From assembly GCA_029339505.1 (NCBI GenBank), contig JAQISU010000248.1, positions 124,001 to 188,000 on the forward strand: DNA of 64,000 nucleotides, in the 5' to 3' direction. This stretch comes from Unio delphinus. Lineage: Eukaryota; Mollusca; Bivalvia; Unionida; Unionidae. Of this stretch, positions 1-64,000 are shown piece by piece. The position numbers and the translations under genes are program-made. The notes below the pieces were generated by a model. That model was not told the DNA's origin. It did not search any database and saw nothing but the letters and a program-made list of their open reading frames with translations. Each line of letters begins with the position of its first letter. Position 1 is the stretch's first letter.

Positions 1-125
1 TAACTGAGATCCTTATATACGATGACTAGTTTTATCTTCCTATCGATCGTAGCCACTATAAAATATATTTGTTTGGAAAACGTATTTGATCTCCATTGAT
101 GAAAGTTCTAAATAACCATAGTTAA
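1..125. repeat. Dispersed repeat, copy 1 (partner at 50575-50730)
   Basis: The first 125 bases closely match 50575-50730: both contain 'atacgatgactagtttta', 'gtagccactata' and 'tccattgatgaaagttct', in the same order and orientation, with a small insertion in the second copy. This is an uncharacterised interspersed repeat; the left edge lies outside the window. Confidence 0.75.
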
Positions 126-3324
<3,199 letters not shown>

Positions 3325-3488
3325 GAAAAAAGAGCAGAAATGCACCCAGATTTTCAGAAAAAGGTGGTGATTTCACGTAACATGGATTTGGCCATCCAGG
3401 AAGTATTAAACCTCGTTATCCGAGATTTTGTGCTGAGTTGGTTTCAGGATTTATCAAGAGACCAGGAAACTATGCTAACATTTCTCAA
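3325..3488 (+). CDS. Host exon: PXA domain of a sorting nexin (SNX25/SNX13-type)
   Basis: A 164-bp exon preceded by a strong acceptor (ctgtccttattatttcag) and followed by a consensus donor (gtgagt). One frame is open through it and encodes about 54 residues including 'VISRNMDLAIQEVLNLVIRD' followed by 'FVLSWFQDLSRDQE'. The pattern of a basic start, an amphipathic helix, then RDF/Y-V-x-x-W-F/Y and L-S-x-D is the signature of the PXA domain, the N-terminal lipid-associated helical domain of endosomal sorting nexins. Which paralogue (SNX25, SNX13, SNX14, SNX19) is inference; SNX25 seems closest. No other exon of the gene was recognised nearby, so introns must be long. Confidence 0.7.
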
Positions 3489-3528
3489 GTGAGTATACTC
3501 AGGAAATGTCCAAGTCAGCATGTGAATA

Positions 3529-3863
3529 CAGTATAACATGTCTTGAGAGACCATCCTTTTGCCAACAAGAAGTTATATTCCATAGTAGGTGGTCTCATTA
3601 CAGATCAGAATACTAACTGATTATTCAGTGGATTAAAATTATTGTCTCTCAAGACAGGTGACATATCGTGACAGTAGTCTTGCAAGACAGTTTTTAGCAT
3701 ATTGGTTACTTCATTGTGTATACAGTAAAACCTGTCTGGAGAGACTGCCTGTATTGAGAGACCAGAATTTCCATGCACAGATTTATTAATTATATAGTGT
3801 TATGACCTATTATGAGAGACCATGTGTCTTGAGACTATTATTTTTGGGCAGATGGTTCTACTG
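3529..3863. mobile_element. MITE with CAGTA..AAC ends and TA target duplication (mariner-like)
   Basis: The left end reads TA-CAGTATAAC and the right end, reverse-complemented, reads CAGTAGAAC followed by TA, giving short inverted ends bounded by TA dinucleotides (3527-3528 and 3864-3865). The interior repeats 'cttgagagacc'-like motifs and an extra end-like 'cagtaaaacctgtct' near 3722. No transposase is present. TA duplication is typical of Tc1/mariner-mobilised MITEs. It lies in the intron right after the sorting-nexin exon. Confidence 0.55.
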
Positions 3864-3984
3864 TACCATGTAAGAAATTGATATAATATCCTGTGACAAT
3901 CAAATTTTTCTTGTTCAGTTAGGGTTTATGTACACATTAAATTCAGGGTCTGTTGTGCATAATGTAAAGTAGTTGTTGTATTTT

Positions 3985-4213
3985 TAGGTTTTAACACCAT
4001 TTTTCAGCAAAAGATAGGCTATACATGGTGGCCATTATAAATGATGAAGGAAGAAACTGGGAAAGAACCACCAACACACGAGAAGCTACTGGCAAGCTTT
4101 CTCACATACCCACATTGGCTGAGCCCAAGACTCAAACCCATGCAGACAGAGGTGAGATGTCAGTGATCTGTAACAGTGAGCACTTAAGACCACTCGGCCA
4201 CTCGGGAACCCCC
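3985..4213 (-). mobile_element. tRNA-derived SINE, family A, copy 1
   Basis: On the minus strand the copy begins with a class-II tRNA-like head: A box 'tggccgagtggtct' and about 50 nt later a B-box-like 'gggtttgagtct', followed by a body with 'agaaagcttgccagtagctt' and 'gccaccatgtatagcctatc'. The same order recurs at 15880-16108 and, interrupted by an LTR element, at 55690-59738. The A box resembles tRNA-Ser/Leu. The apparent open frame on the plus strand here is a chance reading of the SINE. Confidence 0.75.
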
Positions 4214-4999
4214 TAATGCAAAGTAGTCATGATTTTATATTAGTAACTACTTACTTGGAGCTGGAAGAAGTCATACAATTCCTAGTACACCTGAGTCATA
4301 AACCGAAATTGACCCAAATATCATGAACGTCGTTAATTGGCACATGAAGTGTAAAATACAGTTAATTCTTACTCGGGATTTGCTGGCTGCTCGATACAGC
4401 ATATTTGCGAGTTACTAAGTTTAGTATATTTTGTTTATACAATCGATAAACATCATTATGCAGAAACAGAAAATTGGGGGTGTTTATAAAACACATATCC
4501 CCTAGCTCATTCTCTTCATCCCAGCAATATATGTGATGGAATAATCTCTCACAAGGATTAATACATATATATACTAGGGACTAATGGATATCTATTACAG
4601 AGACTAATACATATCATTTACTTGTACATGAATTGTACATATCTGTCACAGGGAATAATATATCACACAGAATAATAAATATGTATTACAGTGATAATTA
4701 CATTCTGATGTCTCAATCACATATATGTAAAAGGACAAATCCATATAGATTAACATTATATTGGCTAATACATATCTAACACAGGGATTAATACTTATAT
4801 GCCAAAAGGATTAATTTGTAATCCAAACAGACACAGATCAATCTTGAATTGAATCATCTCAGTAAGGAATTCTGTTTACAGTGCCGTATTAGAGTAGGCA
4901 CCGGTCTATGGGCCACACGCCTTTGACAACGGATCAAAAAAAATTTGAATTGATTTGATCTTGAAAGAAAAGTACAATCAAGCTTTCTCAATTTGTTTC

Positions 5000-5172
5000 C
5001 AAACAATAGTGCGTGTGTGTGTGATTTTGGACTTTTAACGTATGGTTTTCAGTCATAATGCTATGAGGTCTGCAAAGTTGCAGTTATTTTGATGTCTAGC
5101 ACTGAGGCACCATGTTGCAGACACGTAGCATAATGTCCCATCCAGTCACATTATCATAACACCAGGGCGATC
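5000..5172 (-). mobile_element. SINE family B, 3' part, copy 1
   Basis: Read on the minus strand it contains 'gataatgtgactgg', 'gggacattatgctacgtgtc' and ends in a (CA)n tail. The same order occurs at 13745-14070 (minus) and 45490-45795 (plus). The tRNA-like head is not recognisable in this copy. Confidence 0.6.
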
Positions 5173-7251
5173 AGAATGTTTTTCTTTTGTTATTATAAGT
5201 ATTATTTTTCAAATAGATATCAATTTGACAAGAAATTGCCCATTATGAACGAACATGGTGATGAATGCTTATAATATAAAATTTCGGCACTTACTATATA
5301 ATAGATTCAATATTGGTTTAAACATAGATCTGGAGAAGAAAGAAATACAGTAACCACATTAAAAATTGATGATTGGCTATAAATGTTACATTATGATCTT
5401 ATAATTTCCACACACCAGGCAATTAGATTATGTGGGATGGGTAGGAATGAATAAAGACAAACTATACTATAGCATTCTGGAAACATAATAGGTGACGAAA
5501 CGTGGTCCATGCAAAACAGAAAATGTGATTTATGTCATCAAACAAGATTCGCAGCCTTCAATATTTTTAATCTTTGATCACATCTCTATTTTATTACGAA
5601 ATAGATTAATGTCTTTCTCTGGTTTTGTACGTCGCTAACAGCTATTTTGCCATTTTATCATCAGAGTACAAACCAATGAATTAAAGTATCCATGACTTTG
5701 CAATACTAATTTTATTAGATCCAAAATCGCGTAATAGTGAACTTGTATGTACAGAAAGAATATTCCCATACAGGTTAGATAATTTTGAATTTGTCCTTTG
5801 GTGTGATTCTATCGCAGGTCTGAGATTTGGTAGTATTCGTTTGCTCTATATTAGTGCACTATATATTATCTTGCATCCGCTGGAAAGAACCATGGATAGA
5901 ACTTTTCACTCTGTCTGGTTTATACAGTACGCAAATTGTGGATTACGGATTATCCACAAAATCCGGTGGATGTGGAAGCTGGGCAAAGTATTTAGAGTCC
6001 ACTACGAGTAGTGAATGTCCATTGCGTCTGATGGATTTCGCTTAAATCAGTTGAACGGTTATTCAAGATAATGGAACTTACTCTCGGATTTGTTGGTGGC
6101 CATCGTGAGTTTTATGACACACCTAGTTAGTTGACACATTAAACAAACAGATGGGAGAAACATACAAACGAGCATAAAAAAGGTTTAAAGTTCTTGGTCA
6201 TTCTTTATGAACAAAATTGCTTAACTGCACTATACATGGAGTCGTAAAAGTACATCTACCCTTTATCAAATACACATGCGAGGATTTACGGGTTGTTCTG
6301 CATGAAGATGTAAGTTTGGTGCTCTTTCTCAATATGATATTTCATCAATTGCTGATTATACTGTTTATTAATTTGTCATAATTTCCGTTTATTATCCATA
6401 ATATTTCATAACCTTCTTTAAACAAATTATTGAAAGCAGTTTATAAATAAAAAATGAAAATCCCCATCGTTTTACAAATACAGTAGAAGATAGTTATCAT
6501 TGGCATCATCCATTATTTAGATAACATTTCATCAAAGTTTATATTGTCAACTAATTATTACACATAGCGTTTACAAACGGAATGCTGTACTGTATACATA
6601 TATCGTGTACATGTAATTAAAGTACAGTTTATATAATATGTAGGATAATTTATTGAGTTTGTTGGCATGAATAAAGCAGCACCATGTATTGACATAATAC
6701 AAAACAAGATACATGAACTATGATAGAAAATATCAGTGATTAGTTTGATAGTACGATTATAATAAAATTGTGTTCAGTGCTCATCTGTATTAATAATGGC
6801 TGTTCGTGCCATACAAAGATCGATTTGTTTTGTTCGGCACTTTTTGAGAGATACTGGAGTGAACGTTTTATTTTAAAATATGCCACTTTGCTTAATAACG
6901 GTCGTTGATGAAGGTGTCGAACATAGATGGTATTTTGTTTAGCATATATTTCAAAATAAATACATATTAACTTGTGAATCAAAATATGTTTGGTGTTTAT
7001 GAGGGAAACATATTTAAACTCATAATAAGGACTGAAAAACTCATCGAGGTATAAGTTGTGATATTTTCAAATAAAATTGGTATATAAACTAACCGTAGAA
7101 CGGATTTATTCCCCATGTTAATCTTTCATCACATGAAACAATACCCACAACAATGTTCCATAAGCTATTCAGAATGTGTCCCTGGTCGATAGTGGATGGG
7201 AGTTGGTGTGTGCAGGCATGGCGATCGCGATGTAGTAATATTTGTTGCTGT

Positions 7252-7312
7252 TGTAGGGTTTAACAACAGTATTCAACACACGATAGGCTATACATGGCAG
7301 CCAGTATTAATG
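7252..7312 (-). mobile_element. SINE family A, 3' fragment
   Basis: The plus strand reads 'gtagggtttaacaacagtat' then 'cgataggctatacatggc', which is the 3' tail region of family A SINEs on the minus strand (compare 55690-55745). The head is absent: a truncated copy. Confidence 0.6.
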
Positions 7313-7834
7313 GTGGATAAATGTCATTAATCCAATCCAGCAAATTAACCTTTATTTTCACCACAGCGGTCAAAAACCCTTACATATAAAATTCATTAGA
7401 CGGAAGTAGCCCAGTCTACCGCGGGCTGAATAACATGATGAAAGTAATTTCACAAGATAAAATGTTTAGCTTGCTTTTTATTTCAGATTGTATCATTTCA
7501 AAAATTTATATTAATTTTGCAGAACATAAATATGTAGCTAAAGTTCGTATGTAGAAATAACGTTCCATAATGTCATCACAATTCAAAATATTAAAGACGG
7601 ACGCTGGACCTGGTAGATTGAAAGAAATTGTCATCGATTTTTTTAGAGGTTGCCACCTGGTAAGATTATCTGTTGTTTGTACTAATATTTTTTTCTCTTC
7701 TTCAGAAACTAATAGTGGACAAGAGAATATGATACTTGTATGAGATGTACTATTTATTATGATGATAATGATTAAGAAAATAAAACAGGAAAGGAGAATA
7801 TACTGTATACCATTAATTAACCATTGATAATGAA

Positions 7835-7853
7835 GTGTGTGTGTGTGTGTGTG

Positions 7854-7888
<35 letters not shown>
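7835..7888. repeat. (GT)n(GA)n microsatellite
   Basis: A pure GT run is followed by 'atga' and a pure GA run. Open frames across it on the minus strand (Leu-Ser and His-Thr repeats) are artefacts. Confidence 0.95.
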
Positions 7889-7891
<3 letters not shown>

Positions 7892-9613
7892 GTTGTGACT
7901 GATAAAATAAATACGAAATACATAGCAATTACTGAAATTGCGAGAGAGAACAACATGATTCTTGTATAATTTTCTGATGATGATAGAGAGAACAGAGATG
8001 AATGAAAAATTACTTATATTTAACAGTCTAGTTCCCTATTTATATTAACGGTACAACCTAGAACGTCTGGAAACATTTTTACCATACCCAGGTATACAGT
8101 CAAAGTCAGTGCTTACATTTTGCTCTTTATTTACACTTGCTGATAATAATCTTTCTTAAGTGACTACAGAAATTGTTACTAATAACTTATCTTAAAATCT
8201 GCAAAGACTTCAGATTAGTCTATTGTCAATTTAATCCTTAAGCACCTGTTTCAGAGCTAGTTTTAACCTCACATGCCCTTTTAATATTTTCCAACCAATA
8301 AGCCTACTATATTTGTTGTTAATCATTAACAGTCTGGTACAATGTGAGTCAGGAATTCAGCAGCTACAAGACATTTCCAAGTTTAACATGAGTTTCAGTT
8401 TTATGAGGTTTTCATTTTCAATTGTAAATTTGAATTGGAGACGTGGATGAAAAATGCTTCCGATCACAGGGCAGTGAGAGCACATGAGCTTATGGTTAAA
8501 ATACATTTCCTTGTTTTAAGATATTTTCGGTTTTGTGAAGTTCTTTTTGAAAAGTGTAAAATTGACATCGGGGGATAAAAATTTGTCTTAGTTCTGGAGC
8601 AGATGAAGTGAGTTGCAGTTTTATGAGGGTTTTTTGAAAGTGTAACATTGAAATTGGGGATGGGGATGAAAATCTGTTTCAGATTCAGGAGCAGAAGGAT
8701 TTCAGATTAAAATGCATTTCCAACTTTTAAGTTAGTTTCAGCTTTACGAGGTTTGTTTAAAGTGTAAAATTTAAATTGGTGATGAACATTTTCTTTAACT
8801 TCTTGATTAGAGAGCTTTCATTATATAATATTAAAGAAGGAAACACTCAGGAACTCCCTCCTCAAATTTGGTCTTGAATGGATTACTGTTCAGCGAGTTC
8901 AGTTTTGAAGGATTTTAATGTTTATTTGGTTGGTTGTTTAGGACACAGCAAGTATGTTTTCCATGCTGAGAGATAATTAAATTACAATAGCTGACCTCTG
9001 CCGATCGGATGAATTCACACCACTCTGGCTGGATATTCTTGTGCAAATCTGTAAAATTAACTAAGTCTCTTTTTGAGAGTCAAAGATATTCAACTCACAT
9101 TGGAAAGAGACAAGGATGTTCAAGATGATGGTAACTTACACATAAAAATGTGAGCCAAAAGGTGTTCACAACACTAAAAATATTGTACATGCCAATTGCT
9201 AATTAACAAATTACAGAAATGCTATGTTCGAAATAGGGTATATTAATGAATTCAAGAAAATGTTATGAAGCTGCAATAATTCATATTATTGTTATTGCAT
9301 AGTGTGACATAGGAACATATTTACAGTACAAACACATGTAGAGTAATGAAGAACTCATCTGGTAATTTGTAATAAGAGAAAATATAATGAAGCCCAATTA
9401 AAAGTTAGCTGAAATTGTACAACAAAATATTTGAGTGCATAAAGCAGATGAAATATACCACTTTGATATGGACAATTTCAGTTTTTTTTGCCAATGTGCA
9501 CAATCTGAATTGTATCATTTGTAAGCCAACATAAAACGATGTTGCATATTTTCCTTAAGTTTTATTGGAAACTATATTAAAGATATTCTTATTTTCCTTC
9601 CATCCCATTTCCA
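7889..9613. other. Non-coding host DNA with a degenerate tandem repeat at 8371-8790
   Basis: Three to four diverged units of about 110-160 bases each contain 'gtttcagttttatgagg', 'aagtgtaaaattgaaattgg' and 'ggatgaaaatctgtttcag'-like segments. No coding region was recognised in the remainder. Confidence 0.55.
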
Positions 9614-9669
9614 GGTATGTATGTATGCATGTATGTATGTATGTATGTATGTATGTATGTATGTATGTA

Positions 9670-9716
<47 letters not shown>
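9614..9716. repeat. (ATGT)n followed by (GT)n microsatellite
   Basis: About twelve ATGT tetramers run into a pure GT tract. Apparent proteins of Met-Tyr-Val-Cys or His-Thr repeats in several frames are shadows of it. Confidence 0.97.
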
Positions 9717-9720
<4 letters not shown>

Positions 9721-10014
9721 GTGAGAGCATTTTATTTACAACTTTTGAAAATAGCAGCAATATATACCGTAAATGGCATTTTCATAATGCATTCATTATT
9801 CTGAGCAAATTCAAGTAATCTATTGATACCGCATCATTATATCTCTCAATTAAAAGAGAACACAGATTATGCGTCGTGTTCGGTACGATTATTAGACCCT
9901 AACGCATATTTGCTGCAGGGTAGAAACCGGTCAAATTGACTACTTCCGTCTAATAGATTGTATTAAGTTTTTTTATAGTTGTTTTTACCGCATTAATGGC
10001 ATGGTCGTTTGAAA

Positions 10015-11035
10015 GTTATGCGTTGGTCGAAGCAGGACGTTTTACCGCCGGCCGTTTTGGCGCGACCGGTTTAAAGCCGTCCGTTTTGGCTCCGGCCACT
10101 TTGGCGCTGAGCAATGGTTATTCCTGTTGAGATGTAACCTTACATTAGTGGAGCAGGTAAGGACAACATTGATTAACTCAGCGATCAAACAGATGTAGTG
10201 TGTAAATGATGTGAAGAATAAACTTAAAATTATTCCAATAATCAGCCTGTGTGTTATTAAAATGACCTTAACTAAAACTATAAGGGAAACATAAAAGTGA
10301 CACGTTCTTGATTTGTAAAGTTTATTCAAACATCAACATAGGTTAAATGTTTGAAAGCTGATACCTATTTCCAAATATCATTCACAATCTTGTCCACTTC
10401 TGATTTTGCAACATCACTCCCATGATTATGTTAATTCATCAGTGGAATGAATTGGCCGTCTTCTGCAGCTGTGTGAAGACGGGCTTTATATTCATCTTTC
10501 AACTCGCAACGCCAAACTTTTTTAAGCTTATCGTCTCTGTATTAATTAAAAACATATTGATATCCCTTGTGCTCGTACTTTTCTTGACTACGCTTCGATT
10601 TCAAAATGCTCAATTACGAAAAAAATCTTTTACGTTAATATCTTCGACAGCAAACCTATATAAACAAACAACTATATAGAAATGGGTTTAAGCCTGAATG
10701 GCTAATCGTTAATCATTTGCGTTGACTTCTTTTACCTTATCATAGCTTTCATTTTCAAATATGAATAACACGTTAGACATCAAAAGGTTCAATTGTTAAT
10801 CCTTACGTGGTCATGACTCACAGGACAATATACCAATAGAGTCAATTATCTTAAGCGTACTGCTTATATTGTTATTTTTTAATTCTTTTGTAAATGCCGA
10901 CATGGTCTTTAATTATCTTAAGGATAATGTGTAATCTTTTGATGTTAATCCTCTTGTTGGTACCAAAACGGCGGGCGCCAAAACGGCCCAGCGCCAAGAC
11001 GTCACGGACCGTGCGTTGGTACGTCACTGTTTTTT
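10015..11035. mobile_element. Possible non-autonomous DNA element with GC-rich inverted ends
   Basis: The left block (10035-10115) contains 'ggccgttttggcgc' and 'cactttggcgctgagc'. The right block (10968-11025), reverse-complemented, contains 'cttggcgctgggccgttttg' and 'cgccgttttgg'. These GC-rich blocks contrast with the AT-rich interior and face each other, as in a MITE or foldback element. Exact ends and a target duplication were not identified. No transposase. Confidence 0.4.
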
Positions 11036-11242
11036 GAATGTATATGTGTAGTTTTTCAGTCTCTTTGCGAGCGATTCTGAAGCGATGAAAGACGCGTGAG
11101 AAAAGTTGAATCGAGCAGAGGGTTATGGTCACTGTTGCACTCCTTGTGTTCATTTATTTAACCGATAAGATGATTTCATGTTTTCAAAGATTTTGCCGTA
11201 CTTTATTGATAAAACGTCTGACTCCTGTGGTTTTTCGTGACT

Positions 11243-11245
<3 letters not shown>

Positions 11246-11312
<67 letters not shown>
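11246..11312. repeat. (AT)n microsatellite
   Basis: A pure alternating AT run of about 66 bases. Ile-Tyr-repeat frames across it are artefacts. Confidence 0.97.
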
Positions 11313-11314
<2 letters not shown>

Positions 11315-11369
11315 CCCATAATCTTATCAGTGGAATTCCAGATGGTCTTAATAAGGATGTTCTGTTACG

Positions 11370-11740
11370 CTGTTTCCGTTTCTAAATGTAGTTGCCCATT
11401 CTTGGTCCAACAAACCTACTACACATGCTCTTGGCCTCATTATTCATTGCCTGTCATCTGACCGATAGGGTTTATAATGGTCTAAATTTAGAAAGTAGCC
11501 GCGAGGTTATTCCCATTTCAAAATTTAGATGCTTATTCCTTGTCCAACTAGAATTATTCGTGCAATTTTATCTTTTATTGCTTATCATCATAGTGATAAC
11601 ATTTATAATGTTCTAAATTAAGAAAATTCTGTTAGGGTATTTTCATTTCTAAATTTAGATCTTTTTCCCGGTCCAACTAGTCTAGATATGATCATGGCCT
11701 AAAATGTATCGCCTATCATCTGATAGGTTTTTAATGTAGT
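11370..11740. repeat. Diverged ~127-bp tandem repeat, three units
   Basis: Three successive units share 'ttcc(g/c)tttc(t)aaattTag' followed by 'ttcttggtccaac' or 'cccggtccaactag', a 'gcctatcatctgat' segment and 'ttataatgttctaaatt'. Similarity is moderate, so the array is old. Confidence 0.55.
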
Positions 11741-13744
11741 TCCTGTATTTCATTCTTCTCCAGTTCTATGTTGAAATCGATATTGAACTGCACGTATGAT
11801 TATCACCTGTAATGTGTTATAATGTTGGATTCTTTTAGATTAATTATATGTATTGCATAACCCGTATTTACTATAGCTTTTCAAACAAGAATCATCTAAA
11901 ACTTAATAAAAACGCGTTCAAATTCCGTCTCTGAGACAAAAAATATCTATTAACATTTACTCACAACATAACGCTGGAATAAATTTCATGATGTAAAATG
12001 TTAAAAATAGCATTTTTACTATGCCTTTCAATGTAATGTGAATTATAAGTATACCAAGAGTTATCAAAGGTATGGTCATATGATCTGACAGACTGCCTTC
12101 GTAGGTAAACATGATTATAATCTTAAAATGTACCAATATGTATCAATGGTATGGTCTTATGATCTTGTTAGGATTAAAGTTTTAGTAAAATTAATAAGAT
12201 TGATATTTTCTTTTGAATTGAATTAAAGTAATGTTTTATTTGTTAAAAGATATTAAAGGTAATTTCATTTGTTTTTGTAACACAACTATATAGAATAGAA
12301 ATGGTTGTTGAGCAAGTAAAAAAGGGCAATGTATATAACCACACTATAACTCAAGTAAAAGTAGCTAGAACATTGCCAATATACAATGTTGTGTGAGATT
12401 GTATACGAAAAACATTATACATGAATTTTGCCTGCTCAGCTATAGTTCTAAGCTACATTAGTAAGAATATGTTTCTGACCTAGTGTTGGCATGAGTTCAA
12501 TTCAGTTAATGAAGCTGAAGTAAGATTTCTCTAGACGATACAGAAACAAGATGGCTTCCAACTAACGGATATCCATATTTGGTCTGACGTCGTTAAGGCC
12601 GGTGTAGATGATTACAGAATTGAGTCTTATGACGTAAGTAAGGTAGCTTTTACCTGTTAGAACTGGTCTCGACCGGGTTGTAGAGTTCGTAGTTTTCTGA
12701 CTAATGCGTAGAAGGGTATGACCTTACCTAACCCTGTATCTGGCCGCGAACGTATATATAGAAATGCGCAAATCAGGTCAGATCAGTTATAACGCATTAG
12801 CAGAGAACTGACGTTGACTCTTCAATTACAGGTAGGCATCTGTACAAGTTATAATTTCTTGTAAGAAATAAGTATTTTTAATGATTGAGATTTTTAATGG
12901 TAAAATTGTTTTGTGTGCAACATTACTATTGAATTCTTCATTTATAATACATTGTAATGGAATGCTTAAATGTTCTAAAGAATTTATATTTATGTAACTT
13001 TAATTATAAAGGTTTGAATTAGTTGAATTAGCTACCAACTTCATACTTGACTTAATGTTGAAATAAAGTATTTCTTAAGTAAGAAAGAGTAATTTCTAGC
13101 AATATATTCTAAATCAATATTCTTAATATTCTGTTTTAAAATGAGTAAAATGCATTAACTGTTATTACATTTAAGGCTTTTGCTATCTTGAAATTGATTG
13201 AGAATTAACTAGTAAATAATATTCTAAGGTGCAGAAGTTAATGAAGTTGGAAAGCTTAAAGATGAAAAATGTAATATGTATTTTATGAATTTTATTATAA
13301 AGTTTTAGAAGTGTTTCTAGAATGTAGTAATATATATGTGTGTTGATTATTTAAATAAAGTTATAACGCATTAGCAGAAAACTGACGTTGACTCTTCAAT
13401 TACAGATGTAGCTGTTTTATCATCGTGGCGCTCTCTTTAAGAGAGCCTGACTTCTTTCTTCTTTCTCTCTCTCTTACCATGGATATAGACGTTCCCCAAC
13501 TTACGAGTAATTCCTTCTCATAGCAAGAAATGAGAAGAAGGTTATGAAAAGCTAATCACAACACATAACAAGCAAAAACATTCATAACAATCTGACAGAC
13601 TGTCCTTTTGGGTAAACACGATTACGATCTTAAAAGTATCACATGGTTAACATGAGAGTGGCACTCTGAGGTAAAAAGGAAATATTCCTCATACTCGATA
13701 AATGCAATTCAGTGTTTAAAATTTCTGGGCTATATATCAAAACA
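11741..13744. other. Non-coding host DNA containing a precise 46-bp direct repeat
   Basis: A 46-bp sequence starting 'gttataacgcattagcag' and ending 'gactcttcaattacag' occurs at 12786-12831 and 13360-13405 with one mismatch. The first copy is followed by GTAGGC (donor-like) and preceded at about 12750 by a TATA-like 'gtatatatag'. Outside these, 12085-12150 and 13590-13650 also resemble each other ('atctgacagactg...ggtaaaca'). No coding capacity was recognised. Confidence 0.5.
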
Positions 13745-14070
13745 AGTGAACACAACTGTATGTGTGTGTGAGTGAAATTAAATTTTAAAGTAGCTTTAAC
13801 AATTGTACAGTCGTATTTGCTACGACGTCTGCAGTGTGGCAGTTTATACTACATGCATGTAACATGATGTCCAACCCAGTCACATTATCCTGACTCCGGA
13901 CCGACCAGTCCTAATTCTAATCTCTTAATGCTGAGCGCCTAGCTATATAGCTGTTAGTACCATTTTAAAGGTTTTTCCTGTGACTCGACCGGCGTTAGAG
14001 CCCGCGACATCCGGCATCCCATGCGAATCCTCGATCAATAGGCCAACAGAGCGGTCCAGAATAAAACTGA
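13745..14070 (-). mobile_element. SINE family B, full-length-like copy 2
   Basis: The minus strand shows a tRNA-like head ('gttggcctattgatcg' as a weak A box and 'gcgggctctaacgccgg' as a degenerate B box), 'gcgctcagcattaagag', 'gataatgtgactgggttgga', 'aaactgccacactgcag' and a (CA)-rich tail. The same block order occurs at 45490-45795. Confidence 0.6.
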
Positions 14071-14689
14071 GGTCCAGCGATAAAATTAATGCACTAATGA
14101 CGCAATAGTAAATTATATAAATGCGAGAACTGGGGAGAAAGTGAAACATGAGGATAGTCTTCACATTATGTATGACAAAGAAAACATGAGATTTAGAGTA
14201 ACTTACAATTTGATCTTAAAATTTCCACACACGAAGGAATTTGATTTTGTGGGATGGATGTCTGGGGATGGGTGAAGAAGGTTTTTTGTTGTTGTAAAAA
14301 ATGAACACAGTTCAATTCTTGAATTTAACTGTTTGATATGAAGACTTATAACTTCCTATTTAGTGACAATCAATGGATACGACATGGTTATAAAAATGTT
14401 CCCATCGTATAATAATATTATTTTAGGACGGCTTTAGGGGAAACTTTTGTCATGGTTTAGAGTTACACCATAATAATGGTTACATGTATATGGAATGTCA
14501 ACAGGGAAGAGAAAATATGGACGATTTTATATCAAAAGCACCCGCTTACATTTTTCCGTAAAACCCGACATCAGTCTCTACCTCAAAACATATAACTATT
14601 CTTCCATGTATCTGGCACTATATACACCGGTTAACTTGAACTACAGATGGAAACCGCATTTGAACCGCATGTGTTTGTACAAAACGATA

Positions 14690-15055
14690 AAATGATTCAA
14701 TTTAGGTCACACTCAAAATAGCTTGTCTTTGAATTCTTGTATAGCAGATTAAACGTTTGAATCTTTGAGTGTTAATATTTGGTTTAACCTGACTTCTAAT
14801 GCATCATGGAATATACTTGTATATTTTTCCATAGTAAATGGGTAATTGTTTGATAATGGGAAAGATGTCTTTTTTAAAAACTTGATCATTAATTTGAAGA
14901 AAAAAATTTAAATTCAGCCGAAACAAAGTATCGTCTTGAACTTGTATTCTTATATTGTAAAAAAAACACAACACTTTCTGTACGGCTTGACAGAAAGTTT
15001 CCAAGATGAAAATGGCCTAAAAGAGACAAGTTCGTGTTGTTGACTATATAAGACT
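14690..15055. repeat. Dispersed repeat D, copy 1 (partner 47880-48195)
   Basis: Shared segments in order: 'tttgtacaaaa', 'atagcttgtctttgaa', 'cttgatcattaatttgaa', 'gaacttgtattcttatattg', 'aatggcctaaaagagacaag' and 'gtgttgttgactata'. Family not recognised; it has no open frame shared by both copies. Confidence 0.7.
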
Positions 15056-15879
15056 TTTTTTTTTATAAACTATTATTGCAGGGAATAGTGTATGCGTGAG
15101 TGTATTTGCTCCCTACCATCTCAACGAATTCTCTACAAGGCAGTCAAATCATTATTGGATCGTTAAATACAGAAATATTTAATCGATATAGCTATAGCAA
15201 CGTAACGAGGGGCGCTTCGGTCGGGTCGACTGCCACCATCTTATTATTTTTGTACAGAGAGGGTACCCCTCTTTACGGGGCTCCCATTATTTGACTTTGA
15301 TTTGATAATTTCGTGAAAAGCGGAATAAATTGTACGTCATAACCTTAGTAAAGGAAACCATTTGGCATTTCTTTCAAACTATATGTTATTGGACACTTTT
15401 CAGAGAAAGCTTTTCAAGAAAAATCCACAAAATATGTGGATCATGGAGGGTTTCACGCGGGCGTGGTTTTATTTACAGATATAAATATGGAATGTGCCAA
15501 AAGTATATTGTACTAATTTTCCTTTTTCGGGAATAGAGATGTAATATAACATACCATCCGTGACATCTTTAACTGGATATGCGTGTCAGTTTTCTCCTTT
15601 GAGCAGCTGATAGAGGTAGCATCCACAGAATCTGACGTTATATCAATAAAGTTCAACGACATCTGTATTTATTGTACATATAAGCTCATTTATTGTAAGA
15701 TATTTTACTGAAAAGTGTCCGAGTCATTTGATAGCAACAATATATTCAATGAATATAAATATCGTTGCTACCACTACCAATAATCCGCAGTTCGTTCTTA
15801 TTATTACTGCTACAAAATAGTATCAGACCTGCTTGATACCAATAGATGTGAAATTTATCTAGTAGTTTGTTGGTTTTTT
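15056..15879. other. Non-coding host DNA
   Basis: No coding region, RNA gene or mobile element was recognised here. A short segment near 15640 ('gacgttatatcaataaagtt') resembles 11195-11230 and 49308-49345. Confidence 0.5.
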
Positions 15880-16108
15880 TTGTTGTTTAAGGCCATTTTT
15901 CAGCATACGATAGGCTATATATGGCGGCCAGTATTAGTGGAGGAAGAACCCGGGAAAAATCCCCGGAAAAGAACCAAAGTTACTGGCAAGCTTTCTCACA
16001 TAACTACATGAGCCGAATCTTAGACTCGAACCTACGCAGACAGAAGTGAGACGGCAGTGATCCGTAACGGAAAGCGCGTTAGACCACTCGGCCACTCGGG
16101 CCCCCCTA
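15880..16108 (-). mobile_element. tRNA-derived SINE, family A, copy 2
   Basis: The minus strand starts 'cccgagtggccgagtggtct' (A box) with 'ggttcgagtct' as a well-preserved B box, then 'gtgagaaagcttgccagtaa' and 'gccgccatatatagcctatc'. This is the best-preserved promoter of the family in the window. Confidence 0.8.
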
Positions 16109-17520
16109 ATCTAGTAGTAACAAAAGATTAATGCGAAGGTATACTTATATTTGAAGAATATGACCCTCCTGTAATAATTAAAGAACTTTTCACGTTTTTA
16201 AGTATACAATAAAAAAAATGATCAACTGGAAATAAATAAATAAATAAATAAAGAAATAAGTAAATAATAAAAATAAATTGTATATACAGTAATGTATATA
16301 ATTTTGTTTAAGGAAATATTAGAGAAAAGTAAATATTTTATATAAATTAAGTCATAAAAAGAATATTTTTAGATGAATTAGTCTAAACAAATTACCATTC
16401 AGGTAAGCATTTATCAGGAATAAATATCCGGATTGTCTTGTTACATTGTCCTTATGGGTTTTTGTTTTTGAAAGGTAGGGAGGCACACGTCTTTTGTTTT
16501 TTACTTTCACATGAATAAAACATGAATAAAGACAAGCTTTACATGTAATTTTGCTTTTGGATTGGAAATACCCTCATAATTGTAAATTCTGAATTGACCA
16601 AGGCAAAATTTACCCAAAATATTTTATATACCACATACATTAGTAAATTATACCTCAGGAATAGTCTGGTTATATTCTCTAGTGACTGTTTCACTAATTA
16701 CCACCCCCTCCTTGCCCACACACCCATTCCATTACTGGATTTGTGTTCAGTATATACATTGTTCATAAAACGATCACGTTTTGGAAAATTGTATTGTTTT
16801 GCAGGCAATAAAATAAGTTGTTTGCAGTTGCTGTGAGAAATAAACATGAAAAGGAGTATTCATTATTTGCAAATTTGTTATTTCTGATGCTCCGACCTTT
16901 AATACCATACTTATTAACCTGAGATGAAATTTTAAATTTGTCCTATTATCCGTTTTATCAATAAATTACGATGGATTCTCTGACAACAGGATACCAACTT
17001 ATTGGTACTATAAATTAACACATGGAGTGCAAGCGTGACCTATCCCTCGGCATGATTCTACTTTTGTCATGCGTCTTTTATCGCTTCAGAATAGCCTAAA
17101 ATTCTGAAAAGCTACACATATCCATTCAGACTATAATAACATACCATCGCACAACTCTCAGAGGACCAGTAACCTTTATTTTCACCATTACGGTCACAGT
17201 CTTTCAAAAGGACACAAGTAGATAGAAGCAGCCGATTTCACTAGATTCTATCCTGCCTGAAAGTGCCATAACAGTGTATCTACATTTATTCAGTTTATTT
17301 CTTGGTTAATGAGAATATATATTGAAAATACGAATGTAAAAAATCAGATTGAAAACTTATAAGTAATAACTGCATGCGAGCCGATCTAATATCGCGTGTG
17401 CACCTGTTTACGATAATAACCGAACGCAACTGCCGACCACTTCCGGTATTTAGTGAAAACAAGCGTGACGTCATATTTTGAACACTTGTTGTAAAGAATA
17501 GCCGAGTCGGTATCGTCACA
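16109..17520. other. Non-coding host DNA
   Basis: An (AAAT)n microsatellite at about 16230-16262 and a copy of the dispersed repeat shared with 7340-7432 at 17168-17262 are the only features seen. Confidence 0.5.
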
Positions 17521-17547
17521 TTATGAAAAAGTCTTCAGAAACTCAAC

Positions 17548-17781
17548 ACTAAAGCTGCGATTTTGAAGGAAGTGAATTTGTCACGGTCCTGCGGGTCTTC
17601 GTCATTCGAAGATGGTGATTTAATAAGCTCAGAATATAATGATAATGGTGTAGAAGCGGCTGCCGGCACCCAAATTAATCCGAACTAGTTTGAAACCTAT
17701 GTTTCCAATTCCGACGAATACGAAGTTGCAGATGAAGATGACGAAGAAGAAAGACAAGATAGATTGACGGACAATTCATGA
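17548..17781 (+). pseudogene. Acidic, Ser-rich reading frame with one stop, upstream part of a P2X7-domain gene (inferred)
   Basis: The frame runs from 17548 to a TGA at 17779 with one in-frame TAG at 17686. It encodes a low-complexity acidic stretch with 'SRSCGSSSFEDGDLISSEYN' and 'EYEVADEDDEEERQD'. No initiation codon is in frame. Short acidic N-termini of this kind commonly precede the P2X7-type zinc domain in invertebrate genes, and such a domain lies about 560 bases downstream; the link is inference. It could be a first exon that decayed or a chance open frame. Confidence 0.35.
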
Positions 17782-18343
17782 TAATTGTTTTCTGAATATG
17801 TCTTCGACCTAAGTTACTATAAATATATGTATCCGACGACATTTGCAGTACTGTTCAACAGTATCCTGTTCGTTTACAAACGAATTTGTTTCTCACCTGT
17901 AATAAAGGATGTACAAGTGTATTGCATTTCATGGGTAGAGACGTATTTATACGTTGATAAGTAAAAGGTACATCGGATCACAGTTGCAAGCTTCGAAAAC
18001 CTGTGAACAATTTCATATTATCTAGAAGTACTTTATATTCCTAGGAGAGGATGTCCTCTTTTACTGATATATGATAGTAAAATTGAATCAATCGTTTGTA
18101 AACTGTATTATAAGTTAAAATTTCGAATTTCTCACATGTCTGCTAGTGTATGTTATAAACTATGAAATAAACCCTTTTTTTCTGTGGTAATTATCTACTT
18201 GCAACTTCTATTTTCTTTCATCTCTAATTTAATTGTACAGTGCTTTACTAAATGTTTTACCTGTACCTGACTTTAGTAAGTTTGTATCATTGTACTGTGC
18301 TGCTGATGTGTTCATAAATATAGGAATACTTTTGATAAGCATA

Positions 18344-18605
18344 GCACCATGCCTTAAAGAAAACTATTTTAGGTGTAATTGTGGACATTGTTTGGTAATG
18401 CCCACAGCAAGGGAATGTGTGCATTGTTGTGACATAGATAAGATCAAAGTGTCTGCAATGAATACCAGAGATACAATGTATACCCCACCATCCATTATTC
18501 AGTCCAGTTTGTCTCGACATCCATGCTTTAAGAGTTTCATCCTACCAGTATAGACAACAATTTGGAGAACGTCCAGAACAAGGAAATGAGTACGTATAAT
18601 GAGTA
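18344..18605 (+). pseudogene. P2X7 C-terminal (ballast) zinc-binding domain fragment, frameshifted
   Basis: One frame gives 'FRCNCGHCLVMPTARECVHC' followed by 'CDIDKIK' and later 'RHPCF'. A second frame, after a shift near 18535, gives 'YQYRQQFGERPEQGNEYV'. C-x-C-G-x-C, C-x-C-C, a later H-P-x-F and a terminal Y-R-Q-x-x-G block are the hallmark of the cysteine-rich intracellular domain of P2X7, which occurs in many invertebrate proteins without the ion channel. The shift and the short length make it a relic. It lies directly left of the Polinton-like element. Confidence 0.65.
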
Positions 18606-18797
18606 ATTTTTCATATTCGTTCGTTTTCATGATCTATACATGACAGCATAGTATCGGGGTTATTAATACAGCAAATAAATCAACCACTTTGTCCAGTCAT
18701 TTTATGCAACCTTCATTGATAGAACCCGTGTTTGAGGCCTACACTGTCTAATCTTTATACCACAGTAATACTGATAAGTCATGCCAAAACAACAACA

Positions 18798-18802
18798 CAT
18801 AT
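18798..18802. repeat. Target site duplication of the Polinton-like element, left copy (CATAT)
   Basis: CATAT immediately precedes the AG-starting terminal inverted repeat and recurs at 35117-35121 immediately after the CT-ending right repeat. Five to six base duplications are normal for Polinton integration. Confidence 0.75.
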
Positions 18803-19027
18803 AGCAACAAATAGGATGAACAGACTGAAACTATTTCAGACAACCCGAAACTATTTCAAACAAAGAAAAACTATTTCAGCAAAATCTTAAAAGATTTCAA
18901 ACCAAAACTATTTTGCAGGCAAAAAAAAGAAATGGTTCGGTTTGTCACACTATTGAGACAGAGTCTCCAGAAAGACCCTGCACTGATGGCATTGTGGAGA
19001 CGAATTGAAAATCCTTTAGGATTTCAA
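18803..19027 (+). repeat. Left terminal inverted repeat
   Basis: Aligned with the reverse complement of 34911-35116. Shared blocks include 'aactatttcagcaaaatctt', 'aaaagatttcaa', 'aactattttgcag', 'cggtttgtcac' and 'cactgatgg'. The left copy has three 'gaaactatttca' units against two on the right, explaining its extra ~20 bases. The stop of the ATPase gene lies at its inner edge. Confidence 0.9.
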
Positions 19028-19683
19028 CCGAATATTTGATCAAGTCCGATACGATATCTTGATCTCGGGTCATGCAAATTTATCGTTACAAATCCATGTG
19101 GAATTGTCTAAGCGTAACTAAAGAAATTTCTAAAAAGATAATAATCCATATCACCGCCGCACCAAGTTTGCCAAATACTTCGTAGCGTATGTGTGTCTAC
19201 TCCATTAAATACAGCAAGAATATTGCAGTTATCTCTGATAACTTTTGGTATTTAAGTGTATCGTTGAATGACATATATCACATCGGTATTTTTATGAGTG
19301 CCTCTGGAAAATATCATAGCGGGATTCTTTTGATTGTCTAACATGACATCATCATATACGACTAAATTGTTAATACTTCCATCAATATCATCAATACTCG
19401 GTGCTTCTTAGATATAAATTCAATAATATCCTCATCAATTTCCGATTTTGCTTTCTGGTTAAAATCCTTTAACACCTCGTAACATCGCTGATCGTCTACA
19501 CTAGGGGCTACTAAATAAACTTATCCCATTTCACCCATCTCGTTATGAAATTAAGATTAAGTAACAATTGTATCTTGCCACTTCCAGATGGTCCGATTAT
19601 AATCATACGAATATAATTTGGTAGCTCTGCATGATGTTTAACTGGATATCGTTTTTGTTCGCCGAAACATCAATTACATTCAT
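19024..19683 (-). pseudogene. A32/FtsK-HerA-type DNA packaging ATPase, frameshifted
   Basis: It would drive ATP-dependent packaging of the viral genome into capsids. The ATG is at 19683 and about 220 codons are spread over three frames. A Walker A 'IIIGPSGSGK' lies near the N-terminus, with the expected Thr/Ser after K replaced by Ile (ACA>ATA-type change). A Walker B-like 'NNLVVYDDVML' is followed by 'FSRGTHKNTDVIYVIQRYT', the arrangement of the A32-like ATPases of NCLDVs, virophages and Polintons. Frameshifts fall near 19600, 19535 and 19400, and a stop follows 'NFFSYA'. It is divergent from the PLA2-like gene with only 17 bases between starts, so a shared bidirectional promoter is likely. 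Confidence 0.8.
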
Positions 19684-19700
19684 GTTATTATAAATAAATT

Positions 19701-20196
19701 ATGGATCTATATGGTGTGAAATGTAAGAAGCTTACTAGCACAAACGACTTGACGATTACAACTAAAAGTAACAGATTAGGACTTGCTGGTAAGTGTGTAC
19801 AATGTGGTACCAAAAAAATTAGATTTGTTTCCCTTGATAAAATCAAGGATTTAAAAAAAACGAGGAGGTAATATTGCAGCCAAGTTAGTAAAATTACCAG
19901 GAACACCATGGACAATATATCCTGGAGAAAAACACCTTCCAGGGTATAGTTAATGTGGACCCGGGACCAGACTCGATATCCGACTTGATGATCAAAACCA
20001 ACCCAAACCTGGTGAATATCCAATAAACGCTATTGATAAGGCGTGTCATGCTCATGATGTTGCTTATAAAAGCAGCAATCTGCAACACAGACGTATCGCA
20101 GATGTAAAATTGATTCATGCGTTGAATTCTATCACTGATAAATTCTTCACAAAAAAAATTGGCTTCATGGTTGATAAAATTGGCGATGAAAAGTAA
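19701..20196 (+). pseudogene. Phospholipase A2-like protein (parvovirus VP1u-type motif), frameshifted
   Basis: The ATG is at 19701. The N-terminal part has a C-x2-C ('GKCVQCGTKK'). After a shift at the A8 run near 19853 comes 'KLPGTPWTIYPGEKHLPG', then 'CGPGTRLDIRL' (Ca-loop-like G-P-G) and 'IDKACHAHDVAY', which is the D-x-x-C-x-x-H-D-x-x-Y active site with the His-Asp pair. Proteins of this kind occur in parvoviruses and in some Polinton-like or adintovirus-like elements, where they are thought to help endosomal escape of virions. A TAA interrupts the frame just before CGPGT. The C-terminus is basic. Confidence 0.72.
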
Positions 20197-20228
20197 ATTA
20201 ATGTTGGGTGCTGGTAATTATTAACATC

Positions 20229-21166
20229 ATGGAATCTTTTTAGTATTCCCCAAGAGGATACTGGAGGGGTAAATCAGCAATCAGTAAACTCGCTAGCGCC
20301 ACAAAAGGTGAAAAATACCACTGCAGCGGATTGGTTATCCAAACAGGCGATATGGTAAATTTATCTACCACCGCCTAAACAAATTAATTTCTCGCATTTT
20401 GATGTCAGCGTCCCTAATGAGGTTCATCAAGCTGATATATTATTTCTGCCGAATGATGGTGTTTACAAGTATGCGCTAACCGTAGTTGATGTTGCGAATA
20501 GATACAAACAAGCTGAACCATTAAAGACGAAGTCATTAACTGATGTGGTTTCTGTGTTTGAAAGGAAGGGTCCTCTGAATTGGCCAAATCTATTACAAGT
20601 TGAACCTGGAAAGGAATTTCAGGGTGCAGTGTTATCAACAATGAAGCATCATAATGTCACCATCAGACGAGGACATACTGCACTACATCGCGATCAGGCA
20701 ATTGTTGAACGATTTAATTGCACACTTCCTGAGTGGTTATTTGGATATCAATACGCGAAGGAATTTATTCAGAATAAACGATTCCGTGAATGGGTCAAGA
20801 TATTACCAGGCGTAATTATTGCGCTAAATAATGAGATTACTCGAACAATGAACATGAAACCTAACAACGCGATTAAAAAAAAAGTATATACCCATAAAAG
20901 CACAAAATGATTTTTCAAAACAAACAATACTTGGCATTGTCACTGTTAGATATTTTTATGAACCAGGAGAGCATGAAGGCAGTAAAAAAAGAGCTAATGA
21001 TCAGATTTGGAGTGTCACCACGCATAAAATATCTAGCATAACACGATTCACGGGTAGACCAGCAATCTATAGATTGGCTTCAACTGCTCCTGAGCGCGGA
21101 TTTACTCGTGAACAACTACATGTGATACCCGAGAATACACAATTACCGCCGCGTGGTCTTAACTAG
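20229..21166 (+). pseudogene. Polinton-type rve integrase, frameshifted
   Basis: A retroviral-type DDE integrase inserting the element. The ATG at 20229 opens a short N-terminal part ('YWRGKSAISKLASATKG' in a shifted frame). The catalytic core follows: first Asp in 'VHQADILFLPND', third acid in 'HRDQAIVERFNCTL', and between them 'LLQVEPGKEFQG', where the second catalytic Asp is expected before P/x-G-x-E-F but a Glu is present. After a shift in the A9 run at about 20873 a C-terminal SH3-like part follows ('VRYFYEPGEHEGSKKRAND' to 'TQLPPRGLN'). The next gene is convergent, its stop 65 bases away. Confidence 0.85.
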
Positions 21167-21231
21167 CACCTCTGTGTCTGTTGCACTCAAGACAAGTCAG
21201 CATCACATTATCTCTGGTATGAGCTACGCTG

Positions 21232-24200
21232 CTATAATTTTCTGTCTACAGCAAATTGGCTGGGGTCTTTATCCGACCAACACCAACGCATTATACAATT
21301 ACAACTCGCGCAGTGATTATTCTGTTGTTGTTTTAGTGTAATTATAAATTCAGCATCAATGTCAAATTTTCTATTATTTTTTTTTGTCCTGTTGTTTATA
21401 ACCAGAGTTTTTTTTCTGATTATGTCGACTCTGACAATATACCTGATTGTTGTGTCATTATAATCTAAAACAACTCTTCGAAGTTGATTTATTCTTCGTA
21501 CTCTGGACACTGCAAGATAAACTATATTCGACCACTCGATGCGATTATCTATGATCCAAACAATTGTATCTGACATAGTCAATCCCTACGAAGAATGTAT
21601 CGTTGCTGAGAATAATAGCTTCCATGGGGACAGCACTGATATCAACTAACACAATATCATTTAATACGAGAATCTGCTTCTCACTTTGTCCTGGAAGATC
21701 AACTTCGATATGTTGTCTTCGTGTATCCTTGGGTCTATAACACAATAGCACTAGAAGTGTTGCATATTTTTCTTTATGCGTGTTAAATAACTTCATCTGA
21801 AGTGTATCTCTGACTATCTTTCTTCTTGCCACTATCAAATCGTTTGGTCTCCACGCTTCCAAGAAAAAAATTAATGGTATTTCTGAAATTATTTCATGCG
21901 CTATTTCACACTGGATTCTATCCGGTTGTAATTTGATTAAATTCTTGAACTCGTGTAATTCATTATCAAGTGATCTATGATCAGCACTAATTTCGTCATG
22001 ATAATCTACAAAATTCTTTAGCCAATTATGTGGAGACAAACCGACAAATGGTGGTCGTTGACCATGATCGCCACACATTATCACTTTTTTATTCGCTAGT
22101 TTCTTGAACTCACGTAATTGTTCATCAAGTGCTCTATGATCAGTATTAATTTCTTCATAATAGTCTACACAATTCTTCAGCCAATTATGTGTGGATAAAC
22201 CGACAAATGGACTCGGTTGACCATGATCGCCACACATTATTAATTTTGTATTCGCTAGCAATAACCACTCGAGAAACATTTGTAATACATCTAACGACAC
22301 TGTGCATATCTCATCCCAAATAATGATTTCAGGAATATATTTCTCGCCCATTCGATCAGGAGACCATTCGTCACATTTCCGTCGAAAAAAAAATATGATA
22401 AGTGCAAGCAATAATTCCTCGATGTTTCATCTCTCTTGCAAGTCTGTGTGTTGGTGTTAGAACAATCATGTTTGATTTCCCTCGAAATAATTCAATCGCA
22501 CGAGTCGTCTTCCCTGATTTACCACAGCCGTTTAAATAACTGGTTTTATATCTGCATATTGGATCGGATATCGAAGGTGCATTAGATAGTTCTAATATCT
22601 GATTATTTTTCAAGTTATTGTTTTCAGTTGTAACATCTTCTGATTTGGAGTAATCACGCAGTATTTCATTTTTAATTCTCCATGATCCCCAACACTCGTC
22701 TATATAAAATGAATCAATGGCGACTCTAACGGCGGATTCAGGAAATCTTTTTATCATCGAAAATAAATTAACAGAAGCATAACCCAGCATAGACGACCTT
22801 ATATATACTGAGAATTTTCTCGATCTGTGTAAATAACAATTGTGCCGAATTTGGTTCCATCAGACAAGAAAGCGTCTCTACGATTGACATATATACCCTT
22901 GGATGTTGCATCTGCGATTATAAAATCGTATTCAGCATTATCTATAATCAACCGCGAAGAATATCGTTTATGGTCGTATTTTCCAGTTTGTGTGAATTTA
23001 CCAATTATTCTTCTAATGAGATATTTTGCGTGTTTATTTCTAACTTCACAGATTTCTTTGGACCATTTCACGATATATTCTTCGTCTAGATTTGGAAATT
23101 GTTTTTGTTTTCGCTGATTATACTATCTAGCCTATTGGGTTTTGGTAACCAGACTTCAGTTTGTTTTCGATATGATATAATCGCTTCACTGACAATCAGC
23201 GATATCAGCATTTTAGAATCAATCATATACCGTAATAATACTATTGGCATCCAGTGTTTTTCAGAGATGTGTCTACAAAACAAACATAACAGCACGGATG
23301 AAAACCCTTAGCGATTTCGAATGATACCACAAGAGCGAATCCGGTTAAATCAAAATCGGGCAGTGGTCCATTAATCGCAACACGGGTCATTTCGTGTGTA
23401 TTATGTCCAAATCTTTTAAAGTACTCAGAACACTCTCCGTACCCGAGAAAATTTCCCGGATAACACGCATATCAACCGAAATAATACTTTTGGGGTCATA
23501 CTTTGTATTCCATAATTCACCATGGCCATAAATAACACAACTATCTTGGAAATCCGAGAATTCTGCGCGTGTTGGTTTCCATAGATTTCTCTTTCTCGTG
23601 AAATGAGCTCAGCTGACAGTATTGTAAAACAGTTTGTTAATAATTGTTCGTTGTGTTCCGTTGAAAAACCACTAGCTAGTTTTATCAATTCGTTGTGGAT
23701 GGCTTCAGTACGATATAATTCGCCGTTGGGTTTTACAAATTGATCGAATTTACCCTCTTTGTTTTCAAAACTCTGAAATAACAACACTGACACAGGATCG
23801 TTTTACTTGACTGCGAAATAAAATCAAACAAATTTCCCGTGTAATATTTTATTGTTCTATCCCGCGGAAATATTGTTACCGAGGATGTCCACGCGTGTGT
23901 ATTATGGTCAATAATTCTGATTGGAGATCCTCTCGATTTATGTTTCGATTCATATAATATCTCGCCTGTTACTGTCGTTACGGTTATTGGAAATTTTAGT
24001 ATCCGTTCTAACGCGGCCCCATTTTGAATTGTTGCGCCTCTCTCCTTCACTGTTAATCCCCATTCGTTTATTCTTTTGCGTCTTAGACTGTGAATTTGTT
24101 ACCACGCAACACATTTGTAAAATGCTCTATTATTCGTGCTGCTACACAATTCAACGACGAATATTTCTTGGGTTTTAATTTTTCAGTACTCGGTTTATCA

Positions 24201-24654
24201 TTTATCGGATAGATCCCATAAACAACTGCGGTTACAGGATTGGATCTCTCGTAATACGGTTTGTCAATTCCAGTCAGAATTCCTGGTTTGGAATCCTGAC
24301 TCACAGTGACAGTTCTCTTATCCTTCAGGATGGGTTCAAATTTGTCGCGTATAATCCAATTTCCCGTTTCTGAACGGATAATGAATTTTACTCTAACAAA
24401 TACTTTTTCTGGTCAAGATGCAAGATTATCACTGCTGCTCTTTCGTCGTTCATGGTAGCATCAACGCCACCATCAATTCGAAATGTTGACCAACAGTGAG
24501 ATGCTCCATCGCTCTTGAATTCATTAAAACCACGGATTTTACCCAACATGCCACTATCACTTATTAGACCTTTTGGTACATCAGTGGAGACGCTATCGAG
24601 ATTGAATTTAGCACTTTTCCAAGGCGTAATTTTCGATAATCTCTCGAACTCCTC
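21232..24654 (-). pseudogene. Large replication protein: tentative protein-primed PolB fused to SF1 helicase, frameshifted
   Basis: About 1140 codons in several frames; no ATG survives at the 5' end. The N-terminal half contains 'IIDHNTHAWTS' and, near 23470, 'IISVDMR' followed by 'GHNTHEMTRVAINGPLPDF', which I read as a PolB motif A neighbourhood. At 22790-22710 'LGYASVNLFSMIKRF' then 'VRVAIDSFYI' looks like PolB motif C with DTDS changed to AIDS. The C-terminal half is an SF1 helicase: Walker A 'NGCGKSGKTTRAIELF' (~22530), motif Ia 'IVLTPTHRLAREM', Walker B 'IIIWDEICTVSL' (~22330), motif III 'IMCGDHGQ' present twice, and motif VI 'YLAVSRVRRINQL' (~21500). The helicase is sure; the PolB reading is inferred from order and motif C. 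A related copy lies at 41275-42440. Confidence 0.75.
21941..22258 (-). repeat. In-frame 159-bp tandem duplication inside the helicase
   Basis: Units 22100-22258 and 21941-22099 each begin 'ctagcgaata' on the minus strand and encode a 53-residue block starting with the motif III segment 'IMCGDHGQ' and including 'HNWLKN' and 'DHR(A/S)LD'. They differ at several positions in protein and DNA. The related gene at 41275-42440 has only one unit. Confidence 0.9.
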
Positions 24655-24700
24655 TTAAATATAATTAAAACAAGTTTTTAAATAAAGAATTTATTATATA

Positions 24701-24980
24701 ATGAATCATTGCAAATGGCTTATGATAGGATCAGTAACCGCTTGTAACAAATCATGCAGAAATGAATTCTGTGGATATCATTTAAAAAGCGTACGTCGTG
24801 GAAGTTTGGGAACGTCACCTTGTATACGATGTGGAGTAGGTGTGCGTGGTAAGTCACAGTTGTGTCTCAATTCTGGTGGTAAGCGATACAGAGAGTTAAA
24901 GAGTTAAAAACTCCATCAAGGATTCCATCAAAGATTCCGTCAATGACTCCATCCCTGACTCTGTCAAAGACAAAATCATA
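24701..24980 (+). pseudogene. Small Cys-rich (zinc-ribbon-like) basic protein, frameshifted near its end
   Basis: The ATG at 24701 opens 68 codons with 'CNKSCRNEFCGYHLKS' and 'CIRCGVGVRG', giving four or more Cys and a His in zinc-knuckle-like spacing. The frame ends at a TAA produced by a tandem repeat of 'gagttaaa'. In the next frame the reading continues into Pro-Ser-Ile/Thr repeats ('TPSRIPSKIPSMTPSLTLS') to a stop near 24980. Function unknown; a DNA- or RNA-binding role is only suggested by composition. Divergent from the replication gene. Confidence 0.55.
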
Positions 24981-25065
24981 AGAACACCTCAAGACTACAT
25001 TGAAAGATTCTCAAGTAATAATTAAACCAAATAATTAATTAGACAAATAATATTATAGTATATAA

Positions 25066-25496
25066 ATGAACCAAGAAATTAGGTCACATCCTACGATAAT
25101 TGATTATGAAGCATCTCGTGATGGCATTGTCAGACACCGGAGACTGAAAAAACCATTAGGGACGGACAATGGTCTTGGGTATTTGATGTTTACTGCTGGA
25201 GGGAAAAAATAGTACTGTCACATAATCGCATACGAGTGTTTCCATGGATTGATAAAAGATGGGTTTGTAATCGATCATATTGATTCTAATCCTAAGAACA
25301 ATTCTTTATCGAATCTACATTATATTACTCAGAGTGAAAATTCCAAACGAGGAATGACTGGAAAACACTCGAAAATGCTAGACCCCTAAAATCATTTAAT
25401 ACAGCAACTAACGAAGAAAGAGTATTTAAATCAGTGAATGAAGCCGGTAGATATTTTGATATTTGCGAACCCTCAGTACGAAAAGTAGCAGAATAA
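25066..25496 (+). pseudogene. HNH endonuclease with NUMOD-like C-terminal helix-turn-helix, broken
   Basis: The ATG at 25066 gives an N-terminal strand region ('GYLMFTAGGKK'), an in-frame TAG, then 'HIIAYECFHGLIKDGFVIDH' and 'SNPKNNSLSNLHYITQSENS', the H...DHID...N.L.NL pattern of the HNH fold found in homing endonucleases. After a frameshift near 25385 comes 'RVFKSVNEAGRYFDI' followed by 'CEPSVRKVAE', matching the NUMOD1 DNA-binding motif. It is related to mobile intron or inter-genic nucleases of phages and large viruses. Whether it was a viral gene or a passenger is unknown. Confidence 0.75.
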
Positions 25497-26429
25497 ATAT
25501 ATCAATCAGCGATTTCCAAAAGAACCGGACATAGAATTCAATTTACATATGTCTGAATTCTGTTTTGTATTGTATATATGTAACACCAAGGGAAATAGCT
25601 CGTGTGGGCTTGTGTATACGGTTTTTGAAAGAGATAACTGTCAAAGGATCTCAATGGAAATAATTGAGTATTTGTTTTGCGAGAAAATGAATCAAATAAA
25701 AAAAAGTATACTACAGTAGTATTCTTTTTTTTGGATGTTTTTTTCTCAAGTATTCGGTCTTGTTTAGATGCTATTAATAATCATAATTAAGTACACGAAA
25801 GAATAAAATCGCACAACTCTGTCATTGGTTTTCATGTATTAGTTAACTTACATACTATGCTATCTCCTAAAGTATTGGGGCTTTAAACCATTCGAAATTC
25901 AAACCGTGAAACCACCATATGTCACACACCATCACACGGTGTTAATGTGCTTTTGCATTCAACCAGGGTGATTTTGTTGGGGTTATGGTGGTTTCAGTTG
26001 AAAGCAGAACAGCCCTTTGTGCATTGTCCTATTTTGTATATTATATTTCGTTAAAATCCGAAAAGGATTTCAACCACGCCTTATTGGATTTCGCTAAACT
26101 GTTGTCGTACAGGTAAGGTAATCTGATAGGCTGTCGTCATTCATTGGATTTCGCTAAACTATTGTAGTACAGGTTAGGTAATCTGATATGTCATCATGTA
26201 TTTGTGCCTACATACCTTCTCTAAAAACAGAGGTAAAGGCTGTGTATGCCTTCTCTAAAAACAGAGGTGAAAGGCTATTGTATTGTCTATGTGCCAACAT
26301 ACCTTCTCCAAAACAGAGGTAAAGACTGTGTATGTCCTATATATCAAAAATGAAAATCGGGTCAAAATTGACCCCTAATTTTATTGTATTTGATATATAA
26401 AATATATTAGATATATAATATATCATATA
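25497..26429. other. Intergenic region with short tandem repeats
   Basis: A weak open frame covers 25500-25719 ('DIEFNLHMSEFCFVLYIC') but has no start or recognised domain. From 26083 a ~60-base unit with 'ttggatttcgctaaact' and 'taggtaatctgata' is repeated twice (to 26200). From 26209 'ccttctctaaaaacagaggt' with 'aaaggctgtgtatg' occurs three times (to 26340). This separates the early-type genes from the morphogenesis block and may hold promoters. Confidence 0.5.
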
Positions 26430-26809
26430 ATGAATTTCGAAAATATGAATGGCATTATAATTGAGATTTCAAATTTGAAAAATCAAGGAATAAAATTGTC
26501 AGATAAAATAGATTGTAATTAGATTCTCTCTGAATTTCAAGATCTTGATGATAACGCTCAGAATAATAGATATGTCCTTGCGAAACAGTATGGGTTTATC
26601 AAACGAATTCAGCGCGCGGTAAATGACTCGCTTGTATTCGATAACGACATCAATTTATCCCGCTGTTCACTCTGGTTGAAAAGGTCAGAGGCGAATTGGG
26701 CAAACAATATGAAATCAAACGCACAATAAACTCAAAAATCAAAACAATAAGGGAAATCGTCAGACAAAATGAAAATCACTTCTCCGTTTTGGTTGCCTCA
26801 ACACAGTAA
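26430..26809 (+). pseudogene. Unknown small protein, predicted helical, two breaks
   Basis: The ATG at 26430 opens 'MNFENMNGIIIEISNLKNQG', an in-frame TAG follows, then 'RYVLAKQYGFIKRIQRAVND', and after a shift near 26665 'YEIKRTINSKIKTIREIVRQ' to a TAA at 26807. Charged heptad-like spacing suggests coiled coil. No family was recognised. It is the first gene of the rightward block. Confidence 0.4.
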
Positions 26810-27427
26810 GTGTACAATGTCCATGCAGTACAAAATATGTTTGCAGGTGAGTAATCCACATTCTATAAATAGGTATGCTTACTCAGATGGAACGATAACT
26901 CTATAATACCTTCCAAGTATTGTGTTTTTCTTTTGCGCGGTGATTTTATCACCAACGTGGAAGTAATGAAACATTGTAGTGAAATTCAAAAGAATTTCGG
27001 GTGGGTGGATTTTATTTCGTTTACTGCTGAAATATTTTCAAGGAACTTTTTTCTTCATTGATTTGTGATCATTTTCGGTTGTTTTTTGTCATTTTGGTGG
27101 TGTTTTAATGCAATCCGTCGACATAATGTCATGAAAATTGAGGGTAAAAACCTCAAGAATTCATTTAGAGAAAATCGATTTTTATGAAATTTTTATCCTT
27201 GTGAGGCAAATTTTATGGTGTTTTTCATCGTGATCGTCGAATCTTCGATGCTTCTTTTATTGCTTTGTTACTGTTTTTGGCTAATCCATTGACAAGATTT
27301 CATGAAAATCGATTTTCTCTAAATGAATTCCTGGGTTTTTTACCCTCGATTGTTATGAAAAAAAAGAAACGCGTACCTATCTGTGGACTTGCGTTTACAA
27401 TTAGAAAATCCTATTGATTTTTACATA
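26810..27427. other. Intergenic region with a long imperfect palindrome
   Basis: Arms at about 27135-27188 and 27302-27356 are reverse complements over roughly 50 bases, sharing 'gaattcatttagagaaaatc' and 'gagggtaaaaa', separated by a loop of about 113 bases. No coding capacity was recognised. Adjacent to the start of the structural gene block. Confidence 0.8.
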
Positions 27428-28398
27428 ATGGTAGATGAAGCCCTAACAACTAGATTAAACCGTGAGAGATTATCTGCGATTAAGAGATTTATTCCGGTTC
27501 GTGTTTCTGCTACAAAAGAGACAGGAATTTCAAACCGCTTTTACAACGGGCACTGAACAATTATTCAAACCAGTAACCACTGCTACCAAGGAAGCCACAT
27601 TGACCACTGGAAAAGCTATATTGTGAGAGTTTGCTGACGAACAGGATAGAAAAAAGGGTATTCTCCCATTGTTAAAACAGATAGATGAAGAAGAACAACA
27701 ACAGGGTGATGTTACTAAAACAACGGTTTCTTTAGTGGATTAATTTACTGATAAAGCCAAAACACTAATAAAACAATTTAAATTATTAAAAACTAGTGAT
27801 TATCACGCTTTTGGTGATTTGCTGTTAAAAGATATCATTCGAGAAATGAGTTGTTTTTAAAAGACGATTATAAAAGAAATACAATATCACGCAATGACTG
27901 GGTCAATGGGTTGTATAAAATGAACAAAGGAATTGGTCGTTTAAATAAAAGGGAGTTGGGGTATATAGAATTTAAAGAAGTTGATAATTATGATATACAA
28001 GCACAACAAGAAATACGACAACAAGAGAGGAAACGTGAAACACCAACACGGAGACAAACACGGAAACAAAAAAAAACAAACAACATTAGTATTATATGCT
28101 ATCTGATCGAGACAAAGATGATGCACAGGGTGCAACAGGTACAACAGAAAGAAAAACCGGTGCTGGATATCCAAGTTCTGTTTCAGGTAGTGGTCTTGTT
28201 TGTTGTCCTAATAATATTCTTGGGGATATATCACGATTAGAAGTCCTCGTAGGAGGGAAACGAGCTGGAAATAACTCACCGGAAATAATTAATGAGGCCG
28301 CTGATATCCGCAGACGACTATTTGAGGGTGGTATCATGGATATTGGTGTATACCGAGGGTTTATTGATGAGCTAGCGGACGGTTATCACAGTGCCTAA
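27428..28398 (+). pseudogene. Conserved unknown protein of the morphogenesis block (three copies in window), frameshifted
   Basis: The ATG at 27428 starts 'MVDEALTTRLNRERLSAIKR', and later frames give 'FKPVTTATKEATLTTGKAI', 'LLPLLKQIDEEEQQQGDV'-like, 'SRNDWVNGLYKMNKGIGR', a Lys/Arg/Gln-rich stretch and the most conserved block, 'PNNILGDISRLEVLVGGKR' followed by 'GNNSPEIINEAADI' to a TAA at 28396. At least four frameshifts and stops. The same N-terminus recurs at 35431 and 42588, and the same C-terminal block at 43460-43650. Position directly before pX and capsid genes suggests a virion component; no fold was recognised. Downstream, 'ctaatttgatgactttgtcatt' is tandemly duplicated (28396-28442). 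Confidence 0.6.
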
Positions 28399-28519
28399 TT
28401 TGATGACTTTGTCATTAGTGACTAATTTGATGACTTTGTCATTTGATTAGATATATAACATTTAAATAAGATGATCATACAAAACAACCACAATAACACA
28501 ACCATGACTTATGTAGTAA

Positions 28520-28960
28520 ACTCACGATTGCTTTGTTTATAAAGCGTACTATGGAGATGGTCTCGGCAATACCATTGCAGGGTTATGTACAAGAATGGCT
28601 CCAAAAATAGCACCTATCGCAAAACAGTTTTCGATGAAAGCTATTGATGTTATTCGTGATAAGGGCATTAGCGCTGTTGGTGATGTTGCCGGGAAAGCAT
28701 TTTCCGCGGCTAAAGAAAAACTAGTAGCGTTAGTTCAGCGACGAAAGAAACCGGCGATAACTTGGTTATTGGGGAAATTACAATCTACTGAAATTATGCC
28801 TGCATGTATTAGCAAAATAATAAATAACGCAGTGGATCAAAAAATAGCATCACTGAACAATGATGGATATGACACTCAGGGAAATATTACTGCAAATATG
28901 ATAGTGGGATGTGGCCTGACGAAGTCATCGAGATCGCGATTTAGATCAAGAAATATATAA
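28520..28960 (+). CDS. pX-like core protein (adenovirus pX/pVII-type, Polinton family)
   Basis: The frame is open from 28520 with 'VYKAYYGDGLGNTIAGL', an ATG at 28595, and a C-terminus at 28960. Features: a Gly-rich 'YYGDGLG' start, a hydrophobic amphipathic helix 'MAPKIAPIAKQFSMKAIDVI', a basic cluster 'QRRKKP' and a basic end 'SSRSRFRSRN'. Polinton-like elements carry a protein of this build next to the capsid gene, thought to be a minor capsid or DNA-condensing factor. This is one of few reading frames without an internal break, though its true start is unclear since no ATG precedes the conserved YYGDGLG. Copy at 43757-44155. Confidence 0.6.
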   Translation, partial: THDCFVYKAYYGDGLGNTIAGLCTRMAPKIAPIAKQFSMKAIDVIRDKGISAVGDVAGKAFSAAKEKLVALVQRRKKPAITWLLGKLQSTEIMPACISKIINNAVDQKIASLNNDGYDTQGNITANMIVGCGLTKSSRSRFRSRNI

Positions 28961-28964
28961 TAAC

Positions 28965-29769
28965 ATGTTCAAATCGTCCCCTGACACAGCGTTTGATTTA
29001 GATGCCCCAGTGCGCAAAGATGATTCTGTACGCGATTATCAATTCTATTCCTATAATGCAGTACAACCAAATAGTCGATCAAGAATCGAACTTCAGGTCC
29101 ATGATACAAGAAAATACTTTCTACCAGCTGAAGCGTTTATTGAAGTAGGAGAAATTGTAACAAATAATCCCGAAGATGATGATCCACTATATGACCTAAA
29201 AAGAAGGAAAATCATTGCAATCATGGCTAACAACAACAATGGATATTAAGGAGGATGATGTTAACGGTGTATTTACTTGGCACATGGCATCAAAACAAGG
29301 TGTTACTGCGCCACGTCATATATTTATTGCGTTACAGGATAAGGCGCGATTAAATAACCAAACACGAAGCTATATGACATTTAATCAATTGGGTGTTAAT
29401 GAAGTCTCGTTGAGGATAAACGGCCAACAGGAACCATCCGAAGATATTATACTTAATTACGATCAAAACCAAATAGCACGTGCGTATCATCGTTTGTTGA
29501 CATTTATGGGACGTGATAATAATGTAGATACCGGTCTGCAAATATCACAGTTGGATTTTAGAAAACTATATCCCATCTACTACTTTTCATTGGAACATCT
29601 TGATTTAACAAGACAGTCCGTCGTTGACATACACTTCTGAGCTCGTGTAAACCCTCCTGGTGCTACTAATTACAGAGCAGTTGCTGTCATTCTCAGTGAC
29701 AAATCAATGCTACTCGAAGGTGCTGATGGACGAATGAGGGTAGTTGATGCACCAGTGGAAAATATGTAA
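28965..29769 (+). pseudogene. Major capsid protein (double-jelly-roll type), internal deletion and stop
   Basis: The ATG at 28965, four bases after the pX stop. N-terminal part: 'APVRKDDSVRDYQFYSYNA' and 'RSRIELQVHDTRKYFLPAEA', the first strands of the capsid protein of invertebrate Polinton-like elements. At about 29235 ('NNNNG') the frame breaks and resumes in the C-terminal part ('FTWHMASKQGVTAP', 'SLRINGQQEPSEDIILNY', 'YPIYYFSLEHLDLTRQS'). Comparison with the copy at 35757-36930 shows roughly 200 or more residues missing at this point. A TGA at 29638 sits where the sister copy has CGA, after which 'ARVNPPGATNYRAVAVILSD' continues to the TAA at 29767. Family assignment is by pattern; a structure prediction would settle it. 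Confidence 0.72.
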
Positions 29770-29809
29770 TGTAATAATTAGATCAGTCTGTTATTAAATA
29801 AAATGTCAT

Positions 29810-31136
29810 TGTAACAGAATTGTTACCGAGTGGTTGGTGGATTAAATGAACAACACAAACACAATATGTGAAAGATGATGTAAATTTATGAAATAAATTA
29901 TTAATCAAAAATAATGATGTATCAACACAATAACTCATACGTTCAACCCACAATCACACTTCACAACCATTCACAATAAAGAAATAAATTAAATATTAAT
30001 ACAAAATAAACACAGATTCAAGGAACCTCCTGGACTACACAAATGTTTCAAATAAAATTGAACCTTTACAAAAGTTATATTGTCGCACGTATAAATTGCG
30101 ATAACAAATGCAAACATCTACATGTATTAAATCAAGTTACTAACTGTTATTGAGATTCATGTAATCCCTTGGAATACTACTGTGATTCAAAGTAACTACG
30201 TGTAAATATAACAATGTATTCAATTGTAACCACAATTGAAACACACACATGCGTCTCGTCCCTGTACAACCGTATGATTCACCAACTGTTGAATCGCCGC
30301 ACAGCTTCTCCGAATACCTAGGGTTGACCCAATACTTTTATCGGCCGCTTGCCCTTCACGGATCCACTACAGTTATACGTACAGACAGCATACAGCATCT
30401 ACTAGAACCACCGGACCCAAACACTTAGATACTACCCCGGAAGTTTACACCTCTAGACAGCTCCGACACTCTGACATTTAGACTTCTAGATTTCCGGATA
30501 TTTACACATCTCAACAGACGTAGACGGACAGACAATCCGACAGACAGTCAGTCAGATACCTCAATTTGATCGCACAATGAAACAGCATAATCACAGCACA
30601 ATCAATCACATTCAGCCCTTTTGCTGGAGCAATCAATCACATTCAGCTACAATTCAGCTACAATAAAGAAACCAAACTAATAAGTTGTTTCTACAACAAT
30701 GTAAAATTTAGATTACGCTATTGCATTTAAAGTCTAATAGTGACTAGTAATTCCAAATATTCAACGGTTTAAATCTGCATTGTAATAAAGGCATCATTAC
30801 ATTTAACACTCACCCCTTTGGCTGGAGAAAGAATGACGAGCTCTCTCTCCTTTGACAAGATACTTATGACTCGTAATCTTATTAGAAATATTCTGTCTTA
30901 TATGTCCCCAAATAGGTGAGCAGAATTCACGGCAAAATTCCCGTGCACCCCGTGATTATAATGTTCCTGACTTCAAGTGATTCGTAGTCAGGCACATGCA
31001 AATCGCTACACGTCGCTTACCTTGAAAAACACTTATTCACCCCAGGTAACGCATGTACGACGAAACAAAAAAAAAATGGTGAAATTAGTTTGTATTCAAG
31101 AAGAAATAAATTCAATTTTCGCCTAATTCTGTGACA
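29810..31136. mobile_element. Solo LTR (1327 bp) of an LTR retrotransposon
   Basis: It starts TGTAACAGAATT and ends AATTCTGTGACA (TG...CA with 12-bp near-perfect inverted ends) and is flanked by GTCAT on both sides (29805-29809 and 31137-31141), the 5-bp duplication made by retroviral-type integrases. No internal coding region, primer-binding site or second LTR is present, so it is best read as a solo LTR; a DNA element with 12-bp ends is the alternative. The interior has a short direct repeat 'caatcaatcacattcagc' near 30600-30655. It interrupts the next gene directly after its ATG. Confidence 0.75.
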
Positions 31137-31512
31137 GTCATATAGTCTTGTTAGTGTTACGTTAACTCCTGGTCAAATTAAAACATTGCAATTGGAATCA
31201 GCTAAAAAATGTGGAACCACAACATCGCTGAAGCACAATCAGATGTCTGGTGGTCAAAATAAATTGTCATAGACAACTTGTCAGATAAAACACTTCAATG
31301 ATGCCATCAAAGATAAAAAAGGTGTTTAGATCACTCTCTCTGCAGCTGCGATCAAAAACGTGAGAAAATCAGGTGGTATATTCCCACTTTTCACTGCGTT
31401 ACCAGGGTTGATTGCTGCCGCGCTGGGAGCCGTTGGTACAGCGGCAGGGATGGCACTAAAGAAAGCTACCGGACTGGGATACAAAAAAAGAAACGATCAG
31501 AAAAGGGTCTAA
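31137..31512 (+). pseudogene. pVI-like minor capsid protein, 5' end cut off by LTR
   Basis: The original ATG is at 29803, now separated by the LTR. The body gives 'SLVSVTLTPGQIKTLQLES', 'KHNQMSGGQNKLS' with a TAG, 'IKHFNDAIKDKKGV' with another TAG, then 'KSGGIFPLFTALPGLIAA' followed by an Ala/Gly-rich stretch and a basic end 'GLGYKKRNDQKRV'. A short conserved LTPGQ head followed by a GG-hydrophobic-AAALGAVG membrane-active-like helix and basic tail is typical of the small capsid-associated protein of these elements. Copies at 36959-37410 and 44726-45000. Confidence 0.6.
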
Positions 31513-31581
31513 GACTATCAGGAACTCTGTTTTCTTGGTACACCGGAAAGGGCCAGGAACAGTTTACTAACAATAGTTCCC

Positions 31582-32002
31582 ATGTCAAATTTTGATTTAC
31601 TCGATGCTGCTAAAAAAAATAACTAGCGATAAAAAACTTTAGAGGTGTCTTTATGAGAGATCAATTACCAAAACAACCAAACAACACTGAAACCAGTATC
31701 ATTAATGTCGATAACAGCACCGGACCTGGAACCCACTGGGTTGCATACGCGATTGATCCGCGTGTGATCATCTATTTCGATTCATATGGAATAGCGCCGC
31801 CTAAAAAGTTTATGTGTTATATAAACGACATAAAAACTCCTATCTGGTTTTCCACGCTACCAACACAGGAAATGAATGACCCACCAATATGCGGCATAGA
31901 AGTATCAAATGTACTCGACGCGATTTCATCATCGGAAAAAAACACCCCATAAAACCGTACACAAATATACGAGTAATCGGTTTTTCGAGAGAAAGTATAT
32001 AA
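31582..32002 (+). pseudogene. Adenain-like (C5/Ulp1-type) maturation cysteine protease, frameshifted
   Basis: It would cleave capsid precursors. The ATG at 31582 opens 'MSNFDLLDAAKKN', disrupted in the A8 run at 31612. The main frame (31653-31952) carries 'GTHWVAYAIDPRVIIYFDSY' with catalytic His and Asp, and 'MNDPPICGIEVSNVLDA' with the catalytic Cys. A further shift leads to 'YTNIRVIGFSRESI' and a stop at 32002. About 140 residues is the usual size of Polinton proteases, shorter than adenoviral ones. The catalytic residues remain intact despite the frameshifts. The copy at 37416-37683 lost its His/Asp region. Confidence 0.82.
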
Positions 32003-32008
32003 AATAAT

Positions 32009-32904
32009 TTGATTGATATTTGGGGAAGATCCCTCTCAGGGTTGAAAATACCACACGCGGAAATATCTGCAACCGGTGATGTAAAAAAAAAAATCGAAGA
32101 TGAAATATCCGAGATGTTAAACTTTACAAGTGTTGATCCCAATGATATAGTTGTATTTCAAGGAAACTAGTAATGTTTCCCTTGATGATATTTTAGTTAA
32201 ACAACTCTGTGTAGCAGAAAATACTATGGCGGCTTTTTCCGATCAGGGTAAACTCAAACCAGATGTTCTTATTTCAACTATAGTGGATAGAATTAACAAT
32301 TTAGAACCATTAAAAAAACTACACAATGAATATGACGACCATATAACTAAATTTAATCGGTTTTCTGAATTACAAAGTATAATTTACAATATTGACAAAC
32401 CTCTATTAGATTTCTTTGGAAATCCACTGGTGACCACACCGAAACTCACAGAGATAAAAACAGCTATGTTAGAATTAGCAACATTACAATCTAGGTATGA
32501 AGACCATGTTGAGATGTTTTCAATTTTTCGTAAAAATATTATTGAGAAATTCTTTGGAACCTCATTAGATAAACTCGACATAAAACTCATAGATGTAATC
32601 AAATTCCATCGAAGAGATCAAAAAGATCAACGATGTAATCAAAGATGATTTACCGAAGATGATAGAAACACTTGAAAAAACAAAGATTCCTCATGAGAAA
32701 ACCAACAACGTAGTATACACGATTCAACACGGATAATTTATGTGGACACCACAAAATAACATTAAATATCACCGCAACCGTCAAAGGTATTTATCAATTA
32801 ACAATAGTGTCACCGATTCAATTTAATATTTCATCAACGAGTTCATCTGGGGTCAACAATATGATATCAACGATCATCTACAAGGGAACAATTGAACAAT
32901 TCAC

Positions 32905-32937
<33 letters not shown>

Positions 32938-32994
32938 TTGGCTAGGGTGTCAATAACATGGTATGTGGATTTCGTAACGGATTTATGTAAATAG
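32009..32994 (+). pseudogene. Fibre-like structural protein (putative), frameshifted
   Basis: It starts at 32009 with TTG where the sister copy (37702) has ATG; both begin '(M)xDIWG'. Segments: 'AEISATGDVKKKIEDEISEM', then in another frame 'NVSLDDILVKQL', 'FSDQGKLKPDV', a helical central part ('LEPLKKLHNEYDDHITKFNR', 'LLDFFGNPL'), and a C-terminal beta-rich part ('ITATVKGIYQLTIVSPIQF'). An (AAT)n run at 32905-32938 disrupts the C-terminus. N-terminal tail, repetitive shaft and beta head suggest a receptor-binding fibre, but this is inference from layout and position between protease and penton. Confidence 0.45.
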
Positions 32995-33055
32995 CTTAAT
33001 TTAAAACGCCAGCATTTGTATTAGTAGCAATTTCAAATCTGTTGTAATAAACAAA

Positions 33056-33524
33056 ATGTCATGATTGTCAACGTCACAGCAGTATCGCTATGATCAGGTC
33101 ACAGAATTTCAAACTAAACTCAAAACACTCACTGAGGAGTATCAAGTAACAATAAAAGAATAACGACGAAGAATTATCGCAGTTGATGTTACCGTATACT
33201 CGGTATCAGGTGTAATCACCGGAGCTGGTATTATAATCTCCTCTGTGACAATGATTGCCCCGATAGCTCTTCCAATTTGTATATCCGCAGCGACAATCGC
33301 TGAAATAATTTCAATTATAAAAAAAAATATCATCATGTAGGCATTGCAAACTGCAAGATTACGTAGTTAAGTTCCATGTTGTGTCGACCATGTACTCCCA
33401 ATTATCCTCGATGATATCGTCCTCCCTCGATGACACATTAATATCCGATGATAGTGAGTTTTCAGCGATGGTACGTGTTTATGATTCCGCGATGTCAAAA
33501 TTAGAAAAAAAAACACGAATATAA
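33056..33524 (+). pseudogene. Two-helix membrane protein, broken
   Basis: The ATG at 33056 is followed by a TGA two codons on. The body gives 'QVTEFQTKLKTLTEEYQVTI', a TAA, then two long hydrophobic stretches ('VYSVSGVITGAGIIISSVTM' and 'APIALPICISAATIAEIISI') ending in Lys. After a shift near 33325 the C-terminal part reads 'FHVVSTMYSQLSSMI' to 'SAMSKLEKKTRI' and a TAA at 33522. The sister copy at 38640 has the same two hydrophobic helices. Likely a virion or egress membrane protein; no family was recognised. Confidence 0.5.
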
Positions 33525-33529
33525 TAACA

Positions 33530-34921
33530 ATGGCAACATCGCAAGAACTATTTCAACGAATAGTAGGAAATACCACACTGGTGAAAACCAACGATGATAT
33601 CAATAACCTCAACCAATCCTGAATTCAGAGTGAATTTCCCCACTCCGATTCCAGTGAAGGAGATAGCACTAGCAAAATTACGAGTCTGTCACAGTTGGCC
33701 TAACTTTAGGTCAGTACCATTCGGTGGGCAACAACCGAATAATTCCCTGGTGTTTGCGAGTAAGAATAAACAAGATGGAACTCCTGACTGGAACGTTGTT
33801 TCCTTACCATTTGGGTCCTACCAAATTTAACAAATTAATAACGAATTACAACGCAGAATAAAATCCATTACTGGAAAAGAAACGAAAATAGCTATTACAG
33901 TTCATGAACCAACACTATTATCCGCCAGTGAGATAAACTCACCCGGGTATGTCGTAGATATCTATCAGAGTTTGATAAGAACCGTGCAAGGATGGCCTGA
34001 AAAATCTCCTCCACCTGAAACAAAAAAATCTGATTATGTCACGGATAAACAATCATACCACAAATTTACCCCATCATATATAGAACACATCCTCAAAATA
34101 AAAAATTCACCACAGCAGGGTATTAATCATTTTTACCCTAATAAAGATTACGGTTTTTGGAGATTTATTATTGGACCGAATCCATAAATAAATTATATAG
34201 ATATTGAACAAAGTAAATTTATTCAATACTTTATAGAGATCAATCAAAAACACAGTCGACAACTACATCAGGCTTTTCGCGAGTCTAACCAAAGTGAAAT
34301 TATTAAACGAATTGAAATATTAAATCAGCTTATATCCGACATGGAAGATATTTACAAGAAAATAATTCAAGTACTTATTCATGTTGATACTAAAAACAAT
34401 CTCTCTTGACAATTTGTTTTAACTCTATACAATATAACAGAAACTGATCTACCGAATTTCAAGTTTCTTGGGTATAACGCAGACGAACTTAAAAAATCCG
34501 TTAATGATCTTATCAATGAAACGTTTACTATGATACTCACAGCATGGAGACAACAACACAAGGGTTCAACTATACTCAAACATAATAATGACCCAGAGGG
34601 TGGTGGTAGGCATATTGCTCCTCAAAACGTGAATGTATCCTCGGTGATTGCAATAAATCTAGTATGTGATGCTATCGAACTTATCTATCCAAAAAGTCTC
34701 GAAAGATCAAATCAAGCCCAACAAGGATATATTTTTTATATTCATTTGCACCAACAGCTCCTCCAGGATTTATAATAATTGAAGATCCAACTAATCCGAT
34801 CTATATGCGATGAAATAAGAATTCATTAAAGAGAATTAATTTCAAACTCACTGACAAGTCCAATAATCTGATTGATTTACGAGGTGAGGTTTTACAAATC
34901 AGTCTGTTTGTGAAATCGTAA
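33530..34921 (+). pseudogene. Penton-like (minor capsid) protein, frameshifted
   Basis: The ATG at 33530 lies six bases after the membrane-protein stop. Segments in changing frames: 'MATSQELFQRIVGNT', 'FPTPIPVKEIALAKLRVCHS', 'LPFGSYQI', 'VVDIYQSLIRTVQGWP', a long helical insertion ('RIEILNQLISDMEDIYKKII') and a C-terminal strand set 'YSFAPTAPPGFIIIEDPTN' and 'LIDLRGEVLQISLFVKS'. The conserved start with PSYQI-like strand and the end with L-x-D-x-R-G-E match the penton/minor-capsid protein that accompanies these capsid genes. The stop at 34919 lies within the right terminal repeat. Confidence 0.65.
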
Positions 34922-35116
34922 AAGATTTTCAAATCGTCTCTACAACACCATCAGTGCCCGGTCTGTCTGGAGACAGTGTCTCAATAGAGTGACAAACCGA
35001 AACCATTTCTCTTTCTTTGTCTGCAAAATAGTTTCGGCTTGAAATCTTTTAAGATTTTGCTGAAATAGTTTTTGTTTGTTTGAAATAGTTTCGGTCTGTT
35101 CACCCTCTTTGCTGCT
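34911..35116 (-). repeat. Right terminal inverted repeat
   Basis: Reverse complement of the left repeat with about 85-90 percent identity by eye, ending ...TTGCTGCT at 35116. It contains the last 11 bases of the penton-like gene. Confidence 0.9.
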
Positions 35117-35121
35117 CATAT
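35117..35121. repeat. Target site duplication, right copy (CATAT)
   Basis: Matches 18798-18802. The next base differs (a on the right against c-a preceding on the left), so the duplication is five bases. Confidence 0.75.
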
Positions 35122-35430
35122 ACATGTTCAAATATTTTTTCCTTCATTTTTTGTGTCGGAAAATAAAATGGTTATGTATGTATGTATGTATTGGCTAAGT
35201 GATTTTGTTTAAAGATTCCTTGCGTCATATAAAAGTTTCCTAACTTATTTACTTTACTACTAATCTTTTTTTTCCTCATTTTTTCTTAGATATTTTTTAT
35301 GTGACGCAACCTTAAAAAATCACGAAGCTTTTTCTTCGTGGACGATTTTCTCGTGGTGGGTTTGGCCTCACTGCTGCTGTTAAAATATTTTATTTAACGA
35401 AATCTTACAAATTAAATCATATATATCAAT
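35122..35430. other. Spacer between the two virus-like blocks
   Basis: AT-rich, with a (TATG)n run at about 35172-35190 and a perfect hairpin 'cacgaagctttttcttcgtg' (about 35320-35339). Host flank of the element to its left, or the leader of the decayed copy to its right. Confidence 0.5.
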
Positions 35431-35756
35431 ATGGTAGGTGAATCATTAACTTCCCATTGTGCACGAGAGCAACTAGAATAGATTAAGAAATTTATTCCAA
35501 TGAGAGATTCAGTTGAAGAAAAATAATAAGCGCGACAAGAAGCTCAAGTTGATTTTGCAACGGATGCGGAGCAATTTATCAAACTAATTACTACAACGAC
35601 TCGTGAAGTAGTATTTGAGAAACCTGAGGATGAATAAAAAAAAATGGCAAAGAGGACTAAACAAACGAAAAGTTTTTACGAGATCTTCCAACTGATCTAT
35701 CTACACAATTACAACCACAAGCTGCAGCACAACCACAGGCAGTCGTTGACATTGAA
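35431..35756 (+). pseudogene. Conserved unknown virion-block protein, second copy, truncated
   Basis: The ATG at 35431 opens 'MVGESLTSHCAREQLE', then TAG where the related gene at 27428 has a sense codon. The frame is broken repeatedly ('RQEAQVDFATDAEQFIKLI', 'TTTREVVFEKPEDE'). It then runs directly into capsid sequence: the C-terminal 'NNILGDIxRLEVLxGG' block and the whole pX gene are missing, so a deletion joins it to the capsid gene. Confidence 0.6.
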
Positions 35757-36930
35757 GAAGTAAAAGTTGGTTTTGGTAATAATGGGATTATGGCGCTGTT
35801 TAATAGCACGACATATATGATTGATGAAAGAGAGATCAAATCTATTCAAAGAGATGTTGATGTTTCTACAACAATAGTTGGCTAAGGAAGATATTCTGAT
35901 TATACAAGATCAGCTGGTCCATCAATGATGTTTTTCAATGATATTAATAATCACGCTTATAATGTTTAATATACTACGGTAAAGGCAATACAAGATGCCA
36001 CGGTTGATCCAGCACCAGCTGGATATACGAGGTCAGCAGCTGTGTTTGATGTAGTAAATGTTATTCCAGAGTTTAGCTTAGAGTTTGCAACACGTACAGC
36101 TATGTTGCAAGGCGTGCGTAGATTACTTTCATGTGCGATTCCACTGTCCCATTTTTTCAAATTTTGTCCAAATGTACAAAAAGTAATATTTGGAGCGAAA
36201 CACAGTAGTCTTGGTGCAAAAAGATGATAATGATGCAATCTGGCGTGTTGGTGGTGCTGCTGGTAAAGTAAATATAATGAAACTTTCGCTATGGATGCCA
36301 GTAATGACCCCATCGGTACACATTGTGGAAAAATTACTATCATTTATGGATTCTGGTGGTAAATCATTGTTATATCCTGGGTAACAGCCACCACAGATAG
36401 TATCCAAAGTACCATTAACAGTATATTTACATGGCATATAGCATCACATCAGGGTGTTTCTGCGCCATGACATATTTTTGTATCACTACAGGATTATATG
36501 CGATTAAATTCACAACAGCTAAAACAAATGATATTTGACAAGCTAGGAATTACCGCGACCTGCGAGATCTCTTTAAGAATAAACGGTCAACAAGAACCAG
36601 CTGAAGATATTCTACTTAATTATGGTTAAAACGAAATGTCACGCACATATCGTTTATTGACGTTTATGGGACGAGATCTGAATGTAGATACCAGTCTGCA
36701 AATATCACAATTAGATTCTAAAAATAACTATCCGATTTATTACTTTTCACTGGAACATCTTAATTTAACGAGACAGACCGTTACTGATATACACTTTCGA
36801 GCTCGTGTGAATCCGGTTGGTGTCCCTAATTAAAAAGCAATAGCTGTTGTACTTAGCGAAAAATCGATGTTACTCTAGGGTGTTAGTGGTCGAATGCGAG
36901 TCGTTGATACACCAATAAAAAAACTTATAA
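35757..36930 (+). pseudogene. Major capsid protein, second copy, N-terminus missing, many breaks
   Basis: It retains the middle region lost from the 28965 copy: 'VGFGNNGIMALFNSTTYM', 'YTRSAGPSMMFFNDINN', 'VNVIPEFSLEFATRTAMLQG', 'CAIPLSHFFKFCPNVQKVIF', 'DDNDAIWRVGGAAGKVNIMK', and then the C-terminal region ('SLRINGQQEPAEDILLNYG', 'YPIYYFSLEHLNLTRQTV'). The first jelly-roll start ('VRDYQFYSYN') is absent. Stops include TAA for CAA and TGA for CGA at sites where the sister copies have the sense codon. Confidence 0.7.
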
Positions 36931-36958
36931 CACAATTAGATCACTTATATTATTATAA

Positions 36959-37410
36959 ATGTCATATAATCATGTTAATGTTACTTTGACTCCTGGTCAG
37001 ATGAAAAAAACTTCAGTCGGATTCAACCAAAAAAACCTTTAACAAAACCTTCGATAAAACATTAACAGTTGTCCGGCGGTCAAAATAAATTATCATTAAC
37101 ATCACGTCATATTAATCACTTCAAAGATGCAACAAAAAAGACATCCAGGTTACGTTATCCGCGAGCGCTATTTCTGACAAGGTTAATCAGGTGGAATATT
37201 ACCCCTTTTTGATGCAATATCGGCATTACTTGCTGCTGTTAAAGCAGCCACCCCCATTAGCCGCAAAAGCAGCTGCACTTGATGTTGTAGGAGCTGCTAG
37301 AGAAGTTGCAGCAAAGAAAATCCTAGGGCAAGGATACTAAAAAGGGACGCGGCTTAAGATTACCAGGGAATCGTCGCGGAAATGGCCTAAGATTACCAAG
37401 AATTTATCAA
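36959..37410 (+). pseudogene. pVI-like protein, second copy, broken
   Basis: The ATG at 36959 gives 'MSYNHVNVTLTPGQMKK', then shifts; 'SGGILPLFDAISALLAAVK' retains the GG-hydrophobic-Ala helix and 'GRGLRLPGN' the basic end. Here the ATG is still joined to the body, which shows where the LTR cut the 29803 copy. Confidence 0.6.
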
Positions 37411-37415
37411 CGCCG

Positions 37416-37683
37416 ATGTCAAATTTTGATTTCAATAATGCTGCTAAACAACTAAATATAAATTCCTTCAGAGGTGTGTTTATGCTAACCTGAGAAAATT
37501 GTGATCATATATAAATACGATGAAAGTTCAAATCTGGTATTCAACGTTACCAACGCAACCAATGGTAGATTAGCCGATATGTGGTCGTAAAGTAATTGGT
37601 GTACTTGACGCGATATCACAATCATCCTAACTGCCTCATAAAGTTGTAATCGATTATACAAGTCAGCATTGGAATTCTTATTG
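37416..37683 (+). pseudogene. Adenain-like protease, second copy, active-site region deleted
   Basis: It starts 'MSNFDFNNAAKQLNINSFRG' and ends with the Cys-containing region ('WYSTLPTQPMVD', 'PICGRKVIGVLDAISQSS'). The segment carrying the catalytic His and Asp (GTHWVAYA...FDSYG in the sister copy) is missing between them, so the enzyme cannot have been active in this form. Confidence 0.65.
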
Positions 37684-37701
37684 AAGAATTAATTTAATAT
37701 A

Positions 37702-38649
37702 ATGGTAGATATTTGGGGACAATCAACGAGCCAGCCAAACGGTGGAATATCGCACGAAGATGTAAAACTAAAAATACAAGGATGAATTATCTGAATCGTT
37801 AAATCTTATAAATGTGGATCAAAATGAAATTGTTATATTTCAAGATAAATAAGGAAAATTAAGAACGGGTAATGTTTCACTGAATATGATTGTTAGACTT
37901 TACAATGTAACTGAAAACTCCATAGTGTTATTTGATTCACAAGGTAAGATTAAATCAGGGGTTGTTTATTTTAGAAAATATCCTTGGTCGGGTAAAAAAA
38001 AATCCGGAGATACAATGACAGGTGAACCCAATATGAATTTTAAAAAAAAAGCATCACATGGTGAACCAGTAACTGACATGGCAACAAAAATCTACACTGA
38101 CGCGGTAAATAATAGATTATCAACGTTGCGAACCGAGTATGATGCTCAGCCATCTGTGTCTTTTGCAAATCTCCGTATAAAGGTTATAAAAATCGACGAA
38201 GCTGCGGCTAATTTCTTTGGAAACCGCTAAATGTCTATGAAACTTCTGCAATTAAGACGTCTATTGACACGATTACCCAAATACAAGTCAATAATGCTGT
38301 TTAGTTTACCGAAATGAAAACAAAACTTAATAAAATAAAAGTACCACAAAACGAATATATAATCACTCGATTCAACATGGATCTCCCTTATGGACGCGAG
38401 AAAATAACAACATTCAATTTACCGCATCTGTTCGAGGCATTTATAGATTAAACTTAATTTCAGCATCGCAATTTAATGTATCATTGGGTTCATCTATGGA
38501 AGTTAACGACGATAATAGAAAAATCATCCTCGGAAACGTTTACGTTAACTCCAGTCAGTGATAGTTTGGCATCAGCGACACTCACATGGCAAGTTGAATT
38601 TGTAATGGATTTAAATGAATGGTATATGGATGTCCAAAAATGTCGATAG
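37702..38649 (+). pseudogene. Fibre-like protein, second copy, broken
   Basis: The ATG at 37702 starts 'MVDIWGQSTSQPNGGISHED'. Then 'GNVSLNMIVRLYNVTENSIV', a shaft-like part with 'FFGNR', and a beta head 'FTASVRGIYRLNLISASQF' and 'ATLTWQVEFVMDLNEWYMDV' ending at a TAG at 38647. Several frameshifts at A runs. The order matches 32009-32994 and supports one gene rather than two. Confidence 0.5.
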
Positions 38650-39070
38650 TCGCAGGCGCGAGCATAGCAAGATCAATTAAAAAAACATCGTTGATGTATA
38701 TACTATAAAAACAAACACAAAATTATGAACGACGCATTGTTGTCATTGATATTATTGTTTATTTGGTGTCCGCGGTTGTTGCTGGAAACGGACTTATACT
38801 TGGATCATTAATAACAATATCGTCGGTTGTTGCAACAATTTGTGTTTCAACGGCAACAACAATATCCGGAGTTGCTGATATAATTGCAAAGAAAATTGTG
38901 TTCGTGCGCGTATAAAAAATTACTATATACAGCTACGGCCGCGTATTTAAAATTATCTTTGTTAATATCAAAGACTCTCAATGATGGTATCATATCAAAT
39001 TCCGAATTTTCTGATATGATGAAACTTACAACGAAGCAACCGTAAACGATTTAAAAGATACAAAAATAAA
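38640..39070 (+). pseudogene. Two-helix membrane protein, second copy, broken
   Basis: The ATG at 38640 overlaps the end of the fibre-like gene. It gives 'MSIVAGASIARSIKKTSLMY', a stop, then 'RRIVVIDIIVYLVSAVVAG' and 'LITISSVVATICVSTATTIS', two long hydrophobic segments, and a C-terminal part near 38960-39065. Confidence 0.5.
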
Positions 39071-39072
39071 TA

Positions 39073-39925
39073 TTGACACCGGAGTTACTAAGTAAGAATG
39101 TCCTAAGTACAACTCCGCCACAAACAACTATGATATCAATGACAACAAGGCATTTTGAATTTAGTGTAAACTCGCCAACTGCGATTCCAGTAAAAGAAAT
39201 CAGGGTTGCTCATTTACGTGTATGTTATAGTTGGCCAAATATCAGATCAAAACCATTTTTAGGTCAGCAGCCAAATGATTCACTTGTTTTTGCAGATGAA
39301 AAATCTTCCTAATGGAGATCCAGACTGGCACGTTATTGGAATATTACAAGGGAGTTACGACATCGAAGATATCCATAATGAATTTGCACGTAGAATAAAA
39401 TCGTTAACGGGACAAGAAGAAAAAATATCAATAATGGTTCTCGAACAATCTTTATGTACCACCATCGAAATAAAATTTCCCGACGTCGTCGTAGATATTT
39501 ATCAAAGTTCAATCAGAACCGTCCTAGCTTGGCTTGAAATTCCACCCATAAATATTTGGTACACCGAAACCATTCATGGATACATTTATGACAAATGAAA
39601 CAAAACTAATAGCAATACCAAATTATCGAATTACCTATCAAATTAATTCTATTCCTGATAAATCAAGGGATCCCTTTGATACTTCAAAAAGAAAATTAGA
39701 CGTTGTTATGGATTCTGACAATGTCGTAGGTATCAATGTATTGGAACGTACCAAGGAATATTTTGGTAATAAAAACGAATTTACAAATAAAATAAAAACA
39801 TTAACAGAATTACATCATCGGAACTGAATCCAGAAAAATCATTTTCACTTCCAGACAAATCACTGTTATCAACAGACGAGGACGACATTGTCATGACGAA
39901 ATCAAGGAATTCCCTTCGTAAATAA
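39073..39925 (+). pseudogene. Penton-like protein, second copy, frameshifted and 3'-divergent
   Basis: 'FSVNSPTAIPVKEIRVAHLR', 'NIRSKPFLGQQPNDSLVFAD', 'VIGILQGSYDIEDIHNEFAR' and 'VVDIYQSSIRTVLAWLEIPP' align with 33530 onwards. From about 39576 the frame 'LIAIPNYRITYQINSIPDKS' and the following sequence have no counterpart in the first copy; the conserved C-terminal L-x-D-x-R-G-E region was not found. Confidence 0.6.
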
Positions 39926-41274
39926 AAACAATTCACTTCCGGTATCGTCTGTTATAAGATTTGATTGAAACTTTGTATATTGAAATGAATGGACGAAATG
40001 AACAACAAAGACATTCTTAATTGTGTTATTTTATTTTAAATTCCCGCACTTTCAGCAGATTTCATGTTTTAAACACCTAAATGCTACGTTAAACATTACA
40101 ATGTATGGAAGAAGACTTGTCGTATTTGCCACGCATTTTAAGAATGTGATTTTGTACATAAAAATCCGGATGACATAATGAATTTATACAACTAGTGTAT
40201 AATTCAGCATCATATTTGAATATATTACGATTATTAATAACTTGCACGTGTTGAAAAGGTCATAATATTTACATCGAATTGAGGTAAGATAATCAGCAAA
40301 AGTCTCCATTTTGGATGCGACCGTGGAAAACCCCACTACGTATAATTGGTCGGTTAAATTTAGATTTATAGGTTATAATGTTACGAAGTACGTAATTAAA
40401 ATCAAATGTAAGTAAAGATTAATTTTTTTGACCAGTGTTTCTTACTGCGCGGCGAATCAACATTTAAATGGAAGATATATCATATTTATTGGTCGATACT
40501 GTGTAAGGCGTAGAAAAGTGTAGATTGGGGGGCAAAGGTAAAGGCGTAGACGGGGGGGAAAAAGTAAAGGCGTAGAAAAGCGTAGCTGGGGAGTAAAGGG
40601 TTAATATGAAAATACGCGCCGATGAAATAAAATATTTTACGTTATTAATTTAATAACCTTAACTTTATAATGACAACGACTTATATAATCGTGTTCAGAA
40701 GGTACGTTGTTGTATTTAGGTAGATAATATCGTGATAACCCTCGATAGGTCACCCCAACCTGCACATAGTTGAGTTTTACTTCGTATGCCAATTTTACAT
40801 TTGATACAAAAACTGGTCCAGGAGATCCTTTACAGATATGTTGCCCATGAGGTCAACGTTCCCTCCATGCTGCGCGCGTGTGCAGCTACATCCATGCGCA
40901 GCTGAATTGTCAATCCAACATTAAAGTTTGCACATCTCCGTAATGCTTGCACAATGCAGCGAGGATTGCACGCACATCTACCATTCGCTTACAGGGAACG
41001 TTGCATGAGGTGCGCAATATTTTCCAACACATGCGCGTGAGCATGCTTTGGTTGATCCCATCATGTGCCACATTCAATTTTGTGTCACTGATATATTTTT
41101 TTGAAACTGTTTAAATTAACCATAAATTTGTCTATATGTTATGGAAAGAATTTGCAAGATTACTGATATAAGAAAATCAGGAACACAGAAATAATTTGAC
41201 CTCGACGTAAAATAGAATTAGTGTAAAAAATTATCACGAGTGTAAGACAAGCTAATTTCGAATTTTACAGTGAT
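39926..41274. other. No recognised gene between the second and third virus-like copies
   Basis: Contains short imperfect repeats 'aaaggcgtagaaaagcgtag' near 40507-40590 and a GC-richer patch (40850-41045) with facing 'aacgttccct' and 'agggaacgtt'. No terminal inverted repeat like that at 18803 was found here. Confidence 0.45.
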
Positions 41275-42440
41275 GGAGCTGCATGCCTAACCTCGACGTG
41301 ATAAAACATCTCTAGATGATGCAACTACGAATAATAAACGAGCCTCAGATGTTCTTGCAAAGATGGATTTTTTGGATGGAAGATCATATTTTATTCAGAC
41401 GAAATTTGTTAAATTTGAACGACGATGGCGCGGTTATGGTAATCGTGATCGTGTAATGTCACAATAAAAATATGTTAATTGTTAGTGCAAAAATAAAACC
41501 AGGATAATTAACAAAATTAATAAAATATTATTACGAACGAGCGTATCCATTAAACGTGAATATTTTGCACCATCTGGACATCCAACTCATGAAATGACGC
41601 GAGTATCGATTAATGGACCATAACCGAATCCTGCCGTAACATGATTTGCTAAAGTTGTTTTGTTTAAATTTAATAACATCTACATAGGTGCTGTTATGTT
41701 TGGTTTGGAAAACACCTCTGCGAAAAGATGTGTCTGCTAATAGTATTATTACGATATTATGATATTAACATTGTTGACGGTAAGTGAAGCGATTATATCA
41801 TATAAAAAACAAACTAATGTTTGGTTACCAACTCCAGATTTAATTTCTGAAATGAAGGCGTATGTGGTAAATTTCAACGAACAAATAAAAAAAAATCTAT
41901 CAGAATCCTCAAATTCGCTATCGAATTACGATCCTGTATCTAGACATTAAATCGTTTTTCTAACCAGACCAGGAGGTTGTGGTCAAACAACTCGTGTTTG
42001 TGAACTATTTGGAATAGATTCCAACATGATCACGTTAACACCGACACGCAGACTAGCCAGAGAAACAAAACAAGGAGGAATTAGTACATGTACGTATCAG
42101 TTTATTTCGTTGGAACGGTGATCCATGGACACCTGATAGAATGGGAGAAAATTATATAATTATTTGGGATGAAATATGTACGGTATCATTAAAAATCCTA
42201 AAATTGTTTCTTGATTGGTTATTATTAAAAAAAAACAGTCATGATAATGTGTGGAGATCATGGTCAGCCGCCAACATTTACAGGATTATCTCCGCATTAG
42301 TGGTTACAAAAATCATTGGATTATTACGAAGAATGCAATGATTATCAGAGAGCGCTCGACAAAAAATTTAAATTAATAAAAAAGTCAATGAGATTACAAT
42401 CAATAGTAGAGAGGCCGAATCGGACAATCTCTGAGTAGAT
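41275..42440 (+). pseudogene. PolB/SF1-helicase protein, third-copy fragment, plus strand
   Basis: The N-terminal remnant 'DATTNNKRASDVLAKMDFLD' and 'YFIQTKFVKF' aligns with the start of the 24654-21232 gene. Then 'GHPTHEMTRVSINGP', 'LTVSEAIISYKKQTNVWLPT', helicase 'MITLTPTRRLARETKQ', 'IIIWDEICTVSL' and one 'MCGDHGQPP'-type motif III. The Walker A is degraded ('PGGCGQTTRVCELF', Lys lost) and large parts are missing. It reads toward the structural genes, the opposite of the arrangement in the complete element. Confidence 0.65.
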
Positions 42441-42587
42441 TTTGAGCAAACTTTAAGATGTCTGTTTGTCAAATTAAGGCTTTCTCAAACCGAAAAAATG
42501 TCCAAAAACAGAACCAAGGCTTGTTACGAAACCAAAACACAGACGCTTATTTGTTGTCACGGTTTTGTTAGTTGTTATAACAAATAA

Positions 42588-43650
42588 TGGTAGGAGAATC
42601 GTTAACAACTAGACTAGCTCGAGAGCAATTATAGGCAATAAAGAAATTCTGTCAGACAAAAATTACAAGCGCATCAGGAAGCTCATGTCGATTTTGCAAC
42701 AGGTGCTGAACAAATATTCAAACCAGTTACTACAACCACTAAAGAGGTTATATATGGAAAAGAAGATGAGGAAGAAAAACAGAAAGGTGTTCTTCCTGAA
42801 CTTAAAGAATAGCAAAAGAAACTAAACAAACATCAGAACTGTTACAAAATCTTCCTGGTTCGGCAAGATTTCAATCTGGTCCGAAAAAAACCAAACAGAT
42901 GAAGAAATAATAATCGCAGAATTACAAAATAAATTTACAGATGAAACTTTAGGATATGTCGATAAAAATGATTGAACAGACCATATTAATTTTGCTGCTA
43001 CGGGTCATTACGATAAAAATAAAAGGTTAAAACCAGGACATAAAAAATATATCATTGATGTGCGCCATTGGGCTGATGTATTTTATAAAATTAGAACAAA
43101 AGTCGAATTGATAATGAGGATCCAAGATATACATTATATATATCGATGGGGTGGAAAAATATATAATCAAAATGAAACAGCAAAAGAATAACTAAAACAA
43201 GAATAGACCCAACGAAAAGAACAAAAACGGCAAAAAATGAAAGAACAAGAACAGCGAATAGAAGAATTAAAATAGCGATAATCGGAAAGAAAAAAAAACA
43301 AAAATCTTCAAAGCAGGAGTCATTCTCATCTCAACAAGAAGGAATAACAGATGATGATCTTCAAGAACTGATGAAATATCTCGCGATGCGCATGGGGCAA
43401 CTGGTGTTGTCGGGATGGGATTTTCTCATTCTGGAACCCATGGCAGTGGTCTTCTTCCCTGGCCTAATAATATTCTCTCAGACATAGCACGATTAGAAAT
43501 TCTCATAGGGGGGGGGGGGGTAAACGAGATGGAAATAACTCACCGGAAATAATTAATGAAGGCGCTGATACCTGCCTACAACTATTTGAAGGTGGTATCA
43601 TTATCGGTGTATATCGAGAATTGATCGTTTAACTCGATGATTATCATAGT
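42588..43650 (+). pseudogene. Conserved unknown virion-block protein, third copy
   Basis: The ATG at 42588 gives 'MVGESLTTRLAREQL' then TAG. A central part not seen in the first copy reads 'GHKKYIIDVRHWADVFYKIR' and a Lys/Glu/Gln-rich coiled stretch, and the C-terminal block shows 'PNNILSDIARLEIL', a run of 12 G at 43508-43519 that breaks the frame, then 'GNNSPEIINEGADT'. It shows that the N-terminal and C-terminal parts belong to one gene. Confidence 0.6.
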
Positions 43651-43756
43651 GATTGATTGTCCATGACGCTCGATTAGATAATTAGCATTTAAATAAAATG
43701 ATCATACATCGCAATCACAACAAGCTTAAGCCAACCGTGGTCTACTTAGTAAATTC

Positions 43757-44155
43757 ACATTGCCTGTTTATAAGGTGTATTATGGAGATGGTCTCGGTGA
43801 TGTTGTTCTAGGGTTATTTGCAAGCATGGCTCCAAAAATAGCACCAATCGCAAAACAATTATCAATGAAGGCTATTGATGTTATTCGTGATAAGTTTATT
43901 AGCGCTGTTGATGTTGCCGGTAAAGCATTTTCCAAGGCCAAGGAAACAATAATCATGCTGATTCGACGACGGAAAAAAAACACGACCAGGAAAATTACCA
44001 TCTATGGAGAATATGCCTGCGAGTGTAGGTAAAAGCGGTGGATAAAAAAATAGCAGATCGAATAAATGAAGGATTTGATGCTCAAGGAAATATCATTGCA
44101 AATATGATAGCGGGAAGTGGTTTGAAATCGCGATTTACATTGAGAAATATATAAT
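43757..44155 (+). pseudogene. pX-like core protein, third copy, frameshifted
   Basis: 'LPVYKVYYGDGLGDVVLGLF' then 'MAPKIAPIAKQLSMKAIDVI', 'RRRKKN', after which the frame breaks and 'DKKIADRINEGFDAQGNI' and 'SRFTLRNI'-like remnants follow in another frame. Closely parallels 28520-28960. Confidence 0.65.
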
Positions 44156-44697
44156 AAAATATTCAAAACTTCAACCGACCCAGCATTGGATATGGATATC
44201 AAGGTGCGCGAAAATGATTTTTTAAATAATTATCAGTTTTATCCGTGTAACGCAATACACAGCCATATGATATTCGATCGACTAGGGGTTAACGAAGTTA
44301 CGTTAAACATAAACGGTTAACAGGAACCATCCGTAAAAATTTCACTCAATTACGACCAAAACCAAAAAGCACGCGCGTATCATCTCTTGCTAACATTTAT
44401 GGGACGTGATAAAAATGTAGATACCGGTCTGCAAATATCACAATTTTAGAATCCTATATCCGATTTATTACTTTTCACTGGAACATCTCGACTTAACTAG
44501 ACAATCCGTCGTTGACGTGTACTTCGAAGCTCGTGTAACACAACCTCACATTGTCGCGACAGGTCCACCAATTGTTTACGGTGAATACAGAGCAATTACC
44601 GTCATACTCAGTGTCAAATCAATGCTACTCGAAGGTGTTGGTGGTGGAACGAGTCCAGTTGATGTGCCAAATGTAGTGTTTTTCCAAAACATGTAGA
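44156..44697 (+). pseudogene. Major capsid protein, third copy, large internal deletion
   Basis: The ATG of the sister is ATA here. The first ~30 codons ('NNYQFYPCNAIHSH') join directly to the C-terminal 'FDRLGVNEVTLNING', then TAA in place of CAA, 'LLLTFMGRDKNVDTGLQISQ' and, after shifts, 'EYRAITVILSVKSMLLEG'. The deletion is larger than and different from that in the first copy. Confidence 0.65.
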
Positions 44698-44725
44698 CAA
44701 TTAGATCAATCTCGTATTAAATAAA

Positions 44726-45000
44726 ATGTCATATAGTCACGTTAGTGTTACTCTGACTCCTGATCAGATTAAAAAGTTGCAATCGGATTCAGCTAAAAAA
44801 TGTGAAACTACGATATCGTCAAAACACAATCAGATGTATGGTGGTCAAAATAAACTATCACTGACAACTTGTCAGGTTAAGCGTTTCAATGATGCTAAAA
44901 ACGATAAAAAAGGTGCTCATGTTACTCTCTGTCTGCGGCCATGATCAAAGACGAATAAATCAGATGGTATATTTCCACTTCTCGTTGCGTCACCAGCGGC
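44726..45000 (+). pseudogene. pVI-like protein, third copy, 3' end truncated
   Basis: The ATG at 44726 gives an open N-terminal 70 codons ('MSYSHVSVTLTPDQIKKLQS', 'MYGGQNKLSLTTCQVKRFND'), then a shift; 'DGIFPLLVASPAAAVPG' is the start of the hydrophobic helix. Virus-like similarity stops near 45000, marking the right end of this copy. Confidence 0.65.
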
Positions 45001-45489
45001 CGCTGTTCCCGGTTCAGAGGTCAAGGTACATGTAACACAAGCCGGAGATGGATGTGGTACAGTTTTTAATATGGTTATTTTATATGAGAGGGACTATACT
45101 GAAAACATTTAGTGCATTGTGACATGTAGGATCCCATGATAAAGGTGGGATGTGAAGAGTATGTCATGAAGAGAAATTCAGCATCTTTGCTTATGACTGC
45201 ATGATGATTATAAGATGAAAGTTTTGTAATTTATTATGTAACAATAATTTCACAGTAACATAATAATTCAGGTACTTCTGCAGAATACTGAATGTAAGAT
45301 ATATTTTCATTTCATGTATGGTAGTTCATAATGGGCGAAGGAAAAGAAAACTTTAGGATTTCTTAAAGAAAATGAGACTTCAGCAAAATTTGATTGAGAA
45401 AATCCAAGATCAGAAGGTACAATACACTAAAATGTATGGTGTTGACCATAATTTCCCTTTGCAGGATGGGACTAAATCACATGATTGAT

Positions 45490-45795
45490 CTAACTGTTTG
45501 GCAGCCTAAGCGGTTACATCTACCTTAGATGCAGGAGGTCAGTTTTGACCCCCGACGAGTCATAGCAAAGACTTATAAAAATGATATGAGTAACTGTCTC
45601 GCTTGGTGCTCAGCAATAAGAGGTTAGTGTTAATTAGCCTGAATGGGAACATCATGCTACATGTCTTCATCATGATGCCAAAGTGTTAGACATGACTATA
45701 AACTGCCACGCTGCAGGCATCATAGCAGTGTGACTGAAAAACTATTAAAGCTACATTAAAATCCAAATCAGACACACGCACACACACAAATATGG
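45490..45795 (+). mobile_element. SINE family B, copy 3, plus strand
   Basis: tRNA-like head with 'cagcctaagcggtta' (A box) and a degenerate B box 'ggtcagttttgaccc', then 'gacgagtcatagcaaagact', 'tggtgctcagcaataagag', 'catcatgctacatgtct', 'actataaactgccacgctgc' and a (CA)n tail. Confidence 0.7.
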
Positions 45796-46241
45796 CTATA
45801 TTTATGTATCAGTTTACTTTACTCACTGGCATGACTGATGCAATTTTGATCATAGTTTGCATGTCTGTCGTTGTGGCACTAATAGTTTCAAAGAATATGA
45901 CCCAATTATTGGAACCTTTGAAAGGACATAGTCATTATAAACTTTGTAAGGTCCATTCATAATGGCATTATGCCATGACCTGAAAAGTTTGTGAAGTTTA
46001 TATTCTTACAATCATTATGTTGGGTAAACAATACAATCAGCATTTTTGTATTTGCATTTTACTGCTATGTAAATTGATACATGTATTTTTTATATTAGTA
46101 ACCTAAACAATAGAAAACAAGCAGCCATGTGGCTAATATCAATCCTATATAGACATCCATCTGTCCATTGTTTGTTAATGCTATGCATTAATGCTCTCAT
46201 TAACGATATATACAAGCTACCCTTACAATATTAGGAAACTT
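45796..46241. other. Non-coding host DNA, 3' flank of the 407-codon gene
   Basis: Nothing recognised beyond AT-rich sequence. No clear poly(A) signal was seen on the minus strand within 150 bases of the stop. Confidence 0.4.
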
Positions 46242-47465
46242 TTATGTCCACTCCATCGTTTGCCACATCCTTATGTTGACGTCACATAGTAAATTGCTAT
46301 GTCTGGTAAGTGAATTCATCCATTTAGCGAGTGGCCTCCAATGCAGTGATTCAAAATCCTTTGGTAGTAATTTTTGTAAATGCTGTACAACTAGCTCTAG
46401 ATTAACAGGTTCAATGAACACCAACGATGATTCATCAACAGTTTTCTCAAACAAACGATCGTCTTTAAGATAACCAGCAATCATGCTTATTAACATTTCC
46501 GCCTCATCCGTAGACTTAATTAAGCTAAGCATCTTACCTATGTAATCATTAACATTCAATGTCGCTCGTCCAAGACACAATGATACACAACTTTTAAGAT
46601 CAGGAATTCTCAGACATTCGTTCTTTGGTACAAAAAATGCAAAGCTGACATGTTCCCATCTGATGTAGTCGTAGTCTGGTTCAAATTGAGATAAAATCGT
46701 TACAGCCAAGTCTCCAGTGGAATGTGGCTTCCATATCCATGTCTCAAACATTTGTTGAATGACGGGCTCATCATTCAGAAGCGGACACAAGTCAGTGGCA
46801 GAAGCGTTTGGAGGGCAGACCAGAATCGCATGCATAATTTCCTGATTGTAAGCGAATGTCCCGAGCTTTCTCAAATCCGGGTCAACACCTTTGCAGAACT
46901 GACTTGCGTATGCTTTCATTACTTTTTGTATCTCAAGGGTAAATTTAAAATTTCCAAATAATGAAATAGGCTGGAATGCAGGGCTACAACTGATTTTTTT
47001 CAGTATATTTTCAACCTTCAGTTTAGGTTTAGCTTGCATTACACCGTGCGTTTGCATTAAACTGTACATCTTACGTTTTCTGTTTTCCTTCATATAGTCT
47101 ATTTGTCCTTCCTCGATTTTCAGTCCAAACCATACGAAATCCTCGGGACCCACGTCAAGACATTTCTTTCCTGATTTAAATCCACCATCGTCTATTATAG
47201 AACGCATGCATTTCATGTCTGTTACATGTGTCATTTCAGTCACATGTATTTCATTATCAATTTTATAGCTGGTATTACTGTACTGAAAGCCATCTTTAAG
47301 ATATTTGTAGGTCATTTGTTTATGGGTCCTTTCTTTGTTGGCCCATTCTTTAACCATTGGAGGTTCCCGCCATTGATCAGACTGAATAAATTCCCCTTGC
47401 CAGAAATATTCTTGTACATTATCTGCCCTTTCAATTTTCTTCCATTGTTTATTCATCTTAGCCAT
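46242..47465 (-). CDS. Intact single-exon gene, 407 aa, function unknown
   Basis: The longest unbroken host-like frame in the window, ATG at 47465, stop at 46242, no introns. Features: 'HVTEMTHVTDMKCMRSIIDD' followed by 'GGFKSGKK' and 'FVWFGLKI', then 'LFGNFKFTLEIQKVMKAYAS' with 'QFCKGVDPDLRKLGTFAYNQ' and 'EIMHAILVCPP', and an acidic/helical C-terminus. The H-V-T...GGF+...W-x-G-L start recalls families of animal proteins with an ADP-ribosyltransferase-like or related fold, often intronless and expanded in fish and molluscs; this is a guess. No signal peptide or membrane segment. Position directly beyond the virus-like block may be chance. Confidence 0.7.
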   Translation of the reverse strand: MAKMNKQWKKIERADNVQEYFWQGEFIQSDQWREPPMVKEWANKERTHKQMTYKYLKDGFQYSNTSYKIDNEIHVTEMTHVTDMKCMRSIIDDGGFKSGKKCLDVGPEDFVWFGLKIEEGQIDYMKENRKRKMYSLMQTHGVMQAKPKLKVENILKKISCSPAFQPISLFGNFKFTLEIQKVMKAYASQFCKGVDPDLRKLGTFAYNQEIMHAILVCPPNASATDLCPLLNDEPVIQQMFETWIWKPHSTGDLAVTILSQFEPDYDYIRWEHVSFAFFVPKNECLRIPDLKSCVSLCLGRATLNVNDYIGKMLSLIKSTDEAEMLISMIAGYLKDDRLFEKTVDESSLVFIEPVNLELVVQHLQKLLPKDFESLHWRPLAKWMNSLTRHSNLLCDVNIRMWQTMEWT

Positions 47466-47879
47466 AGTAAGAGTAGACTCAACTTTATTTAATCTGTAAT
47501 GTATTCGTTACTGATGCATATATAATATGGGTAATTGTACTTGGTGCCCTTGCGCCAAACTAATAACGACCAGTCACTACATGATCAACTTTCGTTCCAT
47601 GGTCAGGAAATGAAGCATTTGTATTGAAAGTCACCATTTCTAGGAAAAATAAAGAAATTAAATGTTTAATTGGATTTAACACAATGCAAATATAAATTTC
47701 AAAATTTTATAAGTATGTATGTAAAAAAAATTTTGAATGTCAGTTGTCACATTCATGATTACAAATTTATCCAGATGCCTAGAGATTCCCGTAATTTCAT
47801 GTGCAATGGTCATGTTCCAAGCAACAATAGAATGTAGTTTGGGTAGAGAGTACAACAGCTAACTTCAACTAAAGATGTA
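47466..47879. other. Upstream flank of the 407-codon gene
   Basis: AT-rich, no recognised promoter element or repeat. Confidence 0.4.
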
Positions 47880-48195
47880 TACCCCATGTCTTTGTACAAA
47901 AACAATTTAATGATTCAAATTAAGTCACACGATAAATAGCATGTCTTTGAACCACTGTATAGCAGAATATACGGTTGAATCTTAAAAGTATGAATATTTA
48001 GGTTAACCTCTCCTTGAATACATCGTGAATAGCCTTGATCATTAATTTGAAAATTGTAAAATCAGCCGATAAAAAGTATTGTATTGAACTTGTATTCTTA
48101 TATTGTAAAGAAAATATTTTCTGTAAGGTTTGCCAGAAACTTTCCAAGATGACAATGGCCTAAAGGAGACAAGTTTGTGTTGTTGACTATAAGAA
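47880..48195. repeat. Dispersed repeat D, copy 2
   Basis: Same block order and orientation as 14690-15055 ('gaacttgtattcttatattg', 'gacaatggcctaaaggagac', 'gtgttgttgactata'). Confidence 0.7.
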
Positions 48196-50331
48196 AATGT
48201 TTGCATATTGATATTGACACGTTCACAAAAGAAGCATGATAATTCGTTTACAAGGAATAGTTACATGAAGATCCTTGAGACAACCGTTGTAGGTTATAAA
48301 CTGTTGTTGCAGGCATATCTCGATGAAAGATCATTTAAGTTTGCTTGGCCGGCAAGCAAGCAACTACCCCAGTCCAACACCAAATGGTACCATAAAATTC
48401 CAACTTTTCTCTAGGGAATGCGCTCTGACCCAACACCCCAACATGAATGTCCAAATATTTTTAAAAAATGGGGTGGCAAGGGCCAGAGAAAACTCGGACT
48501 ATATTAAATTGTGAGGCAAGCAAAATCAATTTGAAGGCTAATGCATGGGGGTCAGTCTTAACTTGTATGTATTTATAGACCAATAGAAAAACAATATCAT
48601 GACAAAGATAAAAAAAAAAGATAACAAGTCCAACTTCAGCCATATTTCTTCACTTTAAAAGGTCTCGGAAAACCGTAATCATGCATATTTGGATGCATTT
48701 TTTATATCTGACATTCAGATAATAACGTATTTTGGAGTCCTCTGTACGCATCAATTTGCTGGACAGCAAATTTAAGGGTTTTCTTGTACTGCTTCGACCA
48801 TCTGTTGAGTGGGAAAATGTGTTGATCAATTGAAAATTTTAGCTGTTTACAATCAGAAAATTCAATGGCTGAAAGACCCACAGATGTACATGTTGTCATT
48901 ATAAGAGTACATTTAAAAATATATCATAAAGATGGGTTCATTTTTTAATTCTGCACACTCACATTAAGCAGAAAACATTCCATTTTAAAAGCAAGATATA
49001 ATATCAACTTGTGCATGACTCAAAAATATAGTATTTAATGCAAACATTTTTGGGGTGTGTTTGTGATAAAAAAGACAGGGTGGCTTCTGAATTACATGGA
49101 ACATTGAAAAAGTCAATTTATTCTTAAAGCTGAATGTTCACAAAACATTTCTGTATAAAATATATGTAAGAAATATTCAAATTTAAGCTTGAAATAACAC
49201 GACGTCAGGAATTTCAAAAATTGATAAAGACTAATAAATAGTAATATTAAAAATGCACAGTCACTTGATTCTGAGTAAATTCATGTATAAACTCACGATA
49301 GTGTATACACAGGAGTCTGACGTTTTATCAATAAAGTACGGCGAAATGTCTGACAAAATGAAATACCCTTAACAATAATACATGTTATTGGTGTATACAT
49401 GAATTTACTCAGAATCAAGTGCCTGTGTAAAAATGGTGTACGGTACATGTGTTTGAATGCTTCGTGAGAATGTATGTGAAAAAATATCATACAGATTGGT
49501 TCATTTTTTAAATCTGCACACTCAAATTATGCAGAAAACATTCTATCTTTAAAAATATTATATAATCATGAAAAAATCATCCCCTGTTGCTAAAAGTAGT
49601 ATGTGCCCAATGTAAGATACCGTGATAGCCATGACTTACAAATCGAATGACCTGTAATTAGAGCAAGAGGCATATTAAAAAAAATATAGAAAATAACATA
49701 ATAAACAAATTTTACTCACGTTACAAAACACCAGAAGATGTGGGATTTAAATTCCACAGAAATTATTCTGAAACCAGGTTTTCTCTTTTGTAGTCCAGCT
49801 TAAAGTGACGCTATTTACAATTAAAGTAACTAAGCGCAATTGCAAGCTCTGGCAACTGATTGGTCAATAAATACCATGTGACCCTATGTGGCAATCCAAT
49901 TGGCCCTTCTGGGCTCCTGTCATTGTCATAACTAAGTAAGGTAAAAAGTAGACCAAACCTAATTACACAACCCATAAATGTATTTACGCAGACGTAAGTA
50001 GTTTTAAATACACAGCGTCATACTGGTTTAATTATTTTATTATTCCGTTATAAAATCTTTTTAACACATTTGCATACTAGCGACAAGATTTTAGATCGTC
50101 TAAATTTAGAGTAGAAATTTGAGGGACTTTCCATGTCTAAATTTAAATCTTATTATCCTGTGAGAATTCAAAAGAAAATATTTGACCTTGACCTTTGTGG
50201 CTTTCTGATTAACATGTTGACGCATGCATATCGCTTAAAAATATTCTTCGCGGCTCTGATTTAGACCCTTTTCAGTTTTAAGATTTTCCTTTAACCATCG
50301 AAGCGGTGAATTAACACTGATATAAATAAAT

Positions 50332-50336
<5 letters not shown>
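48196..50336. other. Non-coding host DNA with repeats
   Basis: A ~75-bp direct repeat ('ggttcattttttaa(t/a)tctgcaca') occurs at about 48905-48985 and 49480-49560. A 28-bp inverted repeat ('cacttgattctgagtaaatt...') has arms at 49264-49291 and about 49394-49421; its loop contains 'gacgttttatcaataaagta', which also occurs inverted at 11189-11225. No gene seen. Confidence 0.55.

Positions 50337-50410
<74 letters not shown>
50337..50410. repeat. (TC)n(AC)n microsatellite
   Basis: Pure TC run of about 65 bases, then ACACACAC. Confidence 0.97.
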
Positions 50411-50411
<1 letters not shown>

Positions 50412-51860
50412 TCATACATTGAGCATAACATTAAGTTCATTAATGACCATATCTAATTATTATATTTAACTATATTTAAAAATAATTTTAATTTTAATTA
50501 AAAAAATTATTTCAGGATACATTAATGCAAATATATAAATTTGATAAACTATTAGTTTTGTGCCCCTAATTATTTTATTGAGATCCATATACGATGACTA
50601 GTTTTATCTTCCTATCTAGCGTAGCCACTATAGTCTGTAAGTTTTAGAAAAGTTTACTTAAACATTTGAAATTATATTTGCTTGCAAAACGTCTATACCC
50701 TCCATTGATGAAAGTTCTAAATAATTAAAGAAAATGAGGTTCGACCGAAGCATGTAGATAGGAATATAAACAATTAACAATATTGTATAGATTGGAAGGT
50801 CAGGGTACATCTCAAAATAGCAGTCTCAGTGACTCTTGCTCTCCAATGAATACTAAGAAAGAGAGAAAAAATGTGCCCTTAGTGTGACTGGGACTTGACG
50901 TAAAGTTACCTAATATCTAATATTGTAAAGGAAAGTTGTGTTGATCCCCGCCCCCGAAGAAAACCACATTCATACTAGCACATTCCTACTTGATCTTCGG
51001 ATCAAGCGGCTTGTAGATAGTCTTTTAAAAGAATGCATTTTAGTTAATTTTTCAATTAGAGATAAGAACTGTATTTGCTCATTCGGCTACGAACTCGAGC
51101 GTTTATCTGTTCAAAACTTATTTTCTGCTAAACTGATACAGTTTTTTTAAAAATAGAACTGTCAACAAAAAAAAATCTATTGATTATCAAGCAAAACTAA
51201 TGTTCGTGTAGTAGAGACAATCTCTGTGACATGCATAGTATATAATGAAGGTTAGACTCTCATCTCCACTATCTTGAGAGATCTGATCTAATAGCGGAGT
51301 GCAATGCAGGAGCGTACTAAGCCGGGAACCAGACTATCGTAGCAGGTGATGTCATTAGACCAGCGAAAGTTGGTCTCTAAACCTTTTTTTTATTTTGACT
51401 TTGCGGCTTAGAGACCAACAATGTAATGCATCTTTACGAACTGCTAGTATGAGTCCGCTTTTCAAAAAACGCGGATGCACGATATTAATTAATAAATGTA
51501 TTAAACACACTAACCTTTGTACCCAGACGGTAAGTATAATCCCTCTTCTAATGATCCACTGCGTTAAATCCTTTAGAACACTCACTTTTTTAGTATAAAT
51601 CCCTGTCAGAACAGAACACCTGTGTATTTATCGGATCGTGACCTCAGATTTAAATTACCGACGCATGCGTGTAAAGCAGCATCACCAGATGGCAAGAGTA
51701 ACGCGATGAAACCGTCCAGCGAGGCATATATCATTGGGAACTTACTAATGCTTGAGTGGGAGCTGTGTCGTTACGGCATATCAGAAATAGAGTGAATGAT
51801 AAATAAAATGTATAAAGACCACACTGTATTCAGATGTGAAAATATGCTATACAATAAGAA
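50411..51860. other. Non-coding host DNA; dispersed repeat copy and a short hairpin
   Basis: 50575-50730 is the partner of the repeat at 1-125. At 51369-51419 'gttggtctctaa' and 'ttagagaccaac' form a perfect 12-bp stem. No coding region was recognised. Confidence 0.5.
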
Positions 51861-51962
51861 CAATAATAATATAAATTTATTATTATTAATATTGGCAGTA
51901 TTTTCAATCATATTTAATAACATTTGCAATGGTATAAACGGAAAGTTGACACACACACACAC

Positions 51963-52045
<83 letters not shown>

Positions 52046-52340
52046 AATACTCTACATATAAAAAAAACATTATTATAGTGAACATTATTAATAACATTTG
52101 CAATGGTATTTATAGAGAAAAAAAACACACACACACATGTTAATACTCTACATTACTTATAAGAAAAACATGATTATTATAGTGAACATTATTGATAACA
52201 TTTCCAATGGTATTTTATTTATGACACGCACGCACACACGCACACACACACATACATACATACATACATACATACATACATACATACATACATACATACA
52301 TACATACATACATACATACATACATACATACATACATTGT
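51861..52340. repeat. Compound minisatellite with nested (CA)n, (TA)n and (CATA)n arrays
   Basis: Three units share 'ataacatttgcaatggtat' and, between units, '(ca)n...atgttaatactctacat' with 'attatagtgaacatta'. A (TA)n run fills 51967-52042 and (CATA)n fills 52249-52337. All protein-like readings here are Ile-Tyr, Tyr-Ile-His-Thr or Met-Tyr-Val-Cys repeats and are artefacts. Confidence 0.8.
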
Positions 52341-52887
52341 AAAGTGCCGCCGGTTAACAAAGGTTATTAGTACAATATTGCACAAGCCGCTGGTCAGAGG
52401 TTATATACGTAGTATATATTTCTCTGATTCTGGGGTCCGACACCCCCACCCCACCCCCCCCCTTCCCTATACATTCGTCCGATCGGAATAAATGCTATTC
52501 CTATGGACCTTTTGAAACCCGTCTATCAAGATGCCAAAAATGCCACTTAGGGTCGAAATGTCACCTTATAATTTGTTTCCAATCGCTCTGACAGCTCTGC
52601 GTGAGGGATCACATATTTTACCCATGTCAAACACTCAGCCCGCTTTCACTCTAAATATTGTAATAGTCTGACCGAGGTAAACTAACATTCTTTTTGTTCA
52701 ACACTCTACTCCAAGACAGTTAATTGTCGGCGAGCCTACGAATTAATTACTGAATTTCACTGACGAAAAATTTGGCACTTGACATACATACATACATACA
52801 TACATGACAGAATTATCAAGGAATTTCGAAGATCCTCAAGCATAATTCGCTACATATGTGTTATAATTTTACACCATAATATTTAAA
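52341..52887. other. Non-coding host DNA
   Basis: Short C-rich run near 52446-52465 and a (CATA)n run at 52783-52803. At about 52818-52848 lies an inverted copy of 31 bases of the helicase fragment described next. Confidence 0.45.
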
Positions 52888-53345
52888 TTAAAAACAATAT
52901 TTTCTTCCTTTTTGTCTATTGCATTGACAAGTGTTACGACAATTTGCACAACAATTACATTTGTCGCAAGAGCATATAGTGCAACTTCCCGTGGAACATT
53001 CGTTTAGTTCAGCTGGAAGTTTATCCATTTCGGTGATCGACAAGGCGTCAAGAATTTTTCTTCTGAAACAGACTTGCCGATCTTTGACAGCTTCTATCAT
53101 GTTTCGGTCTGTTGTCGTCTTCATCATGCTTGTCTTGTAAGGTAGGAGACAAGCATAACCTTTTCTACCATCTCTGGCACATCTCCCAATCTCTTGCCAA
53201 TAGCTCAGAATGCTCTTTGGGCATCCCCAGTGAATAACGATGTCTACATCGCTGATTTGGATCCCCATTCCGAATGCTACCGTAGCAACAAGACAGCGAA
53301 TTATGCTTGATGATCTTCGAAATTCCCTCAGACCACTCCCTCCCT
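52888..53345 (-). pseudogene. RecQ-like helicase C-terminal fragment with Cys-rich tail
   Basis: The minus strand reads from about 53345: '[20 protein letters not shown]' (SF2 motif V), '[20 protein letters not shown]' with '[12 protein letters not shown]' (motif VI, Q-E-x-G-R-x-x-R-D-G), then a helical part and a Cys-rich end '[17 protein letters not shown]' followed by 'CRNTCQC', stop at 52888. This is the end of RecQ family helicases, close to the Cys-rich single-exon RecQ-like proteins common in marine invertebrates. Motifs I-IV are absent; upstream sequence on the same strand is LINE, so this is an exon or a fragment. Confidence 0.65.
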
Positions 53346-53349
53346 CATT

Positions 53350-54860
53350 GTGTTAGTCATTTTGTCATCTTTTAGCAATATGTTATTGTATAAACTTTCT
53401 AAAATTGGTGCCACCTCACTTCGGAATTTCTTATAGAATTCCGCCGTGAGGCCATCTCTCCATGGTGATTTACCTTTTGTAAGTTTTTTTTTATTGAGGT
53501 TAGCACTTTATCCACAGATATGAATTCATCACAGTTTTTTGTATTCTGATGAAATCTTTTCACATTGTATTGAATTTCAGTGTTGTGTTATAATGTTGTT
53601 GTCTACGTTTAGAGAAGTATAGAGTTTTGAGTAAAAATCTTGTACTCCCTTCATGATTTCTGCTTAGTTGTCACTTCCACCCCGTCTATCAATAATGTGT
53701 CTAGTGACTCCCCCCCCCCTTCCTTTTTTTTCCCTTTTATATAAATCCTTTGCCTGTTTGTATAGATGGTGAAATTTTCCCGCCCTGATTTCTTCTCCCT
53801 TTGTCTCCCATTCTTCTAGCTTTTCTAGTTGTATGGAGTAGCTCTCCTTATCCCTTATTGATGTTGTTTCTTCATTTATTTTTCTTTTTAATTCTAATTT
53901 TTCCATTTTTTTGTATCCGTTTACGTTTAGTTGAGTGATATATTCTAGTTTATTTTACTTTCTTCTTAAATTTATCCCAATCAGTTTTTATATCAGTTAT
54001 ATTTTTTCCCTTTTCATTTGTGAATATTATAGGGATTGCTTCTTTTATTTCTCTAATTAGTTGCTCATCTTCTAAAATTGAGTTGTTTGGTTTCAACTCT
54101 CCCTATCCCCATTTACAATTTGTGATCACTTATTTCCAAAGGTATTTGTTTATGATCTGATATTTTAAAATCTAAAATTTGTGCTTTTTTATGTGTTTTA
54201 TGGCCAAAATCAGATACATAAAATTTATCTATTCTACTCGATCCATTTATCCCTTGTCTTACATACTCATGTGTGTATTCCGTTTTTATTAAGTTTAAAC
54301 GTCTATACACATCAGTTAATTTATATGCATTTAATAATCTACCCATATTTGCCACTAGTGCTAAGTCTTTGGTTGTTAGTTTCCCAGTTTGATCTACATT
54401 TTCCCCCACCCAGTTGAAATCTCCCCCCATAATCTGATGTTCTGCAGTGAAGCTACTTAAATATTTGTTTAAATTTATTAAGAAGTCATGGTGACTTTCC
54501 CTAATTGCTGGACAATAAATGTTCATAATGTGTAGTTTGTTAAGCTTTAAATGTATAACTCTCCCCTTTAGACTACTATCTTCTTTTATAACTTCCCAAT
54601 TTTGCCAATTTCCATTTCTTTTTATGATGGCTACACCCGCTTTAGTGTCATTGTAGTTAGCATCATTTGTAACAACTATTGAATCCATTTTTGATTAGAG
54701 TTCAATTATCAATGATTGGGATGGTTTGTTGTGGGTCTCTTGAATTAGTATCATGTAAAACTGTTTTAATTTTATAAGTTGTGCAATTTTTTCCTTATCT
54801 ATTCCGTTAGTGTTGATTGATGTAATACGGAAGTTTAGTTCTTCCATTTTTGGTTTTCCA
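53350..54860 (-). mobile_element. LINE (non-LTR retrotransposon) ORF2 remnant: AP endonuclease and start of RT region
   Basis: Starting near 54849, 'NFRITSINTNGIDKEKIAQL' and 'ILIQETH' (EEP motif), an in-frame TAG, then from 54688 'GGDFNWV', 'YCPAIRESHHDF', 'SSRIDKFYVSDF' and 'DFKISDHKQIPLEI', the catalytic series of the L1-type apurinic endonuclease (metal Glu, Asp/Asn, and SDH). Downstream, frames at 53906-53664 and further give a Lys/Glu-rich linker and 'VQDFYSKLYTS', the region just before the RT domain. RT itself is missing; the element ends against the RecQ fragment. L1-like clade is inferred. Confidence 0.75.
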
Positions 54861-54949
54861 GGTGGCTGATTTTACAATTTAAGCTTAAACGAATTATTTA
54901 AATAAATTATGATGCTTGTTATTATTAATATTGTTATTTAGATGATAAT

Positions 54950-55500
54950 TAAGTTGGGGGCATTGGCCCCTTGTCTGTCCATTCCCTATTGTCCGTTGTC
55001 TCCCTAATGTCAGTGGTCTGTGTAGTCTCTATTTCAGTTTCAATTTCCGTGTTTGAGTTTGGTATTTGTGGATCTTTGGTTTCACTTGAGTTTTCCGATT
55101 CTGAAGAGTCAGATAGGGCCGGTTCTTGAATTTGATTTTTCCTCCTTTCCCCTATCCTCTTCCTTAGGTTGTGCTTCGGTTTTTTTTCTGCAAAATTTCT
55201 TGTATAGTCGGAAGTTCTATCTCTTCACTAGAGGATGATCCCGACAGGGTTTTGCATTTCCTTTTGCGTTGGGGTGGTAGTGGTGTCGATGTGATCGGTT
55301 GCAAACAACTTAGATCCGATTCGCATATTGTTTCGGTGATTTCTTCTGATTCTTCTTCCTCCTCCTCAATTGTTAATATTGCATATTTGTTGTTTGTCTT
55401 GAGATGGTTTGTGGGGATGATTTTGTTCGTCGTTTTTCTGGGCGTTTAAAAGCCCTCATCCTACGTTGCCACAATTTCTAGTGATCTCTCCACTTGTTTC
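54950..55500 (-). mobile_element. LINE ORF1 remnant
   Basis: On the minus strand, shifted frames encode a polar, Glu/Ser/Thr-rich protein tail ('EPALSDSSESENSSETKDPQ', 'DIRETTDNREWTDKGPMPPT'), ending about 100 bases before the endonuclease frame. Placement and strand fit ORF1 of the same LINE. The plus-strand frames over this stretch are shadows. Confidence 0.45.
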
Positions 55501-55689
55501 TCTTCTGTTTCGTCTGTTTCTTTTGGAGCCCCTATTACTTTAGAAGCATACGTATCCGCATTGGGTTTTCTCTGTGTTTGTGGCATAGTACAGTTTTTTT
55601 TTCTTCTTTTGCTCAATGTTGTCAATATTCGTTAATTGCGAACTTAAATCAACTGTCATATCATCAAAACCAGTATATGTTATGTTATG

Positions 55690-55827
55690 TTATTGTAGGG
55701 TTTAACAACATATTTTAGCACACAATAGGCTATACATTGCGGCCAGTATTACTGGTGGAGGAAGAAACCGGGGAAATCCCTGGAAAGAACCACCGACCCA
55801 GGAGAAGCTACGAGCAAGCTTTCTCAC
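55690..55827 (-). mobile_element. SINE family A, copy 4, 3' half (split by LTR element)
   Basis: 'gtagggtttaacaacatatt', 'aataggctatacattgcggc' and 'agcaagctttctcac' match family A. The remaining half with the tRNA-like region resumes at 59659. CTCAC at 55823-55827 is the target duplication. Confidence 0.85.
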
Positions 55828-56218
55828 TGTTACATTCGGGTTCAAAGGACACACAAACACCAAGTGAGGGTCCTATCACTTTATATAAAATAAAGCAAAA
55901 ATCTTTACAAAAGCTAAAAAGAAATAACCAGTGTTCTTTACAGTACAAAGCCCTGAGTTTAACTAACTGCTGTACCACACAGTTCTGGTTTTCATAAGGG
56001 CCAGAGGTAAGGCATTATAATTAATTAAAATGTGTGCCTTATCTGAAGTCAAGAAGTCCAAGCTCAGATAGCCCTGGGAAGATAAACAACAGAGCTGAAG
56101 GTGTTGACAGTCTTTGGTATCAACTATCCAGAATGCTGCCATTAATATTCTCGCCAAATGTCTCTACTAACAGGCTGAAATCTGATACAGCACCAAGGGT
56201 CACATCATACTTATAACA
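55828..56218 (-). repeat. 3' LTR of the Ty3/gypsy-type element
   Basis: TGTTACATTC...ATAACA on the plus strand, 391 bp. Identical to 59269-59658 except for one base in a G run (ggg against gg) and one C/G substitution near 56151. Directly to its right is a polypurine tract when read on the minus strand ('aagaagggagg'). Confidence 0.95.
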
Positions 56219-56482
56219 CCTCCCTTCTTAAGAGGAAACTTTATGTTTTCGATACAATACAATTTTATACATCAGAAAAATGATATAACTTGCATAATGC
56301 TTACATTATTACTAACAAGCATAAAGCTTAGAGTCACTACAATTAACTTCTGTAAAAGAGTTTTGAATTCCGTCAGTAACCATCCAGAATAGGGGAAATC
56401 CAACAAATTGGTTACCGTCTATATCTGCATAAATTCATTCTGATTATAGAATAAAAACAGAGCACTTAAGTCTGAAAAAATC

Positions 56483-59023
56483 CTAGAGTCCTGAACTATC
56501 CCAGTAGGTTTCTTCTTTGATATCTGGTGGAATGTTTTTAGCAAACAGTGACTTCTTCTTTGTTTCCACATTAGCTCTTCTAACCTCTTGTATCTGCCTT
56601 CTTCTCTCCTGCCTTAGACTGATTCTGGATGCACATTCTTCCGTAATTTTAATAAATTCTTCTGGGAATGTGACACTCAAATCCCTGTTGTTAATACGAA
56701 TATTCCTCAGTTTATTATAGGTCTTCATCAAGTATGCATCATTGTAGAACATATATGGTATCTTCACAAATCCCTCATGTTTAGCCCTTTCTTTTTCCTT
56801 GCTTAAGAGGCCCTCTTCTTTCTTTTCAAAAGTCAATGTATACCCTTTACTGTAGTTTAAAATGTCTCTCATCTGATCACTGTCCAAGTCCTCCAACCTT
56901 ATTGGTCCAATGTTCACAGTGATGGTAGCCAATAGTGTGCGCTCTTGTTTTTCTTCTTGGCCTTCCTTATCTTCATCCATTTTTTCATTTTCCTTCGCAT
57001 TCTCTTTCTCTTTTTGCATTTCCATGGATTCATCCAGTTCATCATCATCAATTACTGTCAGAATATATCTGTGTCCAGACTTCGTTCTAGATAACGGTCC
57101 TACAATATCCATTGCAATTTTCAAAAACGGTTCTGTTATTACTGGTGGACAAACCATTGGGGCTTTCGCACCTGCAGTACGTTTTGCTGTTATCTGACAT
57201 TCATGACACGATGTACAATATCTTTTTATATCAGAAAACACTCCCGGCCAAAAGAATGATTGGAGAATCCTCTCTTTTGTTTTCTCCAAACCCAAGTGAC
57301 CTGCAAGGGGTCGATCGTGTGCCAGCTCCATTACCATTTTTCTTAGTCCTGCTGGTACAACAATCTGCTCCCCTCCACGCGAACCATCACCAGATTGCCA
57401 TTTCCGCCGCAAAATAGCATTTTCCCAGAAGAATGCCATTGGCTCCTCCTCAGCCTCTTCCCGCGTAGCAAAGGACTTATCTCTAATAATTTTCAGTGAA
57501 ATATCTGCGACCTGTAGACTTGACAACATGTCCGCATTCATTGTTGAAAGTGTGTCAAATTCAATGTCATCATGCTGATCAGTATCTGCTTGCTCCATGC
57601 TGTCGTTGACAACTTCATTTTTACTCTCATCCTCACATTGGTGAGTGTTTTCTACCGTCCTCTCATCATCGAGTCCTTTTGCCATCGATCTCGTAACAAC
57701 AAATGACCCTTTCTTACTAAGTATATCCATCCCTAATAGGGCTTCAGCGGCTAAATTTGGAACAAGACCCACTTGTGCTGGTCCCTTATAATACGTTGTG
57801 TTGATATTTACCACTGCCAACTGTGCGGTAAATGGCTGACCCACTGCTGTATATAACGTAACTTGGTGCCCCTCCAGCTTGCAACTCTCGTCAACGAGAT
57901 CTTCTCTTATTAAGGTCATATCGGAGCCAGTGTCCTTCACAAACATGATCTCACGCCCATTTACACATCCTGTTTCCGAAATAAGCCTTTCACCAATTGT
58001 TGGCCTAACGAAACAAGTTGCTGGGTTACCACGATGTTTCATGTCATCTGTTGGACACTTACTTGCAATATGTCCCCACTGCCTGCATCGATAGCACTGC
58101 ATATTCTTACGTGTGGACAGGTAATTCGTTGATGTTACTTTCGTTTGCTGCTGTAAGTTCTGACTACCCCTGTTACTATTCCCATTTATGTTCGGACGAA
58201 ACATATTTTTCTGCCATTGTTGTTGAATATTGGTGGGAATATAATCTTCCGCAGCCTCAACAACTGGACTAGAGCCCTTGTTCCTCCTAATCCACTGTGC
58301 TTGATCTTGTGGCAAGGCTTTCAGGAAAAATTCCTCACGGAGACAAATAACTGGGTCACGATCATCCAAAAAACGCTTTATGTGCTGATCAATTCTGGCC
58401 ATCAGACCACGATACGTCTCTGTACTCCCCTTCTTCATGCTCACCAACGCAGTGAAATGTTCATGCGGTCTCCTTCCAAAACGATCAATCAGTCCTTTCC
58501 TGAGTTCCAGATAATCACCACAAGCTTGAGTTGCAACATATCTAGCCTCACCTGTCAAAAGAGTTCTTAGCTGTAGTATTTTCAGCTCGTCAGACCACTT
58601 AGCATGTTTTGCAACTGTTTCAAATTCTGCTAGGAAAGTGACAATATCTTCTCCTCGTTCATGGTCATATGCCTGTAACTTTACTTTAAATGGCATTGAA
58701 GATACTTTTTCCGTCACGTTTTCTTGACGTTTTACTCTTTCTAACTCAATTTCCAAACGCTTCATTTCTAATCTTAATTTTTCTCTTTCCATTTCCCATT
58801 CAAACTCCTTCTGTCTTAACTCCAATTCTCTTTCATTCTTCTTTGCACTAGGTTTGCGCTTTGTTTCCTTGGGTGGTTGCATGTGCTCAAGGTTAATTTC
58901 CTCTTCATACTCCGGAATCTCACTATCTGTAAACTCCATCAAATTATATGTTGCCGCATTTCTTCTTGGTCGTCCTGAAGCAATCATTGCTCCCTCAACT
59001 TCTACATTATCAGCAATCGACAT
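56483..59023 (-). CDS. Gag-protease-partial integrase fusion ORF (846 aa) of the LTR element
   Basis: Unbroken from the ATG at 59023. Residues ~50-110 form a charged coiled coil; ~110-270 a Gag region ending in a SCAN-like helix set ('LREEFFLKALPQDQAQWIRR'); ~308-321 a CCHC zinc knuckle ('CYRCRQWGHIASKC'); ~360 an aspartic protease motif 'VKDTGSDMTLI'; ~566-605 the integrase HHCC zinc domain ('HDRPLAGHLG', 'CTSCHEC'); ~640 the start of the rve core with the first Asp in 'KIAMDIVGPL', then the core stops. The C-terminal ~180 residues are Glu/Lys-rich then a globular-looking segment ('YMFYNDAYLMKTYNKLRNIR') of unknown origin. RT/RNase H (normally ~500 aa) and two of three integrase acids are missing, yet the frame is kept. 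Confidence 0.9.
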   Translation of the reverse strand: MSIADNVEVEGAMIASGRPRRNAATYNLMEFTDSEIPEYEEEINLEHMQPPKETKRKPSAKKNERELELRQKEFEWEMEREKLRLEMKRLEIELERVKRQENVTEKVSSMPFKVKLQAYDHERGEDIVTFLAEFETVAKHAKWSDELKILQLRTLLTGEARYVATQACGDYLELRKGLIDRFGRRPHEHFTALVSMKKGSTETYRGLMARIDQHIKRFLDDRDPVICLREEFFLKALPQDQAQWIRRNKGSSPVVEAAEDYIPTNIQQQWQKNMFRPNINGNSNRGSQNLQQQTKVTSTNYLSTRKNMQCYRCRQWGHIASKCPTDDMKHRGNPATCFVRPTIGERLISETGCVNGREIMFVKDTGSDMTLIREDLVDESCKLEGHQVTLYTAVGQPFTAQLAVVNINTTYYKGPAQVGLVPNLAAEALLGMDILSKKGSFVVTRSMAKGLDDERTVENTHQCEDESKNEVVNDSMEQADTDQHDDIEFDTLSTMNADMLSSLQVADISLKIIRDKSFATREEAEEEPMAFFWENAILRRKWQSGDGSRGGEQIVVPAGLRKMVMELAHDRPLAGHLGLEKTKERILQSFFWPGVFSDIKRYCTSCHECQITAKRTAGAKAPMVCPPVITEPFLKIAMDIVGPLSRTKSGHRYILTVIDDDELDESMEMQKEKENAKENEKMDEDKEGQEEKQERTLLATITVNIGPIRLEDLDSDQMRDILNYSKGYTLTFEKKEEGLLSKEKERAKHEGFVKIPYMFYNDAYLMKTYNKLRNIRINNRDLSVTFPEEFIKITEECASRISLRQERRRQIQEVRRANVETKKKSLFAKNIPPDIKEETYWDSSGL

Positions 59024-59268
59024 AATGACAAACTATACGTACTGTAAGTTCTATCACTGTATTCACAGCCACTGGACTACTTTTTCTTTTCTAAGAATTT
59101 CTGGGCTTATACGTGTACACTCGTTACAGTGATACACACTTTGCATTTAGCAATTAACAACTATAGGTTATACACACAGTAACACCATTCACTGCTAATT
59201 CCAACGTATTGAATAATTCCAAATAATTCACACAGAAGTATTGGAATCCGTACCGCTGCCACCAAAAT

Positions 59269-59658
59269 GTTACATTCGGGTTCAAAGGACACACAAACAC
59301 CAAGTGAGGGTCCTATCACTTTATATAAAATAAAGCAAAAATCTTTACAAAAGCTAAAAAGAAATAACCAGTGTTCTTTACAGTACAAAGCCCTGAGTTT
59401 AACTAACTGCTGTACCACACAGTTCTGGTTTTCATAAGGGCCAGAGGTAAGGCATTATAATTAATTAAAATGTGTGCCTTATCTGAAGTCAAGAAGTCCA
59501 AGCTCAGATAGCCCTGGGAAGATAAACAACAGAGCTGAAGGTGTTGACAGTCTTTGGTATCAACTATCCAGAATGCTGCCATTAATATTCTGGCCAAATG
59601 TCTCTACTAACAGGCTGAAATCTGATACAGCACCAAGGGTCACATCATACTTATAACA
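59269..59658 (-). repeat. 5' LTR of the Ty3/gypsy-type element
   Basis: 390 bp, see the partner at 55828-56218. It carries the promoter for the element, read leftwards; no TATA box is obvious. Confidence 0.95.
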
Positions 59659-59738
59659 CTCACTTACCCACATTGACCAAATCTGAGACTCAAACCTATG
59701 CAGACAGTGGTGAGATAGCAGAGAGCACCTCGGGGCTC
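59659..59738 (-). mobile_element. SINE family A, copy 4, 5' half
   Basis: Continues the SINE after the LTR element: 'ctcacttacccacattgacc' and 'gactcaaacctatgcagaca' (B box on the minus strand: gggtttgagtc-like), with a shortened end replacing the A-box region. Confidence 0.75.
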
Positions 59739-59739
59739 C

Positions 59740-59741
59740 TC

Positions 59742-59777
<36 letters not shown>

Positions 59778-59791
59778 GATATCACACAGAC

Positions 59792-59863
<72 letters not shown>

Positions 59864-59884
59864 TGTGTGTGTGTGTGTGTGTGT
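59740..59884. repeat. (CA)n, (TA)n, (GT)n compound microsatellite
   Basis: AC repeats, an 'acagacagatat' link, a long TA run, then GT repeats. Repetitive frames over it are artefacts. Confidence 0.97.
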
Positions 59885-61485
59885 TTTGTGTGTGCCAAAT
59901 ATTTAAATATTTGGAAACCTTTGAAACAAAATTTAAACTAAATGTTATGTAATTGGCAAAAACTATGTCAGTAAAAGTTAATATAAATATATAATACATT
60001 GTAAGTAAATACCTTTATACTTCGATACTTTTCCCTTTCACTCTGTGCATGTATTACCATGTTTCGCCATATAACAGATCTGTCGAATCAAGTACGACTG
60101 AGTGACATCATTACATGAATTGTAATATAAATATCAAAAAGATTAATACTTCATATCAAAATCACATAAATCATACTTTTGTCTTGTCAGTGATGTTTGG
60201 GAGGTGATGTATAGCTGTTGGTACATTCATTTATGTACTTTTATGTTAATTAATGTATTCCTTTTCTATGCCCATTATAACGTGGACGTTTTTTCACCTT
60301 CACTCATGAACATAAAAACAATACATAATACCAAAGATAGATAACTTTGCCCAAATTTCACGCTTAGTTATGGTGGCATGATCATGGACTGGGTTTAAAC
60401 TAATTTGGTATAATGTAACCACTCAGGGACGTCATTGGGTTCCAACTTTCACGGTTGGAAAACTTATTTTGTTTTCACTATTTGTTGCTACATCTTTGGT
60501 TTCATGGACCCTATTTCACTTACAGTCGTGAAGATTCCCAGTGATCATGCCTCCTTAATATCTGAAATCCTCTTCGTATATACCCATGAAATTTGACATG
60601 AGGATACCTAAGACATCTATTAAATATATAGCATGGGTCTGGGTGAAACAATTATGTTGCATCAATAAGTTTTTCATATCGATATTTATAGAAGAAGTGA
60701 AGAATTGATACAAGACAATACTTACCCGTTACAAATATCTTCATCGGTCATGAATACATTTTTTTTTATTTGTCTTTTTATTCTTTGTGTTGAAAATTCA
60801 TCTGAGACAGCTGTTGTAGGCATATGCACATATATTTGTCAGAAAAAACAACAACACTTGCTTTATTCTACAATTGAAGACAAAATAACAAAGTCACATG
60901 CTTTGAAATCTGCTTTCCGCTCCCACTATTTCCATGTTACTATATTTACTGTATATCTTAGGTCACTGTATATGTTGGGACACCATTAATTAATTTTTAA
61001 AGTACTTTTTATTGCAATATACTGTTTGAAAAACTTTTTCTGGAGACATTAAGTTGTTGAACACCTTGGAAATTTGATGTAAATAAAGTAAAATAATCTT
61101 ATAAATTTACTTAAAAAACACTGTGAATGTTGCATGTCTATACTTGTATTCCTTATAGCAAAGTTTAAAGAACAATAATTCAGGTACGAATTAATTGTTT
61201 GTGCATATGCAAACAAATCGCTTTTCATATTCTGTTTGATGCTTCAGGATAAGTTTCATATTGATGTTGAGGTCTATTTGATGTTTTGTTCATTACACCA
61301 TTTTTTTGGACCAAGTGAATTTGATGAATACAGAAGAAGATGTACGTTATAATTGATTGATTTTAACTGATTATAGTTCCTTGATTTTACATTATGTAAT
61401 GATGAATAGGTTATAAGACCAATATCAATGGTATAATGAGTAAGATGGGCAGATAAACTTTATGCTTTTACATAACAAAATTGAC

Positions 61486-61488
<3 letters not shown>
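59885..61488. other. Non-coding host DNA
   Basis: No gene or known repeat was recognised; the longest open frame (about 60705-60989) has no recognisable domain and ordinary AT-rich composition. Confidence 0.45.
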
Positions 61489-61562
<74 letters not shown>

Positions 61563-61568
61563 TGTGTG
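61489..61568. repeat. (GA)n microsatellite with short (GT)n end
   Basis: Pure AG run of about 70 bases then tgtgtgtg. Confidence 0.97.
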
Positions 61569-62757
61569 AATTATGGATGATAGCTACTGAGTTAGATAGT
61601 GAGTCTTGTCCATGTTAATGAATATTTTGTTGTTGAAATCATCTTATTCTCTTCAGACCTTCTTAAATTTATAGAATGAGTTTTCTCCTCCAAATGTTCT
61701 GGGAGATGCAGGACCATGCACAGGCACTAAATTGTGTCACTTTAAAATCCCTGTTGTCCAGTTCCTACTGTTTAAAGCAAAATGTCTGGAGATTCACATG
61801 ACACCATTGCCTTAGTAATAGCATAATCCATTTCCATGCTGACAGGTAACAGGTCTCATTGGATGAGAACACACTTTGTTATTTTTTTATCGAAAATATT
61901 GTCATTGGATACTGGTCTCTCATTCCTTGCTAATTGTTCATTCAATTAGCTGCTGAGAAGAATATGAATTTTGACCACTTTGAAATCATTATTTAGGAAT
62001 TTTAAAATATCTTGCCTTTATTCATTTTCATTGTAATAAATGTGCATCCTGCGTTTTCTTTAATGTGAAACATTTGTAATAACCTATCCTGATATCATCA
62101 TTTTCACAGACATCATCTTTCGCGTAGGTGGGATAACCTGCTTTATGTCTTTTTTCCAGCTGGTTCATGATCCATTACATCACATACCCCCACTCTAGCA
62201 TGCTTTCGTTTTTGACCTATCAGACGCTTAGGTCAAGCTTTAGGCAATGGGTTTTCTTTCCATGCACTACTTGAGTATTACACAAGAAACTTATCCATCT
62301 TAACTGAAATCTATCATGTGGTGTATTTTGTTTTAGTTTTATTCCCCGTTATATATTCTAAAGTTACATGGTTTACAAAAAACGTGAGAAGTCACTGTAT
62401 TCAAGAAAAGGCAAGATACGTTTTCCTTTCAAATTGTTCCATTGTTTCCATTTATTTTCATAACGTCTGTGACTACCTGTAAAAATGTAAAATAAAATTG
62501 CACTTAAAGTGTCCAAAATTCAGTGGTCAGCTGGTCACCATGGCTGTTCTCCAGCAAGTTTGTTTTAAATATATAAATGCTGTGTATCTAATGGTCACAT
62601 GTCTTAAGCAGTTGGTGAAGCGTATCAGTAATGATGGCTATGAACATTAACCTTTTCTTTTGGCCATTGAGCAATGCACTGTTTAGATGAAGGCATATCA
62701 TATGAATCAATGTTTTAAGTGTTTTATATCTCAGTTGTATTTGCTATGCTGATGACA
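61569..62757. other. Non-coding host DNA, probably intron
   Basis: No coding region or known repeat was recognised. Confidence 0.45.
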
Positions 62758-63160
62758 CACTGTCAGAAATCTTGAGAGTGTCAGCATGTTGGCTTCATAG
62801 CAATATGTTTTTATCCTTACAGTCACACTGTCAGAAAACTTGAAGGTGTCAGCATGTTGGCTTGATAGCAATATGTTTTTATCCTTACAGTCACACTGTC
62901 AGAAAACTAGAAGGTGTCAGCATTTTGGCTTCATAGCAATATGTTTTTATCCTTACAGTCACACTGTCAGAAAACTTGAAGGTTTCAGAGTGGTGGCTTC
63001 ATAGCAATGTTTTTATCTTTACAGTCACACTGTCAGAAAACTTGAAGGTGTCGGAGTGTTGGCTTCATAGCAATATGTTTTTATCCTTACAGTCCCACTG
63101 TCAGAAAACTTGAAGGTGTCAGAGTGTTGGCTTGATAGCAGTATGATTTTATCCTTACAG
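62758..63160 (+). repeat. 68-bp minisatellite, six units, each ending in a splice-acceptor-like motif
   Basis: Units start 'cactgtcagaaaacttgaag' at 62758, 62826, 62894, 62962, 63028 and 63096 (periods 68, 68, 68, 66, 68) and each contains 'tttttatc(c/t)ttacag', with AG ending at 62822, 62890, 62958, 63024, 63092 and 63160. Identity between units is about 90 percent or more. The last AG is followed by a different, open sequence. Confidence 0.93.
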
Positions 63161-63254
63161 GAGAAGATCGAAGTCTTTCATTTGTTGGATGGTGAGAAAA
63201 GTGGTTGTCAAATCAGTGCAGAGATGGAAATCATCATTTTGTGGCATTGTGAAG
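63161..63254 (+). CDS. Candidate host or transposon-derived exon
   Basis: Lies between 'ttatccttacag' and a donor-like 'gtatac'. One frame is open: 'EKIEVFHLLDGEKSGCQISA' then 'EMEIIILWHCE'. The start, K-I-E-V-x-x-L-L-D-x-x-K-S-x-x-x-I, resembles the first helices of the CENP-B/pogo (Tigger) N-terminal DNA-binding domain. Only 31 residues, so both the exon and the domain call are weak. Confidence 0.3.
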
Positions 63255-64000
63255 GTATACTTAGATATACAACAAAACTTGTCTTGAAAGACCACTTCTT
63301 CATTTGATTTTCTGTTCATCACAAGCAACTCATTTGAGTTGATTATCTTTTGATCTTGTTGAATGGAGCAACTGACAAATATCCAGATACTGTTTTTTAT
63401 ATGTGAACAAACAAAGATTGTAGTGTATGTCAGTCGCTGATGAATGCATTTCTAGGATGGCTTCGTTTTGTCAGCAAAATACAGTAATTGTATGTTAAAG
63501 AGGAAAATCCTTTACCATTTTCTTTGATGTTTGCAATCAATAAAGACACGATAAATGATATTCAATACTAAATACCACAAGGGCATTAAAAAACTCAAAT
63601 CCTGAATAATAGAATTGTACCAATTAAACTTATTAATTTATTTAAGCATTGTTGAGATATGTTGAAACAAAGCAGATGTTTATGTTTCTACTAGAATACT
63701 TACCTGAACACATTACATTGGGATAACTTTCATTACTACCTCCAAATCCCAGAAAGATGGAACAAAATCTTTTGTCAGTATATTTATATAGACAAAGGGA
63801 AGATGATGGTGTATCACTTACAATGCAGGGTTGCTTAAAGGACACGCGATCATGCAAATCCCCCCTAAATTCAAGATTTCCTGGAACATGTTTAATCATA
63901 TGCAGGCAAAATTGTGCAAAATAAAAAAATTGTGCATATTATTTTCTTACTATTGCGTTTCTTTATTATATTTTTGCAATAAAATTCCCAGTTGTCACAC
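63255..64000. other. Non-coding host DNA to the window end
   Basis: Nothing recognised. Confidence 0.4.

What the first reader, a model, noticed from the sequence alone, without database searches (positions are those of the whole stretch)
18803..35116. Complete Polinton-like virus fossil with defined ends and target duplication
Seen: facing terminal repeats of 225 and 206 bp starting AG, 5-bp CATAT on both sides, and remnants of integrase, packaging ATPase, maturation protease, capsid and penton genes. Known: this gene set defines Polinton/Maverick elements and related adinto-like viruses. Inferred: a once-infectious or self-mobilising virus, probably of a mollusc. The gene content (PolB-helicase fusion, PLA2, HNH) differs from the textbook Polinton and may mark an undescribed lineage.
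Basis: partly seen in the sequence, partly recalled or inferred. Interest (0 to 1): 0.92.

Follow-up and report, generated by a model that had tools for sequence, protein, structure and literature searches.

The report
Decayed Polinton-like virus in mussel DNA
A bivalve genome, probably a freshwater mussel's, carries the decayed remains of an ancient DNA virus that inserted itself into the chromosome, and its copying enzyme resembles one described mainly from viruses and mobile elements of single-celled organisms.

Summary
The observation largely holds. 18803-35116 is a decayed element with ~90% identical terminal inverted repeats (K2P 0.11), AG ends, and CATAT on both sides (6-bp CATATA if one terminal base is shared). 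PLA2 (preceded by DUF5679) and HNH pass curated cut-offs. Integrase and double-jelly-roll capsid fall below them but have independent support. ATPase and protease are weak. Penton found no profile support. The replicase reads as a Tlr1-like fusion: polymerase palm (motif-level only; first Asp of DTD missing), PIF1-like SF1 helicase, HNH, with little room for an exonuclease. That departs from textbook Polintons. Helicase and capsid pieces have relatives in the mussel Sinanodonta woodiana and in mostly short, unnamed contigs; seven IMG/VR scans found none. The host is a bivalve, probably unionid-like. Polinton fossils are common in bivalves, so the element as such is ordinary; a Tlr1-type replicase beside a Polinton-type integrase and capsid in an animal is the notable part. 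Intact copies, exogenous virus and exact lineage remain untested; the own-genome search did not complete.

The parts
18803..19038 (+). left terminal inverted repeat, starts AGCAAC
   Evidence: 194/216 columns identical to the right repeat, K2P 0.11
34895..35116 (-). right terminal inverted repeat, starts AGCAGC on the minus strand
18798..18802 (.). left target duplication CATAT (CATATA if A18803 is counted)
35117..35121 (.). right target duplication CATAT (CATATA with 35122)
19252..19669 (-). candidate remnant of packaging ATPase (A32/FtsK-like), in pieces
   Evidence: Pox_A32 E=0.0027 on 19511-19669, below cut-off; other two pieces no match
19698..20196 (+). DUF5679 then phospholipase A2-like domain, broken
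   Evidence: PF18930 1.9e-8; PF08398 2e-6
20359..21163 (+). rve integrase remnant (core piece to 20910; the following piece assigned by position); D26, E82 where D is expected, E117: 35-residue spacing
   Evidence: PF00665 5.8e-4 and IS481 3.5e-7, both below cut-off; residue positions; tail piece 20858-21163 no Pfam
21162..24412 (-). replicase remnant, minus strand: HNxHAW (vOTU-like) 23906, motif A-like ~23470, motif B-like 23005, motif C-like 22727, PIF1-like SF1 helicase, C-terminal HNH to 21162
   Evidence: piece-wise hmmsearch with relatives, E down to 1e-133; motifs; relatives. Motif C and Walker A share one open piece (22374-22859); helicase end and HNH share another (21235-21585)
21942..22258 (.). 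159-bp tandem duplication inside the helicase remnant
24686..24907 (+). cysteine-rich conserved piece of unknown function
   Evidence: short matches in copy 3, E 7.9e-5 and 4e-4
25213..25496 (+). free-standing HNH_3 + NUMOD1 homing-endonuclease-like gene remnant
   Evidence: 2.8e-15; 2e-4, just below cut-off
28090..28957 (+). two conserved ORF remnants upstream of the capsid gene, unknown function
   Evidence: 50-75% identity to copy 3 by stretch; no Pfam
28920..29769 (+). major capsid protein (double jelly roll) remnant, broken by a frameshift and an in-frame stop
   Evidence: PF21738 1.3e-5; 37 relatives; hmmsearch 9e-84; the N-terminal piece 28920-29249 is inferred from position
29810..31136 (.). 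later 1,327-bp insertion, TG...CA ends, 5-bp GTCAT duplication; copies 2 and 3 lack it
31137..31620 (+). conserved gene remnant after the capsid gene (its first codons precede the insertion)
   Evidence: 80% over 44 aa to copy 3
31623..31952 (+). adenovirus-type maturation protease candidate
   Evidence: PF00770 E=0.0018, below cut-off
   Evidence: best stretches 58-67% identical to copy 2, pN/pS 0.25 and 0.37; no profile match
35404..39600 (+). copy 2: diverged fossil with capsid, protease-region and 'penton' remnants, same order
40750..45012 (+). copy 3: diverged fossil; replicase block inverted relative to copy 1, then capsid-region genes

Best explanation
A decayed integrated provirus/self-synthesising element of the Polinton supergroup in a bivalve (probably unionid-type mussel) genome, combining a Polinton/adintovirus-type integration and capsid module with a Tlr1-like pPolB-SF1 helicase-HNH replicase. 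Likely life cycle. (1) Linear DNA is copied by protein priming at its inverted repeats, the helicase domain unwinding ahead of the palm (inferred from domain order and the literature on Tlr1-like proteins). (2) DJR capsids are built, matured by the protease and filled by the ATPase (capsid shown by homology, the other two weak). (3) PLA2 breaches an endosomal membrane at entry (inferred from parvoviruses). (4) The rve integrase joins both ends to chromosomal DNA and leaves a short target duplication (ends and duplication shown, the act inferred). After insertion it lost function: frameshifts, stops, a tandem duplication and a later 1.3-kb insertion. Two sister copies beside it suggest repeated invasion by a diverse family.
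For: Ends and duplication. Integrase. Capsid: Pfam; 37 of 41 candidates; lowest-E BFVD match an adintovirus capsid (E=1.1e-6, but TM only 0.36/0.17); 28 of the 50 PDB rows shown are DJR capsids, 24 of them PRD1/PR772 entries, none at E<=0.001, on a poor model (pLDDT 45). Replicase: PIF1/RecD2-type helicase. Motif C-like and helicase Walker A stand in one open piece of the window (22374-22859), helicase end and HNH in another. Only 2 of 20 relatives reach far enough upstream; both carry the motif, with A in place of the first Asp, also under a pattern that leaves that residue free; L001 too. PMC11071308 section 10 describes this for Tlr1-like helicases. C-terminal HNH in 7 of 20 relatives by pattern, many of the rest being truncated; PHROG profile 1.3e-10 on P0001. 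Coding past: pN/pS below 1 in 21 of 22 same-strand stretches; pooled 0.35 (375 codons) and 0.41 (706 codons); third positions vary most. Host.
Against: No search recognised a PolB palm: Pfam on the window pieces and relatives, PDB on the N-terminal part of P0003 (0 matches); the model of that part is poor (about pLDDT 30-60). The palm therefore rests on short motifs and position. The replicase is broken, so the missing exonuclease could in part be a deletion. P0003 is a gene model and may join exons. Integrase and capsid pieces of the window lie below curated cut-offs; ATPase, protease and penton are weak or unsupported. The pooled codon counts contain overlapping stretches, and opposite-strand rows were dropped. 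No tree was built. No IMG/VR relative. The own-genome search did not complete (18 tries).
Confidence: 0.8

Rival explanations
1. An ordinary animal Polinton/adintovirus: a standard TP-vOTU-exonuclease-palm polymerase beside an independent helicase gene, blurred into an apparent fusion by decay.
For: The lowest-E BFVD capsid match is an adintovirus; rve integrase and, in some, PLA2 occur in Polintons (PMC4642659 passages); Mavericks are in all analysed molluscs (PMC10294476 passages); the palm is recognised only by motifs.
Against: Motif C-like and Walker A share one open piece in the window (22374-22859) and one ORF in P0003 and P0014; helicase and HNH share one ORF in seven relatives; only about 145 aa (window) and 116 aa (L001) separate the vOTU-like motif from motif A.
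Confidence: 0.14
2. A composite locus: the inverted repeats belong to an unrelated foldback element and the viral genes were already there.
For: The region is rich in mobile elements, including a foldback at 27129-27358 and a 1.3-kb insertion; two other viral copies lie beside it without detected terminal repeats.
Against: The repeats enclose the whole gene set with the target duplication exactly outside; gene order in the structural block matches the neighbouring copies; AG-type ends are reported for Mavericks (PMC8097293 passage).
Confidence: 0.04
3. The locus is a protist or other non-animal contaminant in the assembly.
For: In the passages read, Tlr1-like replicases come mainly from protist-associated viruses and elements; one relative sits in a contig of an archaeal MAG.
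Against: A gypsy ORF in the same window is 76% identical over 78% to a Sinanodonta woodiana protein, and every named relative in that list is a bivalve; the same mussel has helicase and capsid relatives on contigs of 165 and 190 Mb.
Confidence: 0.02

Closest known systems
Tlr1 element / PLVs and transpovirons with Tlr1-like pPolB-S1H replicase (PMC11071308)
   Same: palm with altered motif C, C-terminal SF1 PIF1-like helicase, C-terminal HNH in some; rve integrase in Tlr1
   Different: described, in what I read, from a ciliate and other protist-associated elements and viruses; most PLVs of the 2015 set lack rve integrase and protease (PMC4642659); here in a bivalve with rve integrase, PLA2 and an adintovirus-like capsid match
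Polinton/Maverick and adintovirus elements of animals
   Same: size, AG-starting inverted repeats, short target duplication, rve integrase, DJR capsid, PLA2 in some
   Different: replicase carries a fused SF1 helicase and HNH with little room for an exonuclease; target duplication reads as 5 bp, or 6 bp with one base shared
Chimeric animal viruses of PMC11071296 (passages), e.g. an adomavirus of a Tegillarca clam dataset
   Same: adintovirus-type virion genes combined with a foreign replicase, in a bivalve dataset
   Different: there a papillomavirus E1-like replicase in a predicted circular genome; here a Tlr1-like fusion in an integrated element with rve integrase
OmPLV helicase-pPolB fusion of Oxyrrhis marina (PMC12721341)
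   Same: SF1 helicase fused to pPolB in an endogenised PLV
   Different: there the helicase is N-terminal and the exonuclease is retained; here the helicase is C-terminal
Sinanodonta woodiana proteins ACJMK2_035551 (P0003) and ACJMK2_025727 (P0052)
   Same: same replicase and capsid families (48% over 87% and 83% over 33% of the query pieces)
   Different: named only hypothetical proteins; whether the elements are intact there was not tested

Membership tests
Polinton/Maverick (bona fide) | rve-type integrase | tested here: met
   (matches below curated cut-offs, catalytic spacing as expected)
Polinton/Maverick (bona fide) | terminal inverted repeats starting AG | tested here: met
Polinton/Maverick (bona fide) | 6-bp target duplication | tested here: inconclusive
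   5-bp CATAT, or 6-bp CATATA if one terminal base is shared
Polinton/Maverick (bona fide) | pPolB with exonuclease and no fused helicase | tested here: not met
   motif C-like and helicase Walker A in one open piece of the window and one ORF in P0003 and P0014; 116-145 aa between vOTU-like motif and motif A
Polinton/Maverick (bona fide) | DJR major capsid protein | tested here: met
Polinton/Maverick (bona fide) | penton / minor capsid protein | tested here: inconclusive
   no profile match for 4 pieces
Polinton/Maverick (bona fide) | packaging ATPase and adenovirus-type protease | tested here: inconclusive
   Pox_A32 0.0027 and Peptidase_C5 0.0018, both below curated cut-off
Tlr1-like pPolB-S1H replicase | palm with first Asp of motif C DTD replaced | tested here: met
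   window, P0003, P0014 and L001; motif-level only, palm fold not recognised
Tlr1-like pPolB-S1H replicase | C-terminal SF1 (PIF1-like) helicase | tested here: met
Tlr1-like pPolB-S1H replicase | C-terminal homing endonuclease (HNH or GIY-YIG) | tested here: met
Tlr1-like pPolB-S1H replicase | vOTU domain, no exonuclease | tested here: inconclusive
   HNxHAW motif and short spacing only
Adintovirus | PolB and hexon reciprocally recognisable by BLASTp | not tested
   no reference adintovirus proteins were compared by sequence; one structural match on a poor model
Virophage (Maveriviricetes) | virophage-type capsid placed in a tree | not tested
   no tree built

The most novel reading that the evidence does not exclude
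Bivalves, above all freshwater mussels, host a diverse and still undescribed lineage of integrating DNA viruses in which a Polinton/adintovirus-type capsid and integrase module is stably coupled to a Tlr1-type polymerase-helicase-HNH replicase and a DUF5679-PLA2 entry factor: an animal branch linking Polintons to Tlr1 elements and transpovirons.
Probability: 0.55. Interest if true: 0.6.

Novelty: new variant of a known kind. Interest (0 to 1): 0.45.

Why it matters
Tlr1-like replicases are used to argue how Polintons, PLVs and transpovirons are related (PMC11071308). In the passages read they come mainly from protist-associated elements and viruses. A version in an animal genome beside an rve integrase and a Polinton-type capsid would be a mixed type that bears on the order of those events. 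It also suggests that part of the abundant 'Maverick' DNA of bivalves may belong to a lineage that a search with standard Polinton polymerases would not separate out. Three diverged copies within about 27 kb suggest repeated colonisation.

Tried and rejected
Seven scans of IMG/VR, with five single pieces (capsid, helicase, integrase, ORF 28520, PLA2) and two alignments (A1, A3), found no relative. One scan of GTDB genomes with A1 gave one locus, L001, a 3,152-bp contig of a Diapherotrites MAG that is itself broken and 54.6% G+C; I read it as a probable mis-binned eukaryotic piece, not an archaeal virus. PHROGs gave Dda/RecD-type helicase and, for P0001, HNH/endonuclease VII matches, plus weak rows; tblastn on phages gave 52 records, the 15 listed being helicase regions (Dda-type) or genes named hypothetical or AAA family ATPase, and none for the capsid. 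AlphaFold models were poor (pLDDT 54 and 45). For the helicase model only RecD2 (3e1s) came at E<=0.001; the other rows shown by Foldseek and VIA-align are mostly unrelated PLP or receiver folds, with TraI and human Pif1 among them, and no polymerase row was shown; not used for the palm. Besides the adintovirus capsid, the two other matches of the capsid model at E<=0.001 are a phage structural protein and a bracovirus protein. The A3 profile's PDB match to a yeast chromatin protein (3.3e-4) was dropped as probably spurious; the single capsid piece had no meaningful PDB match. Weak Pfam rows for unknown pieces (e.g. NIP_1 0.007, WSN 0.007) were dismissed. In my note I wrote that the 1.3-kb insertion splits the capsid gene; the relatives show that the capsid ORF ends at about 29769, so the insertion lies just after it, in the first codons of the next gene. 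Left flank 1-18802: no similarity to the element at E<=1e-3. No Rfam match. Copies 2 and 3: no terminal repeats recognised (25 of 44 inverted pairs shown, arms of at most 31 nt). My first motif C pattern demanded A or S at the key residue; a looser one gave the same window piece and relatives.

Full report
WHAT IS THERE. The block 18803-35116 has facing terminal repeats. My alignment gives 18803-19038 against 34895-35116, 194 of 216 ungapped columns identical (89.8%), K2P 0.11, with one 20-nt gap and a few short ones; 200 single-base shuffles reached a score of at most 51 against 304 observed. Outside the AG ends stands CATAT on both sides. Since the left end begins with A and CATATA follows the right end, a 6-bp duplication with one shared base fits as well as a 5-bp one. 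A K2P of 0.11 between ends that should be identical at insertion (inference) means the insertion is old. No calibrated rate is at hand, so I give no date.

GENES, READ PIECE BY PIECE. From left to right: ATPase candidate (minus strand), DUF5679-PLA2, rve integrase, replicase (minus strand), cysteine-rich piece and HNH_3-NUMOD1 gene, conserved ORFs, capsid, a small gene, protease candidate, further ORFs and the so-called penton. Above curated cut-offs: PLA2 2e-6, DUF5679 1.9e-8, HNH_3 2.8e-15. Below them but supported otherwise: capsid DJR 1.3e-5 (with 37 relatives, one of which, P0021, passes the cut-off) and integrase (rve 5.8e-4; IS481 3.5e-7). Weak: ATPase 0.0027, protease 0.0018. Unsupported: penton. 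Within the integrase piece the expected middle Asp reads Glu, and the spacing to the last Glu is 35 residues (the catalytic pattern is recalled).

REPLICASE. A 293-aa helicase piece has 20 relatives among 607 candidates. In the window itself one open piece (22374-22859, minus) holds a polymerase motif C-like RVAIDSFY and the helicase Walker A, and another (21235-21585) holds the helicase end and the HNH start. Among relatives, 7 of 20 show helicase and C-terminal HNH in one ORF by pattern, with a PHROG endonuclease VII match of 1.3e-10 on P0001. Only P0003 and P0014 reach well upstream of Walker A; both carry RVATDS there, also when the pattern leaves the key residue free. L001 carries it too. 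The first Asp of DTD is thus missing in the four sequences that carry the motif. PMC11071308 (section 10 read whole) describes this for Tlr1-like helicases: palm with altered motif C, SF1 helicase, C-terminal HNH or GIY-YIG, vOTU before the palm; its abstract says that the exonuclease is lacking. A HNxHAW motif that I take as the vOTU histidine (my reading, not tested against a profile) lies about 145 aa (window) and 116 aa (L001) before motif A; a full exonuclease would hardly fit (domain size recalled). Profile searches place the helicase near a solved helicase deposited as a TPR-domain protein, 5ftb (1.3e-9; a bacterial Pif1, recalled), further Pif1 entries, and RecD2 (7.6e-12). No Pfam or PDB search recognised the palm, so the polymerase part rests on motifs and position.

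NEIGHBOURING COPIES. Two further fossils follow. Copy 2 (about 35404-39600) keeps capsid, protease-region and 'penton' in the same order. Copy 3 (about 40750-45012) keeps replicase and capsid region, with the replicase block inverted relative to copy 1. Over the 12 aligned stretches they match copy 1 at 67-80% DNA identity, so they look like separate members of a diverse family, not recent duplicates. In 21 of 22 same-strand stretches amino-acid changes are rarer than silent ones (pN/pS below 1); one short stretch gives 1.10. Pooled values are 0.35 for copy 2 (375 codons) and 0.41 for copy 3 (706 codons), and the third codon position varies most. Stretches overlap and opposite-strand rows were dropped, so the pooled numbers are approximate. 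The genes were under selection after the lineages split and decayed later.

LATER DAMAGE. At 29810-31136 a 1,327-bp sequence with TG...CA ends and GTCAT on both sides interrupts copy 1 just after the capsid ORF; copies 2 and 3 have the uninterrupted sequence. A solo LTR is the likeliest reading (inference). The helicase has a 159-bp tandem duplication.

HOST AND RELATIVES. For the gypsy ORF at 56483-59032 the best-scoring relative is unnamed (81% over 75%); the best named one is from Sinanodonta woodiana (76% over 78%), and every other named one is a bivalve: Pinctada, Saccostrea, Mytilus, scallops (42 relatives among 7,998 scored candidates). Helicase and capsid pieces also hit Sinanodonta. 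That points to a bivalve, probably a unionid-type mussel other than Sinanodonta (inference). The other relatives sit mostly on short unnamed contigs. Because the gypsy element is found on such contigs too, some may be mussel DNA in water rather than virus (inference). P0007 (helicase) and P0040 (capsid) are both listed with a contig of 14,727 bp, probably the same one. None turned up in IMG/VR (7 scans).

COMPARISON. Maverick DNA is common in molluscs: 1.69 and 1.93% in the two columns of a table in PMC8905726 (passages), and present in all genomes analysed in PMC10294476 (passages). PLA2 in some Polintons is known, and the PLVs of 2015 lack a protease and, with one exception, rve integrase (PMC4642659, passages); a protease was later found in one PLV group (PMC7805220, passages). 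Vertebrate Mavericks with 6-bp duplications and AG-type ends: PMC8097293, passages. Bellas et al. found almost all of the original and vertebrate Polinton capsids in one cluster, cnidarians being the metazoan exception (PMC10120064, passages). Combinations of adintovirus-type virion genes with foreign replicases are already reported, one in a Tegillarca clam dataset (PMC11071296, passages); that lowers the novelty of mixing as such. The element is not filed as a bona fide Polinton (one defining feature not met) nor as a standard PLV; it works like both. In ten paper searches (listings, some capped) I saw no report of a Tlr1-type replicase in a bivalve or other animal element. That search is limited: three key papers (Krupovic 2016, Starrett 2021, Kapitonov 2006) are not held.

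VERDICT. As a Polinton fossil it is ordinary; its replicase type in an animal is unusual and testable. Confidence 0.8 in a Polinton-supergroup provirus with a Tlr1-like replicase; lower (0.55) that it marks a distinct animal lineage.

Noticed in passing
55828-59659: Young gypsy-like element: 392-bp direct repeats 99.7% identical (55828-56219 and 59268-59659) around an 849-aa open frame on the minus strand.
   Followed up: partly
29810-31136: 1,327-bp insertion with TG...CA ends and a 5-bp duplication; both sister fossils serve as empty sites. Probably a solo LTR.
   Followed up: yes
46242-47507: Open frame of 421 aa on the minus strand beside copy 3; no convincing Pfam family.
   Followed up: partly
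27129-27358: Foldback with 65-nt arms, 88% complementary, right where similarity to copy 3 begins (27359).
   Followed up: partly
62756-63160: 68-bp tandem repeat array, 6 copies, 92% matches.
   Followed up: no
52888-53352: Helicase C-terminal domain remnant (PF00271 2.2e-11) on the minus strand; a LINE-type endonuclease ORF at 54113-54694 by eye.
   Followed up: partly
L001:1-3152: Contig assigned to a Diapherotrites MAG holds a broken Tlr1-like replicase, 54.6% G+C; probably a mis-binned eukaryotic fragment. The Woesearchaeota MAG fusion protein reported in PMC12721341 may deserve the same check.
   Followed up: partly
40750-45012: Replicase block and capsid block lie on the same strand in copy 3 but on opposite strands in copy 1: an inversion in one of them or a real gene-order difference.
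   Followed up: no
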